Shown here: one piece after another, positions 1-64,000 of the stretch
Layout: each line of letters opens with the position of its first letter
How positions within the stretch are numbered: the stretch's first letter is position 1
Source of the DNA: Kaustia mangrovi
GTDB taxonomy: Bacteria > Pseudomonadota > Alphaproteobacteria > Rhizobiales > Im1
DNA: 64,000 bases
Reading direction: 5' to 3'
Assembly: GCF_015482775.1 (NCBI RefSeq)
Contig: NZ_CP058214.1
Span: forward strand, 1,878,272 to 1,942,271
Translations under genes and position numbers: made by a program
The notes under the pieces: model-generated
Told to the model about the DNA's origin: nothing
The model's input: only the letters and a program-made list of their open reading frames with translations
Database searches by the model: none

Positions 1-158
1 TCGTCTATGGGGGATCCCTGCTTTTGGTGACCACCGTCGGCGCTCTTCTGTTCCGCGAGCGGGTCGGGCTGCTTCAAGTCGGCGGCCTCGTCCTCATCGT
101 CATAGGCATCGCCTGTGTCGCAGCGGGCAAGCATCAAGCAACATCTGTCGGTGGTTGA
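1..158 (+). CDS. SMR-family small multidrug exporter, C-terminal part (5' end outside window)
   Basis: The first 51 visible codons, in the frame starting at base 3, give the last part of a small hydrophobic protein ending at TGA 156-158. One strongly hydrophobic helix (LLLVTTVGALLF) is followed by a charged turn (RERVG) and a second helix (VGGLVLIVIGIACVAAG), then a short polar tail. This is the usual end of small multidrug resistance proteins (EmrE/SugE type), which are four-helix inner-membrane proton antiporters of about 105-110 residues. The membrane-embedded glutamate of helix 1 lies outside the window, so neither drug nor guanidinium specificity can be judged. The family call rests on the helix pattern only. 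Confidence 0.6.
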   Translation, partial: VYGGSLLLVTTVGALLFRERVGLLQVGGLVLIVIGIACVAAGKHQATSVGG

Positions 159-340
159 AAGTCCGACCGTCCCCGATCGAAGAAGCGGGCCGGCAAGGCA
201 CACGGACAATGCGCCGACCGGCGCATTTTAAACGGACAGCCTCTAGATACGATTATGGCCGCAAGGGCCTCTACGGGCCTGGCACATGGCGCAGCACTTC
301 ACCAGAGAGTCGGACCACGGTCCGCAACCGCAAGCTTCGC

Positions 341-1078
341 TTACGACGAGCCCGCGGGAGTTTTCTTCAACACGTAGAACGAATATCCGAAATAGTCTCC
401 GTATCTCAGAAACATCTCTCGCTCCTTGCTGATGTCATTCTTCGCAGCAAGGAGGCTTTCGCGGCCGTGTAAGGCGTCGAGCAACGGGACGTGGTAGGCG
501 TCCCAGGCCTCACGTGGAAGTGTGAAATGGTCGAGCACATCAAAACCCAACCGTCGGGCGCTCTCGGCATTCTCCCCGCTGCTCCGCATGTCCGGATACA
601 GCTCCCCCCAGTAATCCCGGGCGTCTACAGGGGCGTCCCTGCACAACCACTCGCACTCGGTCACCACGCAAATCCCGCCCGATCCGAGGAGTTCCCGCCA
701 AGCGGACAATGCGGCATCGAAACCGACGCTGTACACGGCGCCCTCGCTCCACACGAGATCGAGTGAACCGGGCGGAAATTCCGGACACAGCATGTTCCCT
801 TCATGGATGCTCACCCGGTCGCCGAGGCCGCGCTCGCGAACCTTCGCCGTCAGGACGGCGCAGAATTCGGGGCTCAAATCAACGCCACTAATCCGTGCCT
901 GTGGAAACTCTTCAGCCAACATCAGGGTGCTTCGTCCAGTCCCACAGCCGAAATCAGCGATCTGCGGCGCAAGCGGCAATTCCTTGTTCAGGCGTCGCAT
1001 CACGTCCCGACTGAGGGCGTCACTTCCCGGTCCCTGCTGCGGCAGCGATGCGAATACTTCCATCAATTCACTGTGCAT
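341..1078 (-). CDS. class I SAM-dependent methyltransferase
   Basis: The protein has 245 residues from the ATG at 1078. The frame stays open to 1195, but the extra 39 residues do not look like family sequence. Motif I (ADFGCGTG, residues 41-48) followed by the acidic end of strand 2 (GVDLS, about 64-68) identifies a Rossmann-fold S-adenosylmethionine methyltransferase. A motif II/III-like stretch follows (SLDLVWSEGAVYSVGF). The protein is cytosolic, and its substrate cannot be predicted: the C-terminal half, rich in Trp and Tyr, is not diagnostic. It faces a decayed LysR fragment and has no operon partner. Upstream of the start there is only a weak ribosome-binding site. Confidence 0.75.
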   Translation of the reverse strand: MHSELMEVFASLPQQGPGSDALSRDVMRRLNKELPLAPQIADFGCGTGRSTLMLAEEFPQARISGVDLSPEFCAVLTAKVRERGLGDRVSIHEGNMLCPEFPPGSLDLVWSEGAVYSVGFDAALSAWRELLGSGGICVVTECEWLCRDAPVDARDYWGELYPDMRSSGENAESARRLGFDVLDHFTLPREAWDAYHVPLLDALHGRESLLAAKNDISKEREMFLRYGDYFGYSFYVLKKTPAGSS

Positions 1079-1182
1079 CTGGCGACATCCCGTCGTTTCC
1101 CACGTCAAGTCTGCTACCCTTGGATAATCGAGTCCCGAAGCAAAAGAAATTGATGTTTGTAATACAAAGTTGCTGCCTGTAG

Positions 1183-1542
1183 AGCTTCGGGTCATGCCCG
1201 TCGGGCTTCTTCCTGCGCCGTACCGGATATCCGCGCGAGATCGAGGGATGGCGCTTCATTTCCGATGACGACCCCGTTCATGCCAATCCGACCATTGGTG
1301 TTCAGGCCAGCAACGGAGAAGCCATTCGCCGACTGGCGTTCAATGGCCTCGCTCTTGCGCGCCTCGCGGCGTTCACTGTTCGAGACGACATCGCAGCCGG
1401 ACGGCTGAGGACCGTGCTTGAAGATTACCATGCCGGGGACAGCGAAGCCTTCCACGCCGTCTATACCGGCCAGGGCGGCCCCTGACCCGCGCGCGTGAGA
1501 GCTTTGCTGAACTTCCTGGCCGAGCACGGCGCGGTGGAATGA
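1183..1542 (+). pseudogene. LysR-type regulator remnant (C-terminal effector domain only)
   Basis: Frame 1 from 1183 encodes the last ~115 residues of a LysR effector-binding domain. The visible landmarks are [36 protein letters not shown] (the usual small-residue loop), RDDIAAGRL and AVYTGQGG, followed by PARVRALLNFLAEHG. An in-frame TGA at 1483-1485 splits the final helix from the body. The N-terminal helix-turn-helix is absent: a stop occurs at 1180 and the methyltransferase promoter region lies directly upstream. This is a decayed fourth LysR gene in a segment with three intact ones. Both truncation and an internal stop are visible, so function is unlikely. Confidence 0.7.
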
Positions 1543-1624
1543 GGCGTCGCCTCATCAGTCGTAGTGCAACGCCCAAGCAATAGACCATCGGACCTGTTCG
1601 GCGACTCCACTGTGGAATTTGGCG

Positions 1625-2545
1625 CTATGTCCAAGGCGCAGCGGCGCTAAAACGCTCTACAAGAGCGTCGATTGCGAACCGAATTTTGGGTGCTTGATCA
1701 CGCCGGCGCGGCCATAGAAGGTTGATCGCCCGATCCGGGAATTCGGAAAAAGGCATTACTTGAACAAGCGCACCGGTCTTTAGATGTTCGCCGGCCAACC
1801 AAGTGGACAGATACGCAATTCCATATCCTGAAATGGCCGCATCCAACAGGGCTTCACCATGGCTGACAATCATATGCGGATTGACGGTTTGGTCCACGAT
1901 CTCGCCCCGCTGATTCTTTAGTTGCCAGGGGAGAATATACCCCCCGTGCTCGAACAATAAGCAGCGGTGTGCGTTCAGATCTTCAAGGCGTTTGGGAGCG
2001 CCATGCTCGTACAGATAGTGCGGCGCCGCGCAAAGGATCGAATGCTGATCGACGAGTTTTCTCGTTATCACGCTGGCGCTGTCGCTGGATGAACCTATTC
2101 TCACCGCAAGGTCGATCCCCTCTTCAACCAGATCAATGTAACGATCGGTGAAGGACAAATTGAGTGCAAGAGCCGGATGTTTGCTAGCCGCCTTTGTCAG
2201 CGTCGGTGCAGCCCATAATCGTCCAAAGGCGACAGGAACACTTACTCTCAGTGTTCCGGAAATCTCCCGACGGCGTTCACTCATCAACGCCTCAGCTGTA
2301 TCGATATCTTCAAGAATGGCGCGGCATTTCTCGAAGAATATCTCACCCTCCTGCGTGAGTGTGAGTGTTCGCGTCGTTCGCAATAAGAGCTGAACGCCGA
2401 GACGCTCCTCCAGACGTGCCACGGCTTTGGCCGCTGCCGACTTGGATAGACCCAGATCCTCCGACGCGGCAGAGAAGCTTCCAAGCTCTACCGTTCGGGT
2501 GAATGCGACGACGCCGTCAAGGCTGATCGTGGGGCGGTAAGGCAT
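1625..2545 (-). CDS. LysR-family transcriptional regulator
   Basis: The protein has 306 residues. The N-terminal winged helix-turn-helix spans about residues 10-67 (FTRTVELGSFSAASEDLGLS, then AVARLEERLGVQLLLRTTR), followed by a linker helix and a periplasmic-binding-protein-like effector domain (GTLRVSVPVAFG, LVEEGIDLAVRIG, GYGIAYLSTW). The pattern fits the LysR group that commonly sits beside quinone or alcohol oxidoreductases. The gene is divergent from the dehydrogenase at 2674, with 128 bp between the two starts, so it probably controls that gene and itself. The effector is unknown. It resembles the LysR at 5807 more than the one at 3732 in its motifs. Confidence 0.9.
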   Translation of the reverse strand: MPYRPTISLDGVVAFTRTVELGSFSAASEDLGLSKSAAAKAVARLEERLGVQLLLRTTRTLTLTQEGEIFFEKCRAILEDIDTAEALMSERRREISGTLRVSVPVAFGRLWAAPTLTKAASKHPALALNLSFTDRYIDLVEEGIDLAVRIGSSSDSASVITRKLVDQHSILCAAPHYLYEHGAPKRLEDLNAHRCLLFEHGGYILPWQLKNQRGEIVDQTVNPHMIVSHGEALLDAAISGYGIAYLSTWLAGEHLKTGALVQVMPFSEFPDRAINLLWPRRRDQAPKIRFAIDALVERFSAAAPWT

Positions 2546-2673
2546 CCATTGAATACTCCTGATCGCATATCATACGAAATCTGTTCACTATTGTATAGCA
2601 CAAGACTCAAATAAGCTGGCTTCGACGACGCGAGCGGGATTGGAACCGCTCGCGGGAAAGAGGAGCAAGAGTC

Positions 2674-3714
2674 ATGACCAGCGACACTATGAAAGCCTGG
2701 CGATTGCCGCAGTTCGGTATAGGCAATCTCGGACTTGACCGGGTCAAAAGACCGCGGCCCGGCCCGAAAGATGTCCTGGTCCGCACAAAAGCGGTTTCTC
2801 TGAATTACCGGGACAAACTCGTCGTTGAGGGCGGGCTTCTTCCCGCGCAGCCCAAAATGCCCTTCATTCCGGTTTCAGATTTTTGCGGAGTAGTCGCGGA
2901 AACCGGAGACGACGTGGCGTCGTTCTCTGTCGGCGACCGGGTCATGGGCAACTTCTGGACGGAGTGGATCGACGGTCCGCCCCCGCATTCCATGCTTCAG
3001 CACGGAGCCTCCTTAGGCGGTCCGCTGCCGGGCGCGCTCTCGGAGTATATCGTCATTCCCGAGTCCGTTGCCGTTGCGGCGCCTTCGAACTTAACGGATG
3101 AGGAGGCGTCCACTCTGCCAATAGCGGCGCTCACCGGGTGGTTTGCTCTCACTGAAACTGCAAGGGTTGGTGCCGGACAATTTGTACTCGTACAAGGGAC
3201 AGGGGGCGTTTCGCTGGCCGGTATGCAGATCGCTGCAGCGCTTGGAGCGCGCGTAATTGTCCTGTCGCGCAGCACAGCAAAGATCGAAAAGACGCTGGAA
3301 CTTGGCGCGCACGACGGCATCGATACCAGCACGGCAGCTGATTGGCCTAGAAGGGTTATGGAACTCACCGATGGCCATGGTGTCGATCATATCTTGGAGG
3401 TCATTGGCGGAAGCAATCTCTCGCGATCGTTGGAGGCGATCGCTGCACAAGGCCAGATATCCTTGATCGGTTTTCTCGAAGGCATGGACGCGCGGATCAG
3501 CGCGGTTCCCTTCATGCTTCGACGCGCCAGGCTACAGGGCGTATCGGTCGGCCACCGTCACGCCTTCGAGCGTCTTGTCCGGTTCATAGAAGGTAAAGAA
3601 ATACATCCCGTGATCGATACGGTCTTCAGCTTTGAAGATGCCCGTCGAGCTTTCAATGAGATCAATGAGGGCCCCTTCGGCAAGATCGTTATCCAGATCG
3701 ATGCGAAGCAGTAA
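2674..3714 (+). CDS. zinc-independent medium-chain dehydrogenase (NAD(P)-dependent, quinone-oxidoreductase type)
   Basis: The protein has 346 residues with a clear ribosome-binding site (AGAGGAGCAAGAGTC) before ATG 2674. The N-terminal GroES-like half carries VSLNYRDK and GDRVMGNFW. The nucleotide-binding half carries VQGTGGVSLAG at about residues 168-178 and then a YtfK-like order of strands ending in a catalytic-domain return (FGKIVIQID). The cysteine ligands of catalytic and structural zinc seen in true alcohol dehydrogenases are missing, so the quinone/enone reductase branch of the medium-chain superfamily is more likely. The gene is divergent from LysR 1625-2545 and is followed 17 bp later by a second LysR, and could be controlled by either. 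Confidence 0.85.
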   Translation: MTSDTMKAWRLPQFGIGNLGLDRVKRPRPGPKDVLVRTKAVSLNYRDKLVVEGGLLPAQPKMPFIPVSDFCGVVAETGDDVASFSVGDRVMGNFWTEWIDGPPPHSMLQHGASLGGPLPGALSEYIVIPESVAVAAPSNLTDEEASTLPIAALTGWFALTETARVGAGQFVLVQGTGGVSLAGMQIAAALGARVIVLSRSTAKIEKTLELGAHDGIDTSTAADWPRRVMELTDGHGVDHILEVIGGSNLSRSLEAIAAQGQISLIGFLEGMDARISAVPFMLRRARLQGVSVGHRHAFERLVRFIEGKEIHPVIDTVFSFEDARRAFNEINEGPFGKIVIQIDAKQ

Positions 3715-3731
3715 AATCAAGGCGTTTCGCA

Positions 3732-4634
3732 TTGAGCATGTTCGGTTCATTGGAACTTCGACATCTTCGATATTTCATGGCCGCCCATGAACACGGAAGC
3801 TTCCGCAAAGCTGGCTCCGCGCTAGGCATCCGCGAGTCGACTATCAGCCGCGCTATTCGGGACCTCGAAGATGCGCTGGGAGCGTCGCTGTTTCAGAGGT
3901 ATGCTGGAGGTGTTCGTCTTACCTTTGCCGGAGAGAAATTTCTTCGCAGGACCCGTAGCGTAGTTCAGCAAGTTAGCGATGGTGCCAAGGATGTCGCCGC
4001 AATCGGGCGGTGCGAAAGCGGGTATATCAGAATTGGAGTCACTTTTTCCTTTGCTTCCGGGTTCCTACACGATTTGCTGAGAAAATATTGCGAGCAGCAT
4101 GCGGATGTCCGGATTGATTTCATCGACGGCGATCCGGTCGAACATATTGCAAAGATCCGGAAACTCCAACTCGATATTGCCTTCGTTGCGGGAGCGCGAA
4201 AATGGTTACATTGCGAGACAAATATACTCTGGACTGAGCGAATATTCATTGCCTTGCCCGATCGACACCATCTTATCAAAAGTGACGAAATTTATTGGAA
4301 CGACCTTTCAGAAGAGAAATTAATTGTTAGTGATTTGGCGCTGGAATCGGGAATATCCAATTATATATTGCAAGTTAAGCACGATTATAATTTCAATCCG
4401 AAAATTATTACCCAAAGTGTAGGACGCGACAATTTGCTGTCGTTAGTCGCGGCCGGGCGTGGACTTACCATCATCAGTGAGGCCGCCACAGTCGCCCGCA
4501 TTCCAGGAGTCATTTATCGGTCAATTGCTTGTGAGCGGATCCCCTTCAGCGCGGTATGGCTATCTCAAACCGACAATCCGGCACTACGACGTCTATTAAG
4601 TATGTCACGTTTAATTTCAAATGCTGCTTCCTGA
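3732..4634 (+). CDS. LysR-family transcriptional regulator, unusually AT-rich
   Basis: The protein is 300 residues from ATG 3732 (an alternative ATG is at 3738). The winged helix-turn-helix is at about residues 7-66 (ELRHLRYFMAAHEHGSFRKA, then STISRAIRDLEDALG). The effector domain shows GYIRIGVTFSFASG and LVAAGRGLTIISEA. Base composition is clearly lower in GC than anywhere else in the window, especially 4280-4420, with runs such as aattaattgttag that are foreign to the host codon usage. The gene follows the dehydrogenase at 2674 on the same strand and may be co-transcribed with it. Composition indicates recent transfer. Confidence 0.85.
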   Translation: MSMFGSLELRHLRYFMAAHEHGSFRKAGSALGIRESTISRAIRDLEDALGASLFQRYAGGVRLTFAGEKFLRRTRSVVQQVSDGAKDVAAIGRCESGYIRIGVTFSFASGFLHDLLRKYCEQHADVRIDFIDGDPVEHIAKIRKLQLDIAFVAGARKWLHCETNILWTERIFIALPDRHHLIKSDEIYWNDLSEEKLIVSDLALESGISNYILQVKHDYNFNPKIITQSVGRDNLLSLVAAGRGLTIISEAATVARIPGVIYRSIACERIPFSAVWLSQTDNPALRRLLSMSRLISNAAS

Positions 4635-4724
4635 AGGCACTGTGTTCCTCGGGAAAACCGCCTTCTTTCCGCGCCTTTGCAAATCCCCGATCTGTCGCCA
4701 TGAAACGCGCCGGTATCCGCGCAA

Positions 4725-5713
4725 TCAGCTCGGCCGGAGCACGAGCTTGCCGAGATAGTGCGTACCCAAAGCACGATGAGCGTCCGCGGCCTGATCGAGC
4801 GTGAAGCTTTGTGCCACATGGACCTCGAAGGGGCCGGAAGCGATCAGGTGATTGAGTTTGTCGAATACGTCGCGCGCCGCTTCATCGCCCACATATTCGG
4901 TAACGGTGAGGTCCGGTTGCGACTCGGGCGCAGGCGACACGCCGCGCGGATAGGCGACACGGCCACCGGATCGCAGAGTTTGAAGCGCGTCTTGCGCCGC
5001 CTGCCCGCCCGCGGTGAGCAGCGCGGCATCCAAACCCGCCGGCTCGAACGCCCGGGCCGCTGCAAGCACGTCGTCTTTGCGCCCATCTACTGCAAAATCG
5101 GCGCCGATCCGCCGCGCCAGCGCAACGCCATCCGCACCGGAGGCAACCGCAAACACACGAACACCCATGCGTTTTGCCAACTGCACGGCCAAATGCCCCA
5201 GACCGCCCCGGCACCGAAAACCATGAGCGCCTCGCCCTTTTCCAGTCCAAGAACGTCATCGAGACCCAAAAGCGCGGTGATCGCGTCAACCGGCATGGCG
5301 CCCGCCTGCTCGACGGTCAGGCTGCCCGGGATATGCGCGACGAAATCGGCTTTGACGGCGACATATTCGGCGTAGAAACCGCCCTTGGGGTTGATATGCC
5401 GGTCGGCGTAGACGCGATCACCGACCTTGAAGCGCTGGACCGCCTCTCCCACAGCGGCAATTGTGCCGGCGCCGTCGAAACCGACGATGTAGGGAAACCG
5501 GGGCTCGAAGCCATGTCGCTCGCGGAAGAGATCGAAAAAGGCGCCCTGGCGTTCCCATTGGTCCCATACACCCACGCCAACGGCCTCGACGCGAACGAGA
5601 ACCTCGTCTCGATCGATTTCAGGTACGCTTAGCGATTGGACTTTAAACGCGTCGACACCGCCGAAGCGGTCGATCGCGGCGGCGCGCATGCGATCGGGAA
5701 CTGCCTTCTCCAT
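4725..5713 (-). pseudogene. medium-chain quinone/alcohol dehydrogenase, frameshifted
   Basis: The start is ATG 5713 with GGAG upstream. The first frame runs MEKAVPDRMRAAAIDRFGG through the GroES-like domain (GVGVWDQWERQG, KVGDRVYAD) to ALMVFGAGA. The reading then shifts, and the rest (LAVQLAKRMGVRVFAVASG to LGKLVLRPS) continues in the next frame to the stop at 4725. One extra base in the C4 tract at 5206-5209 (making C5) would restore the classic nucleotide-binding motif GAGGGLGHLAVQLAK. Total restored length is about 329 residues, normal for the family. Everything outside the shift is well conserved, so this is either a very young pseudogene or a sequence error. The gene is divergent from LysR 5807. 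Confidence 0.8.
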
Positions 5714-5806
5714 TGTCCGAACTCCGGTAAATTGAACGTACACCCAAGCTAGCCAAGCCGTTATTGATCCGGTAGTAGACAGGTATGAATATATATATGC
5801 CGAAAA

Positions 5807-6733
5807 ATGGATAAATCGGACGTCACACTCGAACGCATGCTCAGCTTCGTGCGCGTCGCAGAGCGCGGCAGCCTGTCGGCCGTTGCGCGCGAGTTCGGCA
5901 TAGGCCAATCGACGGTCTCCCGTCATTTGCGGGAACTGGAGGAAGCCATCGGCGCGCCCCTGCTGGCAAGAACCACGCGGCGCGTTACACTGACCGACGA
6001 AGGGCACCGCTATTATGCCAAATGCGTGCAGATTTTACGCCTGGTGGAACAGGCTGGAGACGAAGCGCGTGGGACAAGCAGCGCGGCCGCCGGCATGGTC
6101 CGGATTTCCTGCACGGCGGCATTGGGGATCTTGCAGATCAACCGGCTGATTTTCGATTTTCAGGATCGCTATCCCGAAATCGGAGTCGACCTGAGTCTTA
6201 CGGATGAACGCATTGATCTCGTCCGGGAAGGCGTCGACATCGCAATCCGCTTGGGTCCTCTGACCGATAGCTCCATGAAGCTCAAGACACTCGGACAATC
6301 TCGGCGCTTCCTGGCGGCCGCGCCAAGCTATCTATCCGCGCGAGGCAGACCAGCGAGCCTGCAGGATTTGCAGGTTCATGAGGGCATCCGTATGACCAAT
6401 ATTGCGGGAAGCGACACACTGACTCTGCGAGGACCGGACAACGAAGTTCATACCATTCCTTTCGAGGGACGCTTTCAAACCGATCACGGGCTTGCCGCGC
6501 GCCTTGCCGTTTCCGCGGGACGCGGGATCGCGCCGGTCCACCACTGGCTGGTTGACGACCTTCTGGCAGACGGACGCCTCGAGATACTCCTCCCTGACTA
6601 TTCGCTTCCGTCGGTTCCGCTGAACATGCTCATCGTGCCCGAACGCGCAAACATCGCACGCGTTCGTCTGCTCATCGACTATCTCGCCGATGAAATCGCG
6701 CACCTACCGGGAATTTCCAAGTCAGAGCACTGA
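5807..6733 (+). CDS. LysR-family transcriptional regulator
   Basis: The protein has 308 residues. The N-terminal winged helix-turn-helix spans about residues 8-67 (MLSFVRVAERGSLSAVAREF, then RHLRELEEAIGAPLLARTTR). The effector domain shows MVRISCTAALGILQ, LVREGVDIAIRLG and AVSAGRGIAPVHHW, and the C-terminal helix is typical. It is divergent from the frameshifted dehydrogenase, with 93 bp between starts, so it probably regulates that gene, following the usual LysR/target layout. The domain order and motifs closely parallel LysR 1625-2545, suggesting duplication of a LysR-dehydrogenase pair within this segment. Confidence 0.9.
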   Translation: MDKSDVTLERMLSFVRVAERGSLSAVAREFGIGQSTVSRHLRELEEAIGAPLLARTTRRVTLTDEGHRYYAKCVQILRLVEQAGDEARGTSSAAAGMVRISCTAALGILQINRLIFDFQDRYPEIGVDLSLTDERIDLVREGVDIAIRLGPLTDSSMKLKTLGQSRRFLAAAPSYLSARGRPASLQDLQVHEGIRMTNIAGSDTLTLRGPDNEVHTIPFEGRFQTDHGLAARLAVSAGRGIAPVHHWLVDDLLADGRLEILLPDYSLPSVPLNMLIVPERANIARVRLLIDYLADEIAHLPGISKSEH

Positions 6734-6822
6734 GTGCACGCCTGATGCAATATCCGATCAGCTCTCAACCTAATCGGATTCAATGAAAGCTCTTGGAAAT
6801 TCAGGAAACTTCGCGGGGAAGA

Positions 6823-6899
6823 TGGCGCACCCACCAGGATTCGAACCTGGGGCCTTCGCCTTCGGAGGGCGACGCTCTATCCAGCTGAGCTATGGGTGC
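6823..6899 (-). tRNA. tRNA-Arg (anticodon CCG)
   Basis: On the minus strand from 6899 to 6823 a full cloverleaf of 77 bases folds: acceptor GCACCCA/TGGGTGC, D arm GCTC...GAGC, anticodon arm TCGCC-CTCCGAA-GGCGA with anticodon CCG, T arm CCAGG-TTCGAAT-CCTGG, and an encoded CCA end. It reads the CGG arginine codon. Its anticodon stem (TCGCC/GGCGA) and base 7 differ from the severed copy 135 bp away at 7035-7076, so the two are not simple copies of each other. Confidence 0.95.
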
Positions 6900-7214
<315 letters not shown>

Positions 7215-8342
7215 TCAGCCCGTCGTCGCGAAGCGGCGGATCGAGAAGGGCTCTATGGGCATATCGGTCCGGCCGGTGGCGACGAGGTCCGCCACGATGG
7301 ACCCGACGGCCGGGCCGAGCTGGAAGCCATGGCCGCAGAAACCGAAGGCGTGGACGACACCGTCGGTGGTGGAGGACGGTCCGATCACCGGGATATCGTC
7401 GGGCATGCGCCCCTCGATGCCGGCCCAGCAGCGCACGATGCGCTGGTCCGCCATGACGGGGAAGATCTCCGCCGCCGTCCGCGCCGTCCTGGCCAGCTCG
7501 CGGAAGTCGATATCCGTGCGGCCCGTGGCGAGGTTCGAGCTGCCGAGCCGCCCGCCACCGATCACCACCGTACCGTTCGGCATCTGCTTGAAGGAGAGCG
7601 GCCGCGCGGTCGCGCCAACGACGGCCTCGCAGAACGGCGCGACACGGGCGGTGACGATCATCATCGGCGCCATGGGCTCGAGGGGCACCGGCTCGCCGAG
7701 CCGTTCCGCGAAGCGGCCAGACCAGGCCCCGGCGCAATTGACGAGCCGCGCGCCCGCGAGCGTGCCCCTGCTCGTCTTCACCTCGAAGCCGTTGCCGGCA
7801 GGCACGATATCCTCCACCAGCGTGCCCTCGTGGAAGACGACGCCCAGCGCGCGCGCCTTGCGCGCGAAGGCGAAGGTCGTGCGGTATGGCTCGGCGAACC
7901 CGTCGCCGAGCGAGGCGAGCCCGCCCACGCAATGGGGCGACAGGGCGGGCAGGAACGCGAACAGGCGGTCGCGGTCGAGAAGCTCCTCATGGGTGTAGCC
8001 CGCCGCGCGCAGGCGCGCCTCGCGTTCGGCGAGCGCGGCGAGATCCGCCTCGCTCTCCGCGACCTTGATCTGGGGTGCGGGCTGGAAGCCGCAATCGTCG
8101 TCGACGAGCTCCTCGATCCGGTGCCACAGCGCCATAGAGGCGACCGAGATCGGAATCTCCGCCATATGCCGGCCGAGCCGGCGCACGCCGCCGGCATTGA
8201 CGCCGGAGGCATGGCGCGCGACCGTATCCTTCTCCACCACCGCGACAGACAGCCCCCCGCGTGCGCAATGCAGCGCGGCGGAACAGCCATGGAGCCCGCC
8301 GCCGATCACGATCACGTCGGCCGTCCCGAGGCGCCCGCTCAT
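7215..8342 (-). CDS. FAD-dependent oxidoreductase, opine-oxidase B / DadA-like subunit
   Basis: The protein has 375 residues. The N-terminal dinucleotide-binding motif VIVIGGGLHGCSAA is at about residues 10-23, followed by ASGVNAGGVRRLG, a FAD-site signature of the glycine/D-amino-acid oxidase (DAO) family. A C-terminal GHGFQLGPAVG closes the FAD domain. Proteins of this family oxidise the C-N bond of amino acids or opines and form the beta subunit of HcnABC, octopine oxidase and D-hydroxyproline dehydrogenase complexes. It is the last gene of an eight-gene operon, and its ATG overlaps the stop of the A-type subunit upstream, which supports a shared complex. Its substrate is unknown. Confidence 0.85.
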   Translation of the reverse strand: MSGRLGTADVIVIGGGLHGCSAALHCARGGLSVAVVEKDTVARHASGVNAGGVRRLGRHMAEIPISVASMALWHRIEELVDDDCGFQPAPQIKVAESEADLAALAEREARLRAAGYTHEELLDRDRLFAFLPALSPHCVGGLASLGDGFAEPYRTTFAFARKARALGVVFHEGTLVEDIVPAGNGFEVKTSRGTLAGARLVNCAGAWSGRFAERLGEPVPLEPMAPMMIVTARVAPFCEAVVGATARPLSFKQMPNGTVVIGGGRLGSSNLATGRTDIDFRELARTARTAAEIFPVMADQRIVRCWAGIEGRMPDDIPVIGPSSTTDGVVHAFGFCGHGFQLGPAVGSIVADLVATGRTDMPIEPFSIRRFATTG

Positions 8343-9748
8343 GCCGCGCCGCTCTCGGTGTCCGTATCAAGGGCGGCAAGTTCGCCGAGCGTCAGGGGTT
8401 TGAGCGGCGGGCGGATGCGATAATAGCCGACGGCGCCCGGATCGCTCCCGAGCGCGTCCGCGATGATCTCCGAGACCACCGGGCCGCAGACCCGCCCCTG
8501 ACACGGCCCCATGCCGCAGCGCAGGAAGGACTTCGCCTGGTTCGGCCCCGGACAACCGAGCGCGGCCGCACCGCGCACGGCGCCCGCCGTCACCTCCTCG
8601 CACCGGCAGACGAGCACGTCGTCGGCCGGCTCCAGCACTTCGCGCGGCGGGCGATAGAGCGTCTCCAGAAACGGGCGGACGGCAAGGTCGCGGTCGAGCG
8701 CGGCCCGCGAGGGCGCGGCGCGGGCGTCGCGCTCGGGCTCCGACAGCGCTCCGAGGCGATGGGCAATGCCGCACACAGCGACCCGTCCGGCATGTTCGGC
8801 CGCCACCGCCCCGCCGATGCCGCCGCCGTCGCCGGCCACCGACACGCCATCGAGCGATGTCGCGAACCAGTCGTCGAGCACCGGCCGGAAACAGCGCTGA
8901 CCATCGTCGAACACATGGTTGCAGCCCAGAAGCCGCGTGATCTGCTGGTTCGGCACGACGCCCTGGTGGAGCGCCACGAGATCCGCCTCGACCCGCCGCT
9001 CGCGCCCGCCCTGCCGGAAGGCGAGCCCGGTCGCCCGCTCGCCGCCCTCCACGCTGAGATCGCTCGCGCCGCGATAGACCGGCACGCCGGCGCGGGCGAG
9101 CGTGCGCATGAGGCGGACCCCCTTGGCGAGATATCCCGCCGCACGCAGCGCCTTCGGCAAATGGGCGAGCGCCTCGACATAGCGGGCGCGGGGCACGGTC
9201 TCCACCACCGCCGCCGGCGGCGCGCCGGCCTCGACATACTGGCTCGCCAGCAGCAGGAGCAGGGGACCACTGCCCGCCAGGACCACCCGGCCGTCCGCCA
9301 CGAGCCCGGACGTCTTGAGCATGATCTGCAAGGCGCCGACCGTCATGACGCCCGGACGCGTCCAGCCGGGAACCGGAACGGGCCGCTCCATGGCCCCGGT
9401 CGCGACGAGGACGTGGCGCGCCCGGATCTCGCGGGACCCGCCCTGCCGGCTGAAATTGACCGCGAGCTCGCGCGAGACGTTCCAGACGACGGCGCCGGGC
9501 AGATAGTCGACGCGCGCGGCGCGCATGGCGTCGACGAGCCCGCGCCCGCGCTCATAGTCGGGACCGAGCGCCTTCGCCGCCAGGGGGCGCGACGCCCCGA
9601 CGGTCTCGATGGCACGATAGATCTGGCCGCCCGGGCGCTCCTGCTCGTCGAGGAGCGCGACGGTGAGGCCGAGTTCGGCGGCCAGCCCCGCCGCCGCGAG
9701 TCCCGCCGGGCCCGCACCGATAATCGCCAGATCGTAGTCCGCTGTCAT
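8339..9748 (-). CDS. FAD/NAD-type oxidoreductase with BFD-like [2Fe-2S] domain, opine-oxidase A / HcnB-like
   Basis: The protein has 469 residues from the ATG at 9748, which overlaps the stop of the ferredoxin-like gene; the open frame runs further up to 9877 without family sequence. The first FAD motif is LAIIGAGPAGLAAAG near the N terminus, and a second nucleotide site is VVLAGSGPLLLLLA. The C-terminal CRCEEVTAGAV...CGMGPCQGRVCG provides four cysteines of a bacterioferritin-associated-ferredoxin-like cluster domain. This is the alpha subunit layout of octopine/nopaline oxidase and hydrogen cyanide synthase, passing electrons from the B flavin to acceptors. Neighbouring genes supply the B and X subunits. 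Confidence 0.85.
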   Translation of the reverse strand: MTADYDLAIIGAGPAGLAAAGLAAELGLTVALLDEQERPGGQIYRAIETVGASRPLAAKALGPDYERGRGLVDAMRAARVDYLPGAVVWNVSRELAVNFSRQGGSREIRARHVLVATGAMERPVPVPGWTRPGVMTVGALQIMLKTSGLVADGRVVLAGSGPLLLLLASQYVEAGAPPAAVVETVPRARYVEALAHLPKALRAAGYLAKGVRLMRTLARAGVPVYRGASDLSVEGGERATGLAFRQGGRERRVEADLVALHQGVVPNQQITRLLGCNHVFDDGQRCFRPVLDDWFATSLDGVSVAGDGGGIGGAVAAEHAGRVAVCGIAHRLGALSEPERDARAAPSRAALDRDLAVRPFLETLYRPPREVLEPADDVLVCRCEEVTAGAVRGAAALGCPGPNQAKSFLRCGMGPCQGRVCGPVVSEIIADALGSDPGAVGYYRIRPPLKPLTLGELAALDTDTESGAA

Positions 9749-10044
9749 GCCTCTGCCCCGTCTCCGCCCGTCTGGCGCCGCACCTCCATGCCCGGCTCGA
9801 CGACCGTCATGCAGGCCTGGCAGTTCTTCCGTCCATCCACCTCCACGAGGCAGTCGAAGCACACGCCCATCATGCAATAGGGCGCGCGCGGCGCCCCCGA
9901 CACCGGCGTGTCGCGCAGGGACAGCGCACCGGCGGCGGCCAGCGCGGCGGCCAGCGTGTCGCCCTCGTACGCCTCGATCTCGCGCCCCTCGAACCGAAAC
10001 CGGACCGGCGCGCGCCCGGCATCCTCCTCAAGCCTGCGAAACAT
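9745..10044 (-). CDS. (2Fe-2S)-binding protein, HcnA/OoxX-like small subunit
   Basis: The protein has 99 residues starting at ATG 10044, with a strong GAGGAGG ribosome-binding site. The fold is ferredoxin-like with cluster cysteines in PYCMMGVCFDCLV and, 10 residues later, NCQAC. It belongs to the small [2Fe-2S] subunit family found with HcnB/OoxA-type flavoproteins. Its stop overlaps the start of the A subunit, and its start lies inside the 3' end of the upstream flavoprotein gene (17 bp overlap). This ties all four oxidoreductase genes into one translation-coupled block. A longer frame to 10122 lacks a ribosome-binding site and family sequence. Confidence 0.85.
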   Translation of the reverse strand: MFRRLEEDAGRAPVRFRFEGREIEAYEGDTLAAALAAAGALSLRDTPVSGAPRAPYCMMGVCFDCLVEVDGRKNCQACMTVVEPGMEVRRQTGGDGAEA

Positions 10045-11140
10045 CGAACCTCCTCGCGGTGAACGCAGCGAATGTCTCCCTGAACCGGTCATCGGCGATG
10101 GCCGGCGCAAGGCCGAGCGCATGGGCGGCGGCGAGCGTGACGCCGGAATGGCAGCTCACCGAATAGGCTCCGGGATGGGTTTCCGACTCGTCGTAGACGG
10201 GAAAGCCGTCCGGCGTCATGATCCTGAGCGCGCCCCAGCCGCGCACCACGCGGACATCGTTCAGGAACGGAAAGCTCCGCACCGCGCGCGCCGCGATCTG
10301 GCCGATAACGTCGACACTGGATGTCACGTCGAAGCCGACATCCTCGTGGCTGTCGCCGAGGAGGTAACTCCCCTCCTCCGTCTGGCGCACGAAGGCGGTC
10401 GGCATGGCGAAGCGCTGCGGGCAGCGCTCGGTGACGAGGATCTGGCCCTTCAGCGGCGCGACCGGCACATCGAGGCCGATATCGGGCCCGAGCCGGCGGC
10501 TGCCGAGGCCCGCGGCAAGCACGACCTTCGGCGCCACGAGCCGCTCTGTCGCGGTATGGACGGCATAGGCCGAGCCGTCGCGGGCGATGCGTTCCACGCG
10601 GGCATTGGGCCGGTAGTCCGCACCGCGCAAGCTCAGCCCGTTATGCAGGGCGCGCAGGAGATAGAGCGGGTTGGCATGGCCGTCATGGGGGCCGTAGGTC
10701 GCGCCGACCACGGCCTCGCCGATGCCCGGCACCATGTCGGCGACCTCCGCGCGGTCGAGCACGCGGCAATCGTAGCCACCCTCGCCGGCCTGGTTGTGCA
10801 TGCGGTGGAGGAGCGCCTTGCGGTCCTCCAGCTCCTTCTCGCTCAGGCACAGATGGAGCCCGCCCGGCTTGCGGTAACCGATATCGACCCCGAGCTCGCC
10901 GGACAGCGTATCGGCGAAACCGGGCCATAGATCGGCGGATCTGCCCGTCCACTCAGCGTAGGCCTGCATGCCGTCGCCCTTGCTCTGCACCCAGACCAGA
11001 CCGAAATTGCCGCGCGAGGCCCTGAAGGCCACGTCGCCCTCGTCGAGCACGGCGACATGGAGCCCCTTTTCGGCGAGACCGAAGGCGACCGCGGACCCGA
11101 CGAGCCCGCCGCCGACCACAATGGCGTCATGCGATTTCAT
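10028..11140 (-). CDS. FAD-dependent oxidoreductase, second opine-oxidase B-type subunit
   Basis: The protein has 370 residues from ATG 11140 with a GGGAGGGG ribosome-binding site. The FAD motif AIVVGGGLVGSAVAF is at about residues 6-20, followed by FRASRGNFGLVWVQ, which is characteristic of OoxB-like members of the DAO family. The C-terminal VSCHSGVTLAAA closes the FAD domain. This operon therefore encodes two B-type subunits (here and at 7215) for one A and one X subunit: either alternative partners with different substrates or an unusual heterotetramer. The open frame reaches 11800, but that part overlaps the permease gene in another frame and is not coding. Confidence 0.85.
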   Translation of the reverse strand: MKSHDAIVVGGGLVGSAVAFGLAEKGLHVAVLDEGDVAFRASRGNFGLVWVQSKGDGMQAYAEWTGRSADLWPGFADTLSGELGVDIGYRKPGGLHLCLSEKELEDRKALLHRMHNQAGEGGYDCRVLDRAEVADMVPGIGEAVVGATYGPHDGHANPLYLLRALHNGLSLRGADYRPNARVERIARDGSAYAVHTATERLVAPKVVLAAGLGSRRLGPDIGLDVPVAPLKGQILVTERCPQRFAMPTAFVRQTEEGSYLLGDSHEDVGFDVTSSVDVIGQIAARAVRSFPFLNDVRVVRGWGALRIMTPDGFPVYDESETHPGAYSVSCHSGVTLAAAHALGLAPAIADDRFRETFAAFTARRFDVSQA

Positions 11141-11940
11141 GACCGCCCCTCCCCGCCGATGAGCAGACGGTCCAGGCCGTAGAGGCGCTCGATCACGAAC
11201 ATCAGGGCGACGGTGAAGAGGATGATCACGGTGGATATTGAGGCAACGAGGGGATCGGTCGTCTGGGTGATATGGGCAAACAGCCTGACCGGCAAGGTGG
11301 TCGTGCTCGGATTGACGATGAAAACGGTCACGGTCAGTTCGTCGAAGCTGGTGATGAAGGCGAGCACCCAGCCGCCCGCCACCCCCGGCGCGATCATCGG
11401 CAGGGTCACGCGGCGGAAGGTCGTGAAGGCGGACGCGCCGAGCGAGACGGCAGCACGTTCCGTCGCCCTGTCGAGGCCGGTGACGGAGGCGAGCACGAGG
11501 CGCAGCACATAGGGCGTGATGATGATCGCATGGCAGAGCACGAGCCCGATGAAGGTGCCGTTCATGCCGAATTGCGACAGGAAGCGCAGGAAGGCGATGC
11601 CGAGCACGATGGTCGGCACGGTGAGCGGCGACATGAAGAGCCCGACGAGCCCGTCGCGGCCGGCAAAACGGTAGCGCCCGATGGCAAGCGCCGCCGGCAC
11701 TGCGATCACGGAGGACAGTGTCGCGGAGGCCACGCCCAGATAGAGGCTCATCCAGAAGGCGGCGATGAAGTCGGGATTGTCCAGAATGGCCCGGAACCAC
11801 CTGAGCGAGATACCGCTCGGCGGGAATTCCAGGAAGCCTTCCGGTGTGAACGACACCGCGATCACGACGAGGAGCGGCCCCGTCATGAACAGGATGAAGA
11901 GCGCATTGAAGATCAGCGCGAGCGGTCCGTTCCGGCTCAT
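11137..11940 (-). CDS. ABC transporter permease, PotC-like
   Basis: The protein has 267 residues with about six membrane helices. The inner-membrane component signature EAA-type loop is visible as AAVSLGASAFTTFRRVTLPMIAPGV. The N terminus (FNALFILFMTGPLLVVIAVSF, then FPPSGISLRWF) is typical of PotC/YdcV-type permeases of the spermidine/putrescine family. It pairs with the PotB-like permease upstream; start and stop codons overlap on both sides (ATGA). The neighbouring oxidase genes suggest the imported solute is an amine, amino acid or opine. Confidence 0.9.
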   Translation of the reverse strand: MSRNGPLALIFNALFILFMTGPLLVVIAVSFTPEGFLEFPPSGISLRWFRAILDNPDFIAAFWMSLYLGVASATLSSVIAVPAALAIGRYRFAGRDGLVGLFMSPLTVPTIVLGIAFLRFLSQFGMNGTFIGLVLCHAIIITPYVLRLVLASVTGLDRATERAAVSLGASAFTTFRRVTLPMIAPGVAGGWVLAFITSFDELTVTVFIVNPSTTTLPVRLFAHITQTTDPLVASISTVIILFTVALMFVIERLYGLDRLLIGGEGRS

Positions 11941-12797
11941 CCGAATACCTGCGCGTAACGCCGCTCCACGAAGCGGTTGTAGGAGACGATGATCGCCATC
12001 ACCGCGACGAGCAGCAGCATGGCGATGGCCGCGCCGAGCGGCCAGTTGAGCGTGTTGAGGAACTCGTCATAGACGGTGGTGGAGACGACCTTCACGCGCC
12101 GGCCGCCGAGAATGGCCGGCGTGGCGAAGGCGCTTGCCGCCAGCGAGAAGACGATCAGCGAACCCGACAGCACCCCCGGCATGGCCTGCGGCAGGACAAT
12201 GCGGAAGAAGATGGTGAGCTGGCTCGCGCCGAGCGAGGCCGCCGCCCGCTCCGTCGCCGGGTCCTGCCGGTGGAGCGCCGCCCACACCGCGATGACCATG
12301 AAGGGCACGAAGACATGGACGAGCGCGATCACGATGCCGCCGCTCGTATACATCATCTTGATCGGCGTCTCGATCAGTCCGAGCCGCATGAGCGCCTCGT
12401 TGATGACACCGCGATTGCCGAGCAGGATCGCCCAGCCGAGCGTGCGCACCACGACCGAGATCAGGAGCGGCCCGAGGATCGCAAGCAGGACGAGAGAGCG
12501 CCAGCGCGCCTTCATGCGATAGAGGATATAGGCCTCCGGCGTGCCGATCAGGGCGGCGATCGCCGTCGTCACCAGCGCGATGGCGAAGGTGCGCCCAAAG
12601 ATCTCGTGGAAATAGCCGTCGGTGAGCACGTCGATATAGTTGGCGAGATCGAAGGCCGGCTCAATGCCTGTATAGAAGCCGAACCTGTAGAAGCTCAACA
12701 GGAACGTCATTCCCAGCGGCACGATGAGAAGCGCGAAGAACAGCGCGAGCGCCGGCAGGCTGAGATAGTAGGGGACCGCCGCGCCGCGCCTAGCCAT
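11937..12797 (-). CDS. ABC transporter permease, PotB-like
   Basis: The protein has 286 residues from ATG 12797, which lies inside the 3' end of the ATPase gene (8 bp overlap); the longer frame to 12884 runs through ATPase coding sequence and is rejected. Six hydrophobic helices are visible, with the cytoplasmic coupling loop AAASLGASQLTIFFRIVLPQAMPGV. It is a PotB-type half of the heterodimeric channel, partner of the gene at 11137. Confidence 0.9.
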   Translation of the reverse strand: MARRGAAVPYYLSLPALALFFALLIVPLGMTFLLSFYRFGFYTGIEPAFDLANYIDVLTDGYFHEIFGRTFAIALVTTAIAALIGTPEAYILYRMKARWRSLVLLAILGPLLISVVVRTLGWAILLGNRGVINEALMRLGLIETPIKMMYTSGGIVIALVHVFVPFMVIAVWAALHRQDPATERAAASLGASQLTIFFRIVLPQAMPGVLSGSLIVFSLAASAFATPAILGGRRVKVVSTTVYDEFLNTLNWPLGAAIAMLLLVAVMAIIVSYNRFVERRYAQVFG

Positions 12798-13854
12798 GGT
12801 CGTCCCCCGAGAGCACACGCACCTGATCGCCCTCCCAGGCGAGCCCCACCTCCTCTCCGGCCCGCGCCTCCGCCCGGCCGGCATTCTGGTGCACGACGAG
12901 GAGCTCGCCGAGCGGGCTGTCGATCTGGAAGAGCCACTGGTTGCCGAGGAAGACGCCGGTCTTCACATGGCCCCGGATCACTGCCTCTGCGGGATCGGCG
13001 AACCGGATCTTCTCCGGCCTGATGGACAGGAGAACGCGGTCGCCCTCCGCCCCCTCTCCCGCGGGCGCCTTCAGCGCGACATCGCCGGCCCGCAGGCGGA
13101 GCATGTCGCCGTCGCGGCCCTCCACTGCCGCCGCCACGAGATTGGTCTTGCCGAGGAAGGTCGACACGAAGTCGCTCTTCGGGAACTCATAGGCCTCGAA
13201 GGGCGTGGAAATCTGCACGATGTGGCCGCGATGCATGACCGCGATGCGGTCGCTCAGGGCCATGGCCTCGGTCTGGTCGTGGGTGACGAGGACCGTGGTG
13301 ACGCCGGTCGACTGCTGGATGTTGCGCAGCTCGATCTGCATCTCCTCGCGCAGCTTGGCGTCGAGATTGGAGAGCGGCTCGTCGAGCAGCAGGAGGTCGG
13401 GCTTGATGACCAGCGCCCTTGCAAGCGCCACGCGCTGCTGCTGGCCGCCGGACAGCGCGCGGGGATAGCGCCCGGCGAGACCGCCGAGGCGGACGAGCTC
13501 CAGCGCCTCGGCCACGCGGCCCGCACGCTCGCCGGCCGGCACCTTGCGCATCTCCAGCCCGAAGCCGACATTCTGCTCCACCGTCATATGGGGGAACAGG
13601 GCGTAGCTCTGGAACACGATGCCGATGCCGCGCCGGTTGGCGCGGACATTGGCCATGTCGCGCCCGGCGATGCGGATCTCCCCGCCGGTCGGGTCCTCGA
13701 AACCGGCGATCATCTGCAATGTCGTGGTCTTGCCGCAGCCGGAGGGGCCGAGAAGCGAGACGAACTCGCCCTGCTCGACCGAGAGGTCGAGCCCGTCCAC
13801 CGCCACCACGTCGCCGAACCGCTTGCTCAGACGTTGAAGCTCGAGAAAGGCCAT
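12790..13854 (-). CDS. ABC transporter ATP-binding protein, PotA-like
   Basis: The protein has 354 residues. Walker A is GPSGCGKTT (about 37-45), the Q-loop is FQSYALFPHM, the signature is LSGGQQQRVALARAL, Walker B is LLLLDEPLSNLD, and the H-loop is VLVTHDQTEAM. A C-terminal TOBE-type regulatory domain follows, as expected for the PotA/MalK branch. It powers the permeases at 11137 and 11937. It follows the binding-protein gene after a 76 bp gap containing a hairpin. Confidence 0.92.
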   Translation of the reverse strand: MAFLELQRLSKRFGDVVAVDGLDLSVEQGEFVSLLGPSGCGKTTTLQMIAGFEDPTGGEIRIAGRDMANVRANRRGIGIVFQSYALFPHMTVEQNVGFGLEMRKVPAGERAGRVAEALELVRLGGLAGRYPRALSGGQQQRVALARALVIKPDLLLLDEPLSNLDAKLREEMQIELRNIQQSTGVTTVLVTHDQTEAMALSDRIAVMHRGHIVQISTPFEAYEFPKSDFVSTFLGKTNLVAAAVEGRDGDMLRLRAGDVALKAPAGEGAEGDRVLLSIRPEKIRFADPAEAVIRGHVKTGVFLGNQWLFQIDSPLGELLVVHQNAGRAEARAGEEVGLAWEGDQVRVLSGDDHG

Positions 13855-13884
13855 TGTCGGATGTCACGCTCTGGAGTGCGGGAT

Positions 13885-13907
13885 GGGAGGGACGCAACGC
13901 CCCTCCC
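13885..13907 (-). repeat. hairpin between binding-protein and ATPase genes (operon 1)
   Basis: On the transcribed strand GGGAGGGGCG and CGTCCCTCCC pair around a UUG triloop: a 10-bp stem with one G-U pair. It lies in the 76-bp gap directly after the solute-binding-protein stop. There is no U-tract after it, so it is more likely an mRNA-stabilising or attenuating structure than a full terminator. Confidence 0.6.
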
Positions 13908-13930
13908 CCGTATCTTGGCGGGCGGCGCGA

Positions 13931-14971
13931 TCAGCGTTCGACCTCGCGGCTCCAGCGCTGGGTCCATTCCTCGCGCTTGGGGTTGATCACGTTCCAGTCG
14001 ACCGCGACCAGATTGCCGACCTTCTCCGGACCGTAGGGCAGGCTGTCGCCCAGCTCCTTCGGCAGCTCGGTCTTCTTGTTGGTGGGTCCGAAGCCCATGG
14101 TCTCGGCGAGCTTGGCCTGGACGTCGGGCGAGAGCACATATTCGATGAAGGCCTGGGCCTCCTCGGACACGTTGCTGTCGACGATCGGGCAGATGCCGAC
14201 CATGAGCGCCACCGCGCCTTCCTCCGGATAGCCGAAGACGGCCGGGAAGCCGGTGTCGGCGAGCGACTTCACACGCCCGCTGCCCCAGATCGACAGCGCG
14301 ATCTCGCCCGATTGGAACAGCTCCGACATCTTGCCCGAGGACGGCTCGAACACCAGGACGTTGGGGGCGACCTTTTCCTTCATCGCCGCAAAGCCCGGCT
14401 CGATATCGGTCTCGCTGCCGCCATTCAGCCGCGCCATCATCACCAGCGTGTGGAGGCCGTATGTGTTGGTGATCGGCGGGATGGACAGGAGCTGGCTGTA
14501 TTTCGGGTCGGCGAGATCCATCCAGGATTTCGGCGGTTCCCAGCCCTTCTCCTTGAACATCTCCGCATTGTAGGCGAAGCCCGTCGCGACGAAGCCCGCC
14601 CCGATCGCCTTGTCGGTGCCCATGCGGGCGATGTCGTAGATGTCGGCGAGCGCCGGCGTATCCTCGATGGGGCCGCAGAAGCCCAGCGCCACCGCCTGGT
14701 ACATGGGTCCGTCGTCGAGGAAGACGACATCCATCTCCTGATTGCCCTTCTGCGCCTGAAGGCGCGCCAGGTTCTCCGTCGAGTTGCCCGGCACGAACTG
14801 CACCGTGACGCCGTGCTCCTTCTCGAACGGAGGAATGACGACCTCCTTCATCAGCCGCTCGAAGGAGCCGCCATATCCGCCGAGCACGACCGTCTTGTCC
14901 TGAGCCGTTGCCGGCGCGGCATGTGCGAGCGCGGCAAGGCCCGCGGCCGCAAGCATGAGCTTCATGCGCAT
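13931..14971 (-). CDS. periplasmic solute-binding protein, PotD-like, of ABC operon 1
   Basis: The protein has 346 residues from ATG 14971, placed behind the strong ribosome-binding site GAGGAGGG; the longer frame to 15022 has none. A signal peptide covers about residues 1-23 (KLMLAAAGLAALAHAAPATA, cleavage near AQD). The mature domain shows VVLGGYGGSFERL and later YNAEMFKEKGWEPPKSWMDL, typical of family-1/6 extracellular binding proteins for spermidine, putrescine, opines or related cations. It is the first gene of the operon and is divergent from LysR 15094. The ligand is unconfirmed; the opine-oxidase-like genes downstream make an opine or a modified amino acid plausible. Confidence 0.88.
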   Translation of the reverse strand: MRMKLMLAAAGLAALAHAAPATAQDKTVVLGGYGGSFERLMKEVVIPPFEKEHGVTVQFVPGNSTENLARLQAQKGNQEMDVVFLDDGPMYQAVALGFCGPIEDTPALADIYDIARMGTDKAIGAGFVATGFAYNAEMFKEKGWEPPKSWMDLADPKYSQLLSIPPITNTYGLHTLVMMARLNGGSETDIEPGFAAMKEKVAPNVLVFEPSSGKMSELFQSGEIALSIWGSGRVKSLADTGFPAVFGYPEEGAVALMVGICPIVDSNVSEEAQAFIEYVLSPDVQAKLAETMGFGPTNKKTELPKELGDSLPYGPEKVGNLVAVDWNVINPKREEWTQRWSREVER

Positions 14972-15054
14972 TTGTCCCTCCTCTTCCCCAGTTAGAACGA
15001 TTAAAGCGTTGCGTAGCCTCACATGAGTGTCAAATATCTAATTTTGGGCTATGA

Positions 15055-15069
15055 ATTACCAAAGGTTAT
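15055..15069. promoter_or_regulatory. candidate LysR box between LysR and the importer operon
   Basis: ATTACCAAAGGTTAT is a near-perfect dyad (one mismatched pair) in the 122-bp divergent gap, 25 bp before the LysR start. It contains T-N11-A spacing as in LysR sites, and a TTGACA hexamer for the leftward operon lies at 15029-15034. This is a prediction from pattern only. Confidence 0.35.
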
Positions 15070-15093
15070 GAGCTCTGGAGAGGCGGGCATCCG

Positions 15094-15999
15094 ATGAACC
15101 TGCGTCAGATCGAGGCGTTCCGCCGGGTTCTCGAGACCGGATCGGTCACCCGTGCCGCCGAGGCGCTGTCGATTTCCCAGCCGGCGGTCAGCAAGCTTCT
15201 GGCGACGCTGGAGCGCACATGCGGCTTCGCCCTGTTCCACCGCACGGGCGGACGGCTGACGCCGACGCGCGAGGCGCGCCTGCTCGCCCATGAGGTCGAA
15301 CGGCTGTTCCAGGACACCGAGCGCCTCGACAATATCGCCCAGGCGATCCGCGACCGCCGCTGGGGGCAGCTCAAGGTCGCCGGTTTCCCGGCGCTCTCAT
15401 GGCGCTTCCTGCCACGCGTCCTGTCTCCGCTCCTGGCCGAACGGCCCGACGTGCACCTCGCGCTCCAGAGCCGGACATCGCCACGGATCGTGGAGCTCGC
15501 CATCGCCCAGCAGATCGATGTCGGCTTCAGTCTGTTGCCTGTCGACCATCCGTTGGTCGATTGCGAGAAACTGTGCGAGTTCGAGCTCGTCTGTGCCCTG
15601 CCCAAGGGCCACGACCTCACGCGCCGCCGGGTCATCCGCCCGCGCGACCTGACCGACGTGCCCTTCATCTCCCTCGGCCGCGAGGACCGGTCGCGCTTCA
15701 TCGTCGACGAGGCTTTCCATGGCCGCGCCCGGCGCACCCATATGCAGATCGAGGCGCAGATGGCGGAAACCGCATGCAGCTTCGTCGCCAGCGGTCTCGG
15801 CGTGGCGCTCGTCCCGCCCTTCGCGGCGGAGGCCTTCAGGTCCGACGGCGTGGAGGCCAGACGCTTCACGCCGTCGATCCGCATGGCCGCCTGGCAGCTC
15901 CTGCCGAACAGCACGCCGCCGGCCATGATCACCCTGGAGATCTGCGACCGGCTCCGCGAGGCCTTCAGGCCCTACCGGGTCGGCCGCGACGGCGCGTGA
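15094..15999 (+). CDS. LysR-family regulator, NocR/OccR-like context
   Basis: The protein has 301 residues. The helix-turn-helix is at about residues 2-60 (LRQIEAFRRVLETGSVTRAA, ISQPAVSKLLATLERTCGF). The effector domain shows WGQLKVAGFPALSW, CSFVASGLGVALVPPF and a late MAAWQLLPNS, a shape similar to opine-responsive LysR proteins. Divergent transcription from an importer plus opine-oxidase-like genes matches the layout of occ/noc loci, where the LysR senses the opine. The operon is the likely target, but the inducer cannot be named. Confidence 0.88.
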   Translation: MNLRQIEAFRRVLETGSVTRAAEALSISQPAVSKLLATLERTCGFALFHRTGGRLTPTREARLLAHEVERLFQDTERLDNIAQAIRDRRWGQLKVAGFPALSWRFLPRVLSPLLAERPDVHLALQSRTSPRIVELAIAQQIDVGFSLLPVDHPLVDCEKLCEFELVCALPKGHDLTRRRVIRPRDLTDVPFISLGREDRSRFIVDEAFHGRARRTHMQIEAQMAETACSFVASGLGVALVPPFAAEAFRSDGVEARRFTPSIRMAAWQLLPNSTPPAMITLEICDRLREAFRPYRVGRDGA

Positions 16000-16053
16000 C
16001 GGCCAGCGCGGCGGCTGTCATGATACGGCCATTCCGGTTGAGGAGCATCGGAC

Positions 16054-16779
16054 ATGGCCAATCCCCCTGCCGCCATCGCATCCGCCCTTGCCATGCTCGC
16101 CGCGCTTGGCGCTCTCGCCGCGACCGGTGCCGCGGCCGCAGACCGGGGCGATCCCCGGCGTGGTGCGGAGCTTTACCGGGGCTGTATTCCCTGCCACGCG
16201 CTCACGCCGGGCACGCATCTGACCGGCCCGAGCCTCGCCGGCCTTTGGGGCCGGCCCGCCGGACGCGTGGAGGGGTTCACCCGCTATTCCGGCGCGCTGG
16301 ACACCGCTGGGCTCACATGGGACGGCCCCACGCTCGACGCCTGGATCGCGGATCCGGCGGGCCTCGTGGAAAGCACCTCCATGACCTTTTCGGGGCTTGC
16401 CGACGAGAGCGCCCGCCGGGACCTCATCGCCTTCCTGGAGATCGCCATGGCGCCCGGCGGTGCCACGGCCGTCGTCGAGCGGGACCTCATCCCGACAGAG
16501 TTCGTCCGCGGCCGCCAGCCCGCCCCGCTGACGCCGACGCCGGCCGACGCGCAAGTCGCGGCGATCCGCCATTGCGGCGACAATTACTGGATCACGACAG
16601 CGGACGGCACGACCACCCCTCACTGGGAGATGAATGTCCGCCTCAAGATCGACACGAGCCCCGCAGGACCGGAGCCCGGCCAGCCGGCGCTCATCCGATC
16701 CGGCTCGCTCGGCGACCGCATCTCGGTCGTCTTTTCCAGTGTCGGCGAGCTCAAGAGCGTCCTGAGGGAGGAATGCTGA
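16054..16779 (+). CDS. periplasmic c-type cytochrome with C-terminal extension
   Basis: The protein has 241 residues. A signal peptide covers about residues 1-28 (ALAMLAALGALAATGAAAA). The haem-binding CIPCH is at about residues 43-47, and a candidate axial methionine is in TSMTFSGLADE near residue 110. These make a class I cytochrome domain of about 110 residues. The remaining ~110 residues (from about 130) carry no haem motif and include HCGDNYWITTADGTT and IRSGSLGDRISVVFSS, which are not recognised. The protein probably carries electrons in the periplasm. It is tail-to-tail with the OmpA-like gene, and no obvious redox partner is adjacent except the oxidase operon at 7-11 kb. Confidence 0.8.
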   Translation: MANPPAAIASALAMLAALGALAATGAAAADRGDPRRGAELYRGCIPCHALTPGTHLTGPSLAGLWGRPAGRVEGFTRYSGALDTAGLTWDGPTLDAWIADPAGLVESTSMTFSGLADESARRDLIAFLEIAMAPGGATAVVERDLIPTEFVRGRQPAPLTPTPADAQVAAIRHCGDNYWITTADGTTTPHWEMNVRLKIDTSPAGPEPGQPALIRSGSLGDRISVVFSSVGELKSVLREEC

Positions 16780-16807
16780 GCCCGAACGGCGCATGCCCCC
16801 GACGCAC

Positions 16808-17779
16808 TCAGCGCGCCATACGCTCCACGATCTCCACCCGGCGATTGCGCGCCCGGCCGTCCTCCGTGCGATTGGTCGCGACCGGCGCGACCATGCCGAC
16901 GCCGACGGGTGTCAGCCGCTCCGCGGCAACGCCGTACTCGGCGCCGAGCGCCTTGACAACGGCGCGCGCCCGGCGCTCGGAGAGGTCGAGATTGTACTCG
17001 TAACCGCCCTTGCCGTCGGTATGGCCGACGATGAAGACCTGGAGGTCGGGGCTCTCCTTCAGGAGTCTCGCGATCTCCTGGAGCTGGGCTTTGGACTCCG
17101 GCCTGATCGTGTCCTTGTCGAAATCGAAGAGGATGCCATAGACCGCCACGCGGCCCTGCGCGGCGAGATCGCGCTCCATCTCGCCGGCCTCCACCACCGT
17201 CATGCGCTGCTCCATGGGTTCCATCTCGATCACGTCGAGCTGGATCATGGCGCGGTTCTTGTTGGGCCCGCCGCCCGCCTTGTTCATCACCACATAGAGC
17301 GCGGCATAGACGTCGCCCTCCGGGCGCGCGAGCCGGGCGGCCAGATAGCGCTGGTCGGCATAATACTCGCCGAACGCCGTATAGGCGCTCTTGGGCGAGG
17401 CGGCGTGGTTGAAATTGCGCCCGCCGCAGCCTTCCTTCTCGCAGGAGAAGACCGTATCGAACCCGGCTTCGGCGAGCGCCGTCTCGTAATTGCGGAACAC
17501 CTCGAGGGCAGAGCGGTCCGCCGGCGCGCGATAGGTGATGCGGGTCAGCGCGCCCTCCAGCGCGAGCGTCGAGTCGAGGTTCTTCTCCAACCCGCCATAG
17601 GCCTTCGCCGGCGCGACGAGCAGCCGGTAATCGGTGAAGGCCTCGGTGTCGTACTTGACGATCTCGGACCCCTCATAGCGCGGGATCAGCGGATGGTCCG
17701 CGCTGCCCTGGATATCGCCGGCGGTGGCATTGGCAATCCCGGCGAGGAGCAGGACGAGGACGACAAGGATGGTGCGCAT
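16808..17779 (-). CDS. DUF4892 / OmpA-like envelope protein
   Basis: The protein has 323 residues from ATG 17779 with ribosome-binding site GGGAGG. A signal peptide covers about residues 1-20. The next part (DIQGSADHPLIPRYEGSEIV, then DYRLLVAP) is characteristic of DUF4892. The C-terminal ~110 residues are an OmpA-type peptidoglycan-binding domain: ILFDFDKDTIRPES, VGHTDGKGGYEYNLDLSERRA, NRRVEIV. The protein presumably links the outer envelope to peptidoglycan. The open frame continues upstream to 18004, overlapping the amidase gene, and that part is not coding. Confidence 0.88.
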   Translation of the reverse strand: MRTILVVLVLLLAGIANATAGDIQGSADHPLIPRYEGSEIVKYDTEAFTDYRLLVAPAKAYGGLEKNLDSTLALEGALTRITYRAPADRSALEVFRNYETALAEAGFDTVFSCEKEGCGGRNFNHAASPKSAYTAFGEYYADQRYLAARLARPEGDVYAALYVVMNKAGGGPNKNRAMIQLDVIEMEPMEQRMTVVEAGEMERDLAAQGRVAVYGILFDFDKDTIRPESKAQLQEIARLLKESPDLQVFIVGHTDGKGGYEYNLDLSERRARAVVKALGAEYGVAAERLTPVGVGMVAPVATNRTEDGRARNRRVEIVERMAR

Positions 17780-17861
17780 GGTTTGCCTCCCTTCGTCGCC
17801 CCCTCCCCGACGATGACCGCATCCTAGCGGCTTTCGCGACGCGACGGAACCGCCGGTGGCC

Positions 17862-19346
17862 TCAATCGAAGGACATGAAGCCTTCATAGGTCGACAGGGC
17901 GGGCGCAGCCTCCAGCGCGGCGAGATCGGGCGCCGGTCTGGCGGTGCGGGCATCGCCGGCCAGATGGGCCTCCAGCGCGGCGGCCACCGCGAGGACCTCC
18001 GCATCCCCGCCGCGCCGGCCGACGATCTGGAGACCGAACGGCATGCCCTGGCTGTCCACGCCGACTGGCAGCGAGAGCGAGGGATGGCCCGGCAGCGTGG
18101 AGGCGTAGGCGAGCGCCAGCCAGTGGAAATAGGTTCGCGTCGGCTGGCCGTCGATTTCCTTCGGATAGAGCTCGCGCCAGGAGCGCGGGCTCACCGTCAC
18201 CGCCGGCGACAGGATGATGTCGTACTCCTCGAAGAAGCCCTGCCAGCGGCGGTACATGGCCGTCTGCAGCTCCAGCCCGCGCGCCACATCGGCGGCGGAA
18301 TAGGTGAGCCCCTCCTCCACATTGGCCCGGACATTGGGGCCCACGAGTTCCGGGTTCTCCTCCAGGAGACGCCTGTGGGGCCCGAGGAAGCCCACCGCGC
18401 GCAGCACCTCGAAGGCCTCGTCCGCGCCCTCGCAATCGGGGTGGGTATCGTCGGCCACAGCGAAGGCGGACCGGAAGAGGCCGGTCTTCTCGCCGAAGGC
18501 ATCGCGCACGATGCTCTCCGTCGGCGTGAAGCCGAAATCGGGCGTCAGCGCGACCCGCAGCGACGAGAGATCGAGGGTGGCCGGCGTGGCGTAGTCCTCC
18601 GGCATCTCGCCAGCGGCGATCCCCGAGAGCGGATCGCGGCTGTCCTCGCCCATCATGACGGAGAGCAGGAGCCCCGCATCGGCCACCGTACGCGCCATGG
18701 GGCCGAGGGTCGCAAGCTGCAGCCACGCCATGCCGCGACGCTCCGACGGGATGAGCCCCGGCGTCGGCCGGAAGCCGACCACGCCGCAATAGGCCGCCGG
18801 ATTGCGCAGCGAGCCGCCCGTGTCCGACCCTGTCGCGATGGGCACCATGCCGCAGGCGAGCGCGGCCGCCGATCCGCCGGAGGAGCCGGCCGCCGAGCGC
18901 GACGGATCGAACGGATTGCCGGTCGCGCCATAGACGGCATTGCGCGTATTGGCGCCCGCGCTCCATTCCGGATTGTTCGTCTTCGCCAGCACATTGGCGC
19001 CCGCCTCGCGCAGCACGGCGGTGAGGCGTTCGTCGTTTTCGGGCACATTGTCCTTGTAGGCGAGACTGCCATAGGTCGTGCGCAGGCCCGCCGTCTCGAC
19101 CATGTCCTTCACGCCGAGCGGCAGGCCGTGGAGGACCCCGAGCGGCTCGCCGCCCATGACGGCCTCCTCCTGCTGGCGCGCCGTCTTGAGCGCGCGGTCG
19201 AAATCGCGTGCGGCGAACGCGTTGATGGCGTGGTCGACGGCCTCGGCCCGGGCGATGCAGCTTTCGGTGAGCTCGACGGGGGAGAGGCGCTTCGCCCCGA
19301 TCAGGGCGCGGGCTTCGGTGGCGGTGAGATCGCAGGGAGATGTCAC
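17862..19346 (-). CDS. amidase-signature (GatA-like) amidohydrolase
   Basis: The protein has 494 residues from a GTG start at 19346; no ATG lies near, and the frame upstream runs through the TetR gene. The Ser-cisSer-Lys triad is visible: Lys80 in GLPLGVKDMVET, Ser155/156 in AAGSSGGSAAALA, and Ser179 in ATGSDTGGSLRNPA. Amidase-signature enzymes hydrolyse amides or ureides in the cytosol. The gene follows TetR 19418-20044 on the same strand and is divergent from Pot-type importer operon 2. A cleaved or imported amide is thus a reasonable theme, but the substrate is unknown. Confidence 0.88.
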   Translation of the reverse strand: MTSPCDLTATEARALIGAKRLSPVELTESCIARAEAVDHAINAFAARDFDRALKTARQQEEAVMGGEPLGVLHGLPLGVKDMVETAGLRTTYGSLAYKDNVPENDERLTAVLREAGANVLAKTNNPEWSAGANTRNAVYGATGNPFDPSRSAAGSSGGSAAALACGMVPIATGSDTGGSLRNPAAYCGVVGFRPTPGLIPSERRGMAWLQLATLGPMARTVADAGLLLSVMMGEDSRDPLSGIAAGEMPEDYATPATLDLSSLRVALTPDFGFTPTESIVRDAFGEKTGLFRSAFAVADDTHPDCEGADEAFEVLRAVGFLGPHRRLLEENPELVGPNVRANVEEGLTYSAADVARGLELQTAMYRRWQGFFEEYDIILSPAVTVSPRSWRELYPKEIDGQPTRTYFHWLALAYASTLPGHPSLSLPVGVDSQGMPFGLQIVGRRGGDAEVLAVAAALEAHLAGDARTARPAPDLAALEAAPALSTYEGFMSFD

Positions 19347-19417
19347 GGGTGGTGTGTCTTTCCGGTGGGAGTGGTGTGCCGAGGAAAGGTCGGCCAAAAG
19401 GCCTGCCCCGTCAATCC

Positions 19418-20044
19418 TCACCCGTGGGCGGGCGTTCCGATCAGCCCGATCAGCGGCGCGTTCTGGCGTCCGATCCGGTCCAGCAGCGCCGAGACGGGCA
19501 TCGCCTCGTCCTTCACGAACTGGATGAACATCATGTTGGTGTTGTTGAAGATCAGCTCGCCCACGGCGCGCTCGTCGGTCTCCTCGCGCACCGCGCCGAG
19601 CGCCTTCAGGCGTGCGATGAGCGCGCAGACCTGGTCGGCCAGCCGCCCGTCGAGCTCCGTATAGGTCTCGCCCGAGGGCGTGTCCGGCTGCTGGGTGGAG
19701 ATCGCCATGGCATGGCGCCACATCTCCTTCGACAGATAGACCAGCGAATGCTCCAGATAGATCGAGATCAGGTCGTGGACCGCCCGGCCGGCATCGCGCG
19801 GCGGCCGCGCCACGATCTCCTCGCCGGCGGCGAGCACGTCGTGGACCTCCATGGAGACGATGGCGACGAGGAGGTCCCCCTTGTTGCGGTAGTAATTGTA
19901 GATCGTGCCGATGGAGACCCCGGCCGCCGTCGCGATCGCCTCCATCTTGACGTGCCGATAGCCGGAGCGGCGGAACAGCGCCGCCGCCGCCTCCAGGATG
20001 CGCCGGTGGCGATCCGCCTTCTGTCTCTCCCGCAAGCCGGCCAT
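19418..20044 (-). CDS. TetR-family transcriptional regulator
   Basis: The protein has 208 residues. The N-terminal TetR helix-turn-helix is at about residues 14-60 (RILEAAAALFRRSGYRHVKM, GVSIGTIYNYYRNKGDLL). The helical C-terminal ligand domain contains LEHSLVYLSKEMWRHAM. It is upstream of the amidase gene and divergent from the binding-protein gene at 20133, with an 88-bp gap carrying dyads. It probably represses both directions until an inducer binds. Confidence 0.9.
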   Translation of the reverse strand: MAGLRERQKADRHRRILEAAAALFRRSGYRHVKMEAIATAAGVSIGTIYNYYRNKGDLLVAIVSMEVHDVLAAGEEIVARPPRDAGRAVHDLISIYLEHSLVYLSKEMWRHAMAISTQQPDTPSGETYTELDGRLADQVCALIARLKALGAVREETDERAVGELIFNNTNMMFIQFVKDEAMPVSALLDRIGRQNAPLIGLIGTPAHG

Positions 20045-20069
20045 GACGTCTCATTATCGCGCAAAGTGA

Positions 20070-20099
20070 ATTGACTCAATATTTGAATTCGTTCATTTT
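20070..20099. promoter_or_regulatory. predicted promoter with overlapping dyad for importer operon 2 / TetR
   Basis: ATTGACTCAAT (20070-20080) is an odd palindrome, and GAATTC follows at 20085-20090. A TTGACT hexamer (20071-20076), 17-bp spacer and CATTTT (20094-20099) could form the promoter of the rightward operon, so a TetR bound to the dyad would block it. Pattern only. Confidence 0.4.
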
Positions 20100-20132
20100 T
20101 TGTCAGGGTTCACTCTTGGAGGGGGAGAAACC

Positions 20133-21221
20133 ATGCTGTCCACCATCGTCAATTCACCCATCTGCCGGCGCGTCTCGCGCGCCGCCGTGCTCGTTGCCGC
20201 CCTGTCCGCGACGGCGCTGTCGCCGGGCGTCGCCCGTGCGGACTCGCTCAATGCCCTGGTCTGGTGCGACCATGCCGACCCGGCGCTTCTCGAGCCGTTC
20301 GAGGAGGCCAACGACGTCACCGTCAATATCAAGGAATATGAGGGCACCGGCGCCGGCCTCGCGATCGTCGAGCAGTCGCAGCCGGGCGACTGGGACGTGA
20401 TGGTGATCGACTCCATCGACGTACGCCGCGGCGTGGAGGCGGGCCTGTTCGCACCCCTTCCCGAGGACGCGCTGCCCATGGACGACCTGTTCCCGGAGGT
20501 CCGCCTCGACCGGTTCACCACCGCCGACGGCAAGCGCTACGGCATCACGGAGAAGTTCGGCTACAACACCATCGGCTTCAACCGGAATATGGTCGATGTC
20601 GCGGACATGCAGACGCTCAAGTCCCTGTCCGACCCGAAATACAAGGGCCGCATCGCGATCTACGACTACTATCTGCCGGTGATCGGCATGGCCGCGCTCG
20701 CCGCCGGCAAGAAGACCGCCGACCTCACCGCCGACGACCTGCCCGCCATCAAGGACGTGCTGCTCGACTGGAAGGCCAATTCCCGCCTCGTCGGCGAGGT
20801 CACGGCCAGCCAGACGGCACTCGCCACCGGCGAGGTCGACATCCTCGTCGGCGGCGGCGAATGGGTGACGGCGGGCCTTGCCAAGGAGAACCCCGCACTC
20901 GACTTCTCCATCCCGAAGGAGGGCGGCATTCTCTGGTCGCAGTCGCTCGCCATGTTCGCCGACAGCGAGAAGAAGGACCTCGCGCTCAAGCTCATCCAGT
21001 ACATCATGAGCCCGGAGGGCCAGGCGCGGCTTGCCACCTCGTCGTGCTACTGGGGGATGCCCGCCAACAGCAAGGCCGCCCTCACCGACCAGCAGAAGGC
21101 GGTACTGCGCTTCGACGAACAGCCGGACTTCCTGAAGCGTGCCCAGCTCTATCCGGCCCCCGACGCCGCGCTCGACAAGCAGATGCAGGACGTCTGGACG
21201 GACATGCTGCAGGCGCAGTGA
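20133..21221 (+). CDS. periplasmic solute-binding protein, PotD-like, of ABC operon 2
   Basis: The protein has 362 residues from ATG 20133, behind GGAGGGGGAG; an earlier TTG in frame is not needed. A signal peptide spans about residues 1-36 (AAVLVAALSATALSPGVARA). The mature sequence begins DSLNALVWCDHADPALLEPF and has GDWDVMVIDSIDVRRGVEAGL and TEKFGYNTIGFNRN, typical of spermidine/putrescine-type binding proteins. It is the first gene of a five-gene operon and is divergent from TetR/amidase. Confidence 0.88.
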   Translation: MLSTIVNSPICRRVSRAAVLVAALSATALSPGVARADSLNALVWCDHADPALLEPFEEANDVTVNIKEYEGTGAGLAIVEQSQPGDWDVMVIDSIDVRRGVEAGLFAPLPEDALPMDDLFPEVRLDRFTTADGKRYGITEKFGYNTIGFNRNMVDVADMQTLKSLSDPKYKGRIAIYDYYLPVIGMAALAAGKKTADLTADDLPAIKDVLLDWKANSRLVGEVTASQTALATGEVDILVGGGEWVTAGLAKENPALDFSIPKEGGILWSQSLAMFADSEKKDLALKLIQYIMSPEGQARLATSSCYWGMPANSKAALTDQQKAVLRFDEQPDFLKRAQLYPAPDAALDKQMQDVWTDMLQAQ

Positions 21222-21236
21222 CACGCCAGCCCCGGT

Positions 21237-21264
21237 CGTCATTCCCGCTTCTGCGGGGATGACG
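21237..21264 (+). repeat. palindromic hairpin (REP-like) between binding-protein and permease genes (operon 2)
   Basis: CGTCATTCCCGC and GCGGGGATGACG pair as a 12-bp stem (one G-U) around TTCT. The sequence resembles a widespread bacterial palindromic repeat of the GTCATTCCCGC type, also seen at 40166-40185. It fills the gap after the binding-protein gene and lacks a U-tract. Confidence 0.7.
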
Positions 21265-21344
21265 GGTGGAAAGCGATCTGCCCGTCGCCATCGCACGCTT
21301 GAGCGGAATCGCTTCGGGACGCTCCAGGGAAAAGCAAGGGACCA

Positions 21345-22193
21345 ATGACATCCCGACGCATGATCGAGCGATGGCGCCCCTGGGCCTATGTCGGCCCGGC
21401 GCTCGTCTGGACGGTGGCGTTCTTCATCCTGCCGTTCCTCGTAATGGCCTGGGTGAGCCTCACCGTCCACGGCACCGGCGAAACGCTGAGCGCCGCCAAC
21501 TACGCGCAGTTCGTGCACAATGAGAGCTACTGGCGCGCGCTCGTCAACTCGCTGGAGGTGACGGCCATCGTCACCGCCGTCTCCATCCTGCTCGCCTATC
21601 CCTTCGCGTGGTTCCTCGCCGAGATCGTGCCGGAGCGCTGGCAGCGCCTCGGGCTGATGCTCGCCGTGCTGCCCTTCTGGACGTCCTATGTGGTGCGCTC
21701 CTATAGCTGGCTCCTGGTGCTCGCGGAGAACGGCGTCGTCAACAACGCGCTCACCGGCATCGGCCTGCTGTCCGACCCCGTCCAGATGGCGAATACGCGG
21801 TTTGCGACCGTCACGGGCTTCGTCCACTTCTTCGTGATGCTCTTGACGCTCACCATCTTCGCCAATCTGAAGCAGCTCTCGCCGAGCTACCGGAAGGCGG
21901 CCGCCGACCTCGGTGCGAACGGGGTCCAGATCTTCCGCCATGTGATCCTGCCGCTCACCCTTCCGGGCATCATGGTCGGCGCCTTCCTCACCTTCGTTCT
22001 GGCCATCGGCGACTACATCACCCCGCAGATCCTCGGCGGCAACAACGAGCTCTTGATGCCCCAGCTCATCATGATGCAGATCGGTCGGCGCGGCGATTTC
22101 CCGCTCGCCTCCGCGCTCGCGCTGATCCTGATGGCTGTGGTGACGCTCGCCTATTTCGCCTGCGCCCGCTGGCTCCGGATCGAGAGGGCATGA
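21345..22193 (+). CDS. ABC transporter permease, PotB-like
   Basis: The protein has 282 residues and about six membrane helices. The coupling loop is AAADLGANGVQIFRHVILPLTLPGI. The N terminus ALVWTVAFFILPFLVMAWVSL is typical of PotB. It forms the channel with the frameshifted permease that follows; its stop overlaps that gene's ATG. Confidence 0.9.
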   Translation: MTSRRMIERWRPWAYVGPALVWTVAFFILPFLVMAWVSLTVHGTGETLSAANYAQFVHNESYWRALVNSLEVTAIVTAVSILLAYPFAWFLAEIVPERWQRLGLMLAVLPFWTSYVVRSYSWLLVLAENGVVNNALTGIGLLSDPVQMANTRFATVTGFVHFFVMLLTLTIFANLKQLSPSYRKAAADLGANGVQIFRHVILPLTLPGIMVGAFLTFVLAIGDYITPQILGGNNELLMPQLIMMQIGRRGDFPLASALALILMAVVTLAYFACARWLRIERA

Positions 22194-22971
22194 TGAAGGC
22201 CCTGAAGATCCTCACAAGCGTCTACGCACTCGCCGTCTACGGCTTCATCTTTCTGCCGGTCGCCGTGCTGGTGCTGTTCTCGTTCCAGGCAAGCCTGTTC
22301 CCCGTGCCACCCTTCACCGGCCCGTCGCTGCGCTGGTACGAGGCCGTGCTGGGCGACCGAAGCCTGACGGCGGGGCTCGTCAATTCCGTTCTGGTCGCGA
22401 CCGTCTCCTCGCTCGTCGCGGTGACGCTGGGCTTCCTGTCGGCCTATGGCTTCGCCCGCTTCCGTCTGCCGGGTTCGGGCCTTCTGCGCGCGCTCGTCAC
22501 CGCCCCCTCATGGTGAGCTACCTCATCATCGGCATGGGGCTCCTCATCCTGTTCAACGCCGTCGGGCTGCCGAAATCGCTGCTCGCCGCCGGCATCGGAC
22601 ACGCGGTGATCAACTTGCCCCTGTGTTTTGCGATCGTCTATTCCCAGATGGGCGATCATCAGCTCAATGCCGAGCGCGCCGCCCGCGACCTCGGCGCGAG
22701 AAGCCGGCATGTGCTGGTCCTCATTCTCGTGCCCATGCTGTGGCCGGCCCTGTTCGCGAGCTTCTTCCTCGCCATGACCTTCTCGTGGGACGAGTTCGTG
22801 ATCGCCTTCCTTCTCACCCGCTTCGAGACCACCCTGCCAGTGGAGATCTGGGGTCTCCTGCGCTCCGGTCTGAACCCGAGGACCAACGCGGTCGGCTCGC
22901 TCGTCTTCGGCGTCTCCATCGTCCTTGTCCTGATCCTCGAGCTCGTCGTCTTCAGAAAGCGCCGCCCGTGA
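22190..22971 (+). pseudogene. ABC transporter permease, PotC-like, frameshifted
   Basis: ATG 22190 overlaps the stop of the PotB-like gene. The first frame codes SVYALAVYGFIFLPVAVLVL through LSAYGFARFRLP to GLLRALVTAP, then hits TGA at 22514-22516. The rest (MVSYLIIGMGLLILF through DLGARSRHVLVLILVPMLWP to the stop at 22971) continues one frame over. One more C in the C5 tract 22503-22507 gives the seamless ALVTAPLMVSYLIIG and a normal 260-residue permease. The downstream ATPase still overlaps in a GTGA. This suggests a sequence error or very recent mutation; if real, the importer would lack half its channel. Confidence 0.85.
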
Positions 22972-23981
22972 CCGAACCGCTCGTCGAAATCCAGTCCGTC
23001 TCCCACAGCTTCGGCCCGCACCGGGTGCTGGAGGCCATCTCGCTCGACATCGCGCCGGCAAGCTACACCGTGCTGCTCGGCCCCTCCGGCTCGGGCAAGA
23101 CGACGCTCCTCAATATCCTCGGCGGCTTCCTCACGCCCAGCGAGGGCCGCGTCCTCATTAAGGGGACGGACTGCACCGCGCTGGCCCCGGCGCGGCGCCC
23201 GACCACCACGGTCTTTCAGGACTATGCGCTGTTTCCGCATATGACCGTCGGTGCCAATGTCGCCTTCGGCCTGAGAATGCGCGGGGTGGGGCGCGGCGAG
23301 CGCCGGCGCCGGGCCCTGGAAACGCTGGAGATCGTCGGGCTCGACCATGTCGAGACCCGCAAGCCCCACGAGCTGTCGGGCGGCCAACGCCAGCGTGTCG
23401 CGCTCGCCCGCGCGCTGGTGGTCGAACCCGCCCTCCTGCTGCTCGACGAGCCGCTCGGCGCGCTCGACCTGAAGCTCCGCCGCCAGATGCAGGACGAGCT
23501 GAAGGCCATACAGAAGCGCGTCGGCACCGTCTTCGTCCATGTCACCCACGACCAGGAGGAAGCGATGGCGCTCGCCGATCTCTGCGTGGTGATGAGCGAG
23601 GGACATATCGAGGATATGGGTCCGCCCGAGCGCGTCTATCGCCGCCCGCGCACGCGCTTCACCGCCACCTTCATGGGCGAGAGCACCATCCTGCCGGCGG
23701 CGGCCGTCGCCTGTCCGGGCCTCGACCCGGCAGCCTCCCTCGTGGCCATCCGTCCGGAAAGCATCGGGCTCGGCGACACGCCGCCATCCCATGTCGCGCT
23801 CGGCTCCGGCACCGTCACCGACCTCGTCTTCCAGGGCGGCTTCAAGCGCGCGAGCGTCGCCGATCCGGCCGAGCCCGACCGCATCTACACCGTTCGCGTA
23901 CCCGTCACGCAGCCCCTTGCGGAAGGCGACACGGTGACGCTTCATTGCAGCCCTGACGAGATCATCCCGCTCAAGGAGTAA
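22968..23981 (+). CDS. ABC transporter ATP-binding protein, PotA-like
   Basis: The protein has 337 residues from GTG 22968, overlapping the permease stop (GTGA). Walker A is GPSGSGKTT, the Q-loop is FQDYALFPHM, the signature is LSGGQRQRVALARAL, Walker B is LLLLDEPLGALD, and the H-loop is VHVTHDQEEAM. A C-terminal TOBE-like domain follows (LVAIRPESIGLG). It is the energiser of importer operon 2. The frame open upstream from 22446 crosses the permease gene and is not coding. Confidence 0.92.
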   Translation: MTEPLVEIQSVSHSFGPHRVLEAISLDIAPASYTVLLGPSGSGKTTLLNILGGFLTPSEGRVLIKGTDCTALAPARRPTTTVFQDYALFPHMTVGANVAFGLRMRGVGRGERRRRALETLEIVGLDHVETRKPHELSGGQRQRVALARALVVEPALLLLDEPLGALDLKLRRQMQDELKAIQKRVGTVFVHVTHDQEEAMALADLCVVMSEGHIEDMGPPERVYRRPRTRFTATFMGESTILPAAAVACPGLDPAASLVAIRPESIGLGDTPPSHVALGSGTVTDLVFQGGFKRASVADPAEPDRIYTVRVPVTQPLAEGDTVTLHCSPDEIIPLKE

Positions 23982-23985
23982 GCCC

Positions 23986-24732
23986 ATGCCCGGCCCCGTT
24001 CCCGCCCGCGACTGGTACGAGACGATCCGCATGGCCGACGGCGTCACGCTGATCCACGAGCCGTGGATCAAGCCGTTCTTCCGCTGCAATATGTGGCATG
24101 TGCGCGGGCGCGACCGCGATCTCCTGTTCGATACCGGTCTCGGTCATTTCAGCCTGTCCGCCCATGTGGCGCTGGTCAGCGAGCGCGCGCTCGTCTGCGT
24201 GGCGAGCCACACCCATTTCGACCATATCGGCTGCCATCACGAATTCGCAGACCGCATGGTCCACGAGGCGGAGGCCCATATCCTCGCCGATCCCCGGCCC
24301 GACTGGACACTCGCGGAGAGCTACGCCACCGACGAGATGTTCGACCGGCTGCCGGAAGGCTGGGACGCCGCGCGCTACCGCATTCCGCCGGCACCCGGGG
24401 CCCGCGAGCTCGCCCATGGCGACGTGGTCGACCTCGGCGACCGCGCCTTCGAGGTCGTCCACACACCAGGCCACTCCCCGGGCGGCATCGGCCTCTTCGA
24501 GCGGGCGACGGGCATCTTCCTGTCCGGCGACATCGTCTATGACGGACCGCTGATCGACGATGCCTATCATTCCGACCGGGAGATCTATGCCGCCACCATG
24601 GAACGCCTCCGGTCGCTGCCGGTCAGCGTCGTCCATGGCGGCCATTTCCCGAGCTTCGGACCGACCCGCTTCCGCCAGATCATCGACGAGTACTGCGCCG
24701 GCCGCCGCAAGCCCGGCTGCCACCTCGCCTGA
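23986..24732 (+). CDS. MBL-fold metallo-hydrolase
   Basis: The protein has 248 residues. The metal-binding HTHFDH is at residues 75-80, and further ligands are in VVHTPGHSPGG, LSGDIVYDG and VVHGGHF, the complete metallo-beta-lactamase-fold set for a two-metal site. There is no signal peptide, so it acts in the cytosol. It starts 5 bp after the ATPase of operon 2 and is presumably its last gene. A role in hydrolysing the imported compound, or a thioester or lactone derived from it, is possible but not shown. Confidence 0.88.
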   Translation: MPGPVPARDWYETIRMADGVTLIHEPWIKPFFRCNMWHVRGRDRDLLFDTGLGHFSLSAHVALVSERALVCVASHTHFDHIGCHHEFADRMVHEAEAHILADPRPDWTLAESYATDEMFDRLPEGWDAARYRIPPAPGARELAHGDVVDLGDRAFEVVHTPGHSPGGIGLFERATGIFLSGDIVYDGPLIDDAYHSDREIYAATMERLRSLPVSVVHGGHFPSFGPTRFRQIIDEYCAGRRKPGCHLA

Positions 24733-24751
24733 CGGGCCACACAAGCGCGGA

Positions 24752-25204
24752 CTAACTGGACCCCTCGCCCTCCATCAGCGCCGTGTAGCGCCGCTGCATC
24801 TCGTCGGGCTCGACCTCCTCGATGGAATGGCCGAGCATCCAGTCGTGGCCGAACGGGTCGCGCACCGTGCCCGAACGCTCGCCGTAGAAATGATCCTGCG
24901 CGGGGCGGACGAGCCGCGCGCCCGCCTCCACCGCCGCCGCGATCATGGCGTCCGCATCGTCCACATGGAGATGGATGAGAAAGCCGTTCCCGCCGTCGGG
25001 GTCCGGCGCGTAGCAGTCCATCTCGGGATATTCGTCGGAGAGCATGACGATCGCATCGCCGAATTTCAGCTCCACATGGCCGATGCGCCCGTCCGGCTCG
25101 ACGAGCCGGAACAGCTCGCTCGCCCCGAAGGCCTGCTTGTAGAACTCCACCGCGCGGCCGGCATTTTTGACCCTGAGATAGGCGAATAGCTCGTGAATGG
25201 CCAT
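24752..25204 (-). CDS. VOC-family (glyoxalase / PhnB-like) protein
   Basis: The protein has 150 residues. The vicinal-oxygen-chelate fold is indicated by the repeat YLRVKNAGRAVEFYKQAFG and LIHLHVDDADAMIAAAVEAG, with RPAQDHFYGERSGTVRDPFG and HDWMLG at the end, the PhnB-like pattern. No specific substrate can be assigned. It lies 42 bp downstream of the AraC gene on the same strand and is probably co-transcribed with it. Confidence 0.85.
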   Translation of the reverse strand: MAIHELFAYLRVKNAGRAVEFYKQAFGASELFRLVEPDGRIGHVELKFGDAIVMLSDEYPEMDCYAPDPDGGNGFLIHLHVDDADAMIAAAVEAGARLVRPAQDHFYGERSGTVRDPFGHDWMLGHSIEEVEPDEMQRRYTALMEGEGSS

Positions 25205-25246
25205 CGAGACCCCCTTTGCATGTCCGTTTGTTCCGTCCGCGCAGTC

Positions 25247-26095
25247 TCAACCGGCGGCCCGCGTCCCGTCTTGAACGAAACTGACCGGCACATGGCGGGG
25301 CGCGACCGGTGCGGCGCGGCGATAGGCACCGGGTGTGAGGCCCGAGAACGCGCGGAACTCGCGGCTGAAATGGGATTGGTCCGCATAGCCCTCCGCCACG
25401 GCGAGCTCGGCCCACGAGATCGCCGGTTCGCGCGCCAGCCGGTCGAGCACGGCGCCGAACCGCGTCAGCCGGCACCAAGTCTTGGGTCCGAGTCCGACGG
25501 CCTCCCTGAAGGTGCGGGCGAAATGGCGATGGCTGACCCCGGTCTCGCGCACCGCCTCCCCGACGCTCCAGGATGCGCCGAGCCGCATCAGCGCATGGGC
25601 GACGAGCGGATCGATCCCGCGCAGGCCCGGCAGCCTTGCCGCGAGCGCGGCCTCGAACAGCTCGAGGCGGGCCGCCGGCGACGCCGCCCCCGCGAGCCGG
25701 TCCGCGAGCTCCGAGACGGCCCGGTCGCCCCAGACATCCTCAAGCCGCGTATGGGCCCCGGCCAGCGCGCCCGCCGGGGCGCCGGCCATCAGCTCCGCCG
25801 CGCCCGGCCGCAGCAACGCGCCGACGCTCGGCGCGGACGGCTCCAGGGCCTTCAGATAGGGCCCGGCGCGCGCACCGCCGATCAGCGCATGGCCGACCGT
25901 GTCGCCGAGGCGGTCGCCATGATCGGCGAAGAGGCGCAAGGGCGACCCGCCGAACCGGAGCACGATATGGGTCATGCCGGTCGGTAGGACGAGCTCGCGC
26001 CGCGCCGCAGCCGGCGGAGCGCCCGCACCGTCCGATGCCCAGACGAGTTCGACAAAGGGTTTCAGGGACGCCCTCGGCGCACGGCCGATGCCCAT
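25247..26095 (-). CDS. AraC-family transcriptional regulator
   Basis: The protein has 282 residues from ATG 26095 with AAGGGAG upstream; the longer open frame to 26491 overlaps the kinase gene in another frame and is rejected. The C-terminal AraC domain with two helix-turn-helix units is visible: SVGEAVRETGVSHRHFARTF and AELAVAEGYADQSHFSREF, ending in TPGAYRR. The N-terminal part resembles the uncharacterised sensing domain common in AraC proteins (VLPTGMTHIVLRFGG). The likely target is the VOC gene. Confidence 0.9.
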   Translation of the reverse strand: MGIGRAPRASLKPFVELVWASDGAGAPPAAARRELVLPTGMTHIVLRFGGSPLRLFADHGDRLGDTVGHALIGGARAGPYLKALEPSAPSVGALLRPGAAELMAGAPAGALAGAHTRLEDVWGDRAVSELADRLAGAASPAARLELFEAALAARLPGLRGIDPLVAHALMRLGASWSVGEAVRETGVSHRHFARTFREAVGLGPKTWCRLTRFGAVLDRLAREPAISWAELAVAEGYADQSHFSREFRAFSGLTPGAYRRAAPVAPRHVPVSFVQDGTRAAG

Positions 26096-26186
26096 GGACC
26101 CGCTCCCTTCGCTCAAGATCTCACGGGCGCAGGATAAAGGAAGGCGGCACAAATGGGGAGGGGCGGCGCGACAACCGGGCGGGGTG

Positions 26187-27068
26187 TCAGCCCGCCGCGA
26201 TCTCGTCCCAGCCGGGCTGGGAGGCCTGGGCGCCCCGGCGCGTGCAGGCGAGCGCGGCGGCGCGATTGGCGAAGCTGAGCGAATCCGCCTCCGCCAGCCC
26301 GCGCTCGAGGCAGGCGCAATAAACGCCGACGAAGGTATCGCCCGCCGCCGTCGTGTCGACCGCCTCCACCGCATGCGCCGGCAGGCGCAGCTCCGTCCCG
26401 TCGTGATGATGGACGAGGCCTTGCGCGCCATAGGTCGCGACGACCCGCGTCCCCGTGCGGGATGCAAGGGCCGCCGGCGAGGCGTCGCCAAGCCCCGCGG
26501 AGGCGGCGATCTGGCGGAGCTCGATCTCGTTGACGATCAGGTCGTCCACGCAAGCCAGCAGGCCGTCCGGCACGGGCATGGCAGGCGCGGCATTCAGCAC
26601 CACGCGCAGGCCCGCCCGGTGCGCCCGCGCGGCGACCTCCGCCATCTCATCCATCGGCACTTCCTGCTGCAGGAGCAGGAGCGCGGCGCGCGCCAGCGTC
26701 TCATCGTCGAGATCGGACGCCTTGAGCTCGCGATTGGCGCCGGGCGACACGACGATGGTGCTGCCGCCTTCCGCATCGACCCAGATCGTGGCGCAGCCCG
26801 TGGGATGGGAAGCGGATCGCCCAACATGGCCGAGATCGACGCCCGCCGCCCTGAGGCAGGCGAGGGCCGGCTCGGCGAAGGCGTCGCCGCCGACCTTGCC
26901 GATGAGCTCCACATCGGCGCCCGCGAGCCGCGCGGCATGGGCCTGGTTCGCCCCCTTCCCGCCCGGCGACATGATGCAGTCGCCGCCGAGAACGGTTTCC
27001 CCCGGGGCCGGCATGCGCTCGACCGGAACCATGATGTCGAGATTGATGGAGCCGAAGACGACGATCAT
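26187..27068 (-). CDS. PfkB-family sugar kinase, ribokinase-like
   Basis: The protein has 293 residues. PfkB signature 1 is PGGKGANQAHAA (about 35-46), and signature 2 is DTTAAGDTFVG with the catalytic aspartate. FGSINLDIMVPVERMPAPGE is a ribokinase-type N terminus. It phosphorylates a furanose in the cytosol; ribose is the best guess because the preceding gene (6 bp away) is a nucleoside hydrolase that would release ribose. It is the last gene of the LacI-linked eight-gene operon. Confidence 0.88.
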   Translation of the reverse strand: MIVVFGSINLDIMVPVERMPAPGETVLGGDCIMSPGGKGANQAHAARLAGADVELIGKVGGDAFAEPALACLRAAGVDLGHVGRSASHPTGCATIWVDAEGGSTIVVSPGANRELKASDLDDETLARAALLLLQQEVPMDEMAEVAARAHRAGLRVVLNAAPAMPVPDGLLACVDDLIVNEIELRQIAASAGLGDASPAALASRTGTRVVATYGAQGLVHHHDGTELRLPAHAVEAVDTTAAGDTFVGVYCACLERGLAEADSLSFANRAAALACTRRGAQASQPGWDEIAAG

Positions 27069-27074
27069 GGGACC

Positions 27075-27971
27075 CTAGGCAAGCTTGGCGATTCGGCCGG
27101 CGATGAGGCGAAGGAGGCGGTCCGGATCGAGCCCGGTGACGACGCGGTGGCTGGTGCCGTTCTCCTCGAAGCGGCAGGTCCCCTCGCGCGCCGGATCGCG
27201 CCATTCGACATGGACCTGCCCCTCCCGTCCGGAAAAGATCTCAGGATCGAGAAGGGCGGCCACGGTGCAGGCGTCATGCACGAAACGCCCGCCGGCGGCG
27301 GTGACGTCGAGCATGGCAGCAGCGGCCTCCGCCACGGGCGTGTCCGTCTGCCGGAGCGCTTCGGCGAGCTCTGCGGCGATATTCGCCTGGCGCGTCACAT
27401 CGAGCCCGAACAGCGAGATCGGCGCGCCGCTCTCGAGCACGATATGGGCGGCCGCCGGATCGGTGCCGAAATTGAATTCCGCCGGCGCGCCCTCCGTCGG
27501 AAACACCTCGCCGCCCATGATGTGGAGAGCACGAAGCCGGCCGGCGAGGCGGGGTTCCCGCGTCATGGCCAGCGCCACGTTACTCAGGGGGCCGATGGCG
27601 CAGAGCGTGACGGTCCCGGGCTCGGCCGACATCACGGTATCGGCGATGAAATCCGCGCCATGGACCGGCGACGGCGTCGTCCCGGGAGCCGGCAGGCCCG
27701 TGTCGCCCATGCCGTCGCGCCCGTGATAGTCGCTTTCGGGCCGCGCCGCGGCCATGAGCGGGCGGGCGAGCCCGGCATGGACCGGGATCTCTGCGCGCCC
27801 GGCAAGCTCCAGGAGGCGCAACGCATTCGCCGTCGTCTTCTCAAGCGGCTTGTTGCCGGCGACCGTCGAGATACCGGCAAGCGCGATCTCCTCGGGCGCA
27901 GCGAGCGCGAGCAGGATCGCGATGGCATCGTCGATGCCGGGATCGCAGTCGATGACGAGGGGCGCGGTCAC
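27075..27971 (-). CDS. inosine/uridine-preferring nucleoside hydrolase family protein
   Basis: The protein has 298 residues. The start is taken as GTG 27971, overlapping the previous stop (GTGA); a GTG at 27983 is the alternative. The calcium and ribose site IDCDPGIDDAIAI sits at the N terminus (about residues 6-18), and the family landmarks ALGP-type LCAIGPLSNVALA, IMGGEV and FGTDPAAAHIVL follow, with LFGLDVTR late. It cleaves N-glycosidic bonds of ribonucleosides to base plus ribose. The next gene is a ribokinase-like kinase. The base specificity is not evident from motifs. Confidence 0.88.
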   Translation of the reverse strand: MTAPLVIDCDPGIDDAIAILLALAAPEEIALAGISTVAGNKPLEKTTANALRLLELAGRAEIPVHAGLARPLMAAARPESDYHGRDGMGDTGLPAPGTTPSPVHGADFIADTVMSAEPGTVTLCAIGPLSNVALAMTREPRLAGRLRALHIMGGEVFPTEGAPAEFNFGTDPAAAHIVLESGAPISLFGLDVTRQANIAAELAEALRQTDTPVAEAAAAMLDVTAAGGRFVHDACTVAALLDPEIFSGREGQVHVEWRDPAREGTCRFEENGTSHRVVTGLDPDRLLRLIAGRIAKLA

Positions 27972-29788
27972 AGCGTGCCCCACAGATCGGGCCCGCGCTC
28001 TTCGGCGACCATCAGATAGGGCAGCAGAGCTCCCCAGCTATAGAAGGGGTCGGTGTCGGCCTGGTCGAGGATCGCACCGGTCTCGGCATTGTAGTTCTCG
28101 CCGCACAGCCGCTCGCGCCAGCCGGCCGCGAACAGGCGCCAGCCCATCTCGGCCAGCGCATGCGCCTCCGCATCCCGCCCGCAGCGCTTGAGCCCCTGAT
28201 AGGTCCAGAAGTTGAGCGGCCCCCAGATGCGCCCGCGCCAATAGACGTTGTCCGTATAGGCCGGATCGTCGCGCGTGACCGAGGGAAGGCCCGGCACGCC
28301 GCCGAATTTCCCGCGCGGGGTCAGATAGCCCGAGACGAGCGCCTCGACCTGCTCCGCGCTCGCCGCGCCGGCGGCCATGGGGAAGAACGAGGTCGGCGCG
28401 AGCGGTTCGACAAACCCGCCATCGACGAGGCGATTGGCGAACACCTTGCGGCTCCCGTCCCAGAGCCTGTCGGAGATCGTCTCCCGGTGGCGGGCGGAGC
28501 GCCCGGCAAGTCGCGCCGCATCGTCCCCGCGGCCGAGCTCGGCGGCCATCCGCGCCAGCATTTCGCCATCGAGCGCGAGCAGGCTGTTGAGCCCGACATC
28601 GAAGGACATCAAAAGCCCGGTCTCCTCGTCGAAGGGGGCGGGATCGTGGACCGGCATGTTGTCCATGGAGGACTCGTCCTTGGCGGCGAGCTTGGTGCCC
28701 TTGTAGAGCCCGTCGCCCACATCGAGGCTCGTGCCGTAGACGACGAGGCCCGCGCCGTCGGGCTCGCGCCGGCGCCACCACCAGTCGTGATTGCGCAGGA
28801 GGCCCGGAAAGGCCCAGTCGAGAAGTCCACGGTCGCGGGAGGCGAGATAGAGCGACCAGACGACGAAGGAGGCGATTGGCGGCTGGGAACGGTCCAGCCA
28901 GGCGTCGTTGCCGGTCACCAGGCACGGGAAGTTGCCCTCCTCCGTCTGCCAGGCGAAGACGGCCTCCAGGTTCTGGCGCGCCTTGCCCTCGTCGAACGGC
29001 CCCCACAGGAGGGCGTTGTAGAGGATATCGTCCAGCCAGACGCCGAAACCGCCGAATTTGTGCGTGTTCCAGAAGCGTGTGAGAACGGTGTAGGGCCGGT
29101 CGTTGATGGCGTCGTGGACATGGTTCCACGAGATCACGTCGTGAACCGCCTGGAGGGGCGAGGCCTCCTCCGGCAGGGGGGCAATCTCATCCTCCGGCAT
29201 GGATGGCCGCTCCGGCACCGTCCCGTCGATGCGCAGGTCGAGGCGCATGGACGGGCCCTCCTCCAGATTGAAGCGCAGCGCCGCGAAGGTGCCCTCCACC
29301 CCGCGCGAGGCGAGATAGAAATAGCCCTTCTCGCGGAACTCCGCCTCAAGCGCCTCCAGGCCGTCATGGAACGTCGCCATGAGCGGCTTCTTCGCCGCCC
29401 GGATGGCGAGCCCCGGCCCGCCGGTCAGGACACCGGTCTCCGGATCGTAGGCGAGGCGGGTGCCCGCCGGGCCCGAGACGCAGAGCACCACCCAGAAACG
29501 CAGGCCCCACTCGCCGGTCTCGCGCGCCTGCCAGTCGACGGTCACCCCGCCATCGTCCCCGAAGCGGTAGCGCCAGTCGATGACCGTGTCCTCGTGGCGC
29601 GTACGGAAGGTGATCTCGCGCCCGTCCATCGTGCGCACGCCGAACCGGATATCGAGGCTCGGCGGGAGATGCGTCACGGCGTTGGCGCGCGCGGAATAGA
29701 GAACCGGCGTCAGTGTCAGGCCCGTGTCGGGATGGGTCAGTTCCACCGGCTTGTCCGGCGACCACGTCCCCCAGCTCGTCGTCGTCAT
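27968..29788 (-). CDS. GH63/MGH1-like (alpha/alpha)6-barrel glycoside hydrolase
   Basis: The protein has 606 residues. ATG 29788 is chosen because it overlaps the previous stop (ATGA); ATG 29800 is the alternative. An N-terminal beta-rich region (1-200) precedes a helical barrel with GGFGVWLDDIL (246-256), KDESSMDNMP (370-379; Asp376 fits the general acid), WGPLNFWTYQG (522-532) and GENYNAETG (563-571; Glu564 fits the base), then FYSWGALLPYL. These match clan GH-G/GH63-like enzymes such as mannosylglycerate hydrolase and YgjK. There is no signal peptide, so the glycoside must be imported first. The substrate is unknown. It sits between an isochorismatase-like and a nucleoside hydrolase gene. 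Confidence 0.8.
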   Translation of the reverse strand: MTTTSWGTWSPDKPVELTHPDTGLTLTPVLYSARANAVTHLPPSLDIRFGVRTMDGREITFRTRHEDTVIDWRYRFGDDGGVTVDWQARETGEWGLRFWVVLCVSGPAGTRLAYDPETGVLTGGPGLAIRAAKKPLMATFHDGLEALEAEFREKGYFYLASRGVEGTFAALRFNLEEGPSMRLDLRIDGTVPERPSMPEDEIAPLPEEASPLQAVHDVISWNHVHDAINDRPYTVLTRFWNTHKFGGFGVWLDDILYNALLWGPFDEGKARQNLEAVFAWQTEEGNFPCLVTGNDAWLDRSQPPIASFVVWSLYLASRDRGLLDWAFPGLLRNHDWWWRRREPDGAGLVVYGTSLDVGDGLYKGTKLAAKDESSMDNMPVHDPAPFDEETGLLMSFDVGLNSLLALDGEMLARMAAELGRGDDAARLAGRSARHRETISDRLWDGSRKVFANRLVDGGFVEPLAPTSFFPMAAGAASAEQVEALVSGYLTPRGKFGGVPGLPSVTRDDPAYTDNVYWRGRIWGPLNFWTYQGLKRCGRDAEAHALAEMGWRLFAAGWRERLCGENYNAETGAILDQADTDPFYSWGALLPYLMVAEERGPDLWGTL

Positions 29789-30393
29789 GGGGTCGTCCAT
29801 TCAGCGAGGATATCGTCGAGAGATGCCAGCTCGACCTGTTGGTCGAAGCGCGGATAGACCGCATCGAGACAGGCCCGGTGCCCGGCCATGTCCGAGCTTG
29901 CGACCGCTTCGCGCGGAACGATCACGCGATAGCCGAGATCGACGGCGGACAGCACGGAGGCGAGCACGCAGACATCCGTCTCCACGCCGCAGAAGACGAG
30001 TGCGGAGGGCTGGAGCCCGGCGACGGCGGCAGCGAAACCGTCGCTGTCGAAGGCGTCATGGGTCCATTTGTCGAAGATGCGGCCCGGCCCTGCATAAGGC
30101 GCGAGATCCTCGTGGAGATCGAGGACGTCGGCGCCGGCAGCCTCCTGCGTCACGCCTGTCCAGTGGCGGTAGTAGCGCTGCCACGTTCCGGTCGCCGCCT
30201 CCGGCGTCCTGGCCGTGATGAAGCGCGTGAACCAGCTCCGATCCGGCCGCGCGGCGACGAGAGACCGGATGGCGGGCACGATTTCAAGTCCCGTCGGGCA
30301 GAACCAGTCGCCGGGCTCCAGGAAGATGCGCTGCATGTCGACGCAGACGACGAGCGCGCTGTCGCCGAGCGGACCGAAGGGCAGGCGGCTCAT
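29785..30393 (-). CDS. isochorismatase-family cysteine hydrolase
   Basis: The protein has 202 residues from ATG 30393, overlapping the ATPase stop (ATGA). The catalytic triad is in place: Asp19 in VVCVDMQRIF, Lys109 in IFDKWTHDAF, and Cys142 in FCGVETDVCVLAS with its preceding cis-peptide. The family includes nicotinamidase, N-carbamoylsarcosine amidase, ureidoacrylate hydrolase and isochorismatase; residues here do not choose among them. In this operon an amide-cleaving role on the aglycone or base is reasonable. The open frame to 30636 overlaps the ATPase and is not coding. Confidence 0.88.
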   Translation of the reverse strand: MSRLPFGPLGDSALVVCVDMQRIFLEPGDWFCPTGLEIVPAIRSLVAARPDRSWFTRFITARTPEAATGTWQRYYRHWTGVTQEAAGADVLDLHEDLAPYAGPGRIFDKWTHDAFDSDGFAAAVAGLQPSALVFCGVETDVCVLASVLSAVDLGYRVIVPREAVASSDMAGHRACLDAVYPRFDQQVELASLDDILAEWTTP

Positions 30394-31448
30394 GGCGTCA
30401 CCACCACCGTGTCGGCAGGCCGCCAGACGAGCCGCACCCGCGCACCGGCCTCGAAGGGCTCCGCCCCCCGGTTCTGGGCGATGACTTTCACCGTCTGGTC
30501 CTGCCAGGAGGCGAGATAGGTCATGCTGTTGCCGGCGAAGATCGCCTCCGAGACGGTCGCGTCGAGCATGTTGCCCTCGCCGTCCGCCGGCCCGTCGGCG
30601 GGCACGACCTCGATACGCTCGGGGCGCACCGCGCACACGACCTCCTCGTCCGCCTTGCCGGGCGCGTCCGCGGTGCGCATCCGCGATCCGTCGGCCAGCA
30701 CCACGCCGTCGCCATTCGCCCGGCCCCTGAACAGATTGGCGTCGCCGAGAAAGGTCGCCGCGAAGGCGCTCTCCGGCCGGTCGTAGATTTCCTTCGGCGC
30801 CCCCTCCTGGACGAGCCGGCCATCGCGCAGAACGCCGATGCGGTCGCTCAGGGTGAGCGCCTCCTCCTGGTCGTGGGTGACGAAGATGGTAGTGATGCCG
30901 ATCTCGCGCTGGATGCGCTTGAGCTCCACCTGCATGCCGACACGCAGCGCCTTGTCGAGGGCCGACAGCGGTTCGTCGAGCAGCAGCACGCGCGGATGGA
31001 ATACAATGGCGCGCGCGAGCGCCACGCGCTGGCGCTGGCCGCCGGAGAGCTGGTGCGGCTTGCGGTCGTCGAGGCCGGTGAGGCGGACGAGTTCCAGCGC
31101 CTCGCCGACACGCCGTACGATCTCCGCGCGCGCCGTGTTGCGGACCATGAGCCCGAAGGCGACATTGTCGAACACGGACATGTTGGGGAACAGCGCGTAG
31201 CTCTGGAACATCATGCCGATATCGCGCTTCTCCGCCGGCAGGGCGCCGACCGGCTCACCGCCGATCTCGATCTCGCCGCTGTCCGGGAAGTCGAAACCGG
31301 CGATCAGCCGAAGAAGCGTCGTCTTGCCCGAGCCGGAGGGCCCGAGCAGCCCGTAGAAGCCGCCATCGGCGAATTCGATGGAGATGTCGTCCAGCGCCTT
31401 GAAGCTGCCGAACAGCTTGGAGACGCCACGCACGGATACGGAGGCCAT
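30390..31448 (-). CDS. ABC transporter ATP-binding protein, PotA-like
   Basis: The protein has 352 residues. Walker A is GPSGSGKTT, the Q-loop is FQSYALFPNM, the signature is LSGGQRQRVALARAI, Walker B is LLLDEPLSALD, and the H-loop is FVTHDQEEAL, with a C-terminal TOBE domain (CAVRPERIEV). It energises importer operon 3. Its ATG overlaps the permease stop by one base (TGATG), and its own stop overlaps the isochorismatase start. Confidence 0.92.
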   Translation of the reverse strand: MASVSVRGVSKLFGSFKALDDISIEFADGGFYGLLGPSGSGKTTLLRLIAGFDFPDSGEIEIGGEPVGALPAEKRDIGMMFQSYALFPNMSVFDNVAFGLMVRNTARAEIVRRVGEALELVRLTGLDDRKPHQLSGGQRQRVALARAIVFHPRVLLLDEPLSALDKALRVGMQVELKRIQREIGITTIFVTHDQEEALTLSDRIGVLRDGRLVQEGAPKEIYDRPESAFAATFLGDANLFRGRANGDGVVLADGSRMRTADAPGKADEEVVCAVRPERIEVVPADGPADGEGNMLDATVSEAIFAGNSMTYLASWQDQTVKVIAQNRGAEPFEAGARVRLVWRPADTVVVTP

Positions 31449-32236
31449 CAGCGCTCTCCCCCGAAACGGTAATACCGGGCCACGCCGACCAGAAGTGTCA
31501 TGGAGAAGACGATGACGATGGTCGAGATGGCGTTGATCTCGGGCGTGAAGCCCTTGCGGATGGCCGTGTAGATCTCAACCGGCAGGGTGGAGACGCCCGG
31601 CACGGCCAGGAAATAGGAGATGACGAACTGGTCGAAGGAGACCGCGAAGGCAAAGAGCGCGGCGGCGATGAAGCCCGGCGCGATGAACGGGAAGGTGACA
31701 TGGCGCACGACCTGTGCCGGAGAGGCGCCGAGCGAGCGCGCCGCCGCCTCCAGATCCGGGTCGAAGGCCTTGAGCCGTGCGGAGACGACGATAATCACAT
31801 AGGGCAGCGCCAGCGCCACATGGCCGAGCACCATGGCATGGAGCCCGCGCCCGATGCCCGCCCAGAAGAAGAACAGCAGCATGGCCGTTCCCGTGATCAG
31901 CCACGGGATCGCGATGGGCGGGAACAGCAGGAGCTGGAGCACCTGCTTGCCGCGGAACTCGTAGCGGAAGAAGGCGATGGCCGCCGCGGTGCCGAGCGTG
32001 CTCGCGATCGCGGTGGTGACGACCGCGACGACGATGCTGTTGAACCCGGCGTTCAGCAGCTTCGAATTGCCGGACAGCGCCTCGTACCAGCGCAGCGACC
32101 AGTCGATGGGTAGCGTGTAGAACTGCGAGGCGTTGAACGACATCACCGCCATCACGAGGATGGGGATGTAGAGGAACATGAGGACCAGAGCGAGATAGAC
32201 CCGCCCCAATGTCGCCAGGCCGATCCGCCGCCTCAT
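31448..32236 (-). CDS. ABC transporter permease, PotC-like
   Basis: The protein has 262 residues from ATG 32236, overlapping the PotB stop. The helix-rich sequence has coupling loop AARSLGASPAQVVRHVTFPFIAPGF, and the N terminus FLYIPILVMAVMSFNAS is the PotC type. The open frame extends to 32503 through PotB sequence and is rejected. Confidence 0.9.
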   Translation of the reverse strand: MRRRIGLATLGRVYLALVLMFLYIPILVMAVMSFNASQFYTLPIDWSLRWYEALSGNSKLLNAGFNSIVVAVVTTAIASTLGTAAAIAFFRYEFRGKQVLQLLLFPPIAIPWLITGTAMLLFFFWAGIGRGLHAMVLGHVALALPYVIIVVSARLKAFDPDLEAAARSLGASPAQVVRHVTFPFIAPGFIAAALFAFAVSFDQFVISYFLAVPGVSTLPVEIYTAIRKGFTPEINAISTIVIVFSMTLLVGVARYYRFGGER

Positions 32237-33126
32237 CGCGCAGCCCTCCTGAGGATCGGATGGAACGCGGCGAAGATGATCAGCACACAGCCCAGCAGGA
32301 TGAAGGAGAGCGCCGCGCCGAGCGGCCAGTTGAAGACGGCGGTGAACTGGTCCTCGATCACGGTGCCGATGAAGGTGCCGTTGCGTCCGCCGAGGATGCG
32401 CGGCTCCATGAAGGAGCCGATGACCGGCACGAAGATCAGCACCGCGCCCGCGACGATCCCCGGCATGGACAGCGGCAGGAGGATGCGCGTGAGGATCGTC
32501 CACCGGCTCGCCCCCAGCGACCGCGCCGCCTCGATCAGGTCGTCGTCTATGGCCTGCAACGAGATGTAGCAGGTGAGGATCATGTAGGGCAGGTAGGAAT
32601 GGACGAGCCCGATCACGATGGCCGGATAGGTGAACATGAGATCGAGCCCGCCGAAGCCCGGGATCACCGCATTCAGGAACTGCTCAAGGATGCCGTTGCC
32701 GCGCAGCACCATGGTCCAGGAGAAGATGCGCACCAGCGCGTTGCTCCAGAACGGGATGATGACGAGCAGGAACATGGCCTCGCGCCAGCGCCCCTTGACG
32801 ACCTTCGCCAGCACCAGCGCGCAGGGAAAGCCGAACAGGAAGCAGTAGAACGAGACTTCCGCGCCGAGCCGCAGCGAGCGCAGCATGAGGCTCTGGTAGA
32901 AGGCTTTGTCGAAGAAGGCCTGATAGTTCTCTAGCGTGAACTGCCCGACCCGGCCGGCAATGGGCGCCTCGCTCAGGAGGCTGAAATAGAGCATGGCCGA
33001 GATCGGCAGGAACACCGTGACGGCGAGCCACAGATAGGCCGGCCCGGTCAGGACCGCGATCCGCCGCGCCTCGCCGCGCCGGGCCTTCGCGCTGCTGCCA
33101 GCCTCTGTACTCGCCGCTACCGTCAT
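32233..33126 (-). CDS. ABC transporter permease, PotB-like
   Basis: The protein has 297 residues with a short charged N-terminal tail, then about six helices (AYLWLAVTVFLPISAMLYFSL) and the coupling loop AARSLGASRWTILTRILLPLSMPGI. It is the channel partner of the gene at 31448. It follows the binding-protein gene after a 104-bp gap carrying a perfect hairpin. Confidence 0.9.
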   Translation of the reverse strand: MTVAASTEAGSSAKARRGEARRIAVLTGPAYLWLAVTVFLPISAMLYFSLLSEAPIAGRVGQFTLENYQAFFDKAFYQSLMLRSLRLGAEVSFYCFLFGFPCALVLAKVVKGRWREAMFLLVIIPFWSNALVRIFSWTMVLRGNGILEQFLNAVIPGFGGLDLMFTYPAIVIGLVHSYLPYMILTCYISLQAIDDDLIEAARSLGASRWTILTRILLPLSMPGIVAGAVLIFVPVIGSFMEPRILGGRNGTFIGTVIEDQFTAVFNWPLGAALSFILLGCVLIIFAAFHPILRRAAR

Positions 33127-33185
33127 GCCGCGCTCAGCGCCTCTGCTTCGGGGAGTGCCCCGTCACGGTTCGACTCCGCGTTTCC

Positions 33186-33216
33186 CGTCATGGCCGGGCC
33201 TGACCCGGCCATGACG
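33186..33216 (-). repeat. perfect palindromic hairpin (REP-like) between binding-protein and permease genes (operon 3)
   Basis: CGTCATGGCCGGG and CCCGGCCATGACG pair perfectly over 13 bp around a five-base loop (33199-33203). The GTCATGGCCGGG...CCCGGCCATGAC form is a repeat type seen widely in GC-rich bacteria. It lies in the gap after the binding-protein stop. There is no T-tract. Confidence 0.75.
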
Positions 33217-33230
33217 ACGAGGACATGCCC

Positions 33231-34295
33231 TCAGTTCTGGTAGTAGGTCTTCGTCTCCTGCCAGAGCTCGAGCATCTTCTGGCGGACCGTGTCGTCTATG
33301 GGCCCCATGAACTGGAGCTTGCCCGACTCTGCCGCCTTGCCCATGACCTGCCGGTTGAAGGCGTCCTCGGCAAGCTCGCCGATGGCCTTGGTGTTAGCGG
33401 ACGCCGGCGCACCCACATCGGTGTCCCACTTCACGTAGAACTCCGGATCGATCATCCAGTCGATGAACTGCTTCGCCGCCTCCTTGTGCGGCGCGTCCTT
33501 CGCGATGGACAGCCCGTCGAGCCAGCCGATGGCACCCTCCTTCGGGATGACGAACTCGACGGGCAGGCCGAAATTGTTCTTCGAACGCGAAGCCGAGCCG
33601 CTCCAGTAGGTGGACAGCTCGAACTCGCCCGAGGACATGTACTGGTTCCACTCGTTCTCCGAGGTCCAGAAGGTGCGGATCTGCGGCTTCAACGCCCGGA
33701 GCTTCTCGCGGATCGCATCGAAGTCGGAGGGGTCGTTGATCTTCTGCCCGGTGGCGATGGCCGCGATCTGCACCGCCTCCACCGCGTCGTCGCGCCAGCC
33801 GACCTTGCCCTCGTGCTTCGGCGACCACAGCTCCTCGATGGAGGTCGGCGCGGTCTCGAAATCGTTGGTGTTGATGGCATAGGACGTCACGCCCCAGACC
33901 CAGGCGACGCCATAGGTCTTCCCGTCGATCACCAGATAGGGGCTGTTGCGCAGATCCGGCGCCAGATCCTCCACATTCTCCATGGTGGAGGTGTCGATCG
34001 GCTCGATCAGGCCCTCCTCCGCCGCCTGCGGCGTGTAGGCGCTGTTGATGAGCACGACATCATAGGTGCCCGGATTGGTCCGGAGCTTGGTCAGCATCTC
34101 CTGCTCGGAGTTGAAATAGTCGTGCACGACCTCGTGGCCGGTCTTCTTCTCGAAGGCCTCGACCGACCAATCCTCGTCAGTGCCGTAGCCCTGCCAGTTG
34201 AGCACGCGGATCGTGTCGGCTGAGGCCGCGCTCCCCCAGCCCATGGCCATTGCGAGCCCCATGGCTGCGGCCGTCGAAAGCAGTGTCCGTGTCAT
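33231..34295 (-). CDS. periplasmic solute-binding protein, PotD/PotF-like, of ABC operon 3
   Basis: The protein has 354 residues from ATG 34295 with GAGGGAGGGG upstream; the open frame to 34412 lacks a ribosome-binding site. A signal peptide covers about residues 1-26 (LSTAAAMGLAMAMGWGSAASA). The mature part begins DTIRVLNWQGYGTDE and has SPYLVIDGKTYGVAWVWGV and YWSGSASRSKNN, typical of spermidine/putrescine-type binding proteins. It is the first gene of an eight-gene operon opposite LacI, so its ligand is probably the substrate of the glycosidase and nucleoside hydrolase downstream rather than a plain polyamine. Confidence 0.88.
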   Translation of the reverse strand: MTRTLLSTAAAMGLAMAMGWGSAASADTIRVLNWQGYGTDEDWSVEAFEKKTGHEVVHDYFNSEQEMLTKLRTNPGTYDVVLINSAYTPQAAEEGLIEPIDTSTMENVEDLAPDLRNSPYLVIDGKTYGVAWVWGVTSYAINTNDFETAPTSIEELWSPKHEGKVGWRDDAVEAVQIAAIATGQKINDPSDFDAIREKLRALKPQIRTFWTSENEWNQYMSSGEFELSTYWSGSASRSKNNFGLPVEFVIPKEGAIGWLDGLSIAKDAPHKEAAKQFIDWMIDPEFYVKWDTDVGAPASANTKAIGELAEDAFNRQVMGKAAESGKLQFMGPIDDTVRQKMLELWQETKTYYQN

Positions 34296-34419
34296 CCTAA
34301 CCCCTCCCTCAGTGGCGTCACCGAATGTATCCCCCGATGTCTTGGCCGATTTTCCGACCGCGCTCAAGCATCGGATGCGTGAACTGCCCCCTGCCGACCC
34401 GGCGGCAGACATTCCGCCC

Positions 34420-34435
34420 GGTTAAACGTTTAACC
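34420..34435. promoter_or_regulatory. LacI-type operator, perfect 16-bp palindrome
   Basis: GGTTAAACGTTTAACC is a perfect palindrome with the central CG typical of LacI/GalR-family operators. It lies in the divergent gap between the importer operon (start 34295) and lacI (start 34528). This makes it the most probable binding site of that LacI protein for both directions. Confidence 0.75.
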
Positions 34436-34470
34436 AATCATCATTGCGGCCGCCGCATCGGTCAAGTAGA

Positions 34471-34488
34471 TTGTTTCTACAGAAACAA
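34471..34488. promoter_or_regulatory. second inverted repeat next to the lacI start
   Basis: TTGTTTCTACAGAAACAA has two perfect 8-base arms around AC and directly abuts an in-frame ATG at 34489. It differs in sequence from the 34420 operator. It may bind another regulator, or act as a hairpin at the 5' end of the lacI mRNA. Confidence 0.55.
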
Positions 34489-34527
34489 ATGAGCCGGCCA
34501 TTTCCGCCCGGCCGGACCGGTCCGCCC

Positions 34528-35493
34528 ATGGCAACCATCACCGAAATCGCACGTCTCGCACGGGTGTCGACCGCCACGGTCTCCCATGTGCTCAACAGGA
34601 CCAAGCCGGTCAGCGCGAAAACGCGCCGGATCGTTGAGGAGATCGCGCGCGAGCTCGGCTATTCGCCGAGCCGGTCGGCGCGCTCGCTCAAGACCGGCCG
34701 GAGCGCCACCATCGGGCTGATCGCGCCCGACCTCACCAATCCGTTCTTCCCGGCCATCGCGCAGGCCGTGGAGGCGAAGGCGCGCGAGCTCGGCCACGGG
34801 CTCATCATCGTCGACTGCCACAACGACCCGGACGAGGAGCAGGCCGCCTTCGCACTCGTCGGGGAATACCGCGTCGACGGGGCGATCTGGATTCCGGTGC
34901 GCGAGGATCTGGAGCGGATCCGTCTGCCCGCCCCCGTCGTCACGCTCGACCGGCCCATCGAGGGCATAGACGGCGTGACCGCAGCCCATCGCGAGGGCGG
35001 GCGCATGGTCGGCCGGGAAATCGCTGCGCGCGGGCATGGAAGCGTCGGCATATTGCGCGGTCCCGCCGCCCATTACAGCGCGCGCGAACGCTATGAGGGC
35101 CTGAGAGAGGGCCTTGGCGATGCGGTCCCGATCGGCTGGACCGTCGAGGTCCCCTTCTCGCTCGATCTGGGCGAAGAGGCCGAGGCGGCCATTCTGGACC
35201 GGCCGGTCTCGTGCATCGCCTGCGCCAACGACCAGGTCGCCATCCGCACGCTCCAGCTGCTCGCCCGGGCGGGCCGCGCCGTGCCGGACGAGGTGTCGGT
35301 GATCGGCTTCGACGATATTGCCTGGTCGCACTTCATCCACCCGCCGCTCACCACGGTGCGCCAGCCCTACAGGGCGCTCGGCACGGCGGCGGTCGAGCTG
35401 CTCTTCAGGCGCATCGCGGAGCCGGACGCCCCGCGCGAGCTGAAGGCGCTCCCCGTCACCTGGATCGAGCGGGAAAGTCTGCGCGCCATTTGA
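34528..35493 (+). CDS. LacI-family transcriptional regulator
   Basis: The protein has 321 residues. ATG 34528 is chosen because LacI proteins start a few residues before the helix-turn-helix (ITEIARLARVSTATVSHVLN, residues 4-23); ATG 34489 would add 13 proline-rich residues. The hinge RSARSLKTGRSATIGLIAPD leads to a sugar-binding-type effector domain (NPFFPAIAQAV, GIDGVTAAHREGGRM, CANDQVAIRTLQ, IGFDDIAWS). It probably represses the divergent eight-gene operon in the absence of a sugar-containing inducer. No good ribosome-binding site is visible before either start. Confidence 0.88.
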   Translation: MATITEIARLARVSTATVSHVLNRTKPVSAKTRRIVEEIARELGYSPSRSARSLKTGRSATIGLIAPDLTNPFFPAIAQAVEAKARELGHGLIIVDCHNDPDEEQAAFALVGEYRVDGAIWIPVREDLERIRLPAPVVTLDRPIEGIDGVTAAHREGGRMVGREIAARGHGSVGILRGPAAHYSARERYEGLREGLGDAVPIGWTVEVPFSLDLGEEAEAAILDRPVSCIACANDQVAIRTLQLLARAGRAVPDEVSVIGFDDIAWSHFIHPPLTTVRQPYRALGTAAVELLFRRIAEPDAPRELKALPVTWIERESLRAI

Positions 35494-35552
35494 CGCACAG
35501 GCGCCCGCCCCCTGCAGGACAAAGACGAAATCCATTATGATGCGGCCGGACG

Positions 35553-35576
35553 GCGCCCCGGAACGGACCGGGGCGC
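35553..35576 (+). terminator. GC-rich hairpin downstream of lacI
   Basis: GCGCCCCGG and CCGGGGCGC pair perfectly around AACGGA, 60 bp after the lacI stop and before the CPBP gene. There is no run of T after it, so Rho-independent function is uncertain. Confidence 0.4.
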
Positions 35577-35611
35577 TGCCATCCGTTTCCCATCCCGGGA
35601 GAGAGGTTGCC

Positions 35612-36271
35612 ATGGCGGATGTCGGCAGCCAGGCTATCGTCGGCGGGCGCAGGACCCGCCTCTGGGCCGAGTTTGCGGGCCTCTATGTCGCAATCCCGCT
35701 CGCCATGGCCTTCGCCCTGCCGTCGGATACGCTCTGGTGGGGGCTTGCCGGCCTGTTCGCGCTGGCCGTCCTGCTGCTCTCGCTCGCCGACGGCTTCTCG
35801 TGGCGCTCGCTGATCGCAGCGCCCGCCGTGCCGGACTGGCCCGCCCTTGCGGGCTTCGTCGTGCTGGCCGCGGGGATCTCCATCGGCCTCGTCCTGTGGC
35901 TCAGGCCCTATGCGCTCTTCGGCATGCCGCTCCACAACCGGGAGCTCTGGCTCGCGATCATGGCGCTCTATCCGCTGCTCTCCGCCTTCCCGCAGGAGAT
36001 CGTCTTCCGCGTCCTGTTCTTCAGACGATACGGCGCACTCTTCAATGGCGCCCATGTCGCGATCGCGGCCAATGCGGCGGCGTTCTCGCTCGCCCATCTC
36101 TTCTACTGGAACTGGCCGGCCGTCATCCTGACCGCGCTCGGCGGCGCCGTCTTCGCCTGGGCCTACCGGGAGAAGGGCTCCTTCCTCTTCGCCTGGCTGC
36201 TCCACGCCCTTGCCGGCCAGATCGTCTTCACCTCCGGCCTCGGCCGCTATTTCTATCACGGCGCCATATAG
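35612..36271 (+). CDS. CPBP-family intramembrane metalloprotease-like protein
   Basis: The protein has 219 residues from ATG 35612 with GGGAGAGAGG upstream. Several membrane helices are visible. CPBP/Abi motif 1 appears as PQEIVFRVLFFRRY (Glu and Arg kept, with only one of the usual two glutamates), and motif 2 as NAAAFSLAHLFYWNW, with the motif 3 region HALAGQIVFTSG. The family comprises inner-membrane peptidases related to Rce1. It is a single gene convergent with the apnO-like gene. The reduced first motif leaves catalytic activity open. Confidence 0.8.
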   Translation: MADVGSQAIVGGRRTRLWAEFAGLYVAIPLAMAFALPSDTLWWGLAGLFALAVLLLSLADGFSWRSLIAAPAVPDWPALAGFVVLAAGISIGLVLWLRPYALFGMPLHNRELWLAIMALYPLLSAFPQEIVFRVLFFRRYGALFNGAHVAIAANAAAFSLAHLFYWNWPAVILTALGGAVFAWAYREKGSFLFAWLLHALAGQIVFTSGLGRYFYHGAI

Positions 36272-36367
36272 GGCATCGTCCGATAAGGCGGCACCGGCCA
36301 CCCATGACATGATGATCCCGTGGGCGGCCGGAGGGAGCGGGCCGGGGCAGCAACAATCAGGCAAGCC

Positions 36368-37216
36368 TCATCCCTTCGGCGCGGCGTTGCAGATACCCTT
36401 CACCGAGCGCATCACCGCCTCGGGTGCGAAGACGCGGTCGAGCCAGCCATCCCGGAAGATCTCCGCCTTCGCGTTCTCGATGGCCAGCAGCGCCCCGTCG
36501 GAGAACTGCCCCGGAAAGGCCTCGAACAGGATGGCGAGCTCGACATTGAGATGGCCGAGCATGAAATCCATCGCCGCCTGGTGCGGCACGCCGCGCCGGG
36601 CCGCCTCGTCGGTCGCCTCGCGCAGCGCGGTGACGAGCGTCGCCGCCACGGTCTCCGACAGGGCCGGCTCGAGAATCGCCATCTGCTCCACGCTCACGCG
36701 GTGGGAGCGCATGACCGGCTTGTAGATCGCCCGCGCGATCGCCTCGCATGGCGCATAGTGCTCCTCCGGTCCCTGCATGAGCGCGCAGACGATATGCTGT
36801 CTCGCATGCTCGCCGCCGAAATAGTCGGTCTTGGCCTCCATCCTCGTCTCCTCGTTGAAGATTGGCGGATGGCAGGGATGGGTGACGAAATAGGTGATAT
36901 CGGCGCGCTCCGGCAGCTCGCCCGCATGGGGCGCGGCGGCATCGAGCATGATGACCGCGCAGCCGCCCGGTATCTTGTCGACGAACCCCCGGGCGATCTT
37001 GCCAATGGCCGCATCCGGCACCGCCATCAGCACGACATCGGCCCGGGCCAGTGCCTCGTCCGGATCCGCGCAGGTCACGCCGAGCGCGTCGGCGAGGCGC
37101 TCGCGGCCGGCCTGCGATATCTCCACATGGTCCACCTCATAGGGCTCGTCCGCGAGATTGCGGGCAAGCCTCAGCCCCATCTTTCCGCCCGCGCCGAGCA
37201 ATGCGATCCTGGTCAT
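36368..37216 (-). CDS. apnO: D-apionate oxidoisomerase-like NAD-binding dehydrogenase (ApnO-like)
   Basis: The protein has 282 residues with ribosome-binding site GGGAGGAGAT. The Rossmann motif IALLGAGGKMGLRLARNL is at residues 4-21; a phosphogluconate-dehydrogenase-like C-terminal domain follows (THPCHPPIFNEE, EQMAILEPALSETVAATL). The assignment relies on context: it is co-directional with a four-carbon acid-sugar kinase and a RuBisCO-like protein, the trio described for D-apionate breakdown. There ApnO oxidises and isomerises D-apionate to 3-oxo-isoapionate. It is last in the trio, 31 bp after the kinase. If the context misleads, it is simply a sugar-acid dehydrogenase. Confidence 0.7.
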   Translation of the reverse strand: MTRIALLGAGGKMGLRLARNLADEPYEVDHVEISQAGRERLADALGVTCADPDEALARADVVLMAVPDAAIGKIARGFVDKIPGGCAVIMLDAAAPHAGELPERADITYFVTHPCHPPIFNEETRMEAKTDYFGGEHARQHIVCALMQGPEEHYAPCEAIARAIYKPVMRSHRVSVEQMAILEPALSETVAATLVTALREATDEAARRGVPHQAAMDFMLGHLNVELAILFEAFPGQFSDGALLAIENAKAEIFRDGWLDRVFAPEAVMRSVKGICNAAPKG

Positions 37217-37247
37217 GCGAGATCTCCTCCCTTGTCCCTCGTGTATC

Positions 37248-38624
37248 TCAAGTTCCACCTCCGGCACGGACGCGCCCGAAATAGTCCGGCCCGCCGATCT
37301 GGCCACCCTTGAAGGCGATCTGGAGGCCCTCCAGCCGGCGCTCCTTAGCATGCGCGAGACACAGGGGCGCGCCCGGCGCAACGGGCACCATCGCCTCCAG
37401 CGCATAGAGGCCGAGCGCCCCGCCGGCCCGGCCCGCCGTGTCGCCGCCGCTGACCACGACGCGCCCGAGCCCCGCCTGCCGGACGACGCGGGAGAGAATG
37501 TCGCCGAGCGCCCGCCCGATCCGGTCCTGCCCCTCCGCCGGGTCGATGCCGAGCGCACGGACCTTGTCCGCGAACCGGACGATCCGGGGGTCGTCGGGTC
37601 CGCGTGCGGTGTGGACGAGCGGGCTTCGGCCGTCTTCCAGCGCCGCCAATGCGCACGAGACGGTATCGGCGATCTCCTCCTGCCGCGTCGCCGGGTCGGC
37701 AAGGCGCGTCGCGTCGGGCGCGATGTCGGCAAAACCGTTCTTGAAGCTCCAGCCGATCTGGTCCGCGGTCACCGGCGAGCAGCTCCCCGAGACGGCCGCG
37801 ATCCGGTCCACCGGCCCGAGCCCGGCGCGCGCGGTGGCCTGCGGCAGGAGCCCGGCCCGGCGCCAATGGGCGATCAGCGCATATTGAAGGCCGGAGGAGG
37901 AGGCGGAAAAGAGGCCGTCGCCCCGCCCCTGCCAGACGAGCGCGCCCGCCGCGGCGAGCGTCTCCTCGTCCATGACATCGACCAGAACGGCCCGCGCGCC
38001 GTCCGCGAGCACGGTTTCGAGGCGGTCCGCACCACGGCCCTCCTTCAGGGCGACGAAATCGACGAGCCCGATGGGGAGGTCGGTCTGGTCGGCGAGATGG
38101 CGGCTGAGATCGGCCTCGCCCATGGGCGTCACCGGATGGCGCGCCATGGTCGGGTGGCGGTCGAGCCGGTAGCCCTCGCCATCGACGGTGGCGAACAGGT
38201 TGCCGAACGCCTGATAGCGCCCGAGCCGGGGCGCGGCGACGATCATGGGCGACCAGCGGCAGGGCCGCGCCCGGAGCCCCAGCTCCAGCGCCTTGCCGAT
38301 GGAGCCGACCGTTGGCGAGGAATCGAAGGTGGAGCACACCTTGTAGTGCAGGATCGGCGCGCCGAGGCCGGCGAGCGTGGCAAATATCTCCGGCAGATGG
38401 CGCTCCATCCAGCCGGGCGTGCGGCTGCGCGCGGTGCCGGCGATGCCGATGGCCCGGTAGCCGGCAAAGGCCGACAGCCGCTCCGGCGTTGGCGGTTCCA
38501 GGAACAGGACGGCCGGCAGCCCGTTGAACGCGAAGACCTCCATCGCATCGGTGGAGCCGGTGAAGTCATCGCCATGGAAGGCGAGAAGACAGCCTTGGGC
38601 CAGCGTCTCGCGCGCCACCGTCAT
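37248..38624 (-). CDS. oiaK: four-carbon acid-sugar kinase family protein (3-oxo-isoapionate kinase-like)
   Basis: The protein has 458 residues. The two-domain fold of the former DUF1537 family is shown by LAFHGDDFTGSTDAMEVF (about 13-30), HYKVCSTFDSSPTVGSIG and, in the C-terminal nucleotide-binding domain, SGSCSPVTADQI, VVSGGDTAGRAG and GGQIGGPDYF. Family members phosphorylate threonate, erythronate or 3-oxo-isoapionate. The partner RuBisCO-like gene overlaps its start (ATGA at 38621-38624), which favours the 3-oxo-isoapionate role (4-phosphate formation). Confidence 0.78.
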   Translation of the reverse strand: MTVARETLAQGCLLAFHGDDFTGSTDAMEVFAFNGLPAVLFLEPPTPERLSAFAGYRAIGIAGTARSRTPGWMERHLPEIFATLAGLGAPILHYKVCSTFDSSPTVGSIGKALELGLRARPCRWSPMIVAAPRLGRYQAFGNLFATVDGEGYRLDRHPTMARHPVTPMGEADLSRHLADQTDLPIGLVDFVALKEGRGADRLETVLADGARAVLVDVMDEETLAAAGALVWQGRGDGLFSASSSGLQYALIAHWRRAGLLPQATARAGLGPVDRIAAVSGSCSPVTADQIGWSFKNGFADIAPDATRLADPATRQEEIADTVSCALAALEDGRSPLVHTARGPDDPRIVRFADKVRALGIDPAEGQDRIGRALGDILSRVVRQAGLGRVVVSGGDTAGRAGGALGLYALEAMVPVAPGAPLCLAHAKERRLEGLQIAFKGGQIGGPDYFGRVRAGGGT

Positions 38625-39874
38625 CGATAGGCCTCCAGCGCGGTGCGCAGCGCCTCGTGCGAGCGCGCATAGGTCTCCGCCGGAATGCCCTTAACGGCGG
38701 CCTCCCACGCCTCGCGCAGGCTGGCCACGCCAGCGGCCGGCCCGGCCGGGTGCGCCATGATCCCGCCACCTGCAGCATAGATCAGGTCGACGGAGCCGAG
38801 CGCCTCGTAGGTCGCCGCCGCCTGCCGCGCCGACTGGCCGGAGGAGAAGACCGGCATCGCCGTCATGGGACGGTCGTCGAACAGCGGCTCCAGACAGGCA
38901 CGGGCGGAGGCGACGACGCTGTCATTCGCCTCGCAGAACTTGTTGTCGAGCCCGTTGACATGCATGTGGTCGGCGCCGGCGAGCCGCCAGAGCGTCTGCC
39001 AGGCCCTGTAGGACCAGCCGAGCATGGGATGGCGGCTGAGATAGCCCCAGCCATTGCGGTGGGCATGGATCGGCAGGGCGCAATGGCGCCTGAGCGCCAT
39101 GAGGCCTGCGAGCCCGACGCTGTTGAGACTGACCATGACGCAGGTGCCGCCATGCTCCGCGACCACGTCGTGGCGCCGGCGCATCTCGTCGACCTCGCCC
39201 GTCAGGTTGAAGGCGACCATCGGCTTGCGCCCCGTGCGGTCGGCATGGCGCGCGACGACCTCCATGACCGCCTTCACGCGCGCCTCGAAGGGGCAATGGG
39301 CACCGTCGCTCTGCAGCTCGTCGTCCTTGACGAAATCGATGCCCGCCGCGCACAGCCCGTCGACGAGACCGGCGGTTTCCGCCGGGCCGAGCCCGATGCT
39401 CGGCTTTATGATCGTGCCGATGAGCGGACGGCCCTCCACGCCCGCGAGCCGGCGCGTTCCCTCAACCCCGAAGGCCGGGCCGGGACAGGCCTGCGCGAAC
39501 GCCCGGGGCAGCGCGATGTCGAGGAGGCGCAGACCGCTCACCTCCCTCAGCTCGAACAGGTTTCCCGCAACCGTCGCCATGAGGTTGGGCAGCGACGGGC
39601 CGATATTGTCCAGCGGCCAGGAAATCTCCACGCGCGCCCTGCTATAGCGTGCACCGTCCGGCGGGCGGGCAGCGCCCGGCAAGCTCGGCTCGGCGACCGT
39701 GTCCAGACGCTCCACCCGCTCCACGACGGCGCCCGCACGCCGGCGAAGCTCCGGCGTCTCGCCGGGAACCGCCACGAAGGTTCCGCTCGACTGCTCGCCG
39801 GCCATGACGCCTGCGACCGCATCCGGATCGAGCCCGGTCTCCAGCAGATAGGTGGCGCGAATGCGCTCGCCCAT
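38621..39874 (-). CDS. RuBisCO-like protein, form IV (3-oxo-isoapionate-4-phosphate decarboxylase or transcarboxylase/hydrolase)
   Basis: The protein has 417 residues. The RuBisCO large-chain fold is marked by GTIIKPSIGL (153-162; Lys157 matches the catalytic KPK lysine, and the second lysine is Ser), FVKDDE (181-186, carbamylated-lysine/metal motif intact), HRNGWGYLSRHPMLGWSY and MPVFSSGQSA in place of loop 6. The missing loop-6 lysine rules out CO2 fixation. In apionate clusters such proteins act on 3-oxo-isoapionate 4-phosphate either by decarboxylation (OiaX) or by transcarboxylation/hydrolysis to 3-phosphoglycerate and glycolate (OiaT). Sequence alone does not separate the two here. It is the first gene of the trio. 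Confidence 0.82.
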   Translation of the reverse strand: MGERIRATYLLETGLDPDAVAGVMAGEQSSGTFVAVPGETPELRRRAGAVVERVERLDTVAEPSLPGAARPPDGARYSRARVEISWPLDNIGPSLPNLMATVAGNLFELREVSGLRLLDIALPRAFAQACPGPAFGVEGTRRLAGVEGRPLIGTIIKPSIGLGPAETAGLVDGLCAAGIDFVKDDELQSDGAHCPFEARVKAVMEVVARHADRTGRKPMVAFNLTGEVDEMRRRHDVVAEHGGTCVMVSLNSVGLAGLMALRRHCALPIHAHRNGWGYLSRHPMLGWSYRAWQTLWRLAGADHMHVNGLDNKFCEANDSVVASARACLEPLFDDRPMTAMPVFSSGQSARQAAATYEALGSVDLIYAAGGGIMAHPAGPAAGVASLREAWEAAVKGIPAETYARSHEALRTALEAYR

Positions 39875-39907
39875 GATGCGGTCCCCTTCCTGCGCCGGCG
39901 CACCTCA

Positions 39908-39942
39908 CCGCCAACTGATATACTCATCATACCAGTTGGCGG
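39908..39942. promoter_or_regulatory. large operator-like dyad upstream of the RuBisCO-like/kinase/ApnO operon
   Basis: CCGCCAACTG (39908-39917) and CAGTTGGCGG (39933-39942) are perfect 10-base arms separated by 15 bp. The spacer ATATACTCATCATAC is itself nearly symmetric (TAT...ATA). It lies 34-68 bp before the first gene of the operon, the place of a repressor or promoter site. No regulator gene is adjacent, so the binding protein is unknown. Confidence 0.6.
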
Positions 39943-40165
39943 GACGTGGCAACAAGGGGCGTTTCGACAGGCCCATACACAACGGCCCTGCTGTACCGCC
40001 ACACCCCGACCGCCCTGCAAAGGCCGAACCCCTATCGCCGATACGGCAATGGATCCCCGCTCTTCCGCGGAGCTAACGCGCGGAGAGACACCAAGGTCCT
40101 CGATCCAGAGCTCAAGACCGGGATCCGCCGGCCCTGCCGGAATCATGCCCGGTCCCCACCCCGTC

Positions 40166-40185
40166 ATTCCCGCGGAAGCGGGAAT
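40166..40185. repeat. palindromic extragenic repeat of the GTCATTCCCGC type
   Basis: ATTCCCGC and GCGGGAAT pair over 8 bp around GGAA, within the extended context CCCGTCATTCCCGC. The same sequence family forms the hairpin at 21237-21264, so it is a dispersed repeat of this genome. Confidence 0.65.
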
Positions 40186-40254
40186 CCATCTCCCTGACGT
40201 CGCGACGGATCTGCGCCCGCGCTGAGAGATGACAGATGGGTCGAGGGACGGGCC

Positions 40255-40749
40255 CTACCGCTCCTTCTCGAAGAGCGAGGGCAGCGGGTAGTGGCTCTTC
40301 ACGAAGGGCGACTTGATGACGACGTAGCTGAAATATTTCTCGATGCCGATATTCGTCTCCAGGAGCCGCTCCACGATCTCCTGATATTCGGCGATGCCGC
40401 GCGTCACGAATTTCAGCAGATAGTCGTAGCTACCGCTGACCAGATGGCACTCGACGATCTCGTCCAGCCGCCGCACCGCCGCCTCGAACCGGCTGAAATC
40501 GCCAGGCCGGTGGTCCGACAGGGTCACCTCGGTGAAGACCGTCAGCGTCTCGCCGAGCTTGGCCATATCGATCTGCGCGCTGTAGCCGGTGATGAAGCCC
40601 GCCTCCTGCAGCCGCTTCACTCGCAGCAGGCAGGGGCTCGGCGACAGGCCGACCGCCTCGGCCAGCTCCACATTGGTGATGCGGCCGTTCTTCTGCAGTT
40701 CGTAGAGGATCCTGATGTCGATACGGTCGAGCTTCGGGGCTCTCGTCAT
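40255..40749 (-). CDS. Lrp/AsnC-family transcriptional regulator
   Basis: The protein has 164 residues. The AsnC-type helix-turn-helix is at about residues 7-60 (LDRIDIRILYELQKNGRITN, SPSPCLLRVKRLQEAGFI); the C-terminal RAM domain follows (VFTEVTL, VECHLVSGSYDYLLKFV). These proteins sense amino acids. It lies 87 bp downstream of a class-III aminotransferase on the same strand, which it probably controls. Confidence 0.92.
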   Translation of the reverse strand: MTRAPKLDRIDIRILYELQKNGRITNVELAEAVGLSPSPCLLRVKRLQEAGFITGYSAQIDMAKLGETLTVFTEVTLSDHRPGDFSRFEAAVRRLDEIVECHLVSGSYDYLLKFVTRGIAEYQEIVERLLETNIGIEKYFSYVVIKSPFVKSHYPLPSLFEKER

Positions 40750-40836
40750 GTCTCTTGCGCGTCTCGTCGCCGGCTGCCGAATATGGCCGCGGCCGGCGCC
40801 GAAACGTCAGGGGCGCCGTGCCCGGCGCCGCGCATA

Positions 40837-42216
40837 CTACCCCAGAGACTTGCGAATGTCGGCCCAATCGAGCACCTGGTCGAGGGTCTTGCGGGTACGC
40901 TCCACAATCAGGTCGATCTCGTCCGGCGTGCAGGTGAGCGGCGGGGCGAACCCGATCACCCCGTCGGGGAAGGCGCGCACAATCAGGCCGTTCTCGTAGG
41001 CGCAGGCGAAGATGCGCTCGCCGAGCTTCAGCGCGGGGTCGAACTTGCGCTTCTCGTCCTTGTGAGAGACGAGCTCCAATGCGGCAAGCATGCCGCGCCC
41101 GCGCGCCTCGCCGACCAGCGGATGGCCGGCAAGCGCGCCGAGCCCCGCCATGAGCCGCTCGCCCATGCGCCGGCCGTTCTCCACCAGACCGCCCTCGGTA
41201 TAGAGCTTCAGGACCGCAAGCCCCACCGCCGCACTCACCGGATGGCCCGAATAGGTGAAGCCGTGGCCGACCGGCGCGTCGGGCCCCGCCCCGTCGGCGA
41301 TCGCCTGATAGACCGGCTCGCTCATCACCACCGCACCCATGGGCACATAGCCGGATGTCAGCCCCTTCGCCATGGTCATGAGGTCGGGCACGACCCCCTC
41401 GTGCTCGCAGGCGAACATGGTGCCCGTGCGCCCGAACCCCGTGATCACCTCGTCGGCGACGAACAGGATGCCGAGCTCGCGGCAGGTCTCGCGCATGGCC
41501 CTGAGCCAGCCGTCCGGCGGCACGATGACGCCGCCGGAGCCCTGGACCGGCTCGCAGAAGAAGGCCGCGACCGTATCCGCGCCGAGCTCCGCGACCTTGT
41601 CCCTGAGCGCGGCGACCGAGGCCGCCGTCACGGCCCGATGGTCCTCGCCCTCGGGGCTGCGATAGGGGAAGGGCGAGGGAATGCGATGCTGCCATGGCAG
41701 CGGCACGTCGAACCCTTTGTGGAAGACCGGCAGGGCGGTGAGCCCCGAGCCCGTGGTGGACGAGCCGTGATAGCCCTGCTCCAGCGTGATGACCTGCTTC
41801 TTCTCCGGCTTGCCGAGCGCGTTGAAATAGTAGCGGATGAAGCGCACCGCCGAATCGACGGCATCCGATCCGCCGAGCGTGAAATAGACGCGGGACAGGT
41901 CGCCCGGCGTGAGGTCGGCCAGCTCGGCGGCCAGCCGTATCGAGGGCTCGCTGCCGAGATCGAAATAGCCCGTCGCATAGGCCAGGCGCTGCATCTGCTC
42001 CGTCGCCGCGGCGACGACCGAGGGCTGACCGTAGCCCGCATTCACACACCACAGCCCCGCAAAGCCGTCGATGAGCTCGCGGCCCTGCGCATCGGTCACG
42101 AACACGCCCTTCGCCGATTGAAGGACCGTCACGCCGCGTTCCTCATGCCCCCTGTAGGAGGCGACGGGGTGGATCAGATGGCGGCGGTCGAGCTCGACAA
42201 GGGAATTGCTCAGCAT
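40837..42216 (-). CDS. class-III PLP-dependent aminotransferase (putrescine/omega-amino-acid type)
   Basis: The protein has 459 residues from ATG 42216; the open frame to 42693 overlaps LysR and is rejected. Family landmarks are DGFAGLWCVNAGYGQ, GYHGSSTTGSGL, FFCEPVQGSGGVIVPP, LFVADEVITGFGRTG (Asp for the pyridine nitrogen) and TMAKGLTSGYVPMGA (PLP lysine), with HGFTYSGHPVSAA. This matches the SpuC-like / omega-amino-acid:pyruvate group. With four polyamine-type importers nearby, transamination of putrescine or a related amine is plausible. Its likely regulator is the downstream Lrp. Confidence 0.85.
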   Translation of the reverse strand: MLSNSLVELDRRHLIHPVASYRGHEERGVTVLQSAKGVFVTDAQGRELIDGFAGLWCVNAGYGQPSVVAAATEQMQRLAYATGYFDLGSEPSIRLAAELADLTPGDLSRVYFTLGGSDAVDSAVRFIRYYFNALGKPEKKQVITLEQGYHGSSTTGSGLTALPVFHKGFDVPLPWQHRIPSPFPYRSPEGEDHRAVTAASVAALRDKVAELGADTVAAFFCEPVQGSGGVIVPPDGWLRAMRETCRELGILFVADEVITGFGRTGTMFACEHEGVVPDLMTMAKGLTSGYVPMGAVVMSEPVYQAIADGAGPDAPVGHGFTYSGHPVSAAVGLAVLKLYTEGGLVENGRRMGERLMAGLGALAGHPLVGEARGRGMLAALELVSHKDEKRKFDPALKLGERIFACAYENGLIVRAFPDGVIGFAPPLTCTPDEIDLIVERTRKTLDQVLDWADIRKSLG

Positions 42217-42375
42217 GGGTCGTGGGTCCCGGAATGCGGTTTTGCAGCGTGTCCGCACACTACCGCCCCCGGCCAAGCAGAATGTGCCAAGCTTCGCGCC
42301 GGAACGGCATCTCTCGGCATTTCGAGGCCTCGCCGCCGGCAGAAAATATCCCGCCCGCAAGCGTCCTGGAGCGCC

Positions 42376-42420
42376 GCGCTTTCGAACCGGAAAAGTGGTC
42401 TCCACTTTTCCTGAAAGCGC
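42376..42420. repeat. nested palindrome directly after the LysR stop
   Basis: The inner arms GGAAAAGTGG and CCACTTTTCC (42389-42411) pair around TCT; the outer arms GCGCTTTC and GAAAGCGC (42376-42383, 42413-42420) enclose them. This ACCGGAAAAGTGG-type palindrome is a common intergenic repeat in rhizobia and relatives. It ends two bases before the LysR stop codon and may also end that transcript. Confidence 0.65.
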
Positions 42421-42421
42421 T

Positions 42422-43300
42422 CTAGGTCTGCCCCAGCAGCCGCGGACGGGCCGCCTTAACCGCATCGGCGACGAAATCCGCAAAGGCCCTGATGCGGGCG
42501 GTCCGGCGCAGATCGGGATGGGTGAGCAGCCAGAGATCGACCGCAAGCTCGGGCACCGGATCGCCGAGCCGGACGAGCCTGTCGTCGCCATCGGCCAGAT
42601 AGCAGGGCAGGACCGTGGCGCCGAGCCCCTCGCGGACCGCCGCCAGCAGGCCCATGCCGGTATTGGCCCGGTAGACGCAGCGCGCGTCCACACCCTTGGT
42701 CGCCATCCAGCGGCCGAGCGCGGGATGGATCATCGGCTCGTCCCATCCCACCCACGGCCCGCTGTCCGCGTCGCCGGTGCCAGCGGGGCCATAGACGGCC
42801 TGTGCGATGGTGCCGATCCTGCGGCCGACAAGCGCCTCGGGCGGCGCGCCCGTCGGCCTGATCGCCACGTCGGCCTCGCGCCTCGACAGGCTGAACAGCT
42901 CGTTGGAGACGACGGCTTCCAGCACGATGTCGGGGAACACCTCCCGGAAGGACGCAAAGACCGGCGTCAGGAAACCCGCCAGAAGCGAATCCGTCGTCGT
43001 CACGCGCACCGTGCCGGACGGGCGCAGATCGCGGCCCGCGACGCGGCGTTCGACAGCGACAACCTCCGCTGCGATTCCCTCCGCCACCGCCGCGATGTCC
43101 TCGCCCTCCAGCGTCGGCGCATAGCCGCGCCGCGACCGGTCGAACAGCTTGACGCCCAGCCGCTCCTCGATCCCGGCAAGCCGCCGGAAGACGGTGGCAT
43201 GGCTCAGCCCGAGCATGCGCGCCGCACCCGACAGGGAGCCCGTACGCGCAACCGCCATGACGGTTCTCAGATCGTCCCAGGGCATAGTCTGTTCATTCAT
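42422..43300 (-). CDS. LysR-family transcriptional regulator
   Basis: The protein has 292 residues. The helix-turn-helix is at about residues 8-66 (WDDLRTVMAVARTGSLSGAA, LSHATVFRRLAGIEERLGV). The effector domain has GTVRVTTTDSLLAG, SRREADVAIRP and MGLLAAVREGLGATVLP. It is divergent from the NAD(P)H oxidoreductase gene at 43405 (104 bp between starts), the probable target. Confidence 0.88.
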   Translation of the reverse strand: MNEQTMPWDDLRTVMAVARTGSLSGAARMLGLSHATVFRRLAGIEERLGVKLFDRSRRGYAPTLEGEDIAAVAEGIAAEVVAVERRVAGRDLRPSGTVRVTTTDSLLAGFLTPVFASFREVFPDIVLEAVVSNELFSLSRREADVAIRPTGAPPEALVGRRIGTIAQAVYGPAGTGDADSGPWVGWDEPMIHPALGRWMATKGVDARCVYRANTGMGLLAAVREGLGATVLPCYLADGDDRLVRLGDPVPELAVDLWLLTHPDLRRTARIRAFADFVADAVKAARPRLLGQT

Positions 43301-43404
43301 ACAAGGACACTTTGCAATTATTCGGTATTTCCGTTCATTATCGCAAAGACTAGATCATCGGGCGACAGCGATAAACCCCGCGACACAGATCCAGGGAGCC
43401 CGAC

Positions 43405-44198
43405 ATGCACGCGCTCATCGTTCTTGCCCACCCGAGGAGAAATCGTTCAACGCCCAGCTCGCCCGGACCGCGAAAGAGACCCTCGAAGGGCAGGGCCACA
43501 CCGTCGAGATCGCCGATCTCTACCGCGAGCACTTCGATCCCCTGGAAGGCCCGCGCCATTTTCCCGAGCGCGCCGACAGCGGGTTCTTCAGCGCCATGGC
43601 CGAGCAGCGCCACGCGGCCGACACCGACACACTGCCCGCCGATGTGGAACGCGAGATCGCACGGCTGGAGCGCGCGGATCTCGTGATCTTCCAGTTTCCG
43701 CTCTGGTGGTGGTCGGTCCCGGCGATCCTCAAGGGCTGGCTCGACCGGGTCTTTGTCTGGGGCCGGGTCTATTCGAGCCGGATGCGCTACGAGGACCGCG
43801 GCCATTTCCGGGGAAAGCGCGCCTTCCTCTCCGTGACGACCGGGGCGCCGGAGCCCGCCTTCGGACCGGACGGGCGCGCCGGCAATCTCGACCTCGTCCT
43901 CTGGCCGGTCGAATTCAGCCTGTCCTATGTGGGCTTCTCCGTCCTGCCCTCCTTCCGTGCCTTCGGGGTCGGCGGCGCGGCGCCGGCAGACAGCACGACG
44001 CTGGCGCGCGAGATCGAGGCCCGCAAGGCAGCGTTCAGCGCCCATCTCGACCGGCTCGACCGGCTCCGTCCCCTCCCTTTCAACGGATCGCAGGACTGGG
44101 ACGAGACCGGCCGGCTGAAGCCGGACGCACCGAGCCACAGCCCGTTCATCCGGCATGCCGCACGCCCGCGCGACCGGATCGCGGGAGAGCAGGCTTGA
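43405..44198 (+). pseudogene. NAD(P)H dehydrogenase (quinone)-like flavodoxin-fold oxidoreductase, frameshifted
   Basis: ATG 43405 with AGGGAG upstream begins MHALIVLAHP, the first strand of the family, then the frame shifts. The continuation EEKSFNAQLARTAKETL, DLYREHFDPLEG, LVIFQFPLWWWSVPAILKGW and VTTGAPEPAFG reads in the next frame to 44198. One extra G after position 43434 restores AHPEEKSFNAQL, exactly the flavin-phosphate loop of the NQO/MdaB/KefF family. The restored length of about 264 residues is normal. The rest is undamaged, so an error in the sequence is as likely as a null allele. Confidence 0.8.
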
Positions 44199-44210
44199 CG
44201 GCGTACCGTT

Positions 44211-44229
44211 TATGAGATTTTATCTCATA
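44211..44229. promoter_or_regulatory. operator-like dyad at the XRE-cupin gene start
   Basis: TATGAGA and TCTCATA are perfect 7-base arms around TTTTA, ending two bases before ATG 44231. The AT-rich dyad stands out in GC-rich DNA and suggests autoregulation by the XRE-cupin protein it precedes. Confidence 0.6.
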
Positions 44230-44230
44230 T

Positions 44231-44803
44231 ATGGAACAAGCCAAGACAATCGCCGCCTCCATGGACCGGCGAATCGCCCAGCGCCTGAAGGATCTGCGCA
44301 CCGAGCGCGGCTGGTCGCTGGACAGGCTGGCGGGGCTAAGCGGCATCAGCCGCGCCACGCTCTCGCGGCTGGAGAATGCGGAGGTGAGCGCGACGGCCAG
44401 CGTCCTCGGCAGACTGTGCGCCGCCTACGGGCTGACCGTGTCGCGGCTCATGCACATGGTGGAGGACGATTTCGGCCCGCTCGTCCGCCGCGACCGGCAG
44501 GAGGTGTGGCGCGATCCGTCGACCGGATTCCTCCGGCGCGCCGTCTCCCCGCCCGCCCGCGCCCTTGCCGGCGAGGTGCTCGACTGCACGCTCGAGCCCG
44601 GCACGCAGATCGCCTATGACGCACCGCCCAAGGAGGGTCTCGAGCATCACCTCCTCTTGATCGAGGGGCGGCTCGAGATCGAGGTCGGCGGGCAGACCCA
44701 TACACTCGGCCCGGGCGACTGCCTGCGCTACCAGCTTTTCGGGCCGAGCCGGTTCGAAACGCCGCAGGCCCACGGTGCCCGCTATCTGCTCTTCATGGTG
44801 TGA
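44231..44803 (+). CDS. XRE-family regulator with C-terminal cupin domain
   Basis: The protein has 190 residues. The XRE helix-turn-helix is at about residues 14-70 (IAQRLKDLRTERGWSLDRLA, SGISRATLSRLENAEVSATA). A C-terminal cupin follows (EHHLLLIEGRLEIEVGGQTH, LGPGDCLRY). Such proteins often regulate amino-acid or polyamine use. It is followed 6 bp later by the GNAT gene, so the two are likely co-transcribed and perhaps control acylation of a related amine. Confidence 0.88.
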   Translation: MEQAKTIAASMDRRIAQRLKDLRTERGWSLDRLAGLSGISRATLSRLENAEVSATASVLGRLCAAYGLTVSRLMHMVEDDFGPLVRRDRQEVWRDPSTGFLRRAVSPPARALAGEVLDCTLEPGTQIAYDAPPKEGLEHHLLLIEGRLEIEVGGQTHTLGPGDCLRYQLFGPSRFETPQAHGARYLLFMV

Positions 44804-44809
44804 GGCGGC

Positions 44810-45345
44810 ATGACGGACGGCACGGCCATCGCCATTTCCCCCTCCCCGCCCACGACGCGGCGCGCCATGCGGGCGAGCTCGGCCGGCTCCTCGCCGATTG
44901 CGTCCGCGACGGCGCCAATGTGAATTTCGTGATGCCGTTCACCGAGGCCGATGGCGAAGCTTTCTGGACGGCGAAGGTCCTGCCGGCGCTCGGGACCGGC
45001 ACGCTGACGCTCCTCGTCGCGCACACCGGCAGCCGGATCGTCGGCACCGTCCTGCTCGACTGCGGCACACCGCCCAACCAGCCCCACCGGGCCGAGGTCG
45101 CCAAGCTGCTCGTCCATCCGGACTTCCGGCGCCGGGGCATCGCGAAGGCCCTGATGGCCGAGCTGGAAGACCTCGCTGGGCGGCTCGGGCGAAGCCTCGT
45201 CACGCTCGACACGCGTACCGGCGACAAGGCGGAACCGCTCTACACGGCCCTCGGCTACCGGACGGCCGGCGTCATCCCCGATTTCTGCCGCGACCCGTTC
45301 GAGGACAGGTTCTACCCGACGACGATCATGTACAAGACGCTGTAG
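44810..45345 (+). pseudogene. GNAT-family N-acetyltransferase, frameshifted near the 5' end
   Basis: ATG 44810 (with GAGG before it) starts MTDGTAIAIS; the remainder LPAHDAARHAGELGRLLADC, PHRAEVAKLLVHPDFRRRGIAKALMAELE and TRTGDKAEPLYTALGYRTAG lies one frame over, ending at 45345. One more C in the C5 tract 44838-44842 joins them. RRRGIAKAL is the acetyl-CoA pyrophosphate loop of the GNAT fold. The restored length is about 178 residues. If the shift is an error, a start at 44800 (frame of the main body) is not needed. Confidence 0.75.
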
Positions 45346-45379
45346 GGTGTGGCCTTGGCCTTGTGGAGTCGCATCTACT

Positions 45380-45457
45380 GCACCGGCCCACTCCCCCACC
45401 CGGCCACCCACGGAAGTATGGTCTCATGGGTGGCCGGGTGGGGGAGTGGGCCGGTGC
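45380..45457. repeat. 31-bp perfect inverted repeat between convergent genes
   Basis: Arms 45380-45410 and 45427-45457 are exact reverse complements over 31 bases (starting GCACCGGCCCAC and ending GTGGGCCGGTGC) with a 16-base loop 45411-45426. It lies between the convergent GNAT and cueR genes. The stem could end transcription in both directions, but it is far longer than usual terminators and lacks T-tracts. No coding sequence covers it. Confidence 0.8.
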
Positions 45458-45488
45458 CGTGTGGATGAAGCGCGCGACTCGTACCCCC

Positions 45489-45895
45489 CTACGCCTCCTC
45501 GCGCTCCTCGCTACCGACCGCCAGCTCGTCGAGGATCGGACAGTCGGGGCGGTCGTCGCCATGGCAATGGGCGGAAAGGTGCTGGAGCGTGCTCACCATG
45601 TCCTCGATCTGCACCATCTTGGCCTTGAGCTCGGCGATATGGGTCTCCGCGATCCGCTTCACATCGGCCGAGGCGCGCCCGCGATCCTGCCACAGCGCGA
45701 GGAGCTCGCGGATCTGGGCGATGGAGAAGCCGAGATCCCGGGCGCGCCGGATGAAGTGCAGCGCATGAAGATCCTTCCGGGAATAGTGCCGGTATCCGGC
45801 CTCGCTCCGGCTCGGCGGAGCGATCAGGCCGATGGCCTCGTAATGGCGGATCATCTTCGCGGAGTTTCCGGTCACCTTCGCGGCGTCGCCGATAT

Positions 45896-45899
<4 letters not shown>
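45489..45899 (-). CDS. cueR: Cu(I)-responsive MerR-family regulator CueR
   Basis: The protein has 136 residues from ATG 45899, overlapping the copA stop (ATGA). The MerR helix-turn-helix is at residues 1-60 ([20 protein letters not shown]). The metal-binding loop is CHGDDRPDC with Cys112 and Cys120 at the positions of E. coli CueR, and Ser77 takes the place of the extra cysteine found in divalent-metal sensors. It activates copA in response to Cu(I), Ag(I) or Au(I). Unusually for a MerR activator it is the second gene of the operon it controls. Confidence 0.92.
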
Positions 45900-48430
<2,531 letters not shown>

Positions 48431-48472
48431 CGTGTGTGGGAACGCTCGCCTCTGGACCTGAAACCGGTCCGA

Positions 48473-48503
48473 AAGATGAGGGTTCCCATTGTGTCAAGGT
48501 CAA
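48473..48503 (-). promoter_or_regulatory. predicted CueR-type promoter of copA
   Basis: On the minus strand TTGACC (48503-48498), a 19-bp spacer beginning TTGACACAATGGGAACC, and CATCTT (48478-48473) precede copA by 43 bp. The over-long 19-bp spacing is the hallmark of MerR-activated promoters; the dyad is imperfect. Confidence 0.5.
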
Positions 48504-48547
48504 GCCCTTATCCACACATGCCGCAAACCGGGCCGGCGCGAGCCCGT

Positions 48548-50821
48548 TCAGGCCGGCTCCGGCGCGCCCTCGGGCGGCATGGCGTCCTGCCGCCGCCGCG
48601 CCGTCGCGGGCTTCAGGGCCATCAGGAGCCGCATGGCGTTGAGCGTCACCAGCACCGTCGCGCCCGTATCGGCGAGGACGGCGACCCACAGGCCTGTCGC
48701 GCCGATCACGGTGGTCACCAGGAAGACCGCCTTCAGGCCGAGCGCGATGGCGACATTCTGCCGGATCGTGCGCATGGTTGTGCAGGCAAGGCCGATAAGC
48801 CGCGCCACATCCAGGACGGCGCTGCGCATGAGGCCGGCATCGGCGGCCTCCATGGCAACATCCGTGCCCGAACCCATGGCGATGCCGACGCTCGCGGACG
48901 CCAGGGCCGGCGCGTCGTTGACCCCGTCGCCGACCATGACGACGGTGCGCCCGGCGGCCAGTTCGCGGACGGCCTCGACCTTCGCCTCGGGCAACATCTC
49001 CGCACGTGCCTTGAGACCGAGCTCGCCGGCGATGGCCTGAGCGGTGCGCGCATTGTCGCCGGTCAGCATGACCGCATCGATCCCGGCGCGGCCGAGTGCG
49101 GCGATCCCGTCCGCGGCATCCGCGCGCGGCTCGTCGCGCAAGCCGATCACGCCCTGCGCCACACCCGCCTCCATGACTATGGCGACTGTCTTGCCATCCG
49201 CCTCCAGCGTCCGCGCCGTCTCGCGCAACGCCTCGTCCATCTCTCCGGCCTCGAGTGCGAAACGCGGTGCGCCGACAAAGACGTCCCGTCCGCCGACGCG
49301 GCCCGCGACACCCTTGCCCGCAACGGTCCTCACGGCCTCCGCCACGGGTCGCGGCGCCTCCTCCGCATCGGCGCGTTCGCAGATGGCCTTTGCCAGCGGA
49401 TGGCTCGATTCCGCCTCGAGCGCCGCGGCAAGCGCAAGCACGCGCGCGCCGTCGCCATCGCGTGCAACGATATCGGTCACCGCCGGCTCTCCCCGCGTCA
49501 GCGTCCCGGTCTTGTCGAAGGCGACGGTCTCCGCCTTCGCCAGCATCTCCATCACCGCGCCGCCCTTGACGAGCATGCCGTGGCGGGCGGCCGACGACAG
49601 CCCGGAGGCAATCGCCGCGGGAACGGAGATGACCAGCGCGCAGGGACAACCGATCAGGAGGAGGGCGAGGCCGCGATAGGCCCAGTCCTGCCATCCGCCA
49701 TACCCCAGAAGCGGCGGCAAGACGGCGACCAGGAGCGCGGCCGCGACGACCGCCGGCATGTAGTAGCGCGAGAAGCTGTCTATGAAGCGCTCCGTCGGCG
49801 CCTTCGCCTCCTGCGCCTCCTCCACCAGCGTGACGATGCGGGCGATGGTCGTGTCCTCCGGCGCGCGGTCGACCCGGACCCGCAGGCTCGCCTCGTGATT
49901 GACCGATCCTGCGAAGGCCCGCGCCCCCGGCTCCTTGGTCACAGGGACGCTTTCGCCGGTGATCGCCGCCTCGTCCACATTGGACAGCCCGTCGAGCACG
50001 GTGCCGTCGGCCGGCACGCGCTCGCCGGCACGCACCGCCACCGTCTGGCCGATACGGAGATCGGCAGCGGCAACCTCGCGCAGCCCGCCATCCTCCTCGA
50101 CGAGCGCCGTCCTGGGAATGAGCGCGCCAAGCGCCTTGAGCCCGGAACGCGCCTTTGCGGCGGCGAGCCCCTCCAGCACCTCGCCCACCGCGAAGAGGAA
50201 CACGACGACGGCGGCCTCGGCGGTCTCGCCGATGACGACCGCGCCGATGACCGCAACCGTCATCAGCATCTCGATGGTGAAGGGCGAGCCGAGCCGGGCG
50301 GCCGTGACGGCCCGGCGGGCGACCGGCCAGGCCACGACGAGTATGGCGACGAGGAAGGCCCAGCGGCCAAGCTCGGGCAGCAGCGTGTCGGCTGCAAACG
50401 CCGCTGCGACGAGCATGCCGCCGAACAGCGCGTGGCGGGCCTTGGGCATCCGCCACCAGCGGCGCCCGGCCTCGCCGCCCTCGCCGGTCTCCACGGCCCG
50501 CTCCGTCTCGCCGAGCCGTGTCGCCCTGTAGCCGAGGGCTGAGACCGTCTTGCCGACCGTCGCGTCGTCGGTCAGGGTTTCGTCGAGGGCAAGAGCCATG
50601 GTGCCGTTGGCGACAGACACGCGGATGTCCGACACGCCGGGCAACCCGGCGAGCGCGCGCTCGATGGTCGCGGCACAGCTCGCGCAGTCCATCCCCTCGA
50701 CCGTCCACCGCGTATGGCCGGCCGGCGCTCGAGCCTCGCCCGCATCTGGCGCACGATCGTGCCCGCAGCCACAGCAATCGCCATCCTGTGCCGGCTCCGG
50801 CGCCTCTACGGCCTTGTCCAT
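48548..50821 (-). CDS. Zn/Cd/Pb-exporting P1B-type ATPase (ZntA-like)
   Basis: The protein has 757 residues from ATG 50821 with GGAAGGAGG upstream (an ATG at 50839 lacks one). The N terminus has a Cys/His cluster CCGCGH (16-21), then one heavy-metal domain GMDCASC (43-49). The core has IGCPCALVISVPAA, whose CPCALVIS form is typical of divalent-metal ATPases, then [26 protein letters not shown] and GDGVNDAPALASASVG. It is divergent from a ZntR/CadR-like MerR gene with a clear MerR promoter between, so zinc, cadmium or lead are the expected cargo. Confidence 0.92.
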   Translation of the reverse strand: MDKAVEAPEPAQDGDCCGCGHDRAPDAGEARAPAGHTRWTVEGMDCASCAATIERALAGLPGVSDIRVSVANGTMALALDETLTDDATVGKTVSALGYRATRLGETERAVETGEGGEAGRRWWRMPKARHALFGGMLVAAAFAADTLLPELGRWAFLVAILVVAWPVARRAVTAARLGSPFTIEMLMTVAVIGAVVIGETAEAAVVVFLFAVGEVLEGLAAAKARSGLKALGALIPRTALVEEDGGLREVAAADLRIGQTVAVRAGERVPADGTVLDGLSNVDEAAITGESVPVTKEPGARAFAGSVNHEASLRVRVDRAPEDTTIARIVTLVEEAQEAKAPTERFIDSFSRYYMPAVVAAALLVAVLPPLLGYGGWQDWAYRGLALLLIGCPCALVISVPAAIASGLSSAARHGMLVKGGAVMEMLAKAETVAFDKTGTLTRGEPAVTDIVARDGDGARVLALAAALEAESSHPLAKAICERADAEEAPRPVAEAVRTVAGKGVAGRVGGRDVFVGAPRFALEAGEMDEALRETARTLEADGKTVAIVMEAGVAQGVIGLRDEPRADAADGIAALGRAGIDAVMLTGDNARTAQAIAGELGLKARAEMLPEAKVEAVRELAAGRTVVMVGDGVNDAPALASASVGIAMGSGTDVAMEAADAGLMRSAVLDVARLIGLACTTMRTIRQNVAIALGLKAVFLVTTVIGATGLWVAVLADTGATVLVTLNAMRLLMALKPATARRRQDAMPPEGAPEPA

Positions 50822-50847
50822 CGGATCGCCTCCTTCCATTTGCCGGG

Positions 50848-50878
50848 AGGCTAATCCCTGTAGTAACTATAGGGGCAA
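50848..50878 (-). promoter_or_regulatory. MerR-type promoter/operator of the divalent-metal ATPase
   Basis: On the minus strand TTGCCC (50878-50873) and TAGCCT (50853-50848) are separated by 19 bp containing the dyad CCCTGTAGTAACTATAGGG (50856-50874 on the plus strand). Dyads of this kind are known for ZntR, CadR and PbrR. The site lies 27 bp upstream of the ATPase ATG and 14 bp from the merR start. Confidence 0.85.
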
Positions 50879-50891
50879 GAGGTGATCTGCC

Positions 50892-51329
50892 ATGGACCGC
50901 ACATTTCCGATCGGCAAGCTCGCCGAGGGCGCCGGCTGCAAGGTGGAGACGATCCGCTATTACGAGAGCATCGGCCTCATGCCGGAGCCGGAGCGCTCGG
51001 CGAGCAACCAGCGCCGCTATGTGGCGCGCCATTTCGACCGGTTGATCTTCATCCTGCACGCCCGCGATCTCGGCCTGCCCATCGAGGCCGTCCGCCAGCT
51101 CATCGAGCTGTGCGGCCATCCGGACGCGCCCTGCGACGATGCCGATGCCATCGCCCGCCGGCAGCTGGAGGACGTGCGCGCGCGCATCGACCGCCTCAAG
51201 CTCCTCGAGGCGGAACTCCAGCGCACGCTCGACAGTTGCCAGCACGGCCGGATCGCGGAGTGCAAGGTCATCGAATCGCTTGCCCAGTGCGGCACCTGCG
51301 CGCGCCGCCACGGCCGCCCGCCGCGATAG
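50892..51329 (+). CDS. MerR-family divalent-metal sensor (ZntR/CadR/PbrR-like)
   Basis: The protein has 145 residues. The helix-turn-helix is PIGKLAEGAGCKVETIRYYE (6-25). Metal ligands are candidates Cys74 and Cys81 (CGHPDAPC), Cys116, His118 and Cys124 (CQHGRIAEC), with a Cys pair near the end (CGTC). Cysteines at the start and end of the dimerisation helix are the divalent-metal pattern, unlike CueR. The gene is divergent from the P-type ATPase and regulates it through the dyad at 50856-50874. Confidence 0.9.
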   Translation: MDRTFPIGKLAEGAGCKVETIRYYESIGLMPEPERSASNQRRYVARHFDRLIFILHARDLGLPIEAVRQLIELCGHPDAPCDDADAIARRQLEDVRARIDRLKLLEAELQRTLDSCQHGRIAECKVIESLAQCGTCARRHGRPPR

Positions 51330-51377
51330 TCCGCAAGGCTGCCCCGCACCGCCCCGTCCATGAAGGCGCGGCGGCTG

Positions 51378-52292
51378 TCAGGCGCGAGCGGTCTCCGCGC
51401 CCGCCGCCTCGCGCAGGAAGAGCGAGCGGGCGCGGCGGGTCTCGCCCATGATGAAGCGCCAGACCGCGTCGACGCGTGCCAGACCGCGCTGGTCGGCATG
51501 GGCGGCGAGCCAGTAGCTGCGCACCGCGCGCACCTCCGGCAGCACGCAATGGAGATCGGGAAACTGCCGGGCCACCGCGTCGTGAACGAGGCCGACGCCG
51601 ATGCCCGACCGGATGGCCTCGACCTGGCCGACGACACTTGCGCATTCGAACCGGCCCGCCGTCGCGTCCTCGAAATCGGCGGCATAGTCGAGCGAGGCGC
51701 TGTAGGTCAGGTCCTCCACATAGGTGATCAGCATGCGGCCCTCGAGGTCCTCGCGCCGCCGGATCGGCCCCTCACGGTCCAGGTGGCCGCGCGCGGCATA
51801 GAGGCTCACGCTGTAATCGGCGAGCTTGGCGGCGACGAGCTTGCCCTGGGTCGGCCGATCGACGGTCACCGCGATATCGGCCTCGCGCTTCGACAGGGAG
51901 AAGGCGCGCGGCAGGGGCACGAGCTGGATGACGAGATCGCGATGGCGCGCGCCGAAGGCGGCAAGCCGCGGGGCGAGCACATAATTGCCGATGCCGTCCG
52001 GTGCGCCGATGCGGACCTCGCCGCCGAGCGCCGTGGACCGTTCGGAGAGATCCTCCTCGCCGTGCAGTGCCTCCGTCTCCATGCGTTCGGCATGGGCGAG
52101 GAGCCGCTCGCCGGCCTGCGTCAGGCAGATGCCGTCCTTGCGCCGCTCCACGAGGTCGGTGCCGGTATCGCGCTCCAGCCGGGCGATCTGGCGGCTGACC
52201 GTCGTCTGGTCGAGCCTCAGCTTGCGCGCCGCGCCGAGGAACTGCCCGGCCCGGGCAACCGCAAGGAATGTCTGGATATGATCCCACCGCAT
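51378..52292 (-). CDS. LysR-family transcriptional regulator
   Basis: The protein has 304 residues from ATG 52292; the open frame to 52358 adds non-family sequence. The helix-turn-helix is at about residues 2-60 (WDHIQTFLAVARAGQFLGAA, LDQTTVSRQIARLERDTGT). The effector domain is GEVRIGAPDGIGNYVL, SKREADIAVTV and AIRSGIGVGLVHDAVA. It is divergent from mmsA with 117 bp between starts and is the likely regulator of the aldehyde dehydrogenase. Confidence 0.9.
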   Translation of the reverse strand: MRWDHIQTFLAVARAGQFLGAARKLRLDQTTVSRQIARLERDTGTDLVERRKDGICLTQAGERLLAHAERMETEALHGEEDLSERSTALGGEVRIGAPDGIGNYVLAPRLAAFGARHRDLVIQLVPLPRAFSLSKREADIAVTVDRPTQGKLVAAKLADYSVSLYAARGHLDREGPIRRREDLEGRMLITYVEDLTYSASLDYAADFEDATAGRFECASVVGQVEAIRSGIGVGLVHDAVARQFPDLHCVLPEVRAVRSYWLAAHADQRGLARVDAVWRFIMGETRRARSLFLREAAGAETARA

Positions 52293-52409
52293 GACGCATA
52301 TCCTGCAAATTTGCAGATCGTTAGACGGATATTTGCCGATTGATCGGACGATACGCAACCGTCAATGTCTGCGGTGGATGACTGACACCCCCATGAGAGG
52401 ATGAACCCA

Positions 52410-53906
52410 ATGCGTGAGATCGGCCACTTTGTCGCCGGCAGGACCGTGCCCGGAACGAGTGGGCGCACCGGCGATGTCTTCAAGCCCGCGACGGGCGAGA
52501 TCCAGGCGAAGGTCGCGCTGGCCTCGCCGTCCGAGATCGACGAGATCGTCGCCAATGCCGCCGAGGCGCAGGCCGGCTGGGCAGCGACCAATCCGCAGAA
52601 GCGGGCCCGCGTGCTGATGGAGTTCTGCCGGCTCGCCTATGCCGAGATCGACGAGCTCGCCGCCCTGCTCGCCAGCGAGCACGGCAAGACCGTGCCCGAC
52701 GCCAAGGGCGACCTGCAGCGCGGGCTGGAGGTGATCGAGTTCGCCATCGGCGCGCCGCATCTCCTGAAAGGCGAGTTCACCGAGGGCGCGGGGCCGGGCA
52801 TCGACATGTATTCCATGCGCCAGCCGCTGGGCGTGGTCGCTGGCATCACGCCGTTCAACTTCCCCGCCATGATCCCCATGTGGATGTTCGGCCCGGCGAT
52901 CGCCTGCGGCAACGCCTTCATCCTGAAGCCGTCGGAGCGCGACCCTTCGGTGCCCATGCGGCTCGCCGAGCTCATGATCGAGGCCGGGCTGCCCGAAGGC
53001 ATCCTCAATGTGGTGAATGGCGACAAGGAGGCGGTCGAGACGCTGCTCGCCCATCCGGGCATCGCCGCCATCAGCTTCGTCGGCTCCACGCCCATCGCCC
53101 GCCATGTCTACCAGACCGCCGCCGCCCACGGTAAGCGCGTCCAGGCGCTCGGCGGGGCAAAGAACCACCTCATCGTCATGCCCGACGCCGATATGGACCA
53201 GGCGGTCAACGCACTGATCGGCGCGGGCTACGGATCCGGCGGCGAGCGCTGCATGGCCGTCTCGGTCGCCGTGCCGGTCGGCGAGGAGGCCGCGTCCGCG
53301 CTGATGGAGCGTCTGGTGCCGCGCGTGGAGTCCCTGAAGATCGGCCCGAGCCACGATGCGGACGCCGATTTCGGCCCGCTGGTGACCGCCGCCCATCGCG
53401 ACCGCGTGCGCTCCTATGTGGATCTCGGCGTGGAGGAAGGCGCCGACCTCGTGGTCGACGGCCGCGGCTTCCAGATGCAGGGCTACGAGGACGGCTTCTA
53501 TATCGGCGGCTGCCTGTTCGACAATGTGAAGCCGGACATGCGCATCTACAGGGAGGAGATCTTCGGGCCCGTCCTCTCCGTGGTGCGCGCGAAGGATTAC
53601 GAGGAGGCGCTCAGCCTGCCGAACGAGCACGAATTCGGCAATGGCGTCGCGATCTTCACCCGCGACGGCGATGCCGCCCGCGATTTCGCGACCCGCGCCC
53701 AGATCGGCATGGTCGGCATCAATGTGCCGATCCCGGTGCCGCTCGCCTATCACTCCTTCGGCGGCTGGAAGGCCTCGCTCTTCGGCGCCCACAACCAGCA
53801 CGGGCCGGACTCGTTCCACTTCTTCACCCGCGCCAAGACGGTCACGAGCCGCTGGCCGTCGGGCATCAAGGACACGGCCGAGTTCGTCATGCCGACCATG
53901 TCGTAG
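52410..53906 (+). CDS. mmsA: CoA-acylating methylmalonate-semialdehyde dehydrogenase
   Basis: The protein has 498 residues. ATG 52410 is preferred because GAGAGG lies 9 bases before it, while ATG 52401 directly abuts that site. Family-specific features are ITPFNFPAMIPMWM (145-158; Asn149), FVGSTPIARHVYQ, ALGGAKNH (247-253) and the catalytic cysteine Cys281 in SGGERCMAVS, with the C-terminal SFGGWKASLFG. MmsA converts malonate or methylmalonate semialdehyde plus CoA to acetyl- or propionyl-CoA with NAD+, in valine, inositol, beta-alanine and polyamine breakdown. It is a single gene opposite LysR. Confidence 0.93.
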   Translation: MREIGHFVAGRTVPGTSGRTGDVFKPATGEIQAKVALASPSEIDEIVANAAEAQAGWAATNPQKRARVLMEFCRLAYAEIDELAALLASEHGKTVPDAKGDLQRGLEVIEFAIGAPHLLKGEFTEGAGPGIDMYSMRQPLGVVAGITPFNFPAMIPMWMFGPAIACGNAFILKPSERDPSVPMRLAELMIEAGLPEGILNVVNGDKEAVETLLAHPGIAAISFVGSTPIARHVYQTAAAHGKRVQALGGAKNHLIVMPDADMDQAVNALIGAGYGSGGERCMAVSVAVPVGEEAASALMERLVPRVESLKIGPSHDADADFGPLVTAAHRDRVRSYVDLGVEEGADLVVDGRGFQMQGYEDGFYIGGCLFDNVKPDMRIYREEIFGPVLSVVRAKDYEEALSLPNEHEFGNGVAIFTRDGDAARDFATRAQIGMVGINVPIPVPLAYHSFGGWKASLFGAHNQHGPDSFHFFTRAKTVTSRWPSGIKDTAEFVMPTMS

Positions 53907-53933
53907 GGGATTTTCCCGGCCGGTACCGGTGCC

Positions 53934-54380
53934 TCAGGCGCCGGGCTCCGGCCGGGTCACCACATAGGCCGCGCAGCTGATCATGAAGACCGCCACGACA
54001 CAGGCGAGCAGCCAACCGGGCCGCACGCTCAGCCAGAACAGCCCGTAGCCGGCCGCCATTCCCAGACAGGCCGCGACCTTGCCCCGGACCGGCACTGCGC
54101 CCTCGTCGCGCCAGGCCTTCAGCGTCGGCCCGAAGCGGGGATGGTCGAGCATCCAGGCCTCGAGCCGCGGCGAGGAACGGCCGAAGAACCAGGCGGCGAG
54201 GATCAGGAAGATCGTCGTGGGCAGGAGCGGGAGGAAGACACCCAGAAGGCCGAGCGCGAGCATGGCCAGCCCGAGCGCCAGAAACCCGATCTGCCGGCCA
54301 CCATCGATCACCGCCCACGCCGTGCGGCGGACCGGTTTGAGAGGGCCCGGGCGATCCGGGCTGTTGAGGCCTGCAGGCAT
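53934..54380 (-). CDS. YbaN/DUF454-family small membrane protein
   Basis: The protein has 148 residues from ATG 54380; ATG 54416 is an alternative 12 residues earlier and the frame is open to 54467. The family core is clear: LGLLGVFLPLLPTTIFLILAAWFFGRSSPRLEAWMLDHPRFG split between two helices, then a second helix pair (GYGLFWLSV, WLLACVVAVFMIS). It is an inner-membrane protein of unknown function, tail-to-tail with mmsA and 84 bp from the ohrR stop. Confidence 0.85.
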   Translation of the reverse strand: MPAGLNSPDRPGPLKPVRRTAWAVIDGGRQIGFLALGLAMLALGLLGVFLPLLPTTIFLILAAWFFGRSSPRLEAWMLDHPRFGPTLKAWRDEGAVPVRGKVAACLGMAAGYGLFWLSVRPGWLLACVVAVFMISCAAYVVTRPEPGA

Positions 54381-54463
54381 TCGCGATCCCGCAACGGTTT
54401 CGTGCCACATCTTCATAGAAGCAGGACAGGCCGTCTTTTCAAGGGGACCGGGCGCCCGCAGCC

Positions 54464-54946
54464 TCATACCGCGCCACTGTGACGCTCCAGCGCACGGGTG
54501 AGCGCGGAGATATCCCTCTGCAGCCGCCTGAGATCGTCCAGCGTCAGTCCCGAAGCCTCCAGGATGCAGCGCGGAATGTCACGCGCCTTCTCCCTGAGCG
54601 CCCGGCCCTCCTCCGTCAGGCGCACCCGCACCTGGCGCTCGTCGTTCGGGTCGCGGGCGCGGACCACATGGCCCATCGCCTCCAGCCGCTTGATCATCGG
54701 GGTCAGCGTACTCGATTCAAGTCCGAGCGTCTCGCCGAGCTCGCCCACCGTCCGCCCGTCCCGCTCCCATAGCGCCACCATCGCCAGATATTGCGTGTAG
54801 GTGAGGCCGAGAGGCGCAAGCAGCGGCTTGTAGACGCGGTTGAAGGCATGGCCGGCGGAATAGACCGCAAAGCAGAGGAAATCGCCCAGCGGAATCGCAT
54901 CGTCCTTCGTGTCCCGGACATCGCCGGTCTGGCGGATATCGGCCAT
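54464..54946 (-). CDS. ohrR: MarR-family organic-peroxide sensor OhrR
   Basis: The protein has 160 residues. The sensing cysteine Cys25 lies in FLCFAVYSAGHAFNRVYKPL, the OhrR signature, and the winged helix is visible (TVGELGETLGLESSTLTPMI, DPNDERQVRVRLTEEG). Oxidation of Cys25 by organic hydroperoxides releases DNA. It is divergent from ohr, with three related dyads in the 156-bp gap, the standard autoregulated ohrR/ohr layout. Confidence 0.93.
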   Translation of the reverse strand: MADIRQTGDVRDTKDDAIPLGDFLCFAVYSAGHAFNRVYKPLLAPLGLTYTQYLAMVALWERDGRTVGELGETLGLESSTLTPMIKRLEAMGHVVRARDPNDERQVRVRLTEEGRALREKARDIPRCILEASGLTLDDLRRLQRDISALTRALERHSGAV

Positions 54947-54980
54947 TTCTCACCTCGTTGTTCCTTCTCCCTCTAAATAA

Positions 54981-54992
54981 ATCGCGCGCGAT
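54981..54992. promoter_or_regulatory. OhrR operator candidate on the ohrR side
   Basis: ATCGCGCGCGAT is a perfect 12-bp palindrome 34 bp upstream of the ohrR start. It shares the ATCG...CGAT arms with the sites on the ohr side. Confidence 0.55.
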
Positions 54993-55006
54993 CATATCGC
55001 AAGCCA

Positions 55007-55062
55007 TTGACAATGATCGGGCTCTATCTATATCAATCGTGCACGATCAATTATCGCACGAT
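55007..55062 (+). promoter_or_regulatory. ohr promoter with overlapping OhrR operator sites
   Basis: TTGACA (55007-55012), a 16-bp spacer and TATATC (55029-55034) make a good promoter. ATCGTGCACGAT (55036-55047) is a perfect 12-bp palindrome just after it, and ATCGCACGAT (55053-55062) is a second weaker dyad. Repressor bound here would block the start of ohr transcription. Confidence 0.65.
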
Positions 55063-55102
55063 TTACTGAACCCCCAACTGCCCTACAGGAAAGGAAAGTC
55101 CC

Positions 55103-55528
55103 ATGTCCGTGAATGTCCTCTACCGCACCTCCGCCCGCGCCACGGGCGGCCGCGACGGCCGCTCGGGCACGCTCGACGGCGCCGTCGACGTCAAGCTGGT
55201 CACCCCGAAGGAGCTCGGCGGCCCGGGTGGCGACGGTGTGAACCCGGAGCAGCTCTTCGCGACCGGCTATGCGGCCTGCTTTCTGGGTGCGATGAAGTTC
55301 GTCGCCTCGCAGGGCGGCCCGAAGGTTCCCGCCGACGCCCATGTCACGGCGACCGTCGGTATCGGCCCGCGCTCCGAAGGCGGTTTCGGGCTCGAGATCG
55401 CGCTCGAGATCGAGCTTCCGGGGATCGAGCGTGCGCAGGCGGAAGACCTCGTCGCCCGCGCCCATCAGGTCTGCCCCTATTCGAACGCGACCCGCAACAA
55501 TATCGACGTGCAGCTGAGCGTCATCTGA
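55103..55528 (+). CDS. ohr: organic hydroperoxide resistance peroxidase Ohr
   Basis: The protein has 141 residues with ribosome-binding site AGGAAAGG. The two reactive cysteines are Cys59 in TGYAACFLGAM and Cys124 in HQVCPYSNATR; the catalytic Arg19 (ATGGRDG) and Glu50 (NPEQLF) are present. It reduces organic and fatty-acid hydroperoxides with a lipoylated partner in the cytosol. It is divergent from ohrR. Confidence 0.95.
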   Translation: MSVNVLYRTSARATGGRDGRSGTLDGAVDVKLVTPKELGGPGGDGVNPEQLFATGYAACFLGAMKFVASQGGPKVPADAHVTATVGIGPRSEGGFGLEIALEIELPGIERAQAEDLVARAHQVCPYSNATRNNIDVQLSVI

Positions 55529-55573
55529 CATCCCGATGGGCCCGGCGCAGACAAAAAGCACCGGGCCAATCGT

Positions 55574-56926
55574 CTATTTCTCGGAGGCGAAGGCCTTGTC
55601 GCGCATCGCCGACAGCGCGTTGGCATGGGCGTCGAAGCCTTCGTACTGCGCGAAGCGGCGAGCATAGGGCGCGAGGATGTCGTAGCCCTTGCGCGTCACA
55701 TGGCCGACCGAGATGCGCTTCATGTAGTCGAAGACACTCAGGGGAGACCAGGTACGCGCCGCCGAATTGGTCGGCAGAACCGCATTGGGGCCGAGCACGA
55801 AATTGCCGATGGAGACCGGCGTGTGCTCGCCCATCAGGATCTCGCCGGCATTGCGGATGAGACCGAGATACTGGTGCGGGTCCTTCGCCTGGATTTCCAG
55901 ATGCTCGGGCGCATAGTCGTTCACGAAGGCGATGGCCGCGTCCATGTCGTCGGCGAGCACGATGCCGCCGCGCGGACCTGAGAGCACGTCGCGCGAGAAG
56001 CCCACGCGCTGCTCGCCCATCTCCGCCCAGAAATCCGGGATCGCGGCCCGCGCCGCCTCGGCCACCTCGCGCGAATTCGTCACCAGATAGGCGGAGCTGT
56101 CGGAGCCGTGCTCGGCCTCGATCAGGAGATCGAGCGCGCAGACCCGGCCATTCGCCGTCTCGTCGGCGAGGATGATGGATTCGCTCGGCCCCGCCGGGAT
56201 GCCCGGATCGATGCGGTCCGACAGCAGCCGCTTCGCCGCGACGACCCACGGGCTGCCCGGCCCGACGATCTTCAGACAGCGCGGCACGGTCTCCGTCCCG
56301 TAGGCGACGGCGGCCACGGCCTGCGCGCCGCCGCATTTGTAGACGCGTTCCACACCGGCGATGCGGGCTGCGACCAGCGTCGCCGTATCCACCTTGCCGT
56401 CCGGTCCGGGCGGGGTGACGATGACGGGCTTCGGCACGCCGGCGACGACCGCCGGGATCGCCGTCATCATGACGACGCTCGGGAAGGAGCCCTTGCCGCG
56501 CGGCACATAGCAGGCGACGCTGTCGACCGGCACCACCTTGTCACCGGCGAAGACGCCGGGATGCATCTCCTTCAGCCACATCTCCTCCGGCATCTGCGCC
56601 TCGTGGAAGCGGCGGACATTGTCTGAGGCGAATTCCAGCACCTCGACCATCTCCGGCTCGAGGGCCGCGAAGGCCTCGTCGAAATCGGCCTCGGTCGCCG
56701 CGATGGCGTCGGGCTCCACGGGGCTGCGGTCGAACTCCTTCGCGAACCGCGAGAGCGCCGCGTCGCCCTCCGTCCTCACTGCCTCGATAATGGGCCGAAC
56801 CTTCTCGATGACGGGGCCGAGATCGGCCTCGGTGCGCGCCATCAGGCGGTTGCGCCCGTCGGCATCGAGATCGGACAGGATGTGGAAGCTGATGTCATTG
56901 GACACGGGGAGCACTCCGGGGATCAT
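55574..56926 (-). CDS. histidinol-dehydrogenase-family oxidoreductase, not biosynthetic HisD (HpsN-like candidate)
   Basis: The protein has 450 residues from ATG 56926, overlapping the permease stop (ATGA); the open frame to 57691 crosses permease genes and is not coding. HisD-fold features are VDSVACYVPRGKGSFPSVVMM, KCGGAQAVAAVAYGTE, GIPAGPSESIILAD, AEHGSDSSAYLVT and the catalytic Glu-His of YAPEHLEI. The C-terminal GNFVLGPNAVLPT followed by SPLSVFDYMKR differs from biosynthetic HisD and fits paralogues such as sulfopropanediol 3-dehydrogenase HpsN. It ends an importer operon, so it probably oxidises a hydroxyl of the imported compound. Confidence 0.8.
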   Translation of the reverse strand: MIPGVLPVSNDISFHILSDLDADGRNRLMARTEADLGPVIEKVRPIIEAVRTEGDAALSRFAKEFDRSPVEPDAIAATEADFDEAFAALEPEMVEVLEFASDNVRRFHEAQMPEEMWLKEMHPGVFAGDKVVPVDSVACYVPRGKGSFPSVVMMTAIPAVVAGVPKPVIVTPPGPDGKVDTATLVAARIAGVERVYKCGGAQAVAAVAYGTETVPRCLKIVGPGSPWVVAAKRLLSDRIDPGIPAGPSESIILADETANGRVCALDLLIEAEHGSDSSAYLVTNSREVAEAARAAIPDFWAEMGEQRVGFSRDVLSGPRGGIVLADDMDAAIAFVNDYAPEHLEIQAKDPHQYLGLIRNAGEILMGEHTPVSIGNFVLGPNAVLPTNSAARTWSPLSVFDYMKRISVGHVTRKGYDILAPYARRFAQYEGFDAHANALSAMRDKAFASEK

Positions 56927-57723
56927 TTCGAGCGAAGGAAGATTTCGAGGCCGACAAGCCGGTCGAGCAGCCAGACGGCGGCGAGCGCGATCAGGATATA
57001 GACCACCGATATGGCGGCCAGGTCTGGCGTGATGACGGAGCGGATCGAATTGTAGATCTGCACCGGCAGGGTGACCGTGCGGGAATCGACCAGGAACAGG
57101 CTCACCAGGAACTCGTTGAAGGCGAGGATGAACATGAGCAGCGCGCCGGTGATGACGCCGGGCATGACCGCCGGCAGCGTGACCGTGAAGAACACCTGGA
57201 CAGGCGGCGCGCCGCAATTGGCCGCGGCGTTCTCCAGCTCGTCGTCGAGCGCGTTCACCGAGGCGCTCACCGCCCAGATCATGAAGGGCAGGTTGATGAC
57301 GCAGAGCGCGAGCCCGATCGGCCACAGCGAGCCCAGGATGCGGATCTCGCCGAAGAAGATCATCATGCCGAGGCCGGAGACGACGAGCGGGATTGTAAAG
57401 GGCAGCAGCAGATAGACCTGCAGCGCCCGCCGGAACCGGATCCGGTAGCGCACCGTGCCGAGCGCCGCGAGCGTGCCGACGGGAATGGCGATCGCCGTGC
57501 ACACCGCCGACACGTAGAAGGAACGAAGCAGCGCGCCCTTGAAGCTCTCCAGTCCGAACAGCCGCTCGTACCAGCGCAGCGAGAAGCCGTCTGGCGGGAA
57601 CTGGATGATGTCGCCGGAGGTGAAGGACGCGCCGATGATGATGAGCGTCGGCAGGCTGAGCGTGACGAGACTCAGCGCCGTCAGCCCCCACAGGACGATG
57701 GCCTTGCCGCGCGCGCCGGTCAT
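56923..57723 (-). CDS. ABC transporter permease, PotC-like
   Basis: The protein has 266 residues and about six helices. The coupling loop is AAANCGAPPVQVFFTVTLPAVMPGV (an unusual Cys in place of the common Leu/Gly stretch), and the N terminus is VTLSLPTLIIIGASFTS, followed by FPPDGFSLRWYERLF. It is coupled by overlaps to PotB upstream and the HisD-like gene downstream. Confidence 0.9.
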   Translation of the reverse strand: MTGARGKAIVLWGLTALSLVTLSLPTLIIIGASFTSGDIIQFPPDGFSLRWYERLFGLESFKGALLRSFYVSAVCTAIAIPVGTLAALGTVRYRIRFRRALQVYLLLPFTIPLVVSGLGMMIFFGEIRILGSLWPIGLALCVINLPFMIWAVSASVNALDDELENAAANCGAPPVQVFFTVTLPAVMPGVITGALLMFILAFNEFLVSLFLVDSRTVTLPVQIYNSIRSVITPDLAAISVVYILIALAAVWLLDRLVGLEIFLRSK

Positions 57724-58667
57724 TTGTTCCGCCCCGAAATGCCGAGCGTTCCGGTGCCGGCGATCATGAATATGAGGGCGACGAGCGCGCTGCCGATAAC
57801 GACGAGGATGATGGAGAGCGCCGAGCCGAGCCCCAGATTGGAGATGCGGAAATAGCTGTCATAGATCGCGTTGGCGATGAAGTCCGACGTGCCGCCGCCG
57901 AGGATCTGGGGCATGGCGAAATCGGTGAGGGTCAGCGTGAAGACCACGACGGAGGCCCCCACCAGCCCCGGCGTCGCCATGGGGATCAGTACGTGGCGGA
58001 AGGTCCTGACCCAGTTCGCCCCGAGGCTTTCCGAGGCGAGCTCCACCTCCTCGCCGATGGCGGCGAGCGCCGGCGTGAGCAGCAGGACGGCGAAGGGCAG
58101 CATGTACTGGACCAGCCCGAAGATGACGGCGGGATAGTTGTAGATGAGATCGAGCGGCGGCAGGCCGAGTGCGGTCGCCATGCTGTTGATGAAGCCTTCC
58201 TTGCCGAGGATGATCAGCCAGCCATAGGCGCGCACCACCTGGCCGATGAAGAAGGGCAGGAACAGTGCGATTAGCAGGAACTTGCGGATCGCCGCGGACT
58301 GGGTGCGCACCATCAGATAGGCGTAGGGAAAGGCCAGCACGATGGAGACGGCGGTCACGATGACCGCGGCCAAGAGGCTCCGCCCCAGAATGCGCAGATA
58401 GACGGGCCGCTCGAAGAAGGCGGCGTAATTGGCGAGGCTGTACTCGTCCTTCAGCCGGTAGGTCGCGAGGTCGAGCTCGTGCAGGCTGTAATCCGCCATA
58501 TAGCCGAGCCCGACGATCAGGATGAAGACGAGTGCCACCGCCGGCAGGATGAACAGATAGCCGTTCATGCCGTGGGCGCCGCGCGGCCAGGCCGCGGCGA
58601 CGAGCCGGTCCACGGCGTCCAGCATCCGCCATGAAACCGGCTTGCGTCCGGAGGTGGTGTCAGCCAT
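57720..58667 (-). CDS. ABC transporter permease, PotB-like
   Basis: The protein has 315 residues with a ~35-residue charged N-terminal tail, longer than usual, then helices beginning GYLFILPAVALVFILIVGLG and the coupling loop ASESLGANWVRTFRHVLIPMATPGL. It is the channel partner of the gene at 56923 and follows the binding-protein gene after a 90-bp gap containing a hairpin. Confidence 0.9.
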   Translation of the reverse strand: MADTTSGRKPVSWRMLDAVDRLVAAAWPRGAHGMNGYLFILPAVALVFILIVGLGYMADYSLHELDLATYRLKDEYSLANYAAFFERPVYLRILGRSLLAAVIVTAVSIVLAFPYAYLMVRTQSAAIRKFLLIALFLPFFIGQVVRAYGWLIILGKEGFINSMATALGLPPLDLIYNYPAVIFGLVQYMLPFAVLLLTPALAAIGEEVELASESLGANWVRTFRHVLIPMATPGLVGASVVVFTLTLTDFAMPQILGGGTSDFIANAIYDSYFRISNLGLGSALSIILVVIGSALVALIFMIAGTGTLGISGRNK

Positions 58668-58689
58668 CGGTTGCTCCGGGGCCCGAGGT

Positions 58690-58728
58690 CCCCTCGCCCG
58701 TCCGCCGCTCAGCGCGCCGGGCGAGGGG
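58690..58728 (-). repeat. perfect 11-bp hairpin between binding-protein and permease genes (operon 4)
   Basis: CCCCTCGCCCG (58690-58700) and CGGGCGAGGGG (58718-58728) are exact reverse complements around a 17-base loop. It lies in the gap after the binding-protein stop, the same position as the hairpins in the other three importer operons. There is no T-tract. Confidence 0.65.
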
Positions 58729-58757
58729 ATGTGAGCCAGCCATAAGCGACAGCCCCA

Positions 58758-59857
58758 TCAGCCCTGCATGATCTCCTTGAACCTGGCGAACCAGACCGGC
58801 TGGTTCTCGACAAGCACCGGAGAGGGGATGCGCACGAGCTTCTTGAAGTCCTCCGGCGTCGTCGGATAGGCGGGATCCCCGACGAGGTCGGCCGGCGGCT
58901 CGAGCCCCGGATAGACCGGCGGCAGGCCGAGCGCCGCGCACCATTTCTCCTGCGCGTCGCGGCCGATGGCATACTGGACGAGCTGCTTGGCCCAGTACTC
59001 CTCGTTCTCCGGCAGGCCCTTCGGGATCCAAAGCCCGTCGGTATCGACCTTGCAGCCCTCCTCCGGCACCGTCCATTCCACATCGATGCCGTTCTGCTTG
59101 GCGGCGCGGGCATTCACCGAGATGGTGCAGGCGATGTCGATCTCGCCATTCTGGAACCAGGTCGTGAAGTCCGGATCCTCGCCGAGCAGGGGATCGTTCT
59201 TCTTCAGCGCGCGATAGAATTCGTAGCCCGGCTCCATATTGTCGGGAATGTCCTTGACGGTGCCGCCGCCGGCGAGGACCGCGATGGGGTTGAACCCGAT
59301 ACCGTCATTGTAGAGCGCGACGCGGCCCTTGAGCCTCTCCTCCAGCATGACGCGCCAGGACTTCGGCGCACCGTCGGGGAAGGCCTCCGGCCGATAGGCG
59401 CAGACATAGACATAAGAATAGGTGTTGACGAGCGGCCAGCCGTCGAGCCCGACCGGCTTGGCGATAGGCAGGAGCTTGTCGAGCCCCTTCAGGTCGCCCA
59501 GATCGACCGTCACGCCGCGCAGCGCGGAGATGGTGGCATTGGTGGTCGTGTCCCAGTTGACGTGGATCGGCGGCACGCGCCCCTGGTCGACCGCCGCCCA
59601 GATCTTCGGCTTGATCTCGTTGTCCTCGGTGAAGTCGAGACGCACGGGAATCCCCGTCATCTCGGTGAAGGGATCGGTCACCCCCTCCTTGAGCGCATCC
59701 CCCAGGCGCCGCCCCAGGCGCGCACGATGAGCTCGCCCGGCTTCTCCGGCTCCTGCGCGCGCACGATGCGCGGCATGGCAAGGCTTCCCGCGGCGAGCGC
59801 GGAGGTCGCGAGGAAGCGGCGGCGGCTGAGGCCGGCGGCCTTGTTCTGTGTGGACAT
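58758..59857 (-). pseudogene. periplasmic solute-binding protein, PotD-like, of ABC operon 4, frameshifted
   Basis: ATG 59857 (GGGAGA upstream) gives MSTQNKAAGLSRRRFLATSA, a twin-arginine signal (SRRRF), and reads to VRAWGGAWG, after which the frame closes. The body from KEGVTDPFTEMTGIPV through VNTYSYVYVCAYRPE to FARFKEIMQG is one frame over. One extra C in the plus-strand C5 tract 59699-59703 yields AWGDALKEGVTDPFTE, restoring about 366 residues. The Tat signal suggests export after folding, which differs from the Sec-type signals of the other three importers. The shift is probably a sequence error. Confidence 0.82.
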
Positions 59858-59877
59858 GGAAATCTCCCTGTTTCCCC

Positions 59878-60999
59878 TCATTGGCGATTGTCCCGCACCT
59901 CGTCGCGCGGAAAGGCGAAGAGGTCGCGTGCGTTCCAGCCGAGCCTCACCCGGCTTGCGGGCGGATGCTCGGTGTGATGGACCGGATCGTGATCGAAGAC
60001 GAAGAGCATGGCGCCGCCGAGTTCGGCCACGCGGATCTGGTAGACCATGCGGTCGCCCTCGAAGATCCGCTGCTCGACATCGCCCGTCACGACGGTCTCG
60101 AACTCCCCGCCCGCGCCCTCCGGCAAGATGCGGATCTGCTCGGCACGGATCGCGCAATCGACCGGCAGGCCCTCCTCGACCGCCACGCCGACCCGGGCTT
60201 TCAGAACCTGGTCGCCGGCACGCACCGAGGCGAGCGGCCCTTCGCCCGCCTCCTCCACCGCGCCCGGAAACAGCGAGGTGAGGCCGATGAAGTTGGCGAC
60301 GAAGCGGTTCGAGGGCTCGCGATAGACGGCCTCCGGCGCGTCCGCCTGCTGGATGAGCCCCTCGTTCATGACCACGATGCGGTCGGACATGACGAGCGCC
60401 TCGCGCTGATCGTGCGTCACATTGATGGTGGTGACGCCGAGCTCCTGCTGGATACGGCGGAATTCGAGCTGCATCTCCTCGCGCAGCTTCTTGTCGAGCG
60501 CGGACAGGGGCTCGTCGAGCAGCAGGAGATCGGGGCTGAAGGACAGTGCCCGCGCAATCGCCACGCGCTGCTGCTGGCCGCCGGAGAGCTCGTGCGGTCG
60601 GCGCCCGCCATAGCCCTCCAGGCGCACGAGCTTCAGATAGTCGGCCACGCGGTCGGGAATGGTCGCGGGCTCGAAGCCGCGCATCTTGAGCGGATAGGCG
60701 ACATTCTCCGCCGCCGTCATGTGCGGGAAGAGCGCGAGCCTCTGGAACACCATGCCGATGGAGCGCTTGTAGGGCGGCACGTCCTCCACCGAACGGCCAT
60801 TGATCAGGATCGAGCCGGAATCGGGCTTGAGGAAGCCCGCGATCATCCTGAGCAGGGTCGTCTTGCCGCAACCCGACGGCCCCACGATGGTCAGGAAGTC
60901 GCCCTGCGCCAAGGTAAGCGTCGCCCGGTCCACGGCGACATGGCCGTCGAAGACCTTGGAGGCCTCGTGAATCTCGATCATGCGGGGTTGCTCTGTCAC
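59878..60999 (-). CDS. ABC transporter ATP-binding protein, PotA-like
   Basis: The protein has 373 residues. Walker A is GPSGCGKTT, the Q-loop is FQRLALFPHM, the signature is LSGGQQQRVAIARAL, Walker B is LLLLDEPLSALD, and the H-loop is NVTHDQREAL, with a TOBE domain (CAIRAEQIRILP). It is the first gene of importer operon 4, 20 bp before the binding-protein start. A HutC-like operator lies 72-85 bp upstream. Confidence 0.92.
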   Translation of the reverse strand: MTEQPRMIEIHEASKVFDGHVAVDRATLTLAQGDFLTIVGPSGCGKTTLLRMIAGFLKPDSGSILINGRSVEDVPPYKRSIGMVFQRLALFPHMTAAENVAYPLKMRGFEPATIPDRVADYLKLVRLEGYGGRRPHELSGGQQQRVAIARALSFSPDLLLLDEPLSALDKKLREEMQLEFRRIQQELGVTTINVTHDQREALVMSDRIVVMNEGLIQQADAPEAVYREPSNRFVANFIGLTSLFPGAVEEAGEGPLASVRAGDQVLKARVGVAVEEGLPVDCAIRAEQIRILPEGAGGEFETVVTGDVEQRIFEGDRMVYQIRVAELGGAMLFVFDHDPVHHTEHPPASRVRLGWNARDLFAFPRDEVRDNRQ

Positions 61000-61070
61000 T
61001 CCCCCTCACCCTCCGCTCTCATTTTGCGCGGTTTCGCAGACTGTTCCAGCCGCATGGCGTCCTGTCAAGA

Positions 61071-61084
61071 GATGTATATACAAC
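61071..61084. promoter_or_regulatory. HutC/GntR-type operator upstream of importer operon 4
   Basis: TGTATATACA (61073-61082) is a perfect palindrome, extended to ATGTATATACAA, placed between the gntR stop and the ATPase start. A TTGACA hexamer for the leftward operon lies at 61063-61068. Sites of the form TTGTATATACAA are known for the HutC branch of GntR regulators. Confidence 0.65.
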
Positions 61085-61810
61085 TTAACGTTTGGCAGTG
61101 TCCGACGGCCTCACCCGCGCCGCCACCCGGTAACGGTCGCCGGGATGGGAGAAGAAGGTGAGCGTCACGACGCTGTCGCCGACCCATGTGCGCCGGCGCA
61201 CCCTGATCACCGGATCTCCGGGACCGAGCGCGAGATACCGGGCCTCCATCGCATCCGGACGCGCCGCCTCCACCACGTGCTCCAGCTCGGAGACCGGCGC
61301 GATGGCCTGAAGATAGTCGAACACCGATACGGTCTCGAAATCGACGCTCAGGAAGTCCGGCGCGAAGTCCTTGCGCACGAAACGGCGCTCGATCTGCAGG
61401 GGTGCGTCATTCTCGAAATGGACGATCTCCGCATTGAGCACGATCGTGCCGGGGGCGAAGCCGAAGGCCTCCGCGATCTCCGCCGTCGCCGGCAACGCGC
61501 GGGCTCCGATCGGCGTACAGCGGTGCCGCCCGCCGCGCTCGGCGATGGTGTGGCGGATATCCTTCACCTCCATGAGCGAGGTGTCGGGACCGGGCTCGCT
61601 GACGAAGGACCCCGCCCCCTGCACGCGCGTGATGACACCGTCGCGGCTCAGCTCGCGCAGGGCGCGGTTGACCGTCATGCGCGACACCGAAAGGGCCGCG
61701 ACGAGCTCGTTCTCGCTCGGCAGCCTCTCGCCCGGGCGGTACTCGCCCGCCGAGATGGCGTCGGTGATGTGGCGCTTGACGCGTTCGTAAAGCGGCGTGG
61801 GTCTGTGCAT
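61085..61810 (-). CDS. GntR-family regulator of the HutC subfamily
   Basis: The protein has 241 residues from ATG 61810; the open frame to 62482 overlaps the SDR gene and is rejected. The GntR winged helix-turn-helix is at about residues 5-68 (PLYERVKRHITDAISAGEYR, PSENELVAALSVSRMTVNRA). A UTRA effector domain follows (LQIERRFVRKDFAPDFLSVD, VIRVRRRTWVGDSVVTLTFF). Close similarity to HutC motifs and two HutC-like sites around it predict autoregulation and control of importer operon 4. The inducer is probably the imported compound or its first oxidation product, not necessarily urocanate. Confidence 0.9.
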   Translation of the reverse strand: MHRPTPLYERVKRHITDAISAGEYRPGERLPSENELVAALSVSRMTVNRALRELSRDGVITRVQGAGSFVSEPGPDTSLMEVKDIRHTIAERGGRHRCTPIGARALPATAEIAEAFGFAPGTIVLNAEIVHFENDAPLQIERRFVRKDFAPDFLSVDFETVSVFDYLQAIAPVSELEHVVEAARPDAMEARYLALGPGDPVIRVRRRTWVGDSVVTLTFFSHPGDRYRVAARVRPSDTAKR

Positions 61811-61837
61811 GGGACCGCAGGGACTGGATATCCTGCC

Positions 61838-61851
61838 CTTGTCTGTACAAG
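61838..61851. promoter_or_regulatory. HutC/GntR-type operator upstream of gntR
   Basis: CTTGTCTGTACAAG has perfect CTTGT/ACAAG arms and the TGTACA core, 28 bp before the gntR start, in the gap between the SDR and gntR genes. It matches the form of the site at 61071-61084 and suggests autoregulation. Confidence 0.65.
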
Positions 61852-61884
61852 CCTTCGCCGCGCGCGCCAAGCCCCGCCGGCGCG

Positions 61885-62652
61885 TCAGATCGAAGCCATG
61901 TAGCCGCCGTCGATGAAGAGGAGCTGGCCGGTGACATAGGCCGACGCCCCGGACGACAGGAAGATGCAGGCGCCGACGACGTCGTCCAGTTCGCCGAACC
62001 GGCCCATGGGGATCTTGCCGATCATCGCCTCCTGCCAGCCGGCATCGCGATAGAAGGCCTCGGTGAGCTCGGTGCGGAAATAGCCGGGCCCGATGGCATT
62101 CACCCGGATGCCCTTCGGCGACCATTCCGTGCTCAGCGCGCGCGTGATCCCGAGAAGACCCGACTTCGACGCCGTATAGGGGGCCGCCGTCGGCACGCCG
62201 ACCGCCGAGGTCAGCGAGCATGTGTTGACGATGGCACCCGTCAGGCCATGCGCGAGAAGGCGCCTGGCGAAGCGCGTCGCCACGAAGAACGCCCCCTTCA
62301 TGTTCGTGTCGACGATCCGGTCCCACAGCGCCTCGTCCACATCGACGGACGGTCGAACCTCCTCCATGCCCGCATTGTTGACGAGAATGTCGGCGGCCGT
62401 CCCGGCGGCGTCCATCTCCTCGAAAAGATTTGCGATGGAGGCGACGTCCGACAGATCGGCGGTGAAGACATGACACCGGCACCCGCAGGCCCCGACCGCC
62501 TCCGCCGTCTCCGACAGCCCGCTCCCGGAGCGCGCCACCGCCACGATATCCGCCCCGGCACCCGCGAGGCCGACCGCGATGGCCCGCCCGAGCCCGCGGC
62601 TTGCGCCCGTGACGAGCGCGGTGTGTCCCTCAAGACTGAACATGGTTGTCAT
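61885..62652 (-). CDS. short-chain dehydrogenase/reductase (SDR)
   Basis: The protein has 255 residues. The cofactor motif TGASRGLG is at residues 15-22, NNAG near 92, and the active-site serine in NTCSLTSAVG with YTASKSG as the Tyr/Lys pair. FIDGGYMAS ends the fold. The class is the classical SDR of gluconate-5-dehydrogenase/KduD type, NAD(P)-dependent alcohol oxidation in the cytosol. It lies between the TRAP permease gene and gntR on the same strand; with the HisD-like enzyme it may oxidise the same imported polyol-like compound. Confidence 0.88.
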   Translation of the reverse strand: MTTMFSLEGHTALVTGASRGLGRAIAVGLAGAGADIVAVARSGSGLSETAEAVGACGCRCHVFTADLSDVASIANLFEEMDAAGTAADILVNNAGMEEVRPSVDVDEALWDRIVDTNMKGAFFVATRFARRLLAHGLTGAIVNTCSLTSAVGVPTAAPYTASKSGLLGITRALSTEWSPKGIRVNAIGPGYFRTELTEAFYRDAGWQEAMIGKIPMGRFGELDDVVGACIFLSSGASAYVTGQLLFIDGGYMASI

Positions 62653-62730
62653 TGCCGCCTTCCGTCCAACAGATCGTTCGCGGCGGACACCCTAACGCGT
62701 TTTCCGATCAAGCTGCACCGGCTGAGCTCC

Positions 62731-64000
62731 CTAGCCGAGCAGCAGCCGCGGCAGGAAGAGCGCAATGTCGGGAAAGAGCGCCATCAGCACGACGAAGCCC
62801 ACGAGGATCAGGAGATAGGGCAGCGTATGGCGGGTGATGGTCATCAGCCCTTCCCCCGTCAGGCCCTGGATCACGAACAGGTTGAAGCCGAGCGGCGGGG
62901 TGATCTGCGACATCTCGACAACGAGGACGAGGAAGATGCCGAACCACACCGTATCGAAGCCCGCGCCGGCGACAAGCGGCAGCACGACCGGCAGCGTCAT
63001 GACGATCATGGAGAAGCCGTCGAGGAAGCAGCCTAGCACCAGATAGACAAGCATCAGGACGAGGATCAGCGCGAACGGCGCAAGCCCGAGCCCCTCCACG
63101 AAGCCGGCAATGGCGCGCGGCACGCCCAGAATGGCCGCCACATTGCCGAGGATCGAGGCACCGAGCACGATGAGCCCGATCATCGCGCAGGTCTGAACGG
63201 AGCCGAGCGCCACGTCGCGCAGCGTGGCAAAGGTGAGTCCCCCTTGCGCGGCCGCGATGATCATGGCGCCGACCACGCCGATGGCGGCGGCCTCCGACGG
63301 CGTCGCGAGCCCGCCATACATCGAGCCGAGCACGGCGACGATCAGGGCCACCACGGGCGCGAGCTCGCGCAGGGCCGACAGCCGCTCGCCGAGACTCACA
63401 TGCCGCAGGGCGCGCTCGCTCTCCGGCACGAGCTCCGGACGGATCGTGGTGTGCACCATGATCCATGCCATGAAGCACAAGGCGAGCAGGACACCCGGCA
63501 CGAAGCCCGCCGTGAACAAGCGCAGCACGGATTCGTCGGCGAGCACGCCATAGATGATCATGATCGTGCTCGGCGGAATGAGGAAGCCGAGCGTGCCGGC
63601 GCCCGCAAGGCTGCCCACCGCGATGGGGCGGGCATAACCGCGCCGTTCGAGTTCGCTGAGTGCGATCCGCCCCACCACCTGCGTCGTCGCCGCCGACGAG
63701 CCTGAAACGGCTGCGAAGATCGAGGAGCCGGCCACATTCACATGGAGCAGCCGCCCCGGCAGCAGCCCAGCCCAGGGGGCGAGCCCGTCGAACAGCGCGC
63801 GCGACAGCCGCGTGCGGAACAGGAACTCGCCCATGACGATGAAGAGCGGCAGGGCGATCAGCTCCGGCGTGGTGAGGATGTTGAAGACATATTGAGGCAG
63901 GAGCCGGTCGACCGGAATGCTGCGGAAGGTATAGAGCAGGACGACGGCGGTGAAGATCAGGGTCAGCCCGATCCAGACGCCGCTCGCCAGCGTGCCGAAC
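62731..64000 (-). CDS. TRAP transporter large permease subunit (DctM-like), 5' end outside window
   Basis: The frame is open from the stop at 62731 to the window edge, 422 residues visible without a start; MGEFLFRTRLS at 63834 is internal. Features of the DctM family are ELIALPLFIVMGEFL, SGSSAATTQVVGRIAL, LGFLIPPSTIMIIYGVLADES, ATPSEAAAIGVVGA and QITPPLGFNLFVIQGL, with about 10-12 membrane helices. It imports organic acids by sodium or proton symport together with a binding protein and a small permease that must lie beyond 64000. The SDR gene follows 78 bp later on the same strand. Confidence 0.92.
   Translation of the reverse strand, partial: FGTLASGVWIGLTLIFTAVVLLYTFRSIPVDRLLPQYVFNILTTPELIALPLFIVMGEFLFRTRLSRALFDGLAPWAGLLPGRLLHVNVAGSSIFAAVSGSSAATTQVVGRIALSELERRGYARPIAVGSLAGAGTLGFLIPPSTIMIIYGVLADESVLRLFTAGFVPGVLLALCFMAWIMVHTTIRPELVPESERALRHVSLGERLSALRELAPVVALIVAVLGSMYGGLATPSEAAAIGVVGAMIIAAAQGGLTFATLRDVALGSVQTCAMIGLIVLGASILGNVAAILGVPRAIAGFVEGLGLAPFALILVLMLVYLVLGCFLDGFSMIVMTLPVVLPLVAGAGFDTVWFGIFLVLVVEMSQITPPLGFNLFVIQGLTGEGLMTITRHTLPYLLILVGFVVLMALFPDIALFLPRLLLG

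Follow-up and report, generated by a model that had tools for sequence, protein, structure and literature searches.

Plants convert excess nicotinate into N-glycosides; they make the N-glucoside, with an N-pentoside and an N-rhamnoside as tentative identifications (PMC6776627). In a recent report nicotine biosynthesis proceeds through nicotinate N-glucoside as an intermediate, a compound that was not a substrate for the plant beta-glucosidase NicGH (PMC13184244). Use of nicotinate N-glycosides by soil or root bacteria was not found in the literature searched. Nicotinate breakdown is encoded in nic clusters of the NicA/B/C/D/E/F/X/R type and, in Azorhizobium and Bradyrhizobium, in a reductive cluster running via THON, described with Hnr (6-hydroxynicotinate reductase), first-step genes and two conserved unknowns (PMC3511419). 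Among nucleoside hydrolases, URH1p cleaves nicotinamide riboside besides uridine (PMC11241417).

The window analysed here, a stretch of 64,000 nucleotides from Kaustia mangrovi, carries eight genes on the minus strand between 26187 and 34295 (Table 1), in the order binding protein (SBP), PotB, PotC, PotA, isochorismatase, glycosidase (GH), nucleoside hydrolase and ribokinase. The coordinates bear out the compact layout described in the first-pass annotation: read from the sequence, five of the seven junctions are 1- or 4-bp overlaps, one is a 6-bp gap and one a 104-bp gap. The catalytic residues that it had noted for all four enzymes are likewise present, as judged by alignment for the GH and the isochorismatase and from motifs, by eye, for the nucleoside hydrolase and the kinase; signal peptides were looked for by visual inspection alone. 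None of the eight proteins reaches an NCBIfam equivalog cut-off, counting the best 25 families where a protein matched many. We propose that the operon serves to scavenge N-glycosylated pyridines of the nicotinate/nicotinamide family, freeing pyridine and sugar, and rate this reading just short of an even chance.

Table 1. Features of the operon and its upstream region in the window.
Feature	Position	Strand	Evidence	Junction with preceding gene
SBP, PotD-like fold, periplasmic, 354 aa	33231..34295	-	Pfam SBP_bac_8, AlphaFold/Foldseek	
ABC permease, PotB-like	32233..33126	-	Pfam BPD_transp_1	104-bp gap
ABC permease, PotC-like	31448..32236	-	Pfam BPD_transp_1	4-bp overlap
ABC ATPase, PotA-like	30390..31448	-	Pfam ABC_tran+TOBE, TIGR01187	1-bp overlap at 31448
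Isochorismatase-fold cysteine hydrolase	29785..30393	-	PF00857, triad D19-K109-C142	4-bp overlap
MGH1-like/GH63-type glycosidase, 606 aa, module core	27968..29788	-	PF22422 + Trehalase	4-bp overlap, ATG start
Nucleoside hydrolase	27075..27971	-	IU_nuc_hydro PF01156	4-bp overlap, GTG start
PfkB kinase, ribokinase-like	26187..27068	-	PF00294	6-bp gap
Divergent LacI-family regulator	34528..35493	+	Pfam LacI, Peripla_BP_3	
16-bp perfect palindrome GGTTAAACGTTTAACC, candidate LacI-family operator	34420..34435		identical copy in L031	

The importer resembles the PotABCD/MotA-type systems for polyamines and opines. The AlphaFold model of the SBP (pLDDT 90.0) has PotD structures as its top Foldseek matches, and PotA, at 367.1 bits, lies above the cut-off of 355.6 for the potA subfamily TIGR01187. 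The window proteins nevertheless fall under the PotB, PotC and PotD equivalog cut-offs, the SBP scoring 159 bits against 582 for PotD, and PotA, PotB and PotC differ from those systems in being tied to a glycosidase, with importer and GH together in 64 of the 80 named GH loci that form our count base, distant taxa included and some loci truncated by contig ends. Residues W34, D169, D170, W231, W258 and D260 of the SBP are invariant in 14/14 sequences; all but D169 we take to be polyamine cage positions of PotD. The glutamate at chain residue 13 of PotD, presumably PotD E36, is replaced by G36.

The GH matches the Pfam family MGH1-like_GH (PF22422, 158.1 bits) as well as Trehalase, and its model (pLDDT 80.6) has YgjK, a GH63 enzyme, as top Foldseek match. 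Asp254 and Glu564 align with YgjK Asp324 and Glu727, the two positions altered by mutation in PDB entries 5ca3 and 3w7w/5gw7. Fold and both acidic residues place the enzyme in the GH63 type with YgjK and the mannosylglycerate/glucosylglycerate hydrolases, although identity to YgjK in the fold alignment is only about 15%, and the NCBIfam scores of 88.1 bits (cut-off 625) and 42.1 bits (cut-off 550) separate it from alpha-glucosidase and glucosylglycerate hydrolase, respectively. To our knowledge GH63-type enzymes act on alpha-O-glycosides. The nicotinate N-glucoside of plants is a beta-glucoside.

The isochorismatase carries a triad, Asp19, Lys109 and Cys142, that is invariant in 13/13 sequences, and may possibly be an amidase. 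Classical nicotinamidase (PncA) combines such a D-K-C triad with a DxHPxxH metal motif, which the alignment shows to be absent here, setting the window protein apart from PncA. It is unlikely to be the only nicotinamidase, as PncA-type matches occur in all 18 genomes with the GH, 15 of them over the cut-off, including one in the host, separate from the operon and with one in-frame TGA inside the matched stretch. Identity with the maleamate amidase NicF is ruled out, since both are separate genes in loci L024, L026, L027 and L028. In L046 and L049 the isochorismatase homologue directly adjoins NicAB.

The nucleoside hydrolase (IU_nuc_hydro, 263 bits) has the DxDPGxDD motif of its family as DCDPGIDD, by eye, and thus belongs with URH1p, whose activity on nicotinamide riboside it is only predicted to share. 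The kinase has a DTTAAGD motif, again by eye, and ribokinases as best PDB matches; at 257.9 bits it falls below the cut-off of 299.65 for the ribokinase equivalog TIGR02152.

Is the eight-gene set a chance assembly? All eight genes in the window order, with the divergent LacI gene and the palindrome, occur in L031 (the same as L056, an uncultured Tepidamorphus), and L030 has the eight in the same order but without the LacI gene. The same eight families are present, rearranged, in L036/L085, L037 and L059. The set is more than a chance assembly because importer and GH recur so widely and two relatives share the full order; the co-occurrence in relatives that had been set beforehand as the test of the operon is there. 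Among other neighbours in the window's clade of the GH tree, L029 has GntR and gluconolactonase-like genes, and in L065, L066 and L068 the GH is followed by an ORF of 631 aa, which in L065 is a TPP enzyme. Two further genes of the Rhizobium loci, for a carbohydrate-binding protein and a GH3, are not universal parts, being found in 32/80 and 21/80 loci with neither matched in the window; that binding protein in L026 had no Pfam or NCBIfam match. The neighbouring apiose-type OiaX/OiaK was set aside as a module part, with no match shown in the 80 GH loci.

The clearest pattern around the core concerns nicotinate. Of the 80 loci, 29 have one or more nic genes no further than about 10 kb from the GH, and 28 have two or more. 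Seven plasmid records, chosen from 40 listed of 87 with the GH and mostly from rows showing an annotated gene, each carry a nicotinate gene in the stretch covered. In five plasmids (two Rhizobium, Shinella, Pararhizobium and Phyllobacterium) GH, SBP, PotBCA and isochorismatase are contiguous with NicA/B/C/D/E-like genes and MarR. The Nic names are those we presume for the relatives' genes; in L026, NicC matches the 6-hydroxynicotinate 3-monooxygenase of PDB 5eow (E 4.9e-182) and NicX the 2,5-dihydroxypyridine dioxygenase of 7cn3 (E 7.6e-97). In Pleomorphomonas a gene annotated as 6-hydroxynicotinate reductase lies 9-10 kb from SBP and GH, G087 holds Hnr, NicAB, isochorismatase, importer, GH and SBP inside about 21 kb, and in G120 the gene directly upstream of the SBP is NAPRT-like. 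By comparison the window operon comprises uptake and deglycosylation genes only; no Nic gene was matched inside the window, neither NicAB nor an accompanying NicC or Hnr.

The association extends to whole genomes. Among 397 genomes of the host's order, NicB or the Hnr homologue occurs in 17/18 with the GH against 78/379 without (p=1.2e-10), and by genus, the one means by which kinship was handled, in 12/13 against 30/128 (p=1.4e-6); Hnr itself is common (89/397). The host has an Hnr homologue (72%) beside genes for FAD, 2Fe-2S and Mo-cofactor hydroxylase components, UPF0280 and AA_synth, a composition like that of the Azorhizobium/Bradyrhizobium cluster (PMC3511419). This cluster, with a putative role in nicotinate breakdown, lies about 1.35 Mb from the operon and is followed by a binding-protein gene of its own. 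The Mo hydroxylase appears as two overlapping frames, where the relative L144 has a single 928-aa gene. True NicB and NicC were not found in the host genome. A PF04095 search found no NAPRTase in the host, which nevertheless has a divergent NAPRT-like gene. That the module mainly serves NAD salvage is a side possibility, as NAPRT-like genes are not clearly enriched (5/18 with the GH, 46/379 without, p=0.067) and the host has NadA.

Import and deglycosylation of sugar-linked vitamin B3 is suggested because many relatives have genes for nicotinate breakdown next to the core genes or elsewhere in the genome. A cationic N-glycosylpyridinium would enter through the PotD-type binding protein and PotABC. 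In the cytosol the MGH1-like glycosidase would take a hexose or similar sugar off one class of conjugate, while N-ribosides, of nicotinate or nicotinamide, would be cut by the nucleoside hydrolase and the freed pentose phosphorylated by the ribokinase-like PfkB enzyme. The cysteine hydrolase may act on an amide, which could be the carboxamide group of a nicotinamide compound. Nicotinate could then enter the reductive 6-hydroxynicotinate pathway, through the Hnr-type cluster of the host, or salvage by the nicotinate phosphoribosyltransferase-like protein.

The operon is probably controlled by the product of the divergent LacI-family gene, with GGTTAAACGTTTAACC as its probable operator. A LacI homologue, 66% identical, has the same position in L031/L056, and L031 has the identical 16-bp palindrome at 4464-4479, between that gene and the SBP. 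The window and L031 each have a single copy of the 12-bp palindrome core; neither it nor the LacI gene was found in the covered stretch of L030. A divergent LacI gene with a conserved putative operator suggests a LacI-regulated operon.

The first-pass annotation had the enzymes act in series on one imported N-riboside that also bears a further sugar, such as a modified nucleoside with a glycosyl group: removal of the hexose by the GH, cleavage of the N-ribosyl bond by the nucleoside hydrolase, phosphorylation of ribose by the kinase and cleavage of an amide of the base by the cysteine hydrolase. That the enzymes share one operon, kept in order or rearranged in the relatives described, is in keeping with such a pathway. 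The wider loci speak against it: the nucleoside hydrolase is present in 3/80, a window-type kinase in 14/80, and in 6/80 a pair of ADP-ribosylglycohydrolase and PfkB kinase takes the slot of the nucleoside hydrolase, to which the ADP-ribosylglycohydrolase is non-homologous. Because most loci, some of them truncated by contig ends, thus have GH and importer without the riboside pair, and with nicotinate genes as recurrent neighbours, the data agree better with several glycosides being cleaved in parallel, and we regard serial opening as decidedly unlikely. The nicotinamide-riboside-like compounds also named as candidates have gained genomic support from the nicotinate genes beside the GH and in the same genomes.

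General or modified-nucleoside salvage, of cytokinin ribosides or tRNA-derived nucleosides for example, would make the nicotinate link mainly a feature of the Rhizobium-type GH branch. The nucleoside hydrolase is indeed closest to uridine/cytidine-type enzymes, 30 of the 31 nic-labelled rows of the GH tree sit in a branch separate from the window clade, which has a nearby nic gene in 1/20 rows (the window included, some contigs being short), and several members of the clade belong to genera that we take to be marine. The clade includes Halomonas L063, in which a gene matching the Mo-cofactor part of NicB (58% over 59% of the length) precedes the SBP by about 2.8 kb, an interval that holds PfkB, ADP-ribosylglycohydrolase and GntR genes. 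This gene and the Hnr of the host count against nucleoside salvage, as does the lack of recurrent purine or pyrimidine catabolic genes among the few annotated neighbours per locus, although L043 has a cytosine-deaminase-family gene at a distance of about 6 kb from its GH; we judge such salvage unlikely. Also quite unlikely is an importer for polyamines, guanidino compounds or opines to which unrelated sugar hydrolases were added, with the nicotinate link due to shared gene-rich catabolic islands. PotD is the best match of the SBP (E 3e-43), fold and most presumed cage residues are retained, and L030, one of the three closest relatives, has class-V aminotransferase and arginase-family genes after the kinase on the same strand; yet the arginase-family gene is confined to this locus among annotated neighbours, and importer and GH stay joined across distant taxa. 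The scavenging of N-glycosylated pyridines has its own weak points. Nic genes are rare near the GH in the window clade, where the arginase-family, aminotransferase, TPP-enzyme, GntR, gluconolactonase-like and PrpF genes do not point to nicotinate. The Hnr of the host is distant from the operon, common in the order and next to a Mo hydroxylase in two frames, and true NicB and NicC are missing. The metal motif of nicotinamidase is absent from the isochorismatase, the linkage known for GH63-type substrates differs from that of the plant N-glucoside, and the SBP retains most presumed cage residues, so that polyamines may be ligands. In L058 (Granulosicoccus) PrpF and lyase genes lie upstream, and whether they might belong to a nicotinate pathway is ambiguous. 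The best matches of this PrpF are YbhH and oxalomesaconate isomerase; 3-methylitaconate isomerase matches more weakly.

It is conceivable, though we hold it somewhat less probable than not, that a widespread and so far unrecognised GH63-like (MGH1-like) clade cleaves the N-glycosidic bond of pyridinium glycosides, whereby bacteria would consume the nicotinate N-glycosides that plants form for storage or detoxification, together with nicotinamide and nicotinate ribosides, via a dedicated PotABCD-type importer. The gene neighbourhoods provide, in rhizobia and other proteobacteria, a concrete and testable substrate class for orphan GH63-like glycosidases, for PotD-like binding proteins that look like parts of polyamine importers, and for the isochorismatase-like hydrolase.

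Pfam and NCBIfam bear out the families that the first-pass annotation gave the eight genes, and its minus-strand layout is exact: five of the junctions overlap by 1 or 4 bp, and the other two are gaps of 6 and 104 bp. The window spans 1878272-1942271 of a 4.63-Mb single-contig genome. The 16-bp palindrome GGTTAAACGTTTAACC has an identical copy in locus L031, which also has a divergent LacI gene (66%), and the L030 stretch examined holds neither. The second palindrome, TTGTTTCTACAGAAACAA, is absent from the L031 intergenic stretch.

The GH is a 606-residue MGH1-like/GH63-type protein. Its predicted model (pLDDT 80.6) has YgjK as the nearest fold, and Asp254 and Glu564, both invariant in a 12-sequence alignment, align with YgjK Asp324 and Glu727, the residues changed in PDB mutants 5ca3 and 3w7w/5gw7 according to the entry titles. 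Known GH63 enzymes act on alpha-O-glycosides, which counts against the nicotinate reading. PotD is the fold nearest to the SBP model (pLDDT 90.0), whose conserved aromatic/acidic cage would suit a cation, pyridinium or polyamine alike. Cytidine/uridine-type enzymes are the closest matches of the nucleoside hydrolase; those of the kinase are ribokinases, with a score under the NCBIfam ribokinase equivalog cut-off. The cysteine hydrolase triad, Asp19-Lys109-Cys142, is invariant in 13 of 13 sequences, a comparison in which the enzyme is without a DxHPxxH motif.

The order was represented by 397 genomes drawn evenly from a larger group; 18 of them, counting the host, carry the GH. In the stretches examined around it in the other 17, homologues of PotA, PotB and PotC accompany it in 15, the exceptions (L040 and L042) having only the SBP, and an isochorismatase does so in ten. 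Among the best 80 of 565 confirmed GH loci, at identity thresholds that we set, 64 have all three importer genes, 58 the isochorismatase, 14 a window-type kinase and three the nucleoside hydrolase; these are lower bounds because several loci end at contig ends, and many of the 80 are near copies, some being the same contigs as among the 17. All eight genes keep their order in L031 (same contig as L056) and L030, and the eight families are rearranged in L036 (the same as L085), L037 and L059.

A GH match was present in 87 plasmid records, seven of which were examined. In five (Rhizobium tumorigenes, R. beringeri, Shinella, Pararhizobium and Phyllobacterium) the GH and an SBP-PotBCA-isochorismatase run are contiguous with a NicAB-type hydroxylase, NicC/D/E-like genes and a MarR gene, with NicF and NicX wherever the stretch extends to them. 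PotA in L024 and NicB and NicD in L028 align in two pieces, and of the nic genes the Mesorhizobium locus L022 has only NicA/NicB-like ones. NicC and NicX are identified by PDB matches to 6-hydroxynicotinate 3-monooxygenase (E 4.9e-182) and 2,5-dihydroxypyridine dioxygenase (E 7.6e-97); the remaining names are presumptive, drawn from gene order and similarity, and none of those genes reaches an NCBIfam equivalog cut-off among the best families listed. A second nicotinate enzyme, unrelated to the first, also lies near the GH. On Pleomorphomonas plasmid AP017627, the last of the seven records, the GH and SBP are 9-10 kb from a gene annotated as 6-hydroxynicotinate reductase (Hnr), the same sequence being present in genome G010. 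In genome G087, Hnr, importer, GH and SBP are together, NicAB is about 10 kb from PotA and an isochorismatase homologue directly follows NicB. At least one nic gene is found in 29, and at least two in 28, of the best 80 of 565 GH loci.

NicB (E <= 1e-250) is present in 33 and Hnr (E <= 1e-100) in 89 of the 397 genomes. One or other occurs in 17/18 genomes with the GH, G371 being the single exception, versus 78/379 without it (Fisher p=1.2e-10); with the host left out it is 16/17 (p=4.9e-10). Counted by genus, which removes kinship only partly, the figures are 12/13 versus 30/128 (p=1.4e-6). The association holds for NicB alone (7/18 versus 26/379, p=2.4e-4) and Hnr alone (14/18 versus 75/379, p=4.7e-7).

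True NicB and NicC were not found in the host genome, the best matches being partial or 34%. An Hnr homologue, at 72% to the Pleomorphomonas protein, lies about 1.35 Mb away from the operon; its neighbours are hydroxylase genes of the FAD, 2Fe-2S and Mo-cofactor kinds, a gene of UPF0280 type (PRK04334, which we take to be that family) and AA_synth-type genes. PMC3511419 describes an Azorhizobium/Bradyrhizobium nicotinate cluster in which Hnr (in the strain described there, 42% to the E. barkeri enzyme) is accompanied by genes for the first three steps, a putative transporter gene and two conserved genes of unknown function; we infer the last two to be of the UPF0280 and AA_synth types. The host 2Fe-2S/Mo-cofactor hydroxylase lies in two overlapping frames and is one 928-residue gene in the relative L144; a frameshift, a sequencing error or a natural split would account for this. 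Also found in the host are NadA, a PncA-type match that exceeds the cut-off and whose aligned stretch contains a single in-frame TGA, and a NAPRT-like gene missed by a Pfam PF04095 search. This divergent family occurs in 51 of the 397 genomes, in G120 directly upstream of the SBP.

Coordinates of features in the window, the host genome and related loci
Feature	Location	Strand	Remark
Palindrome TTGTTTCTACAGAAACAA	window 34471-34488		between operon and LacI gene
OiaX-like RuBisCO-like protein, OiaK-like kinase, PGDH_C-domain dehydrogenase	window 36368-39874	-	beside operon
Two adjacent heavy-metal P-type ATPases	window 45896-50839	-	
Further PotABC(D)-type importer sets	window 11149-14836, 20232-23837, 56983-60978		
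Host 2Fe-2S/Mo-cofactor hydroxylase	G000:C1 about 549700-552455 (L136:9701-12456)		beside Hnr
NAPRT-like gene	G000:C1:4625790-4626941		host
NAPRT-like gene	L037:3263-4603		relative
Class-V aminotransferase and arginase-family genes	L030:13549-15823	+	directly past kinase of a close relative
631-aa ORF	L065:11901-13796, L066:5130-7025, L068:7700-9595		after GH; three MAG loci grouping together in tree
ADP-ribosylglycohydrolase and PfkB kinase	L063:2701-5463, L064:3511-6196		
ADP-ribosylglycohydrolase and PfkB kinase	L081, L084, L089, L091		

The window's own clade counts against the nicotinate reading. No gene within the window points to nicotinate, and direct nic linkage is seen in one of 20 rows of its GH clade (a quick tree, long branches flagged), where the linked locus, L063, has only the Mo-cofactor part of NicB, 59% of its length. 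Other neighbours in the clade, which do not point to nicotinate, were counted on the same side. In L029 the upstream side carries GntR and gluconolactonase-like genes and the downstream side DUF4432, and in L058 PrpF and a lyase lie upstream; single genes scanned in L057, L059, L060, L069 and L070 gave ankyrin repeats, no family and three binding-protein families. The 631-residue ORF of L065 is a TPP (thiamine-pyrophosphate) enzyme, and the nicotinate reading leaves the aminotransferase and arginase-family genes of L030 unexplained. The OiaX/OiaK-like set would be a putative isoapionate/apiose-type catabolic cluster, with scores below the NCBIfam equivalog cut-offs (OiaX 466.1 of 700, OiaK 614.7 of 700). 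The three further importer sets, at 27-45% identity to the operon's importer proteins, bring the number in 64 kb to four; that at 56983-60978 has no SBP match.

An ADP-ribosylglycohydrolase-family N-ribosyl hydrolase with an adjacent PfkB kinase occurs in six of the best 80 of 565 GH loci (assigned by Pfam in L063 and L064, and by tblastn matches of 49-50% in the other four). Halomonas L063 and Ruegeria L064 are in the 20-row clade with the window; Labrys and L081 lie across the tree. The pair adjoins PotABCD-type importers, three of the six loci also having a GntR-type gene, and is, judged from sequence, a putative, uncharacterised N-riboside module in its own right. Within the 80, the nucleoside hydrolase is paired with a kinase in L056, L059 and L085; the window, L030 and L037 have this pair too. 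That one slot is filled by either of two non-homologous hydrolases, in both cases with a sugar kinase, speaks for an N-ribosyl bond as the one that would be cut. According to PMC11241417, URH1p, a nucleoside hydrolase of yeast, is about as efficient on nicotinamide riboside as on uridine, a precedent that makes such an assignment chemically reasonable. The serial scheme first proposed, a single imported glycosylated N-riboside opened stepwise by GH, nucleoside hydrolase, kinase and cysteine hydrolase, is not favoured because the GH and importer mostly occur without the riboside pair.

Six loci from acetic acid bacteria (Gluconobacter, Acetobacter and Komagataeibacter; L099, L106, L112, L114, L116 and L118) all carry the GH with a GH3 gene, and three (L099, L106 and L116) have nic genes. 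No PotABC importer is present within the stretches examined, which suggests that these bacteria use a different uptake route.

The enzyme families are already known, and the gene combination and proposed substrate are apparently new; a literature search in which few subscription papers were covered found no account of bacteria taking up or hydrolysing nicotinate glycosides, which is weak evidence of absence. PMC6776627 reports nicotinate N-glucoside in plants, with an N-pentoside and N-rhamnoside tentatively identified, and PMC13184244 gives the N-glucoside as an intermediate of nicotine biosynthesis. The Rhizobium loci are compatible with such plant conjugates as substrate. The window's GH clade includes the marine genera Ruegeria, Halomonas, Granulosicoccus and Pelagibius, and for this reason the sugar or its source may differ there from that of the Rhizobium loci.

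Follow-up and report, generated by a model that had tools for sequence, protein, structure and literature searches.

The three consecutive minus-strand genes at positions 36368-39874 of the Kaustia mangrovi DNA analyzed here (the window, a stretch of 64,000 nucleotides) most likely enable the degradation of a branched sugar acid of plant origin to ordinary metabolites. More specifically, the operon probably encodes a three-step catabolism of D-apionate, or of a very close branched acid, that is taken up free, with a RuBisCO-like protein (RLP) of the OiaT type. The gene set is already known from other bacteria, and the operon is a further case of the known ApnO/OiaK/OiaT pathway; in this organism, a RuBisCO-like protein, with no other member of the RuBisCO superfamily found in the genome, is retained in a trio for acid catabolism that lacks the sugar-oxidizing part. 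If this reading is correct, the free acid, be it apionate or a sister branched acid, would itself count as a nutrient.

The three genes and their relatives

The RLP gene (38621..39874, minus strand; 417 aa) gives the sole RuBisCO large-subunit family match of the genome, which was searched as a single contig of 4.63 Mb, 98.3% complete. It is followed by the gene of an OiaK-like 3-oxo-isoapionate kinase (37248..38624, minus strand; 458 aa), a DUF1537 protein consisting of SBD_N and NBD_C domains (PF07005 and PF17042), and by that of an ApnO-like D-apionate oxidoisomerase (36368..37216, minus strand; 282 aa), which combines an NAD-binding domain with PGDH_C (PF16896) and has its own GGAGG. A previous reading of this DNA from the sequence only described the genes as overlapping, which is true of the RLP/kinase junction, where the kinase ATG lies over the RLP stop codon in a 4 bp overlap (ATGA), but not of the kinase and ApnO, because the kinase stop at 37248 is separated from the ApnO ATG at 37216 by a 31 bp gap with the GGAGG inside. 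All three frames are open, and their GC3 of 0.87-0.88 is like that of the neighbouring genes.

By far the best NCBIfam family for the kinase is OiaK (NF042436); since the score of 615 bits is under the curated cut-off of 700, the protein is denoted here OiaK-like. Among the kinases of apiose operons, that of Paraburkholderia scores 825, and those of Ancylobacter (577) and R. ruizarguesonis (478) also fall short of this cut-off. In its context, as a two-domain DUF1537 protein adjoining ApnO and an RLP, the window kinase matches OiaK. The ApnO-like protein is orthologous to the protein of loci with ApnL and ApdG, being 70-71% identical to ApnO of the Microvirga and Ancylobacter loci, which also hold ApnL, and 49-70% identical to 15 other ApnO proteins; its identities to the ApnO of apiose loci span 50-71%. 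In Microvirga, Paraburkholderia, Rhodobacteraceae and others, the whole trio belongs to complete apiose operons, which also encode ApdG, ApnL and, as a rule, a ribose-type ABC importer; the identities there are 58-69% for the RLP, 43-56% for the kinase and 54-70% for ApnO. The original assignment of these genes to a D-apionate-type trio of ApnO, OiaK and RLP is thus borne out by three intact genes with orthologues in complete apiose operons.

Upstream steps and the entry of the substrate

As pointed out in the sequence-only reading, the operon includes neither an apionolactonase nor an apiose dehydrogenase nor a sugar importer; none of these was found elsewhere in the genome either, so that the suggestion that the upstream steps might be encoded at another locus has to be abandoned for any form recognizable by known families in single-sequence and profile searches. 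Specifically, neither the ApnL lactonase nor the ApdG apiose dehydrogenase was detected in the genome with single sequences or with profiles of 14 and 15 rows, respectively, both of which were positive in control genomes; a complete D-apiose pathway, with ApnL and ApdG in the genome, is accordingly not seen. A genome-wide search for a ribose-type binding protein yielded only a trivial match, in the LacI-type gene 34444-35493.

At the window operon, there is no trio-linked transporter. Among the 30 TRAP binding proteins encoded in the genome, there is no evident orthologue of the trio-linked ones (the best are about 37-42% identical). The spermidine/putrescine-like ABC operon at 30390-34412 was considered as an apionate importer and rejected, given that two plus-strand genes lie between and a divergent LacI-type regulator is located alongside; beside the mapped trios, no binding protein of this kind was found, except for one weak 25% match (L020). 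This ABC operon is part of an unusual mix at 27968-34412 of the window, together with the divergent LacI regulator, an isochorismatase-like hydrolase and an MGH1-like glycoside hydrolase.

The genomic context of the trio was tallied over non-OiaX loci with at least 57% identity, with markers counted within about 10 kb. In many of these loci, ApnO is accompanied by ApnL, ApdG or both; in 26, the window included, no marker other than ApnO is present, which indicates that the trio without clustered upstream genes is common. ApnL is also absent from six other genomes (L034, L047, L062, L066, L070 and L074), several of which are metagenome-assembled, so that the absence is weaker there, and also from a seventh, of 1.6 Mb, where it is of little weight. 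In one of the six (L074), TRAP genes and a NanR-type regulator precede the trio, and in the haloarchaeon Halalkalicoccus, a GntP permease is found beside it. The existence of several unrelated lactonase-less trio genomes, in some of which a TRAP or GntP transporter is encoded next to the trio, suggests entry of the free acid, which would be the simplest reading; an unsequenced plasmid or non-homologous upstream enzymes are possible alternatives. It can be proposed tentatively, at somewhat less than an even chance, that RLP, OiaK and ApnO form a stand-alone route for D-apionate, or a sister acid, taken from the environment, with no apiose or apionolactone step, and that this route recurs in unrelated bacteria and haloarchaea that have no lactonase, in some cases together with a TRAP or GntP acid transporter.

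In three loci, the ApnO gene of the trio is followed by a gene for a 2-hydroxyacid (glyoxylate/hydroxypyruvate-type) dehydrogenase (L047 14819-15769, L049 13474-14412 and L062 9085-10023), the copies of L047 and L049 being 65-69% identical to that of L062; such an enzyme would fit a glycolate/glyoxylate product. Near two lactonase-less trios, a DRL_cat (PF21135) oxidoreductase is encoded (L062 2796-4136 and L066 14893-16290).

The absence from the genome of every known upstream apiose gene would also fit a trio that degrades some other branched or linear sugar acid by the same chemistry of oxidation and rearrangement, phosphorylation and RLP cleavage, all the more so as RLP-kinase pairs accompanied by VOC and TRAP proteins or by SDR dehydrogenases, without ApnO, indicate that the pair has been reused. 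It is, however, precisely ApnO that those seemingly substrate-switched clusters do not have and that the window retains, at 70-71% identity to the ApnO of ApnL-holding loci, as given above, so that a different acid seems unlikely. The same missing genes could be accounted for by a full D-apiose pathway in which the dehydrogenase, the lactonase and the importer are encoded at unlinked sites and share no homology with ApdG, ApnL and RbsABC. Such replacement is conceivable in view of Cupriavidus pinatubonensis, where an SDR and an alpha/beta hydrolase are located beside RLP, kinase, TRAP transporter and ApnO; no such genes adjoin the window operon, though, and the genome has no ribose-type binding protein, which makes this possibility a doubtful one.

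The clusters without ApnO deserve a separate description. In eleven loci, RLP and DUF1537 kinase reside in a cassette with a TRAP transporter and a VOC protein. RLPs of two clades occur in this cassette, with identities to the window RLP of about 54% for one and about 69% for the other, which suggests an unassigned pathway, with the VOC protein, perhaps, acting in an upstream step. Another seven RLP-kinase pairs without ApnO adjoin SDR dehydrogenases or, in Rufibacter, pectin-degrading enzymes and a protein of the Asp/Glu racemase family.

The active site of the RuBisCO-like protein

Lys157 and the KDDE metal motif (K183-D184-D185-E186) are present, as had been noticed before, and are invariant in 12 relatives; H303 and H305 are kept as well. 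The loop-6 lysine, by contrast, is not missing, contrary to that earlier reading. The segment H305-V-N-G-L-D-N-K312 aligns without gaps, both with MAFFT and in a profile-profile alignment, with H-A-G-T-V-V-G-K334 of form I RuBisCO, such that K312 is located seven residues past H305, as K334 is past H327. This lysine is invariant among the relatives in the RLP family alignment, and the OiaX proteins carry its equivalent, too; a distant RLP (L104) has an arginine at this position, and in two other, probably form II, sequences of the superfamily (L115 and L117), which have a longer loop, the loop-6 alignment is off by about one residue. With K157, K183, D185, E186 and K312, the protein has the RuBisCO-like metal and loop-6 residues, and the correction bears directly on whether it can handle CO2.

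Of the RuBisCO lysines, the one truly absent is the second in the KPK motif (K177), where the RLP has S159. A bona fide RuBisCO, which needs both K175 and K177, was rejected on these grounds, and the RuBisCO models score far below their cut-offs. The window RLP has a RuBisCO-like DHxH where OiaX has DQxQ.

OiaT or OiaX

The sequence-only reading left the activity of the RLP open. The occurrence of the same ApnO and OiaK partners in OiaX operons, and the fact that OiaX (NF042437) is the top-scoring NCBIfam model for the protein, could be taken to mean that it is an OiaX-type decarboxylase, yielding L-erythrulose-1-phosphate and CO2. The score, however, is 466 bits against a curated cut-off of 700, compared to 780 bits for the annotated OiaX of R. 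ruizarguesonis, and the identity to annotated OiaX proteins is 44-46%, versus about 58-69% to the RLPs of complete apiose operons (plasmids) and as much as 72% in Ancylobacter. A careful tree was built of 88 RLPs, in which the four OiaX sequences included form a clade of their own (100/100), with the window RLP outside, in a clade of 62 rows (100/99) whose RLPs come mostly from ApnO-linked loci. There, it branches off alone next to a Burkholderiales-type group (89/93), the sister relation being not firmly supported. Forcing the window RLP and OiaX together costs 59 log units and is rejected (p-AU 0.007).

The OiaX product needs a LerI/DerI outlet. The genome contains one triose-phosphate-isomerase (TPI) locus, and no RpiB-family protein was found in it; hence, no LerI/DerI-type outlet for this product is encoded. 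In an OiaX operon inspected for contrast, no isomerase genes were found within the stretch read either, so that the absence at the genome level is the sole argument that isomerases provide. The sole TPI gene is seemingly split by a frameshift (L120 1280-2043, about C1:272144-272907), perhaps an assembly error. Taken together, the score, the separate clade, the AU test, the DHxH motif and the missing isomerases render the OiaX activity quite improbable.

With OiaX rejected by score, tree and AU test, with the placement in the ApnO-linked clade, and with no LerI/DerI outlet, an OiaT activity is favoured: judging from clade exclusion, context and residues, the window RLP most likely converts 3-oxo-isoapionate-4-phosphate to 3-phosphoglycerate and glycolate. 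OiaX activity is reported for Agrobacterium radiobacter K84 and OiaT activity for Xanthobacter autotrophicus (review, PMC6302742). In the family of Ancylobacter, of which 149 genomes were sampled, every ApnO-linked RLP that was found belongs to the clade of the window RLP; this family also has second-clade RLPs in TRAP-VOC clusters without ApnO. Xanthobacter presumably belongs to the same family, and if the assayed Xanthobacter OiaT were an RLP of the TRAP-VOC clade, the argument for OiaT would weaken. The choice is narrowed down in favour of OiaT. Both the RLP, placed among ApnO-linked RLPs in the tree, and the kinase do fall inside the apionate clades, in agreement with the initial proposal.

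The region upstream of the RLP gene

A 35-bp inverted repeat, CCGCCAACTGGTAT-N7-ATATCAGTTGGCGG, is located at 39908..39942, 33 bp 5' of the RLP start codon. It has 13 of 14 pairs around a 7-nt centre, and none of 300 resamples of the region yielded a repeat of this quality; it could serve as an operator or form a hairpin in the 5'-UTR. With up to 3 mismatches allowed, no further copies were found in the genome; a genome-wide regulon was rejected because of this single copy. The half-site ACTGGTAT of the palindrome resembles GntR/FCD-type sites, and ATGGTATACCAT is found upstream of the RLP gene in L062. Further upstream, on the same strand as the operon, an Lrp/AsnC-family regulator is encoded (40255..40749, minus strand). 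Searches for a consensus sigma-70 promoter and a terminator found none.

The operon is not seen in near relatives, as three genomes of the same family contain only distant RuBisCO-superfamily matches, and its upstream genes are missing, yet it is very unlikely to be the decaying rest of an apiose operon gained by horizontal transfer, considering the three intact frames with the GC3 of their neighbours, the preserved catalytic motifs and the unique palindrome.

The proposed pathway and known systems

The pathway can be envisaged as follows. ApnO would oxidize the acid and, with migration of the hydroxymethyl group, produce 3-oxo-isoapionate, which OiaK would phosphorylate at C4. The RLP, acting as an OiaT-type transcarboxylase/hydrolase, would decarboxylate the metal-bound substrate (carbamate on K183, with D185 and E186) to an enediolate; the CO2 could then be recaptured on the neighbouring carbon, held by K312 of loop 6, and hydration followed by C-C cleavage, as in the second half-reaction of RuBisCO, would release 3-phosphoglycerate and glycolate. 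Here we infer the substrate, the OiaT activity, the detailed OiaT mechanism and the uptake of the acid.

With the RLP of PDB 3nwr and the TRAP-VOC-RLP-kinase clusters, the window shares a non-OiaX RLP and a DUF1537 kinase (the latter seen in the clusters); it differs in an RLP that is about 50-55% identical and belongs to a separate clade (100/100), and in having ApnO, which the clusters do not. With the OiaX branch (3-oxo-isoapionate-4-phosphate decarboxylase, NF042437), it has in common the ApnO and OiaK partners, a related RLP and the equivalent of K312; the differences are the sub-cut-off score, the other clade, DHxH instead of DQxQ and no LerI/DerI-type isomerases in the genome. The closest system is the D-apiose/D-apionate pathway through ApnO, OiaK and the RLP OiaT, reportedly described by Carter et al. 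in 2018. Unlike in that pathway, neither the operon nor, as far as can be detected, the genome as a whole encodes ApdG, ApnL or a ribose-type ABC importer, and there is no adjacent NanR-type regulator; the three enzymes, the gene order of the Microvirga and Ancylobacter operons and the RuBisCO-like active site are the same.
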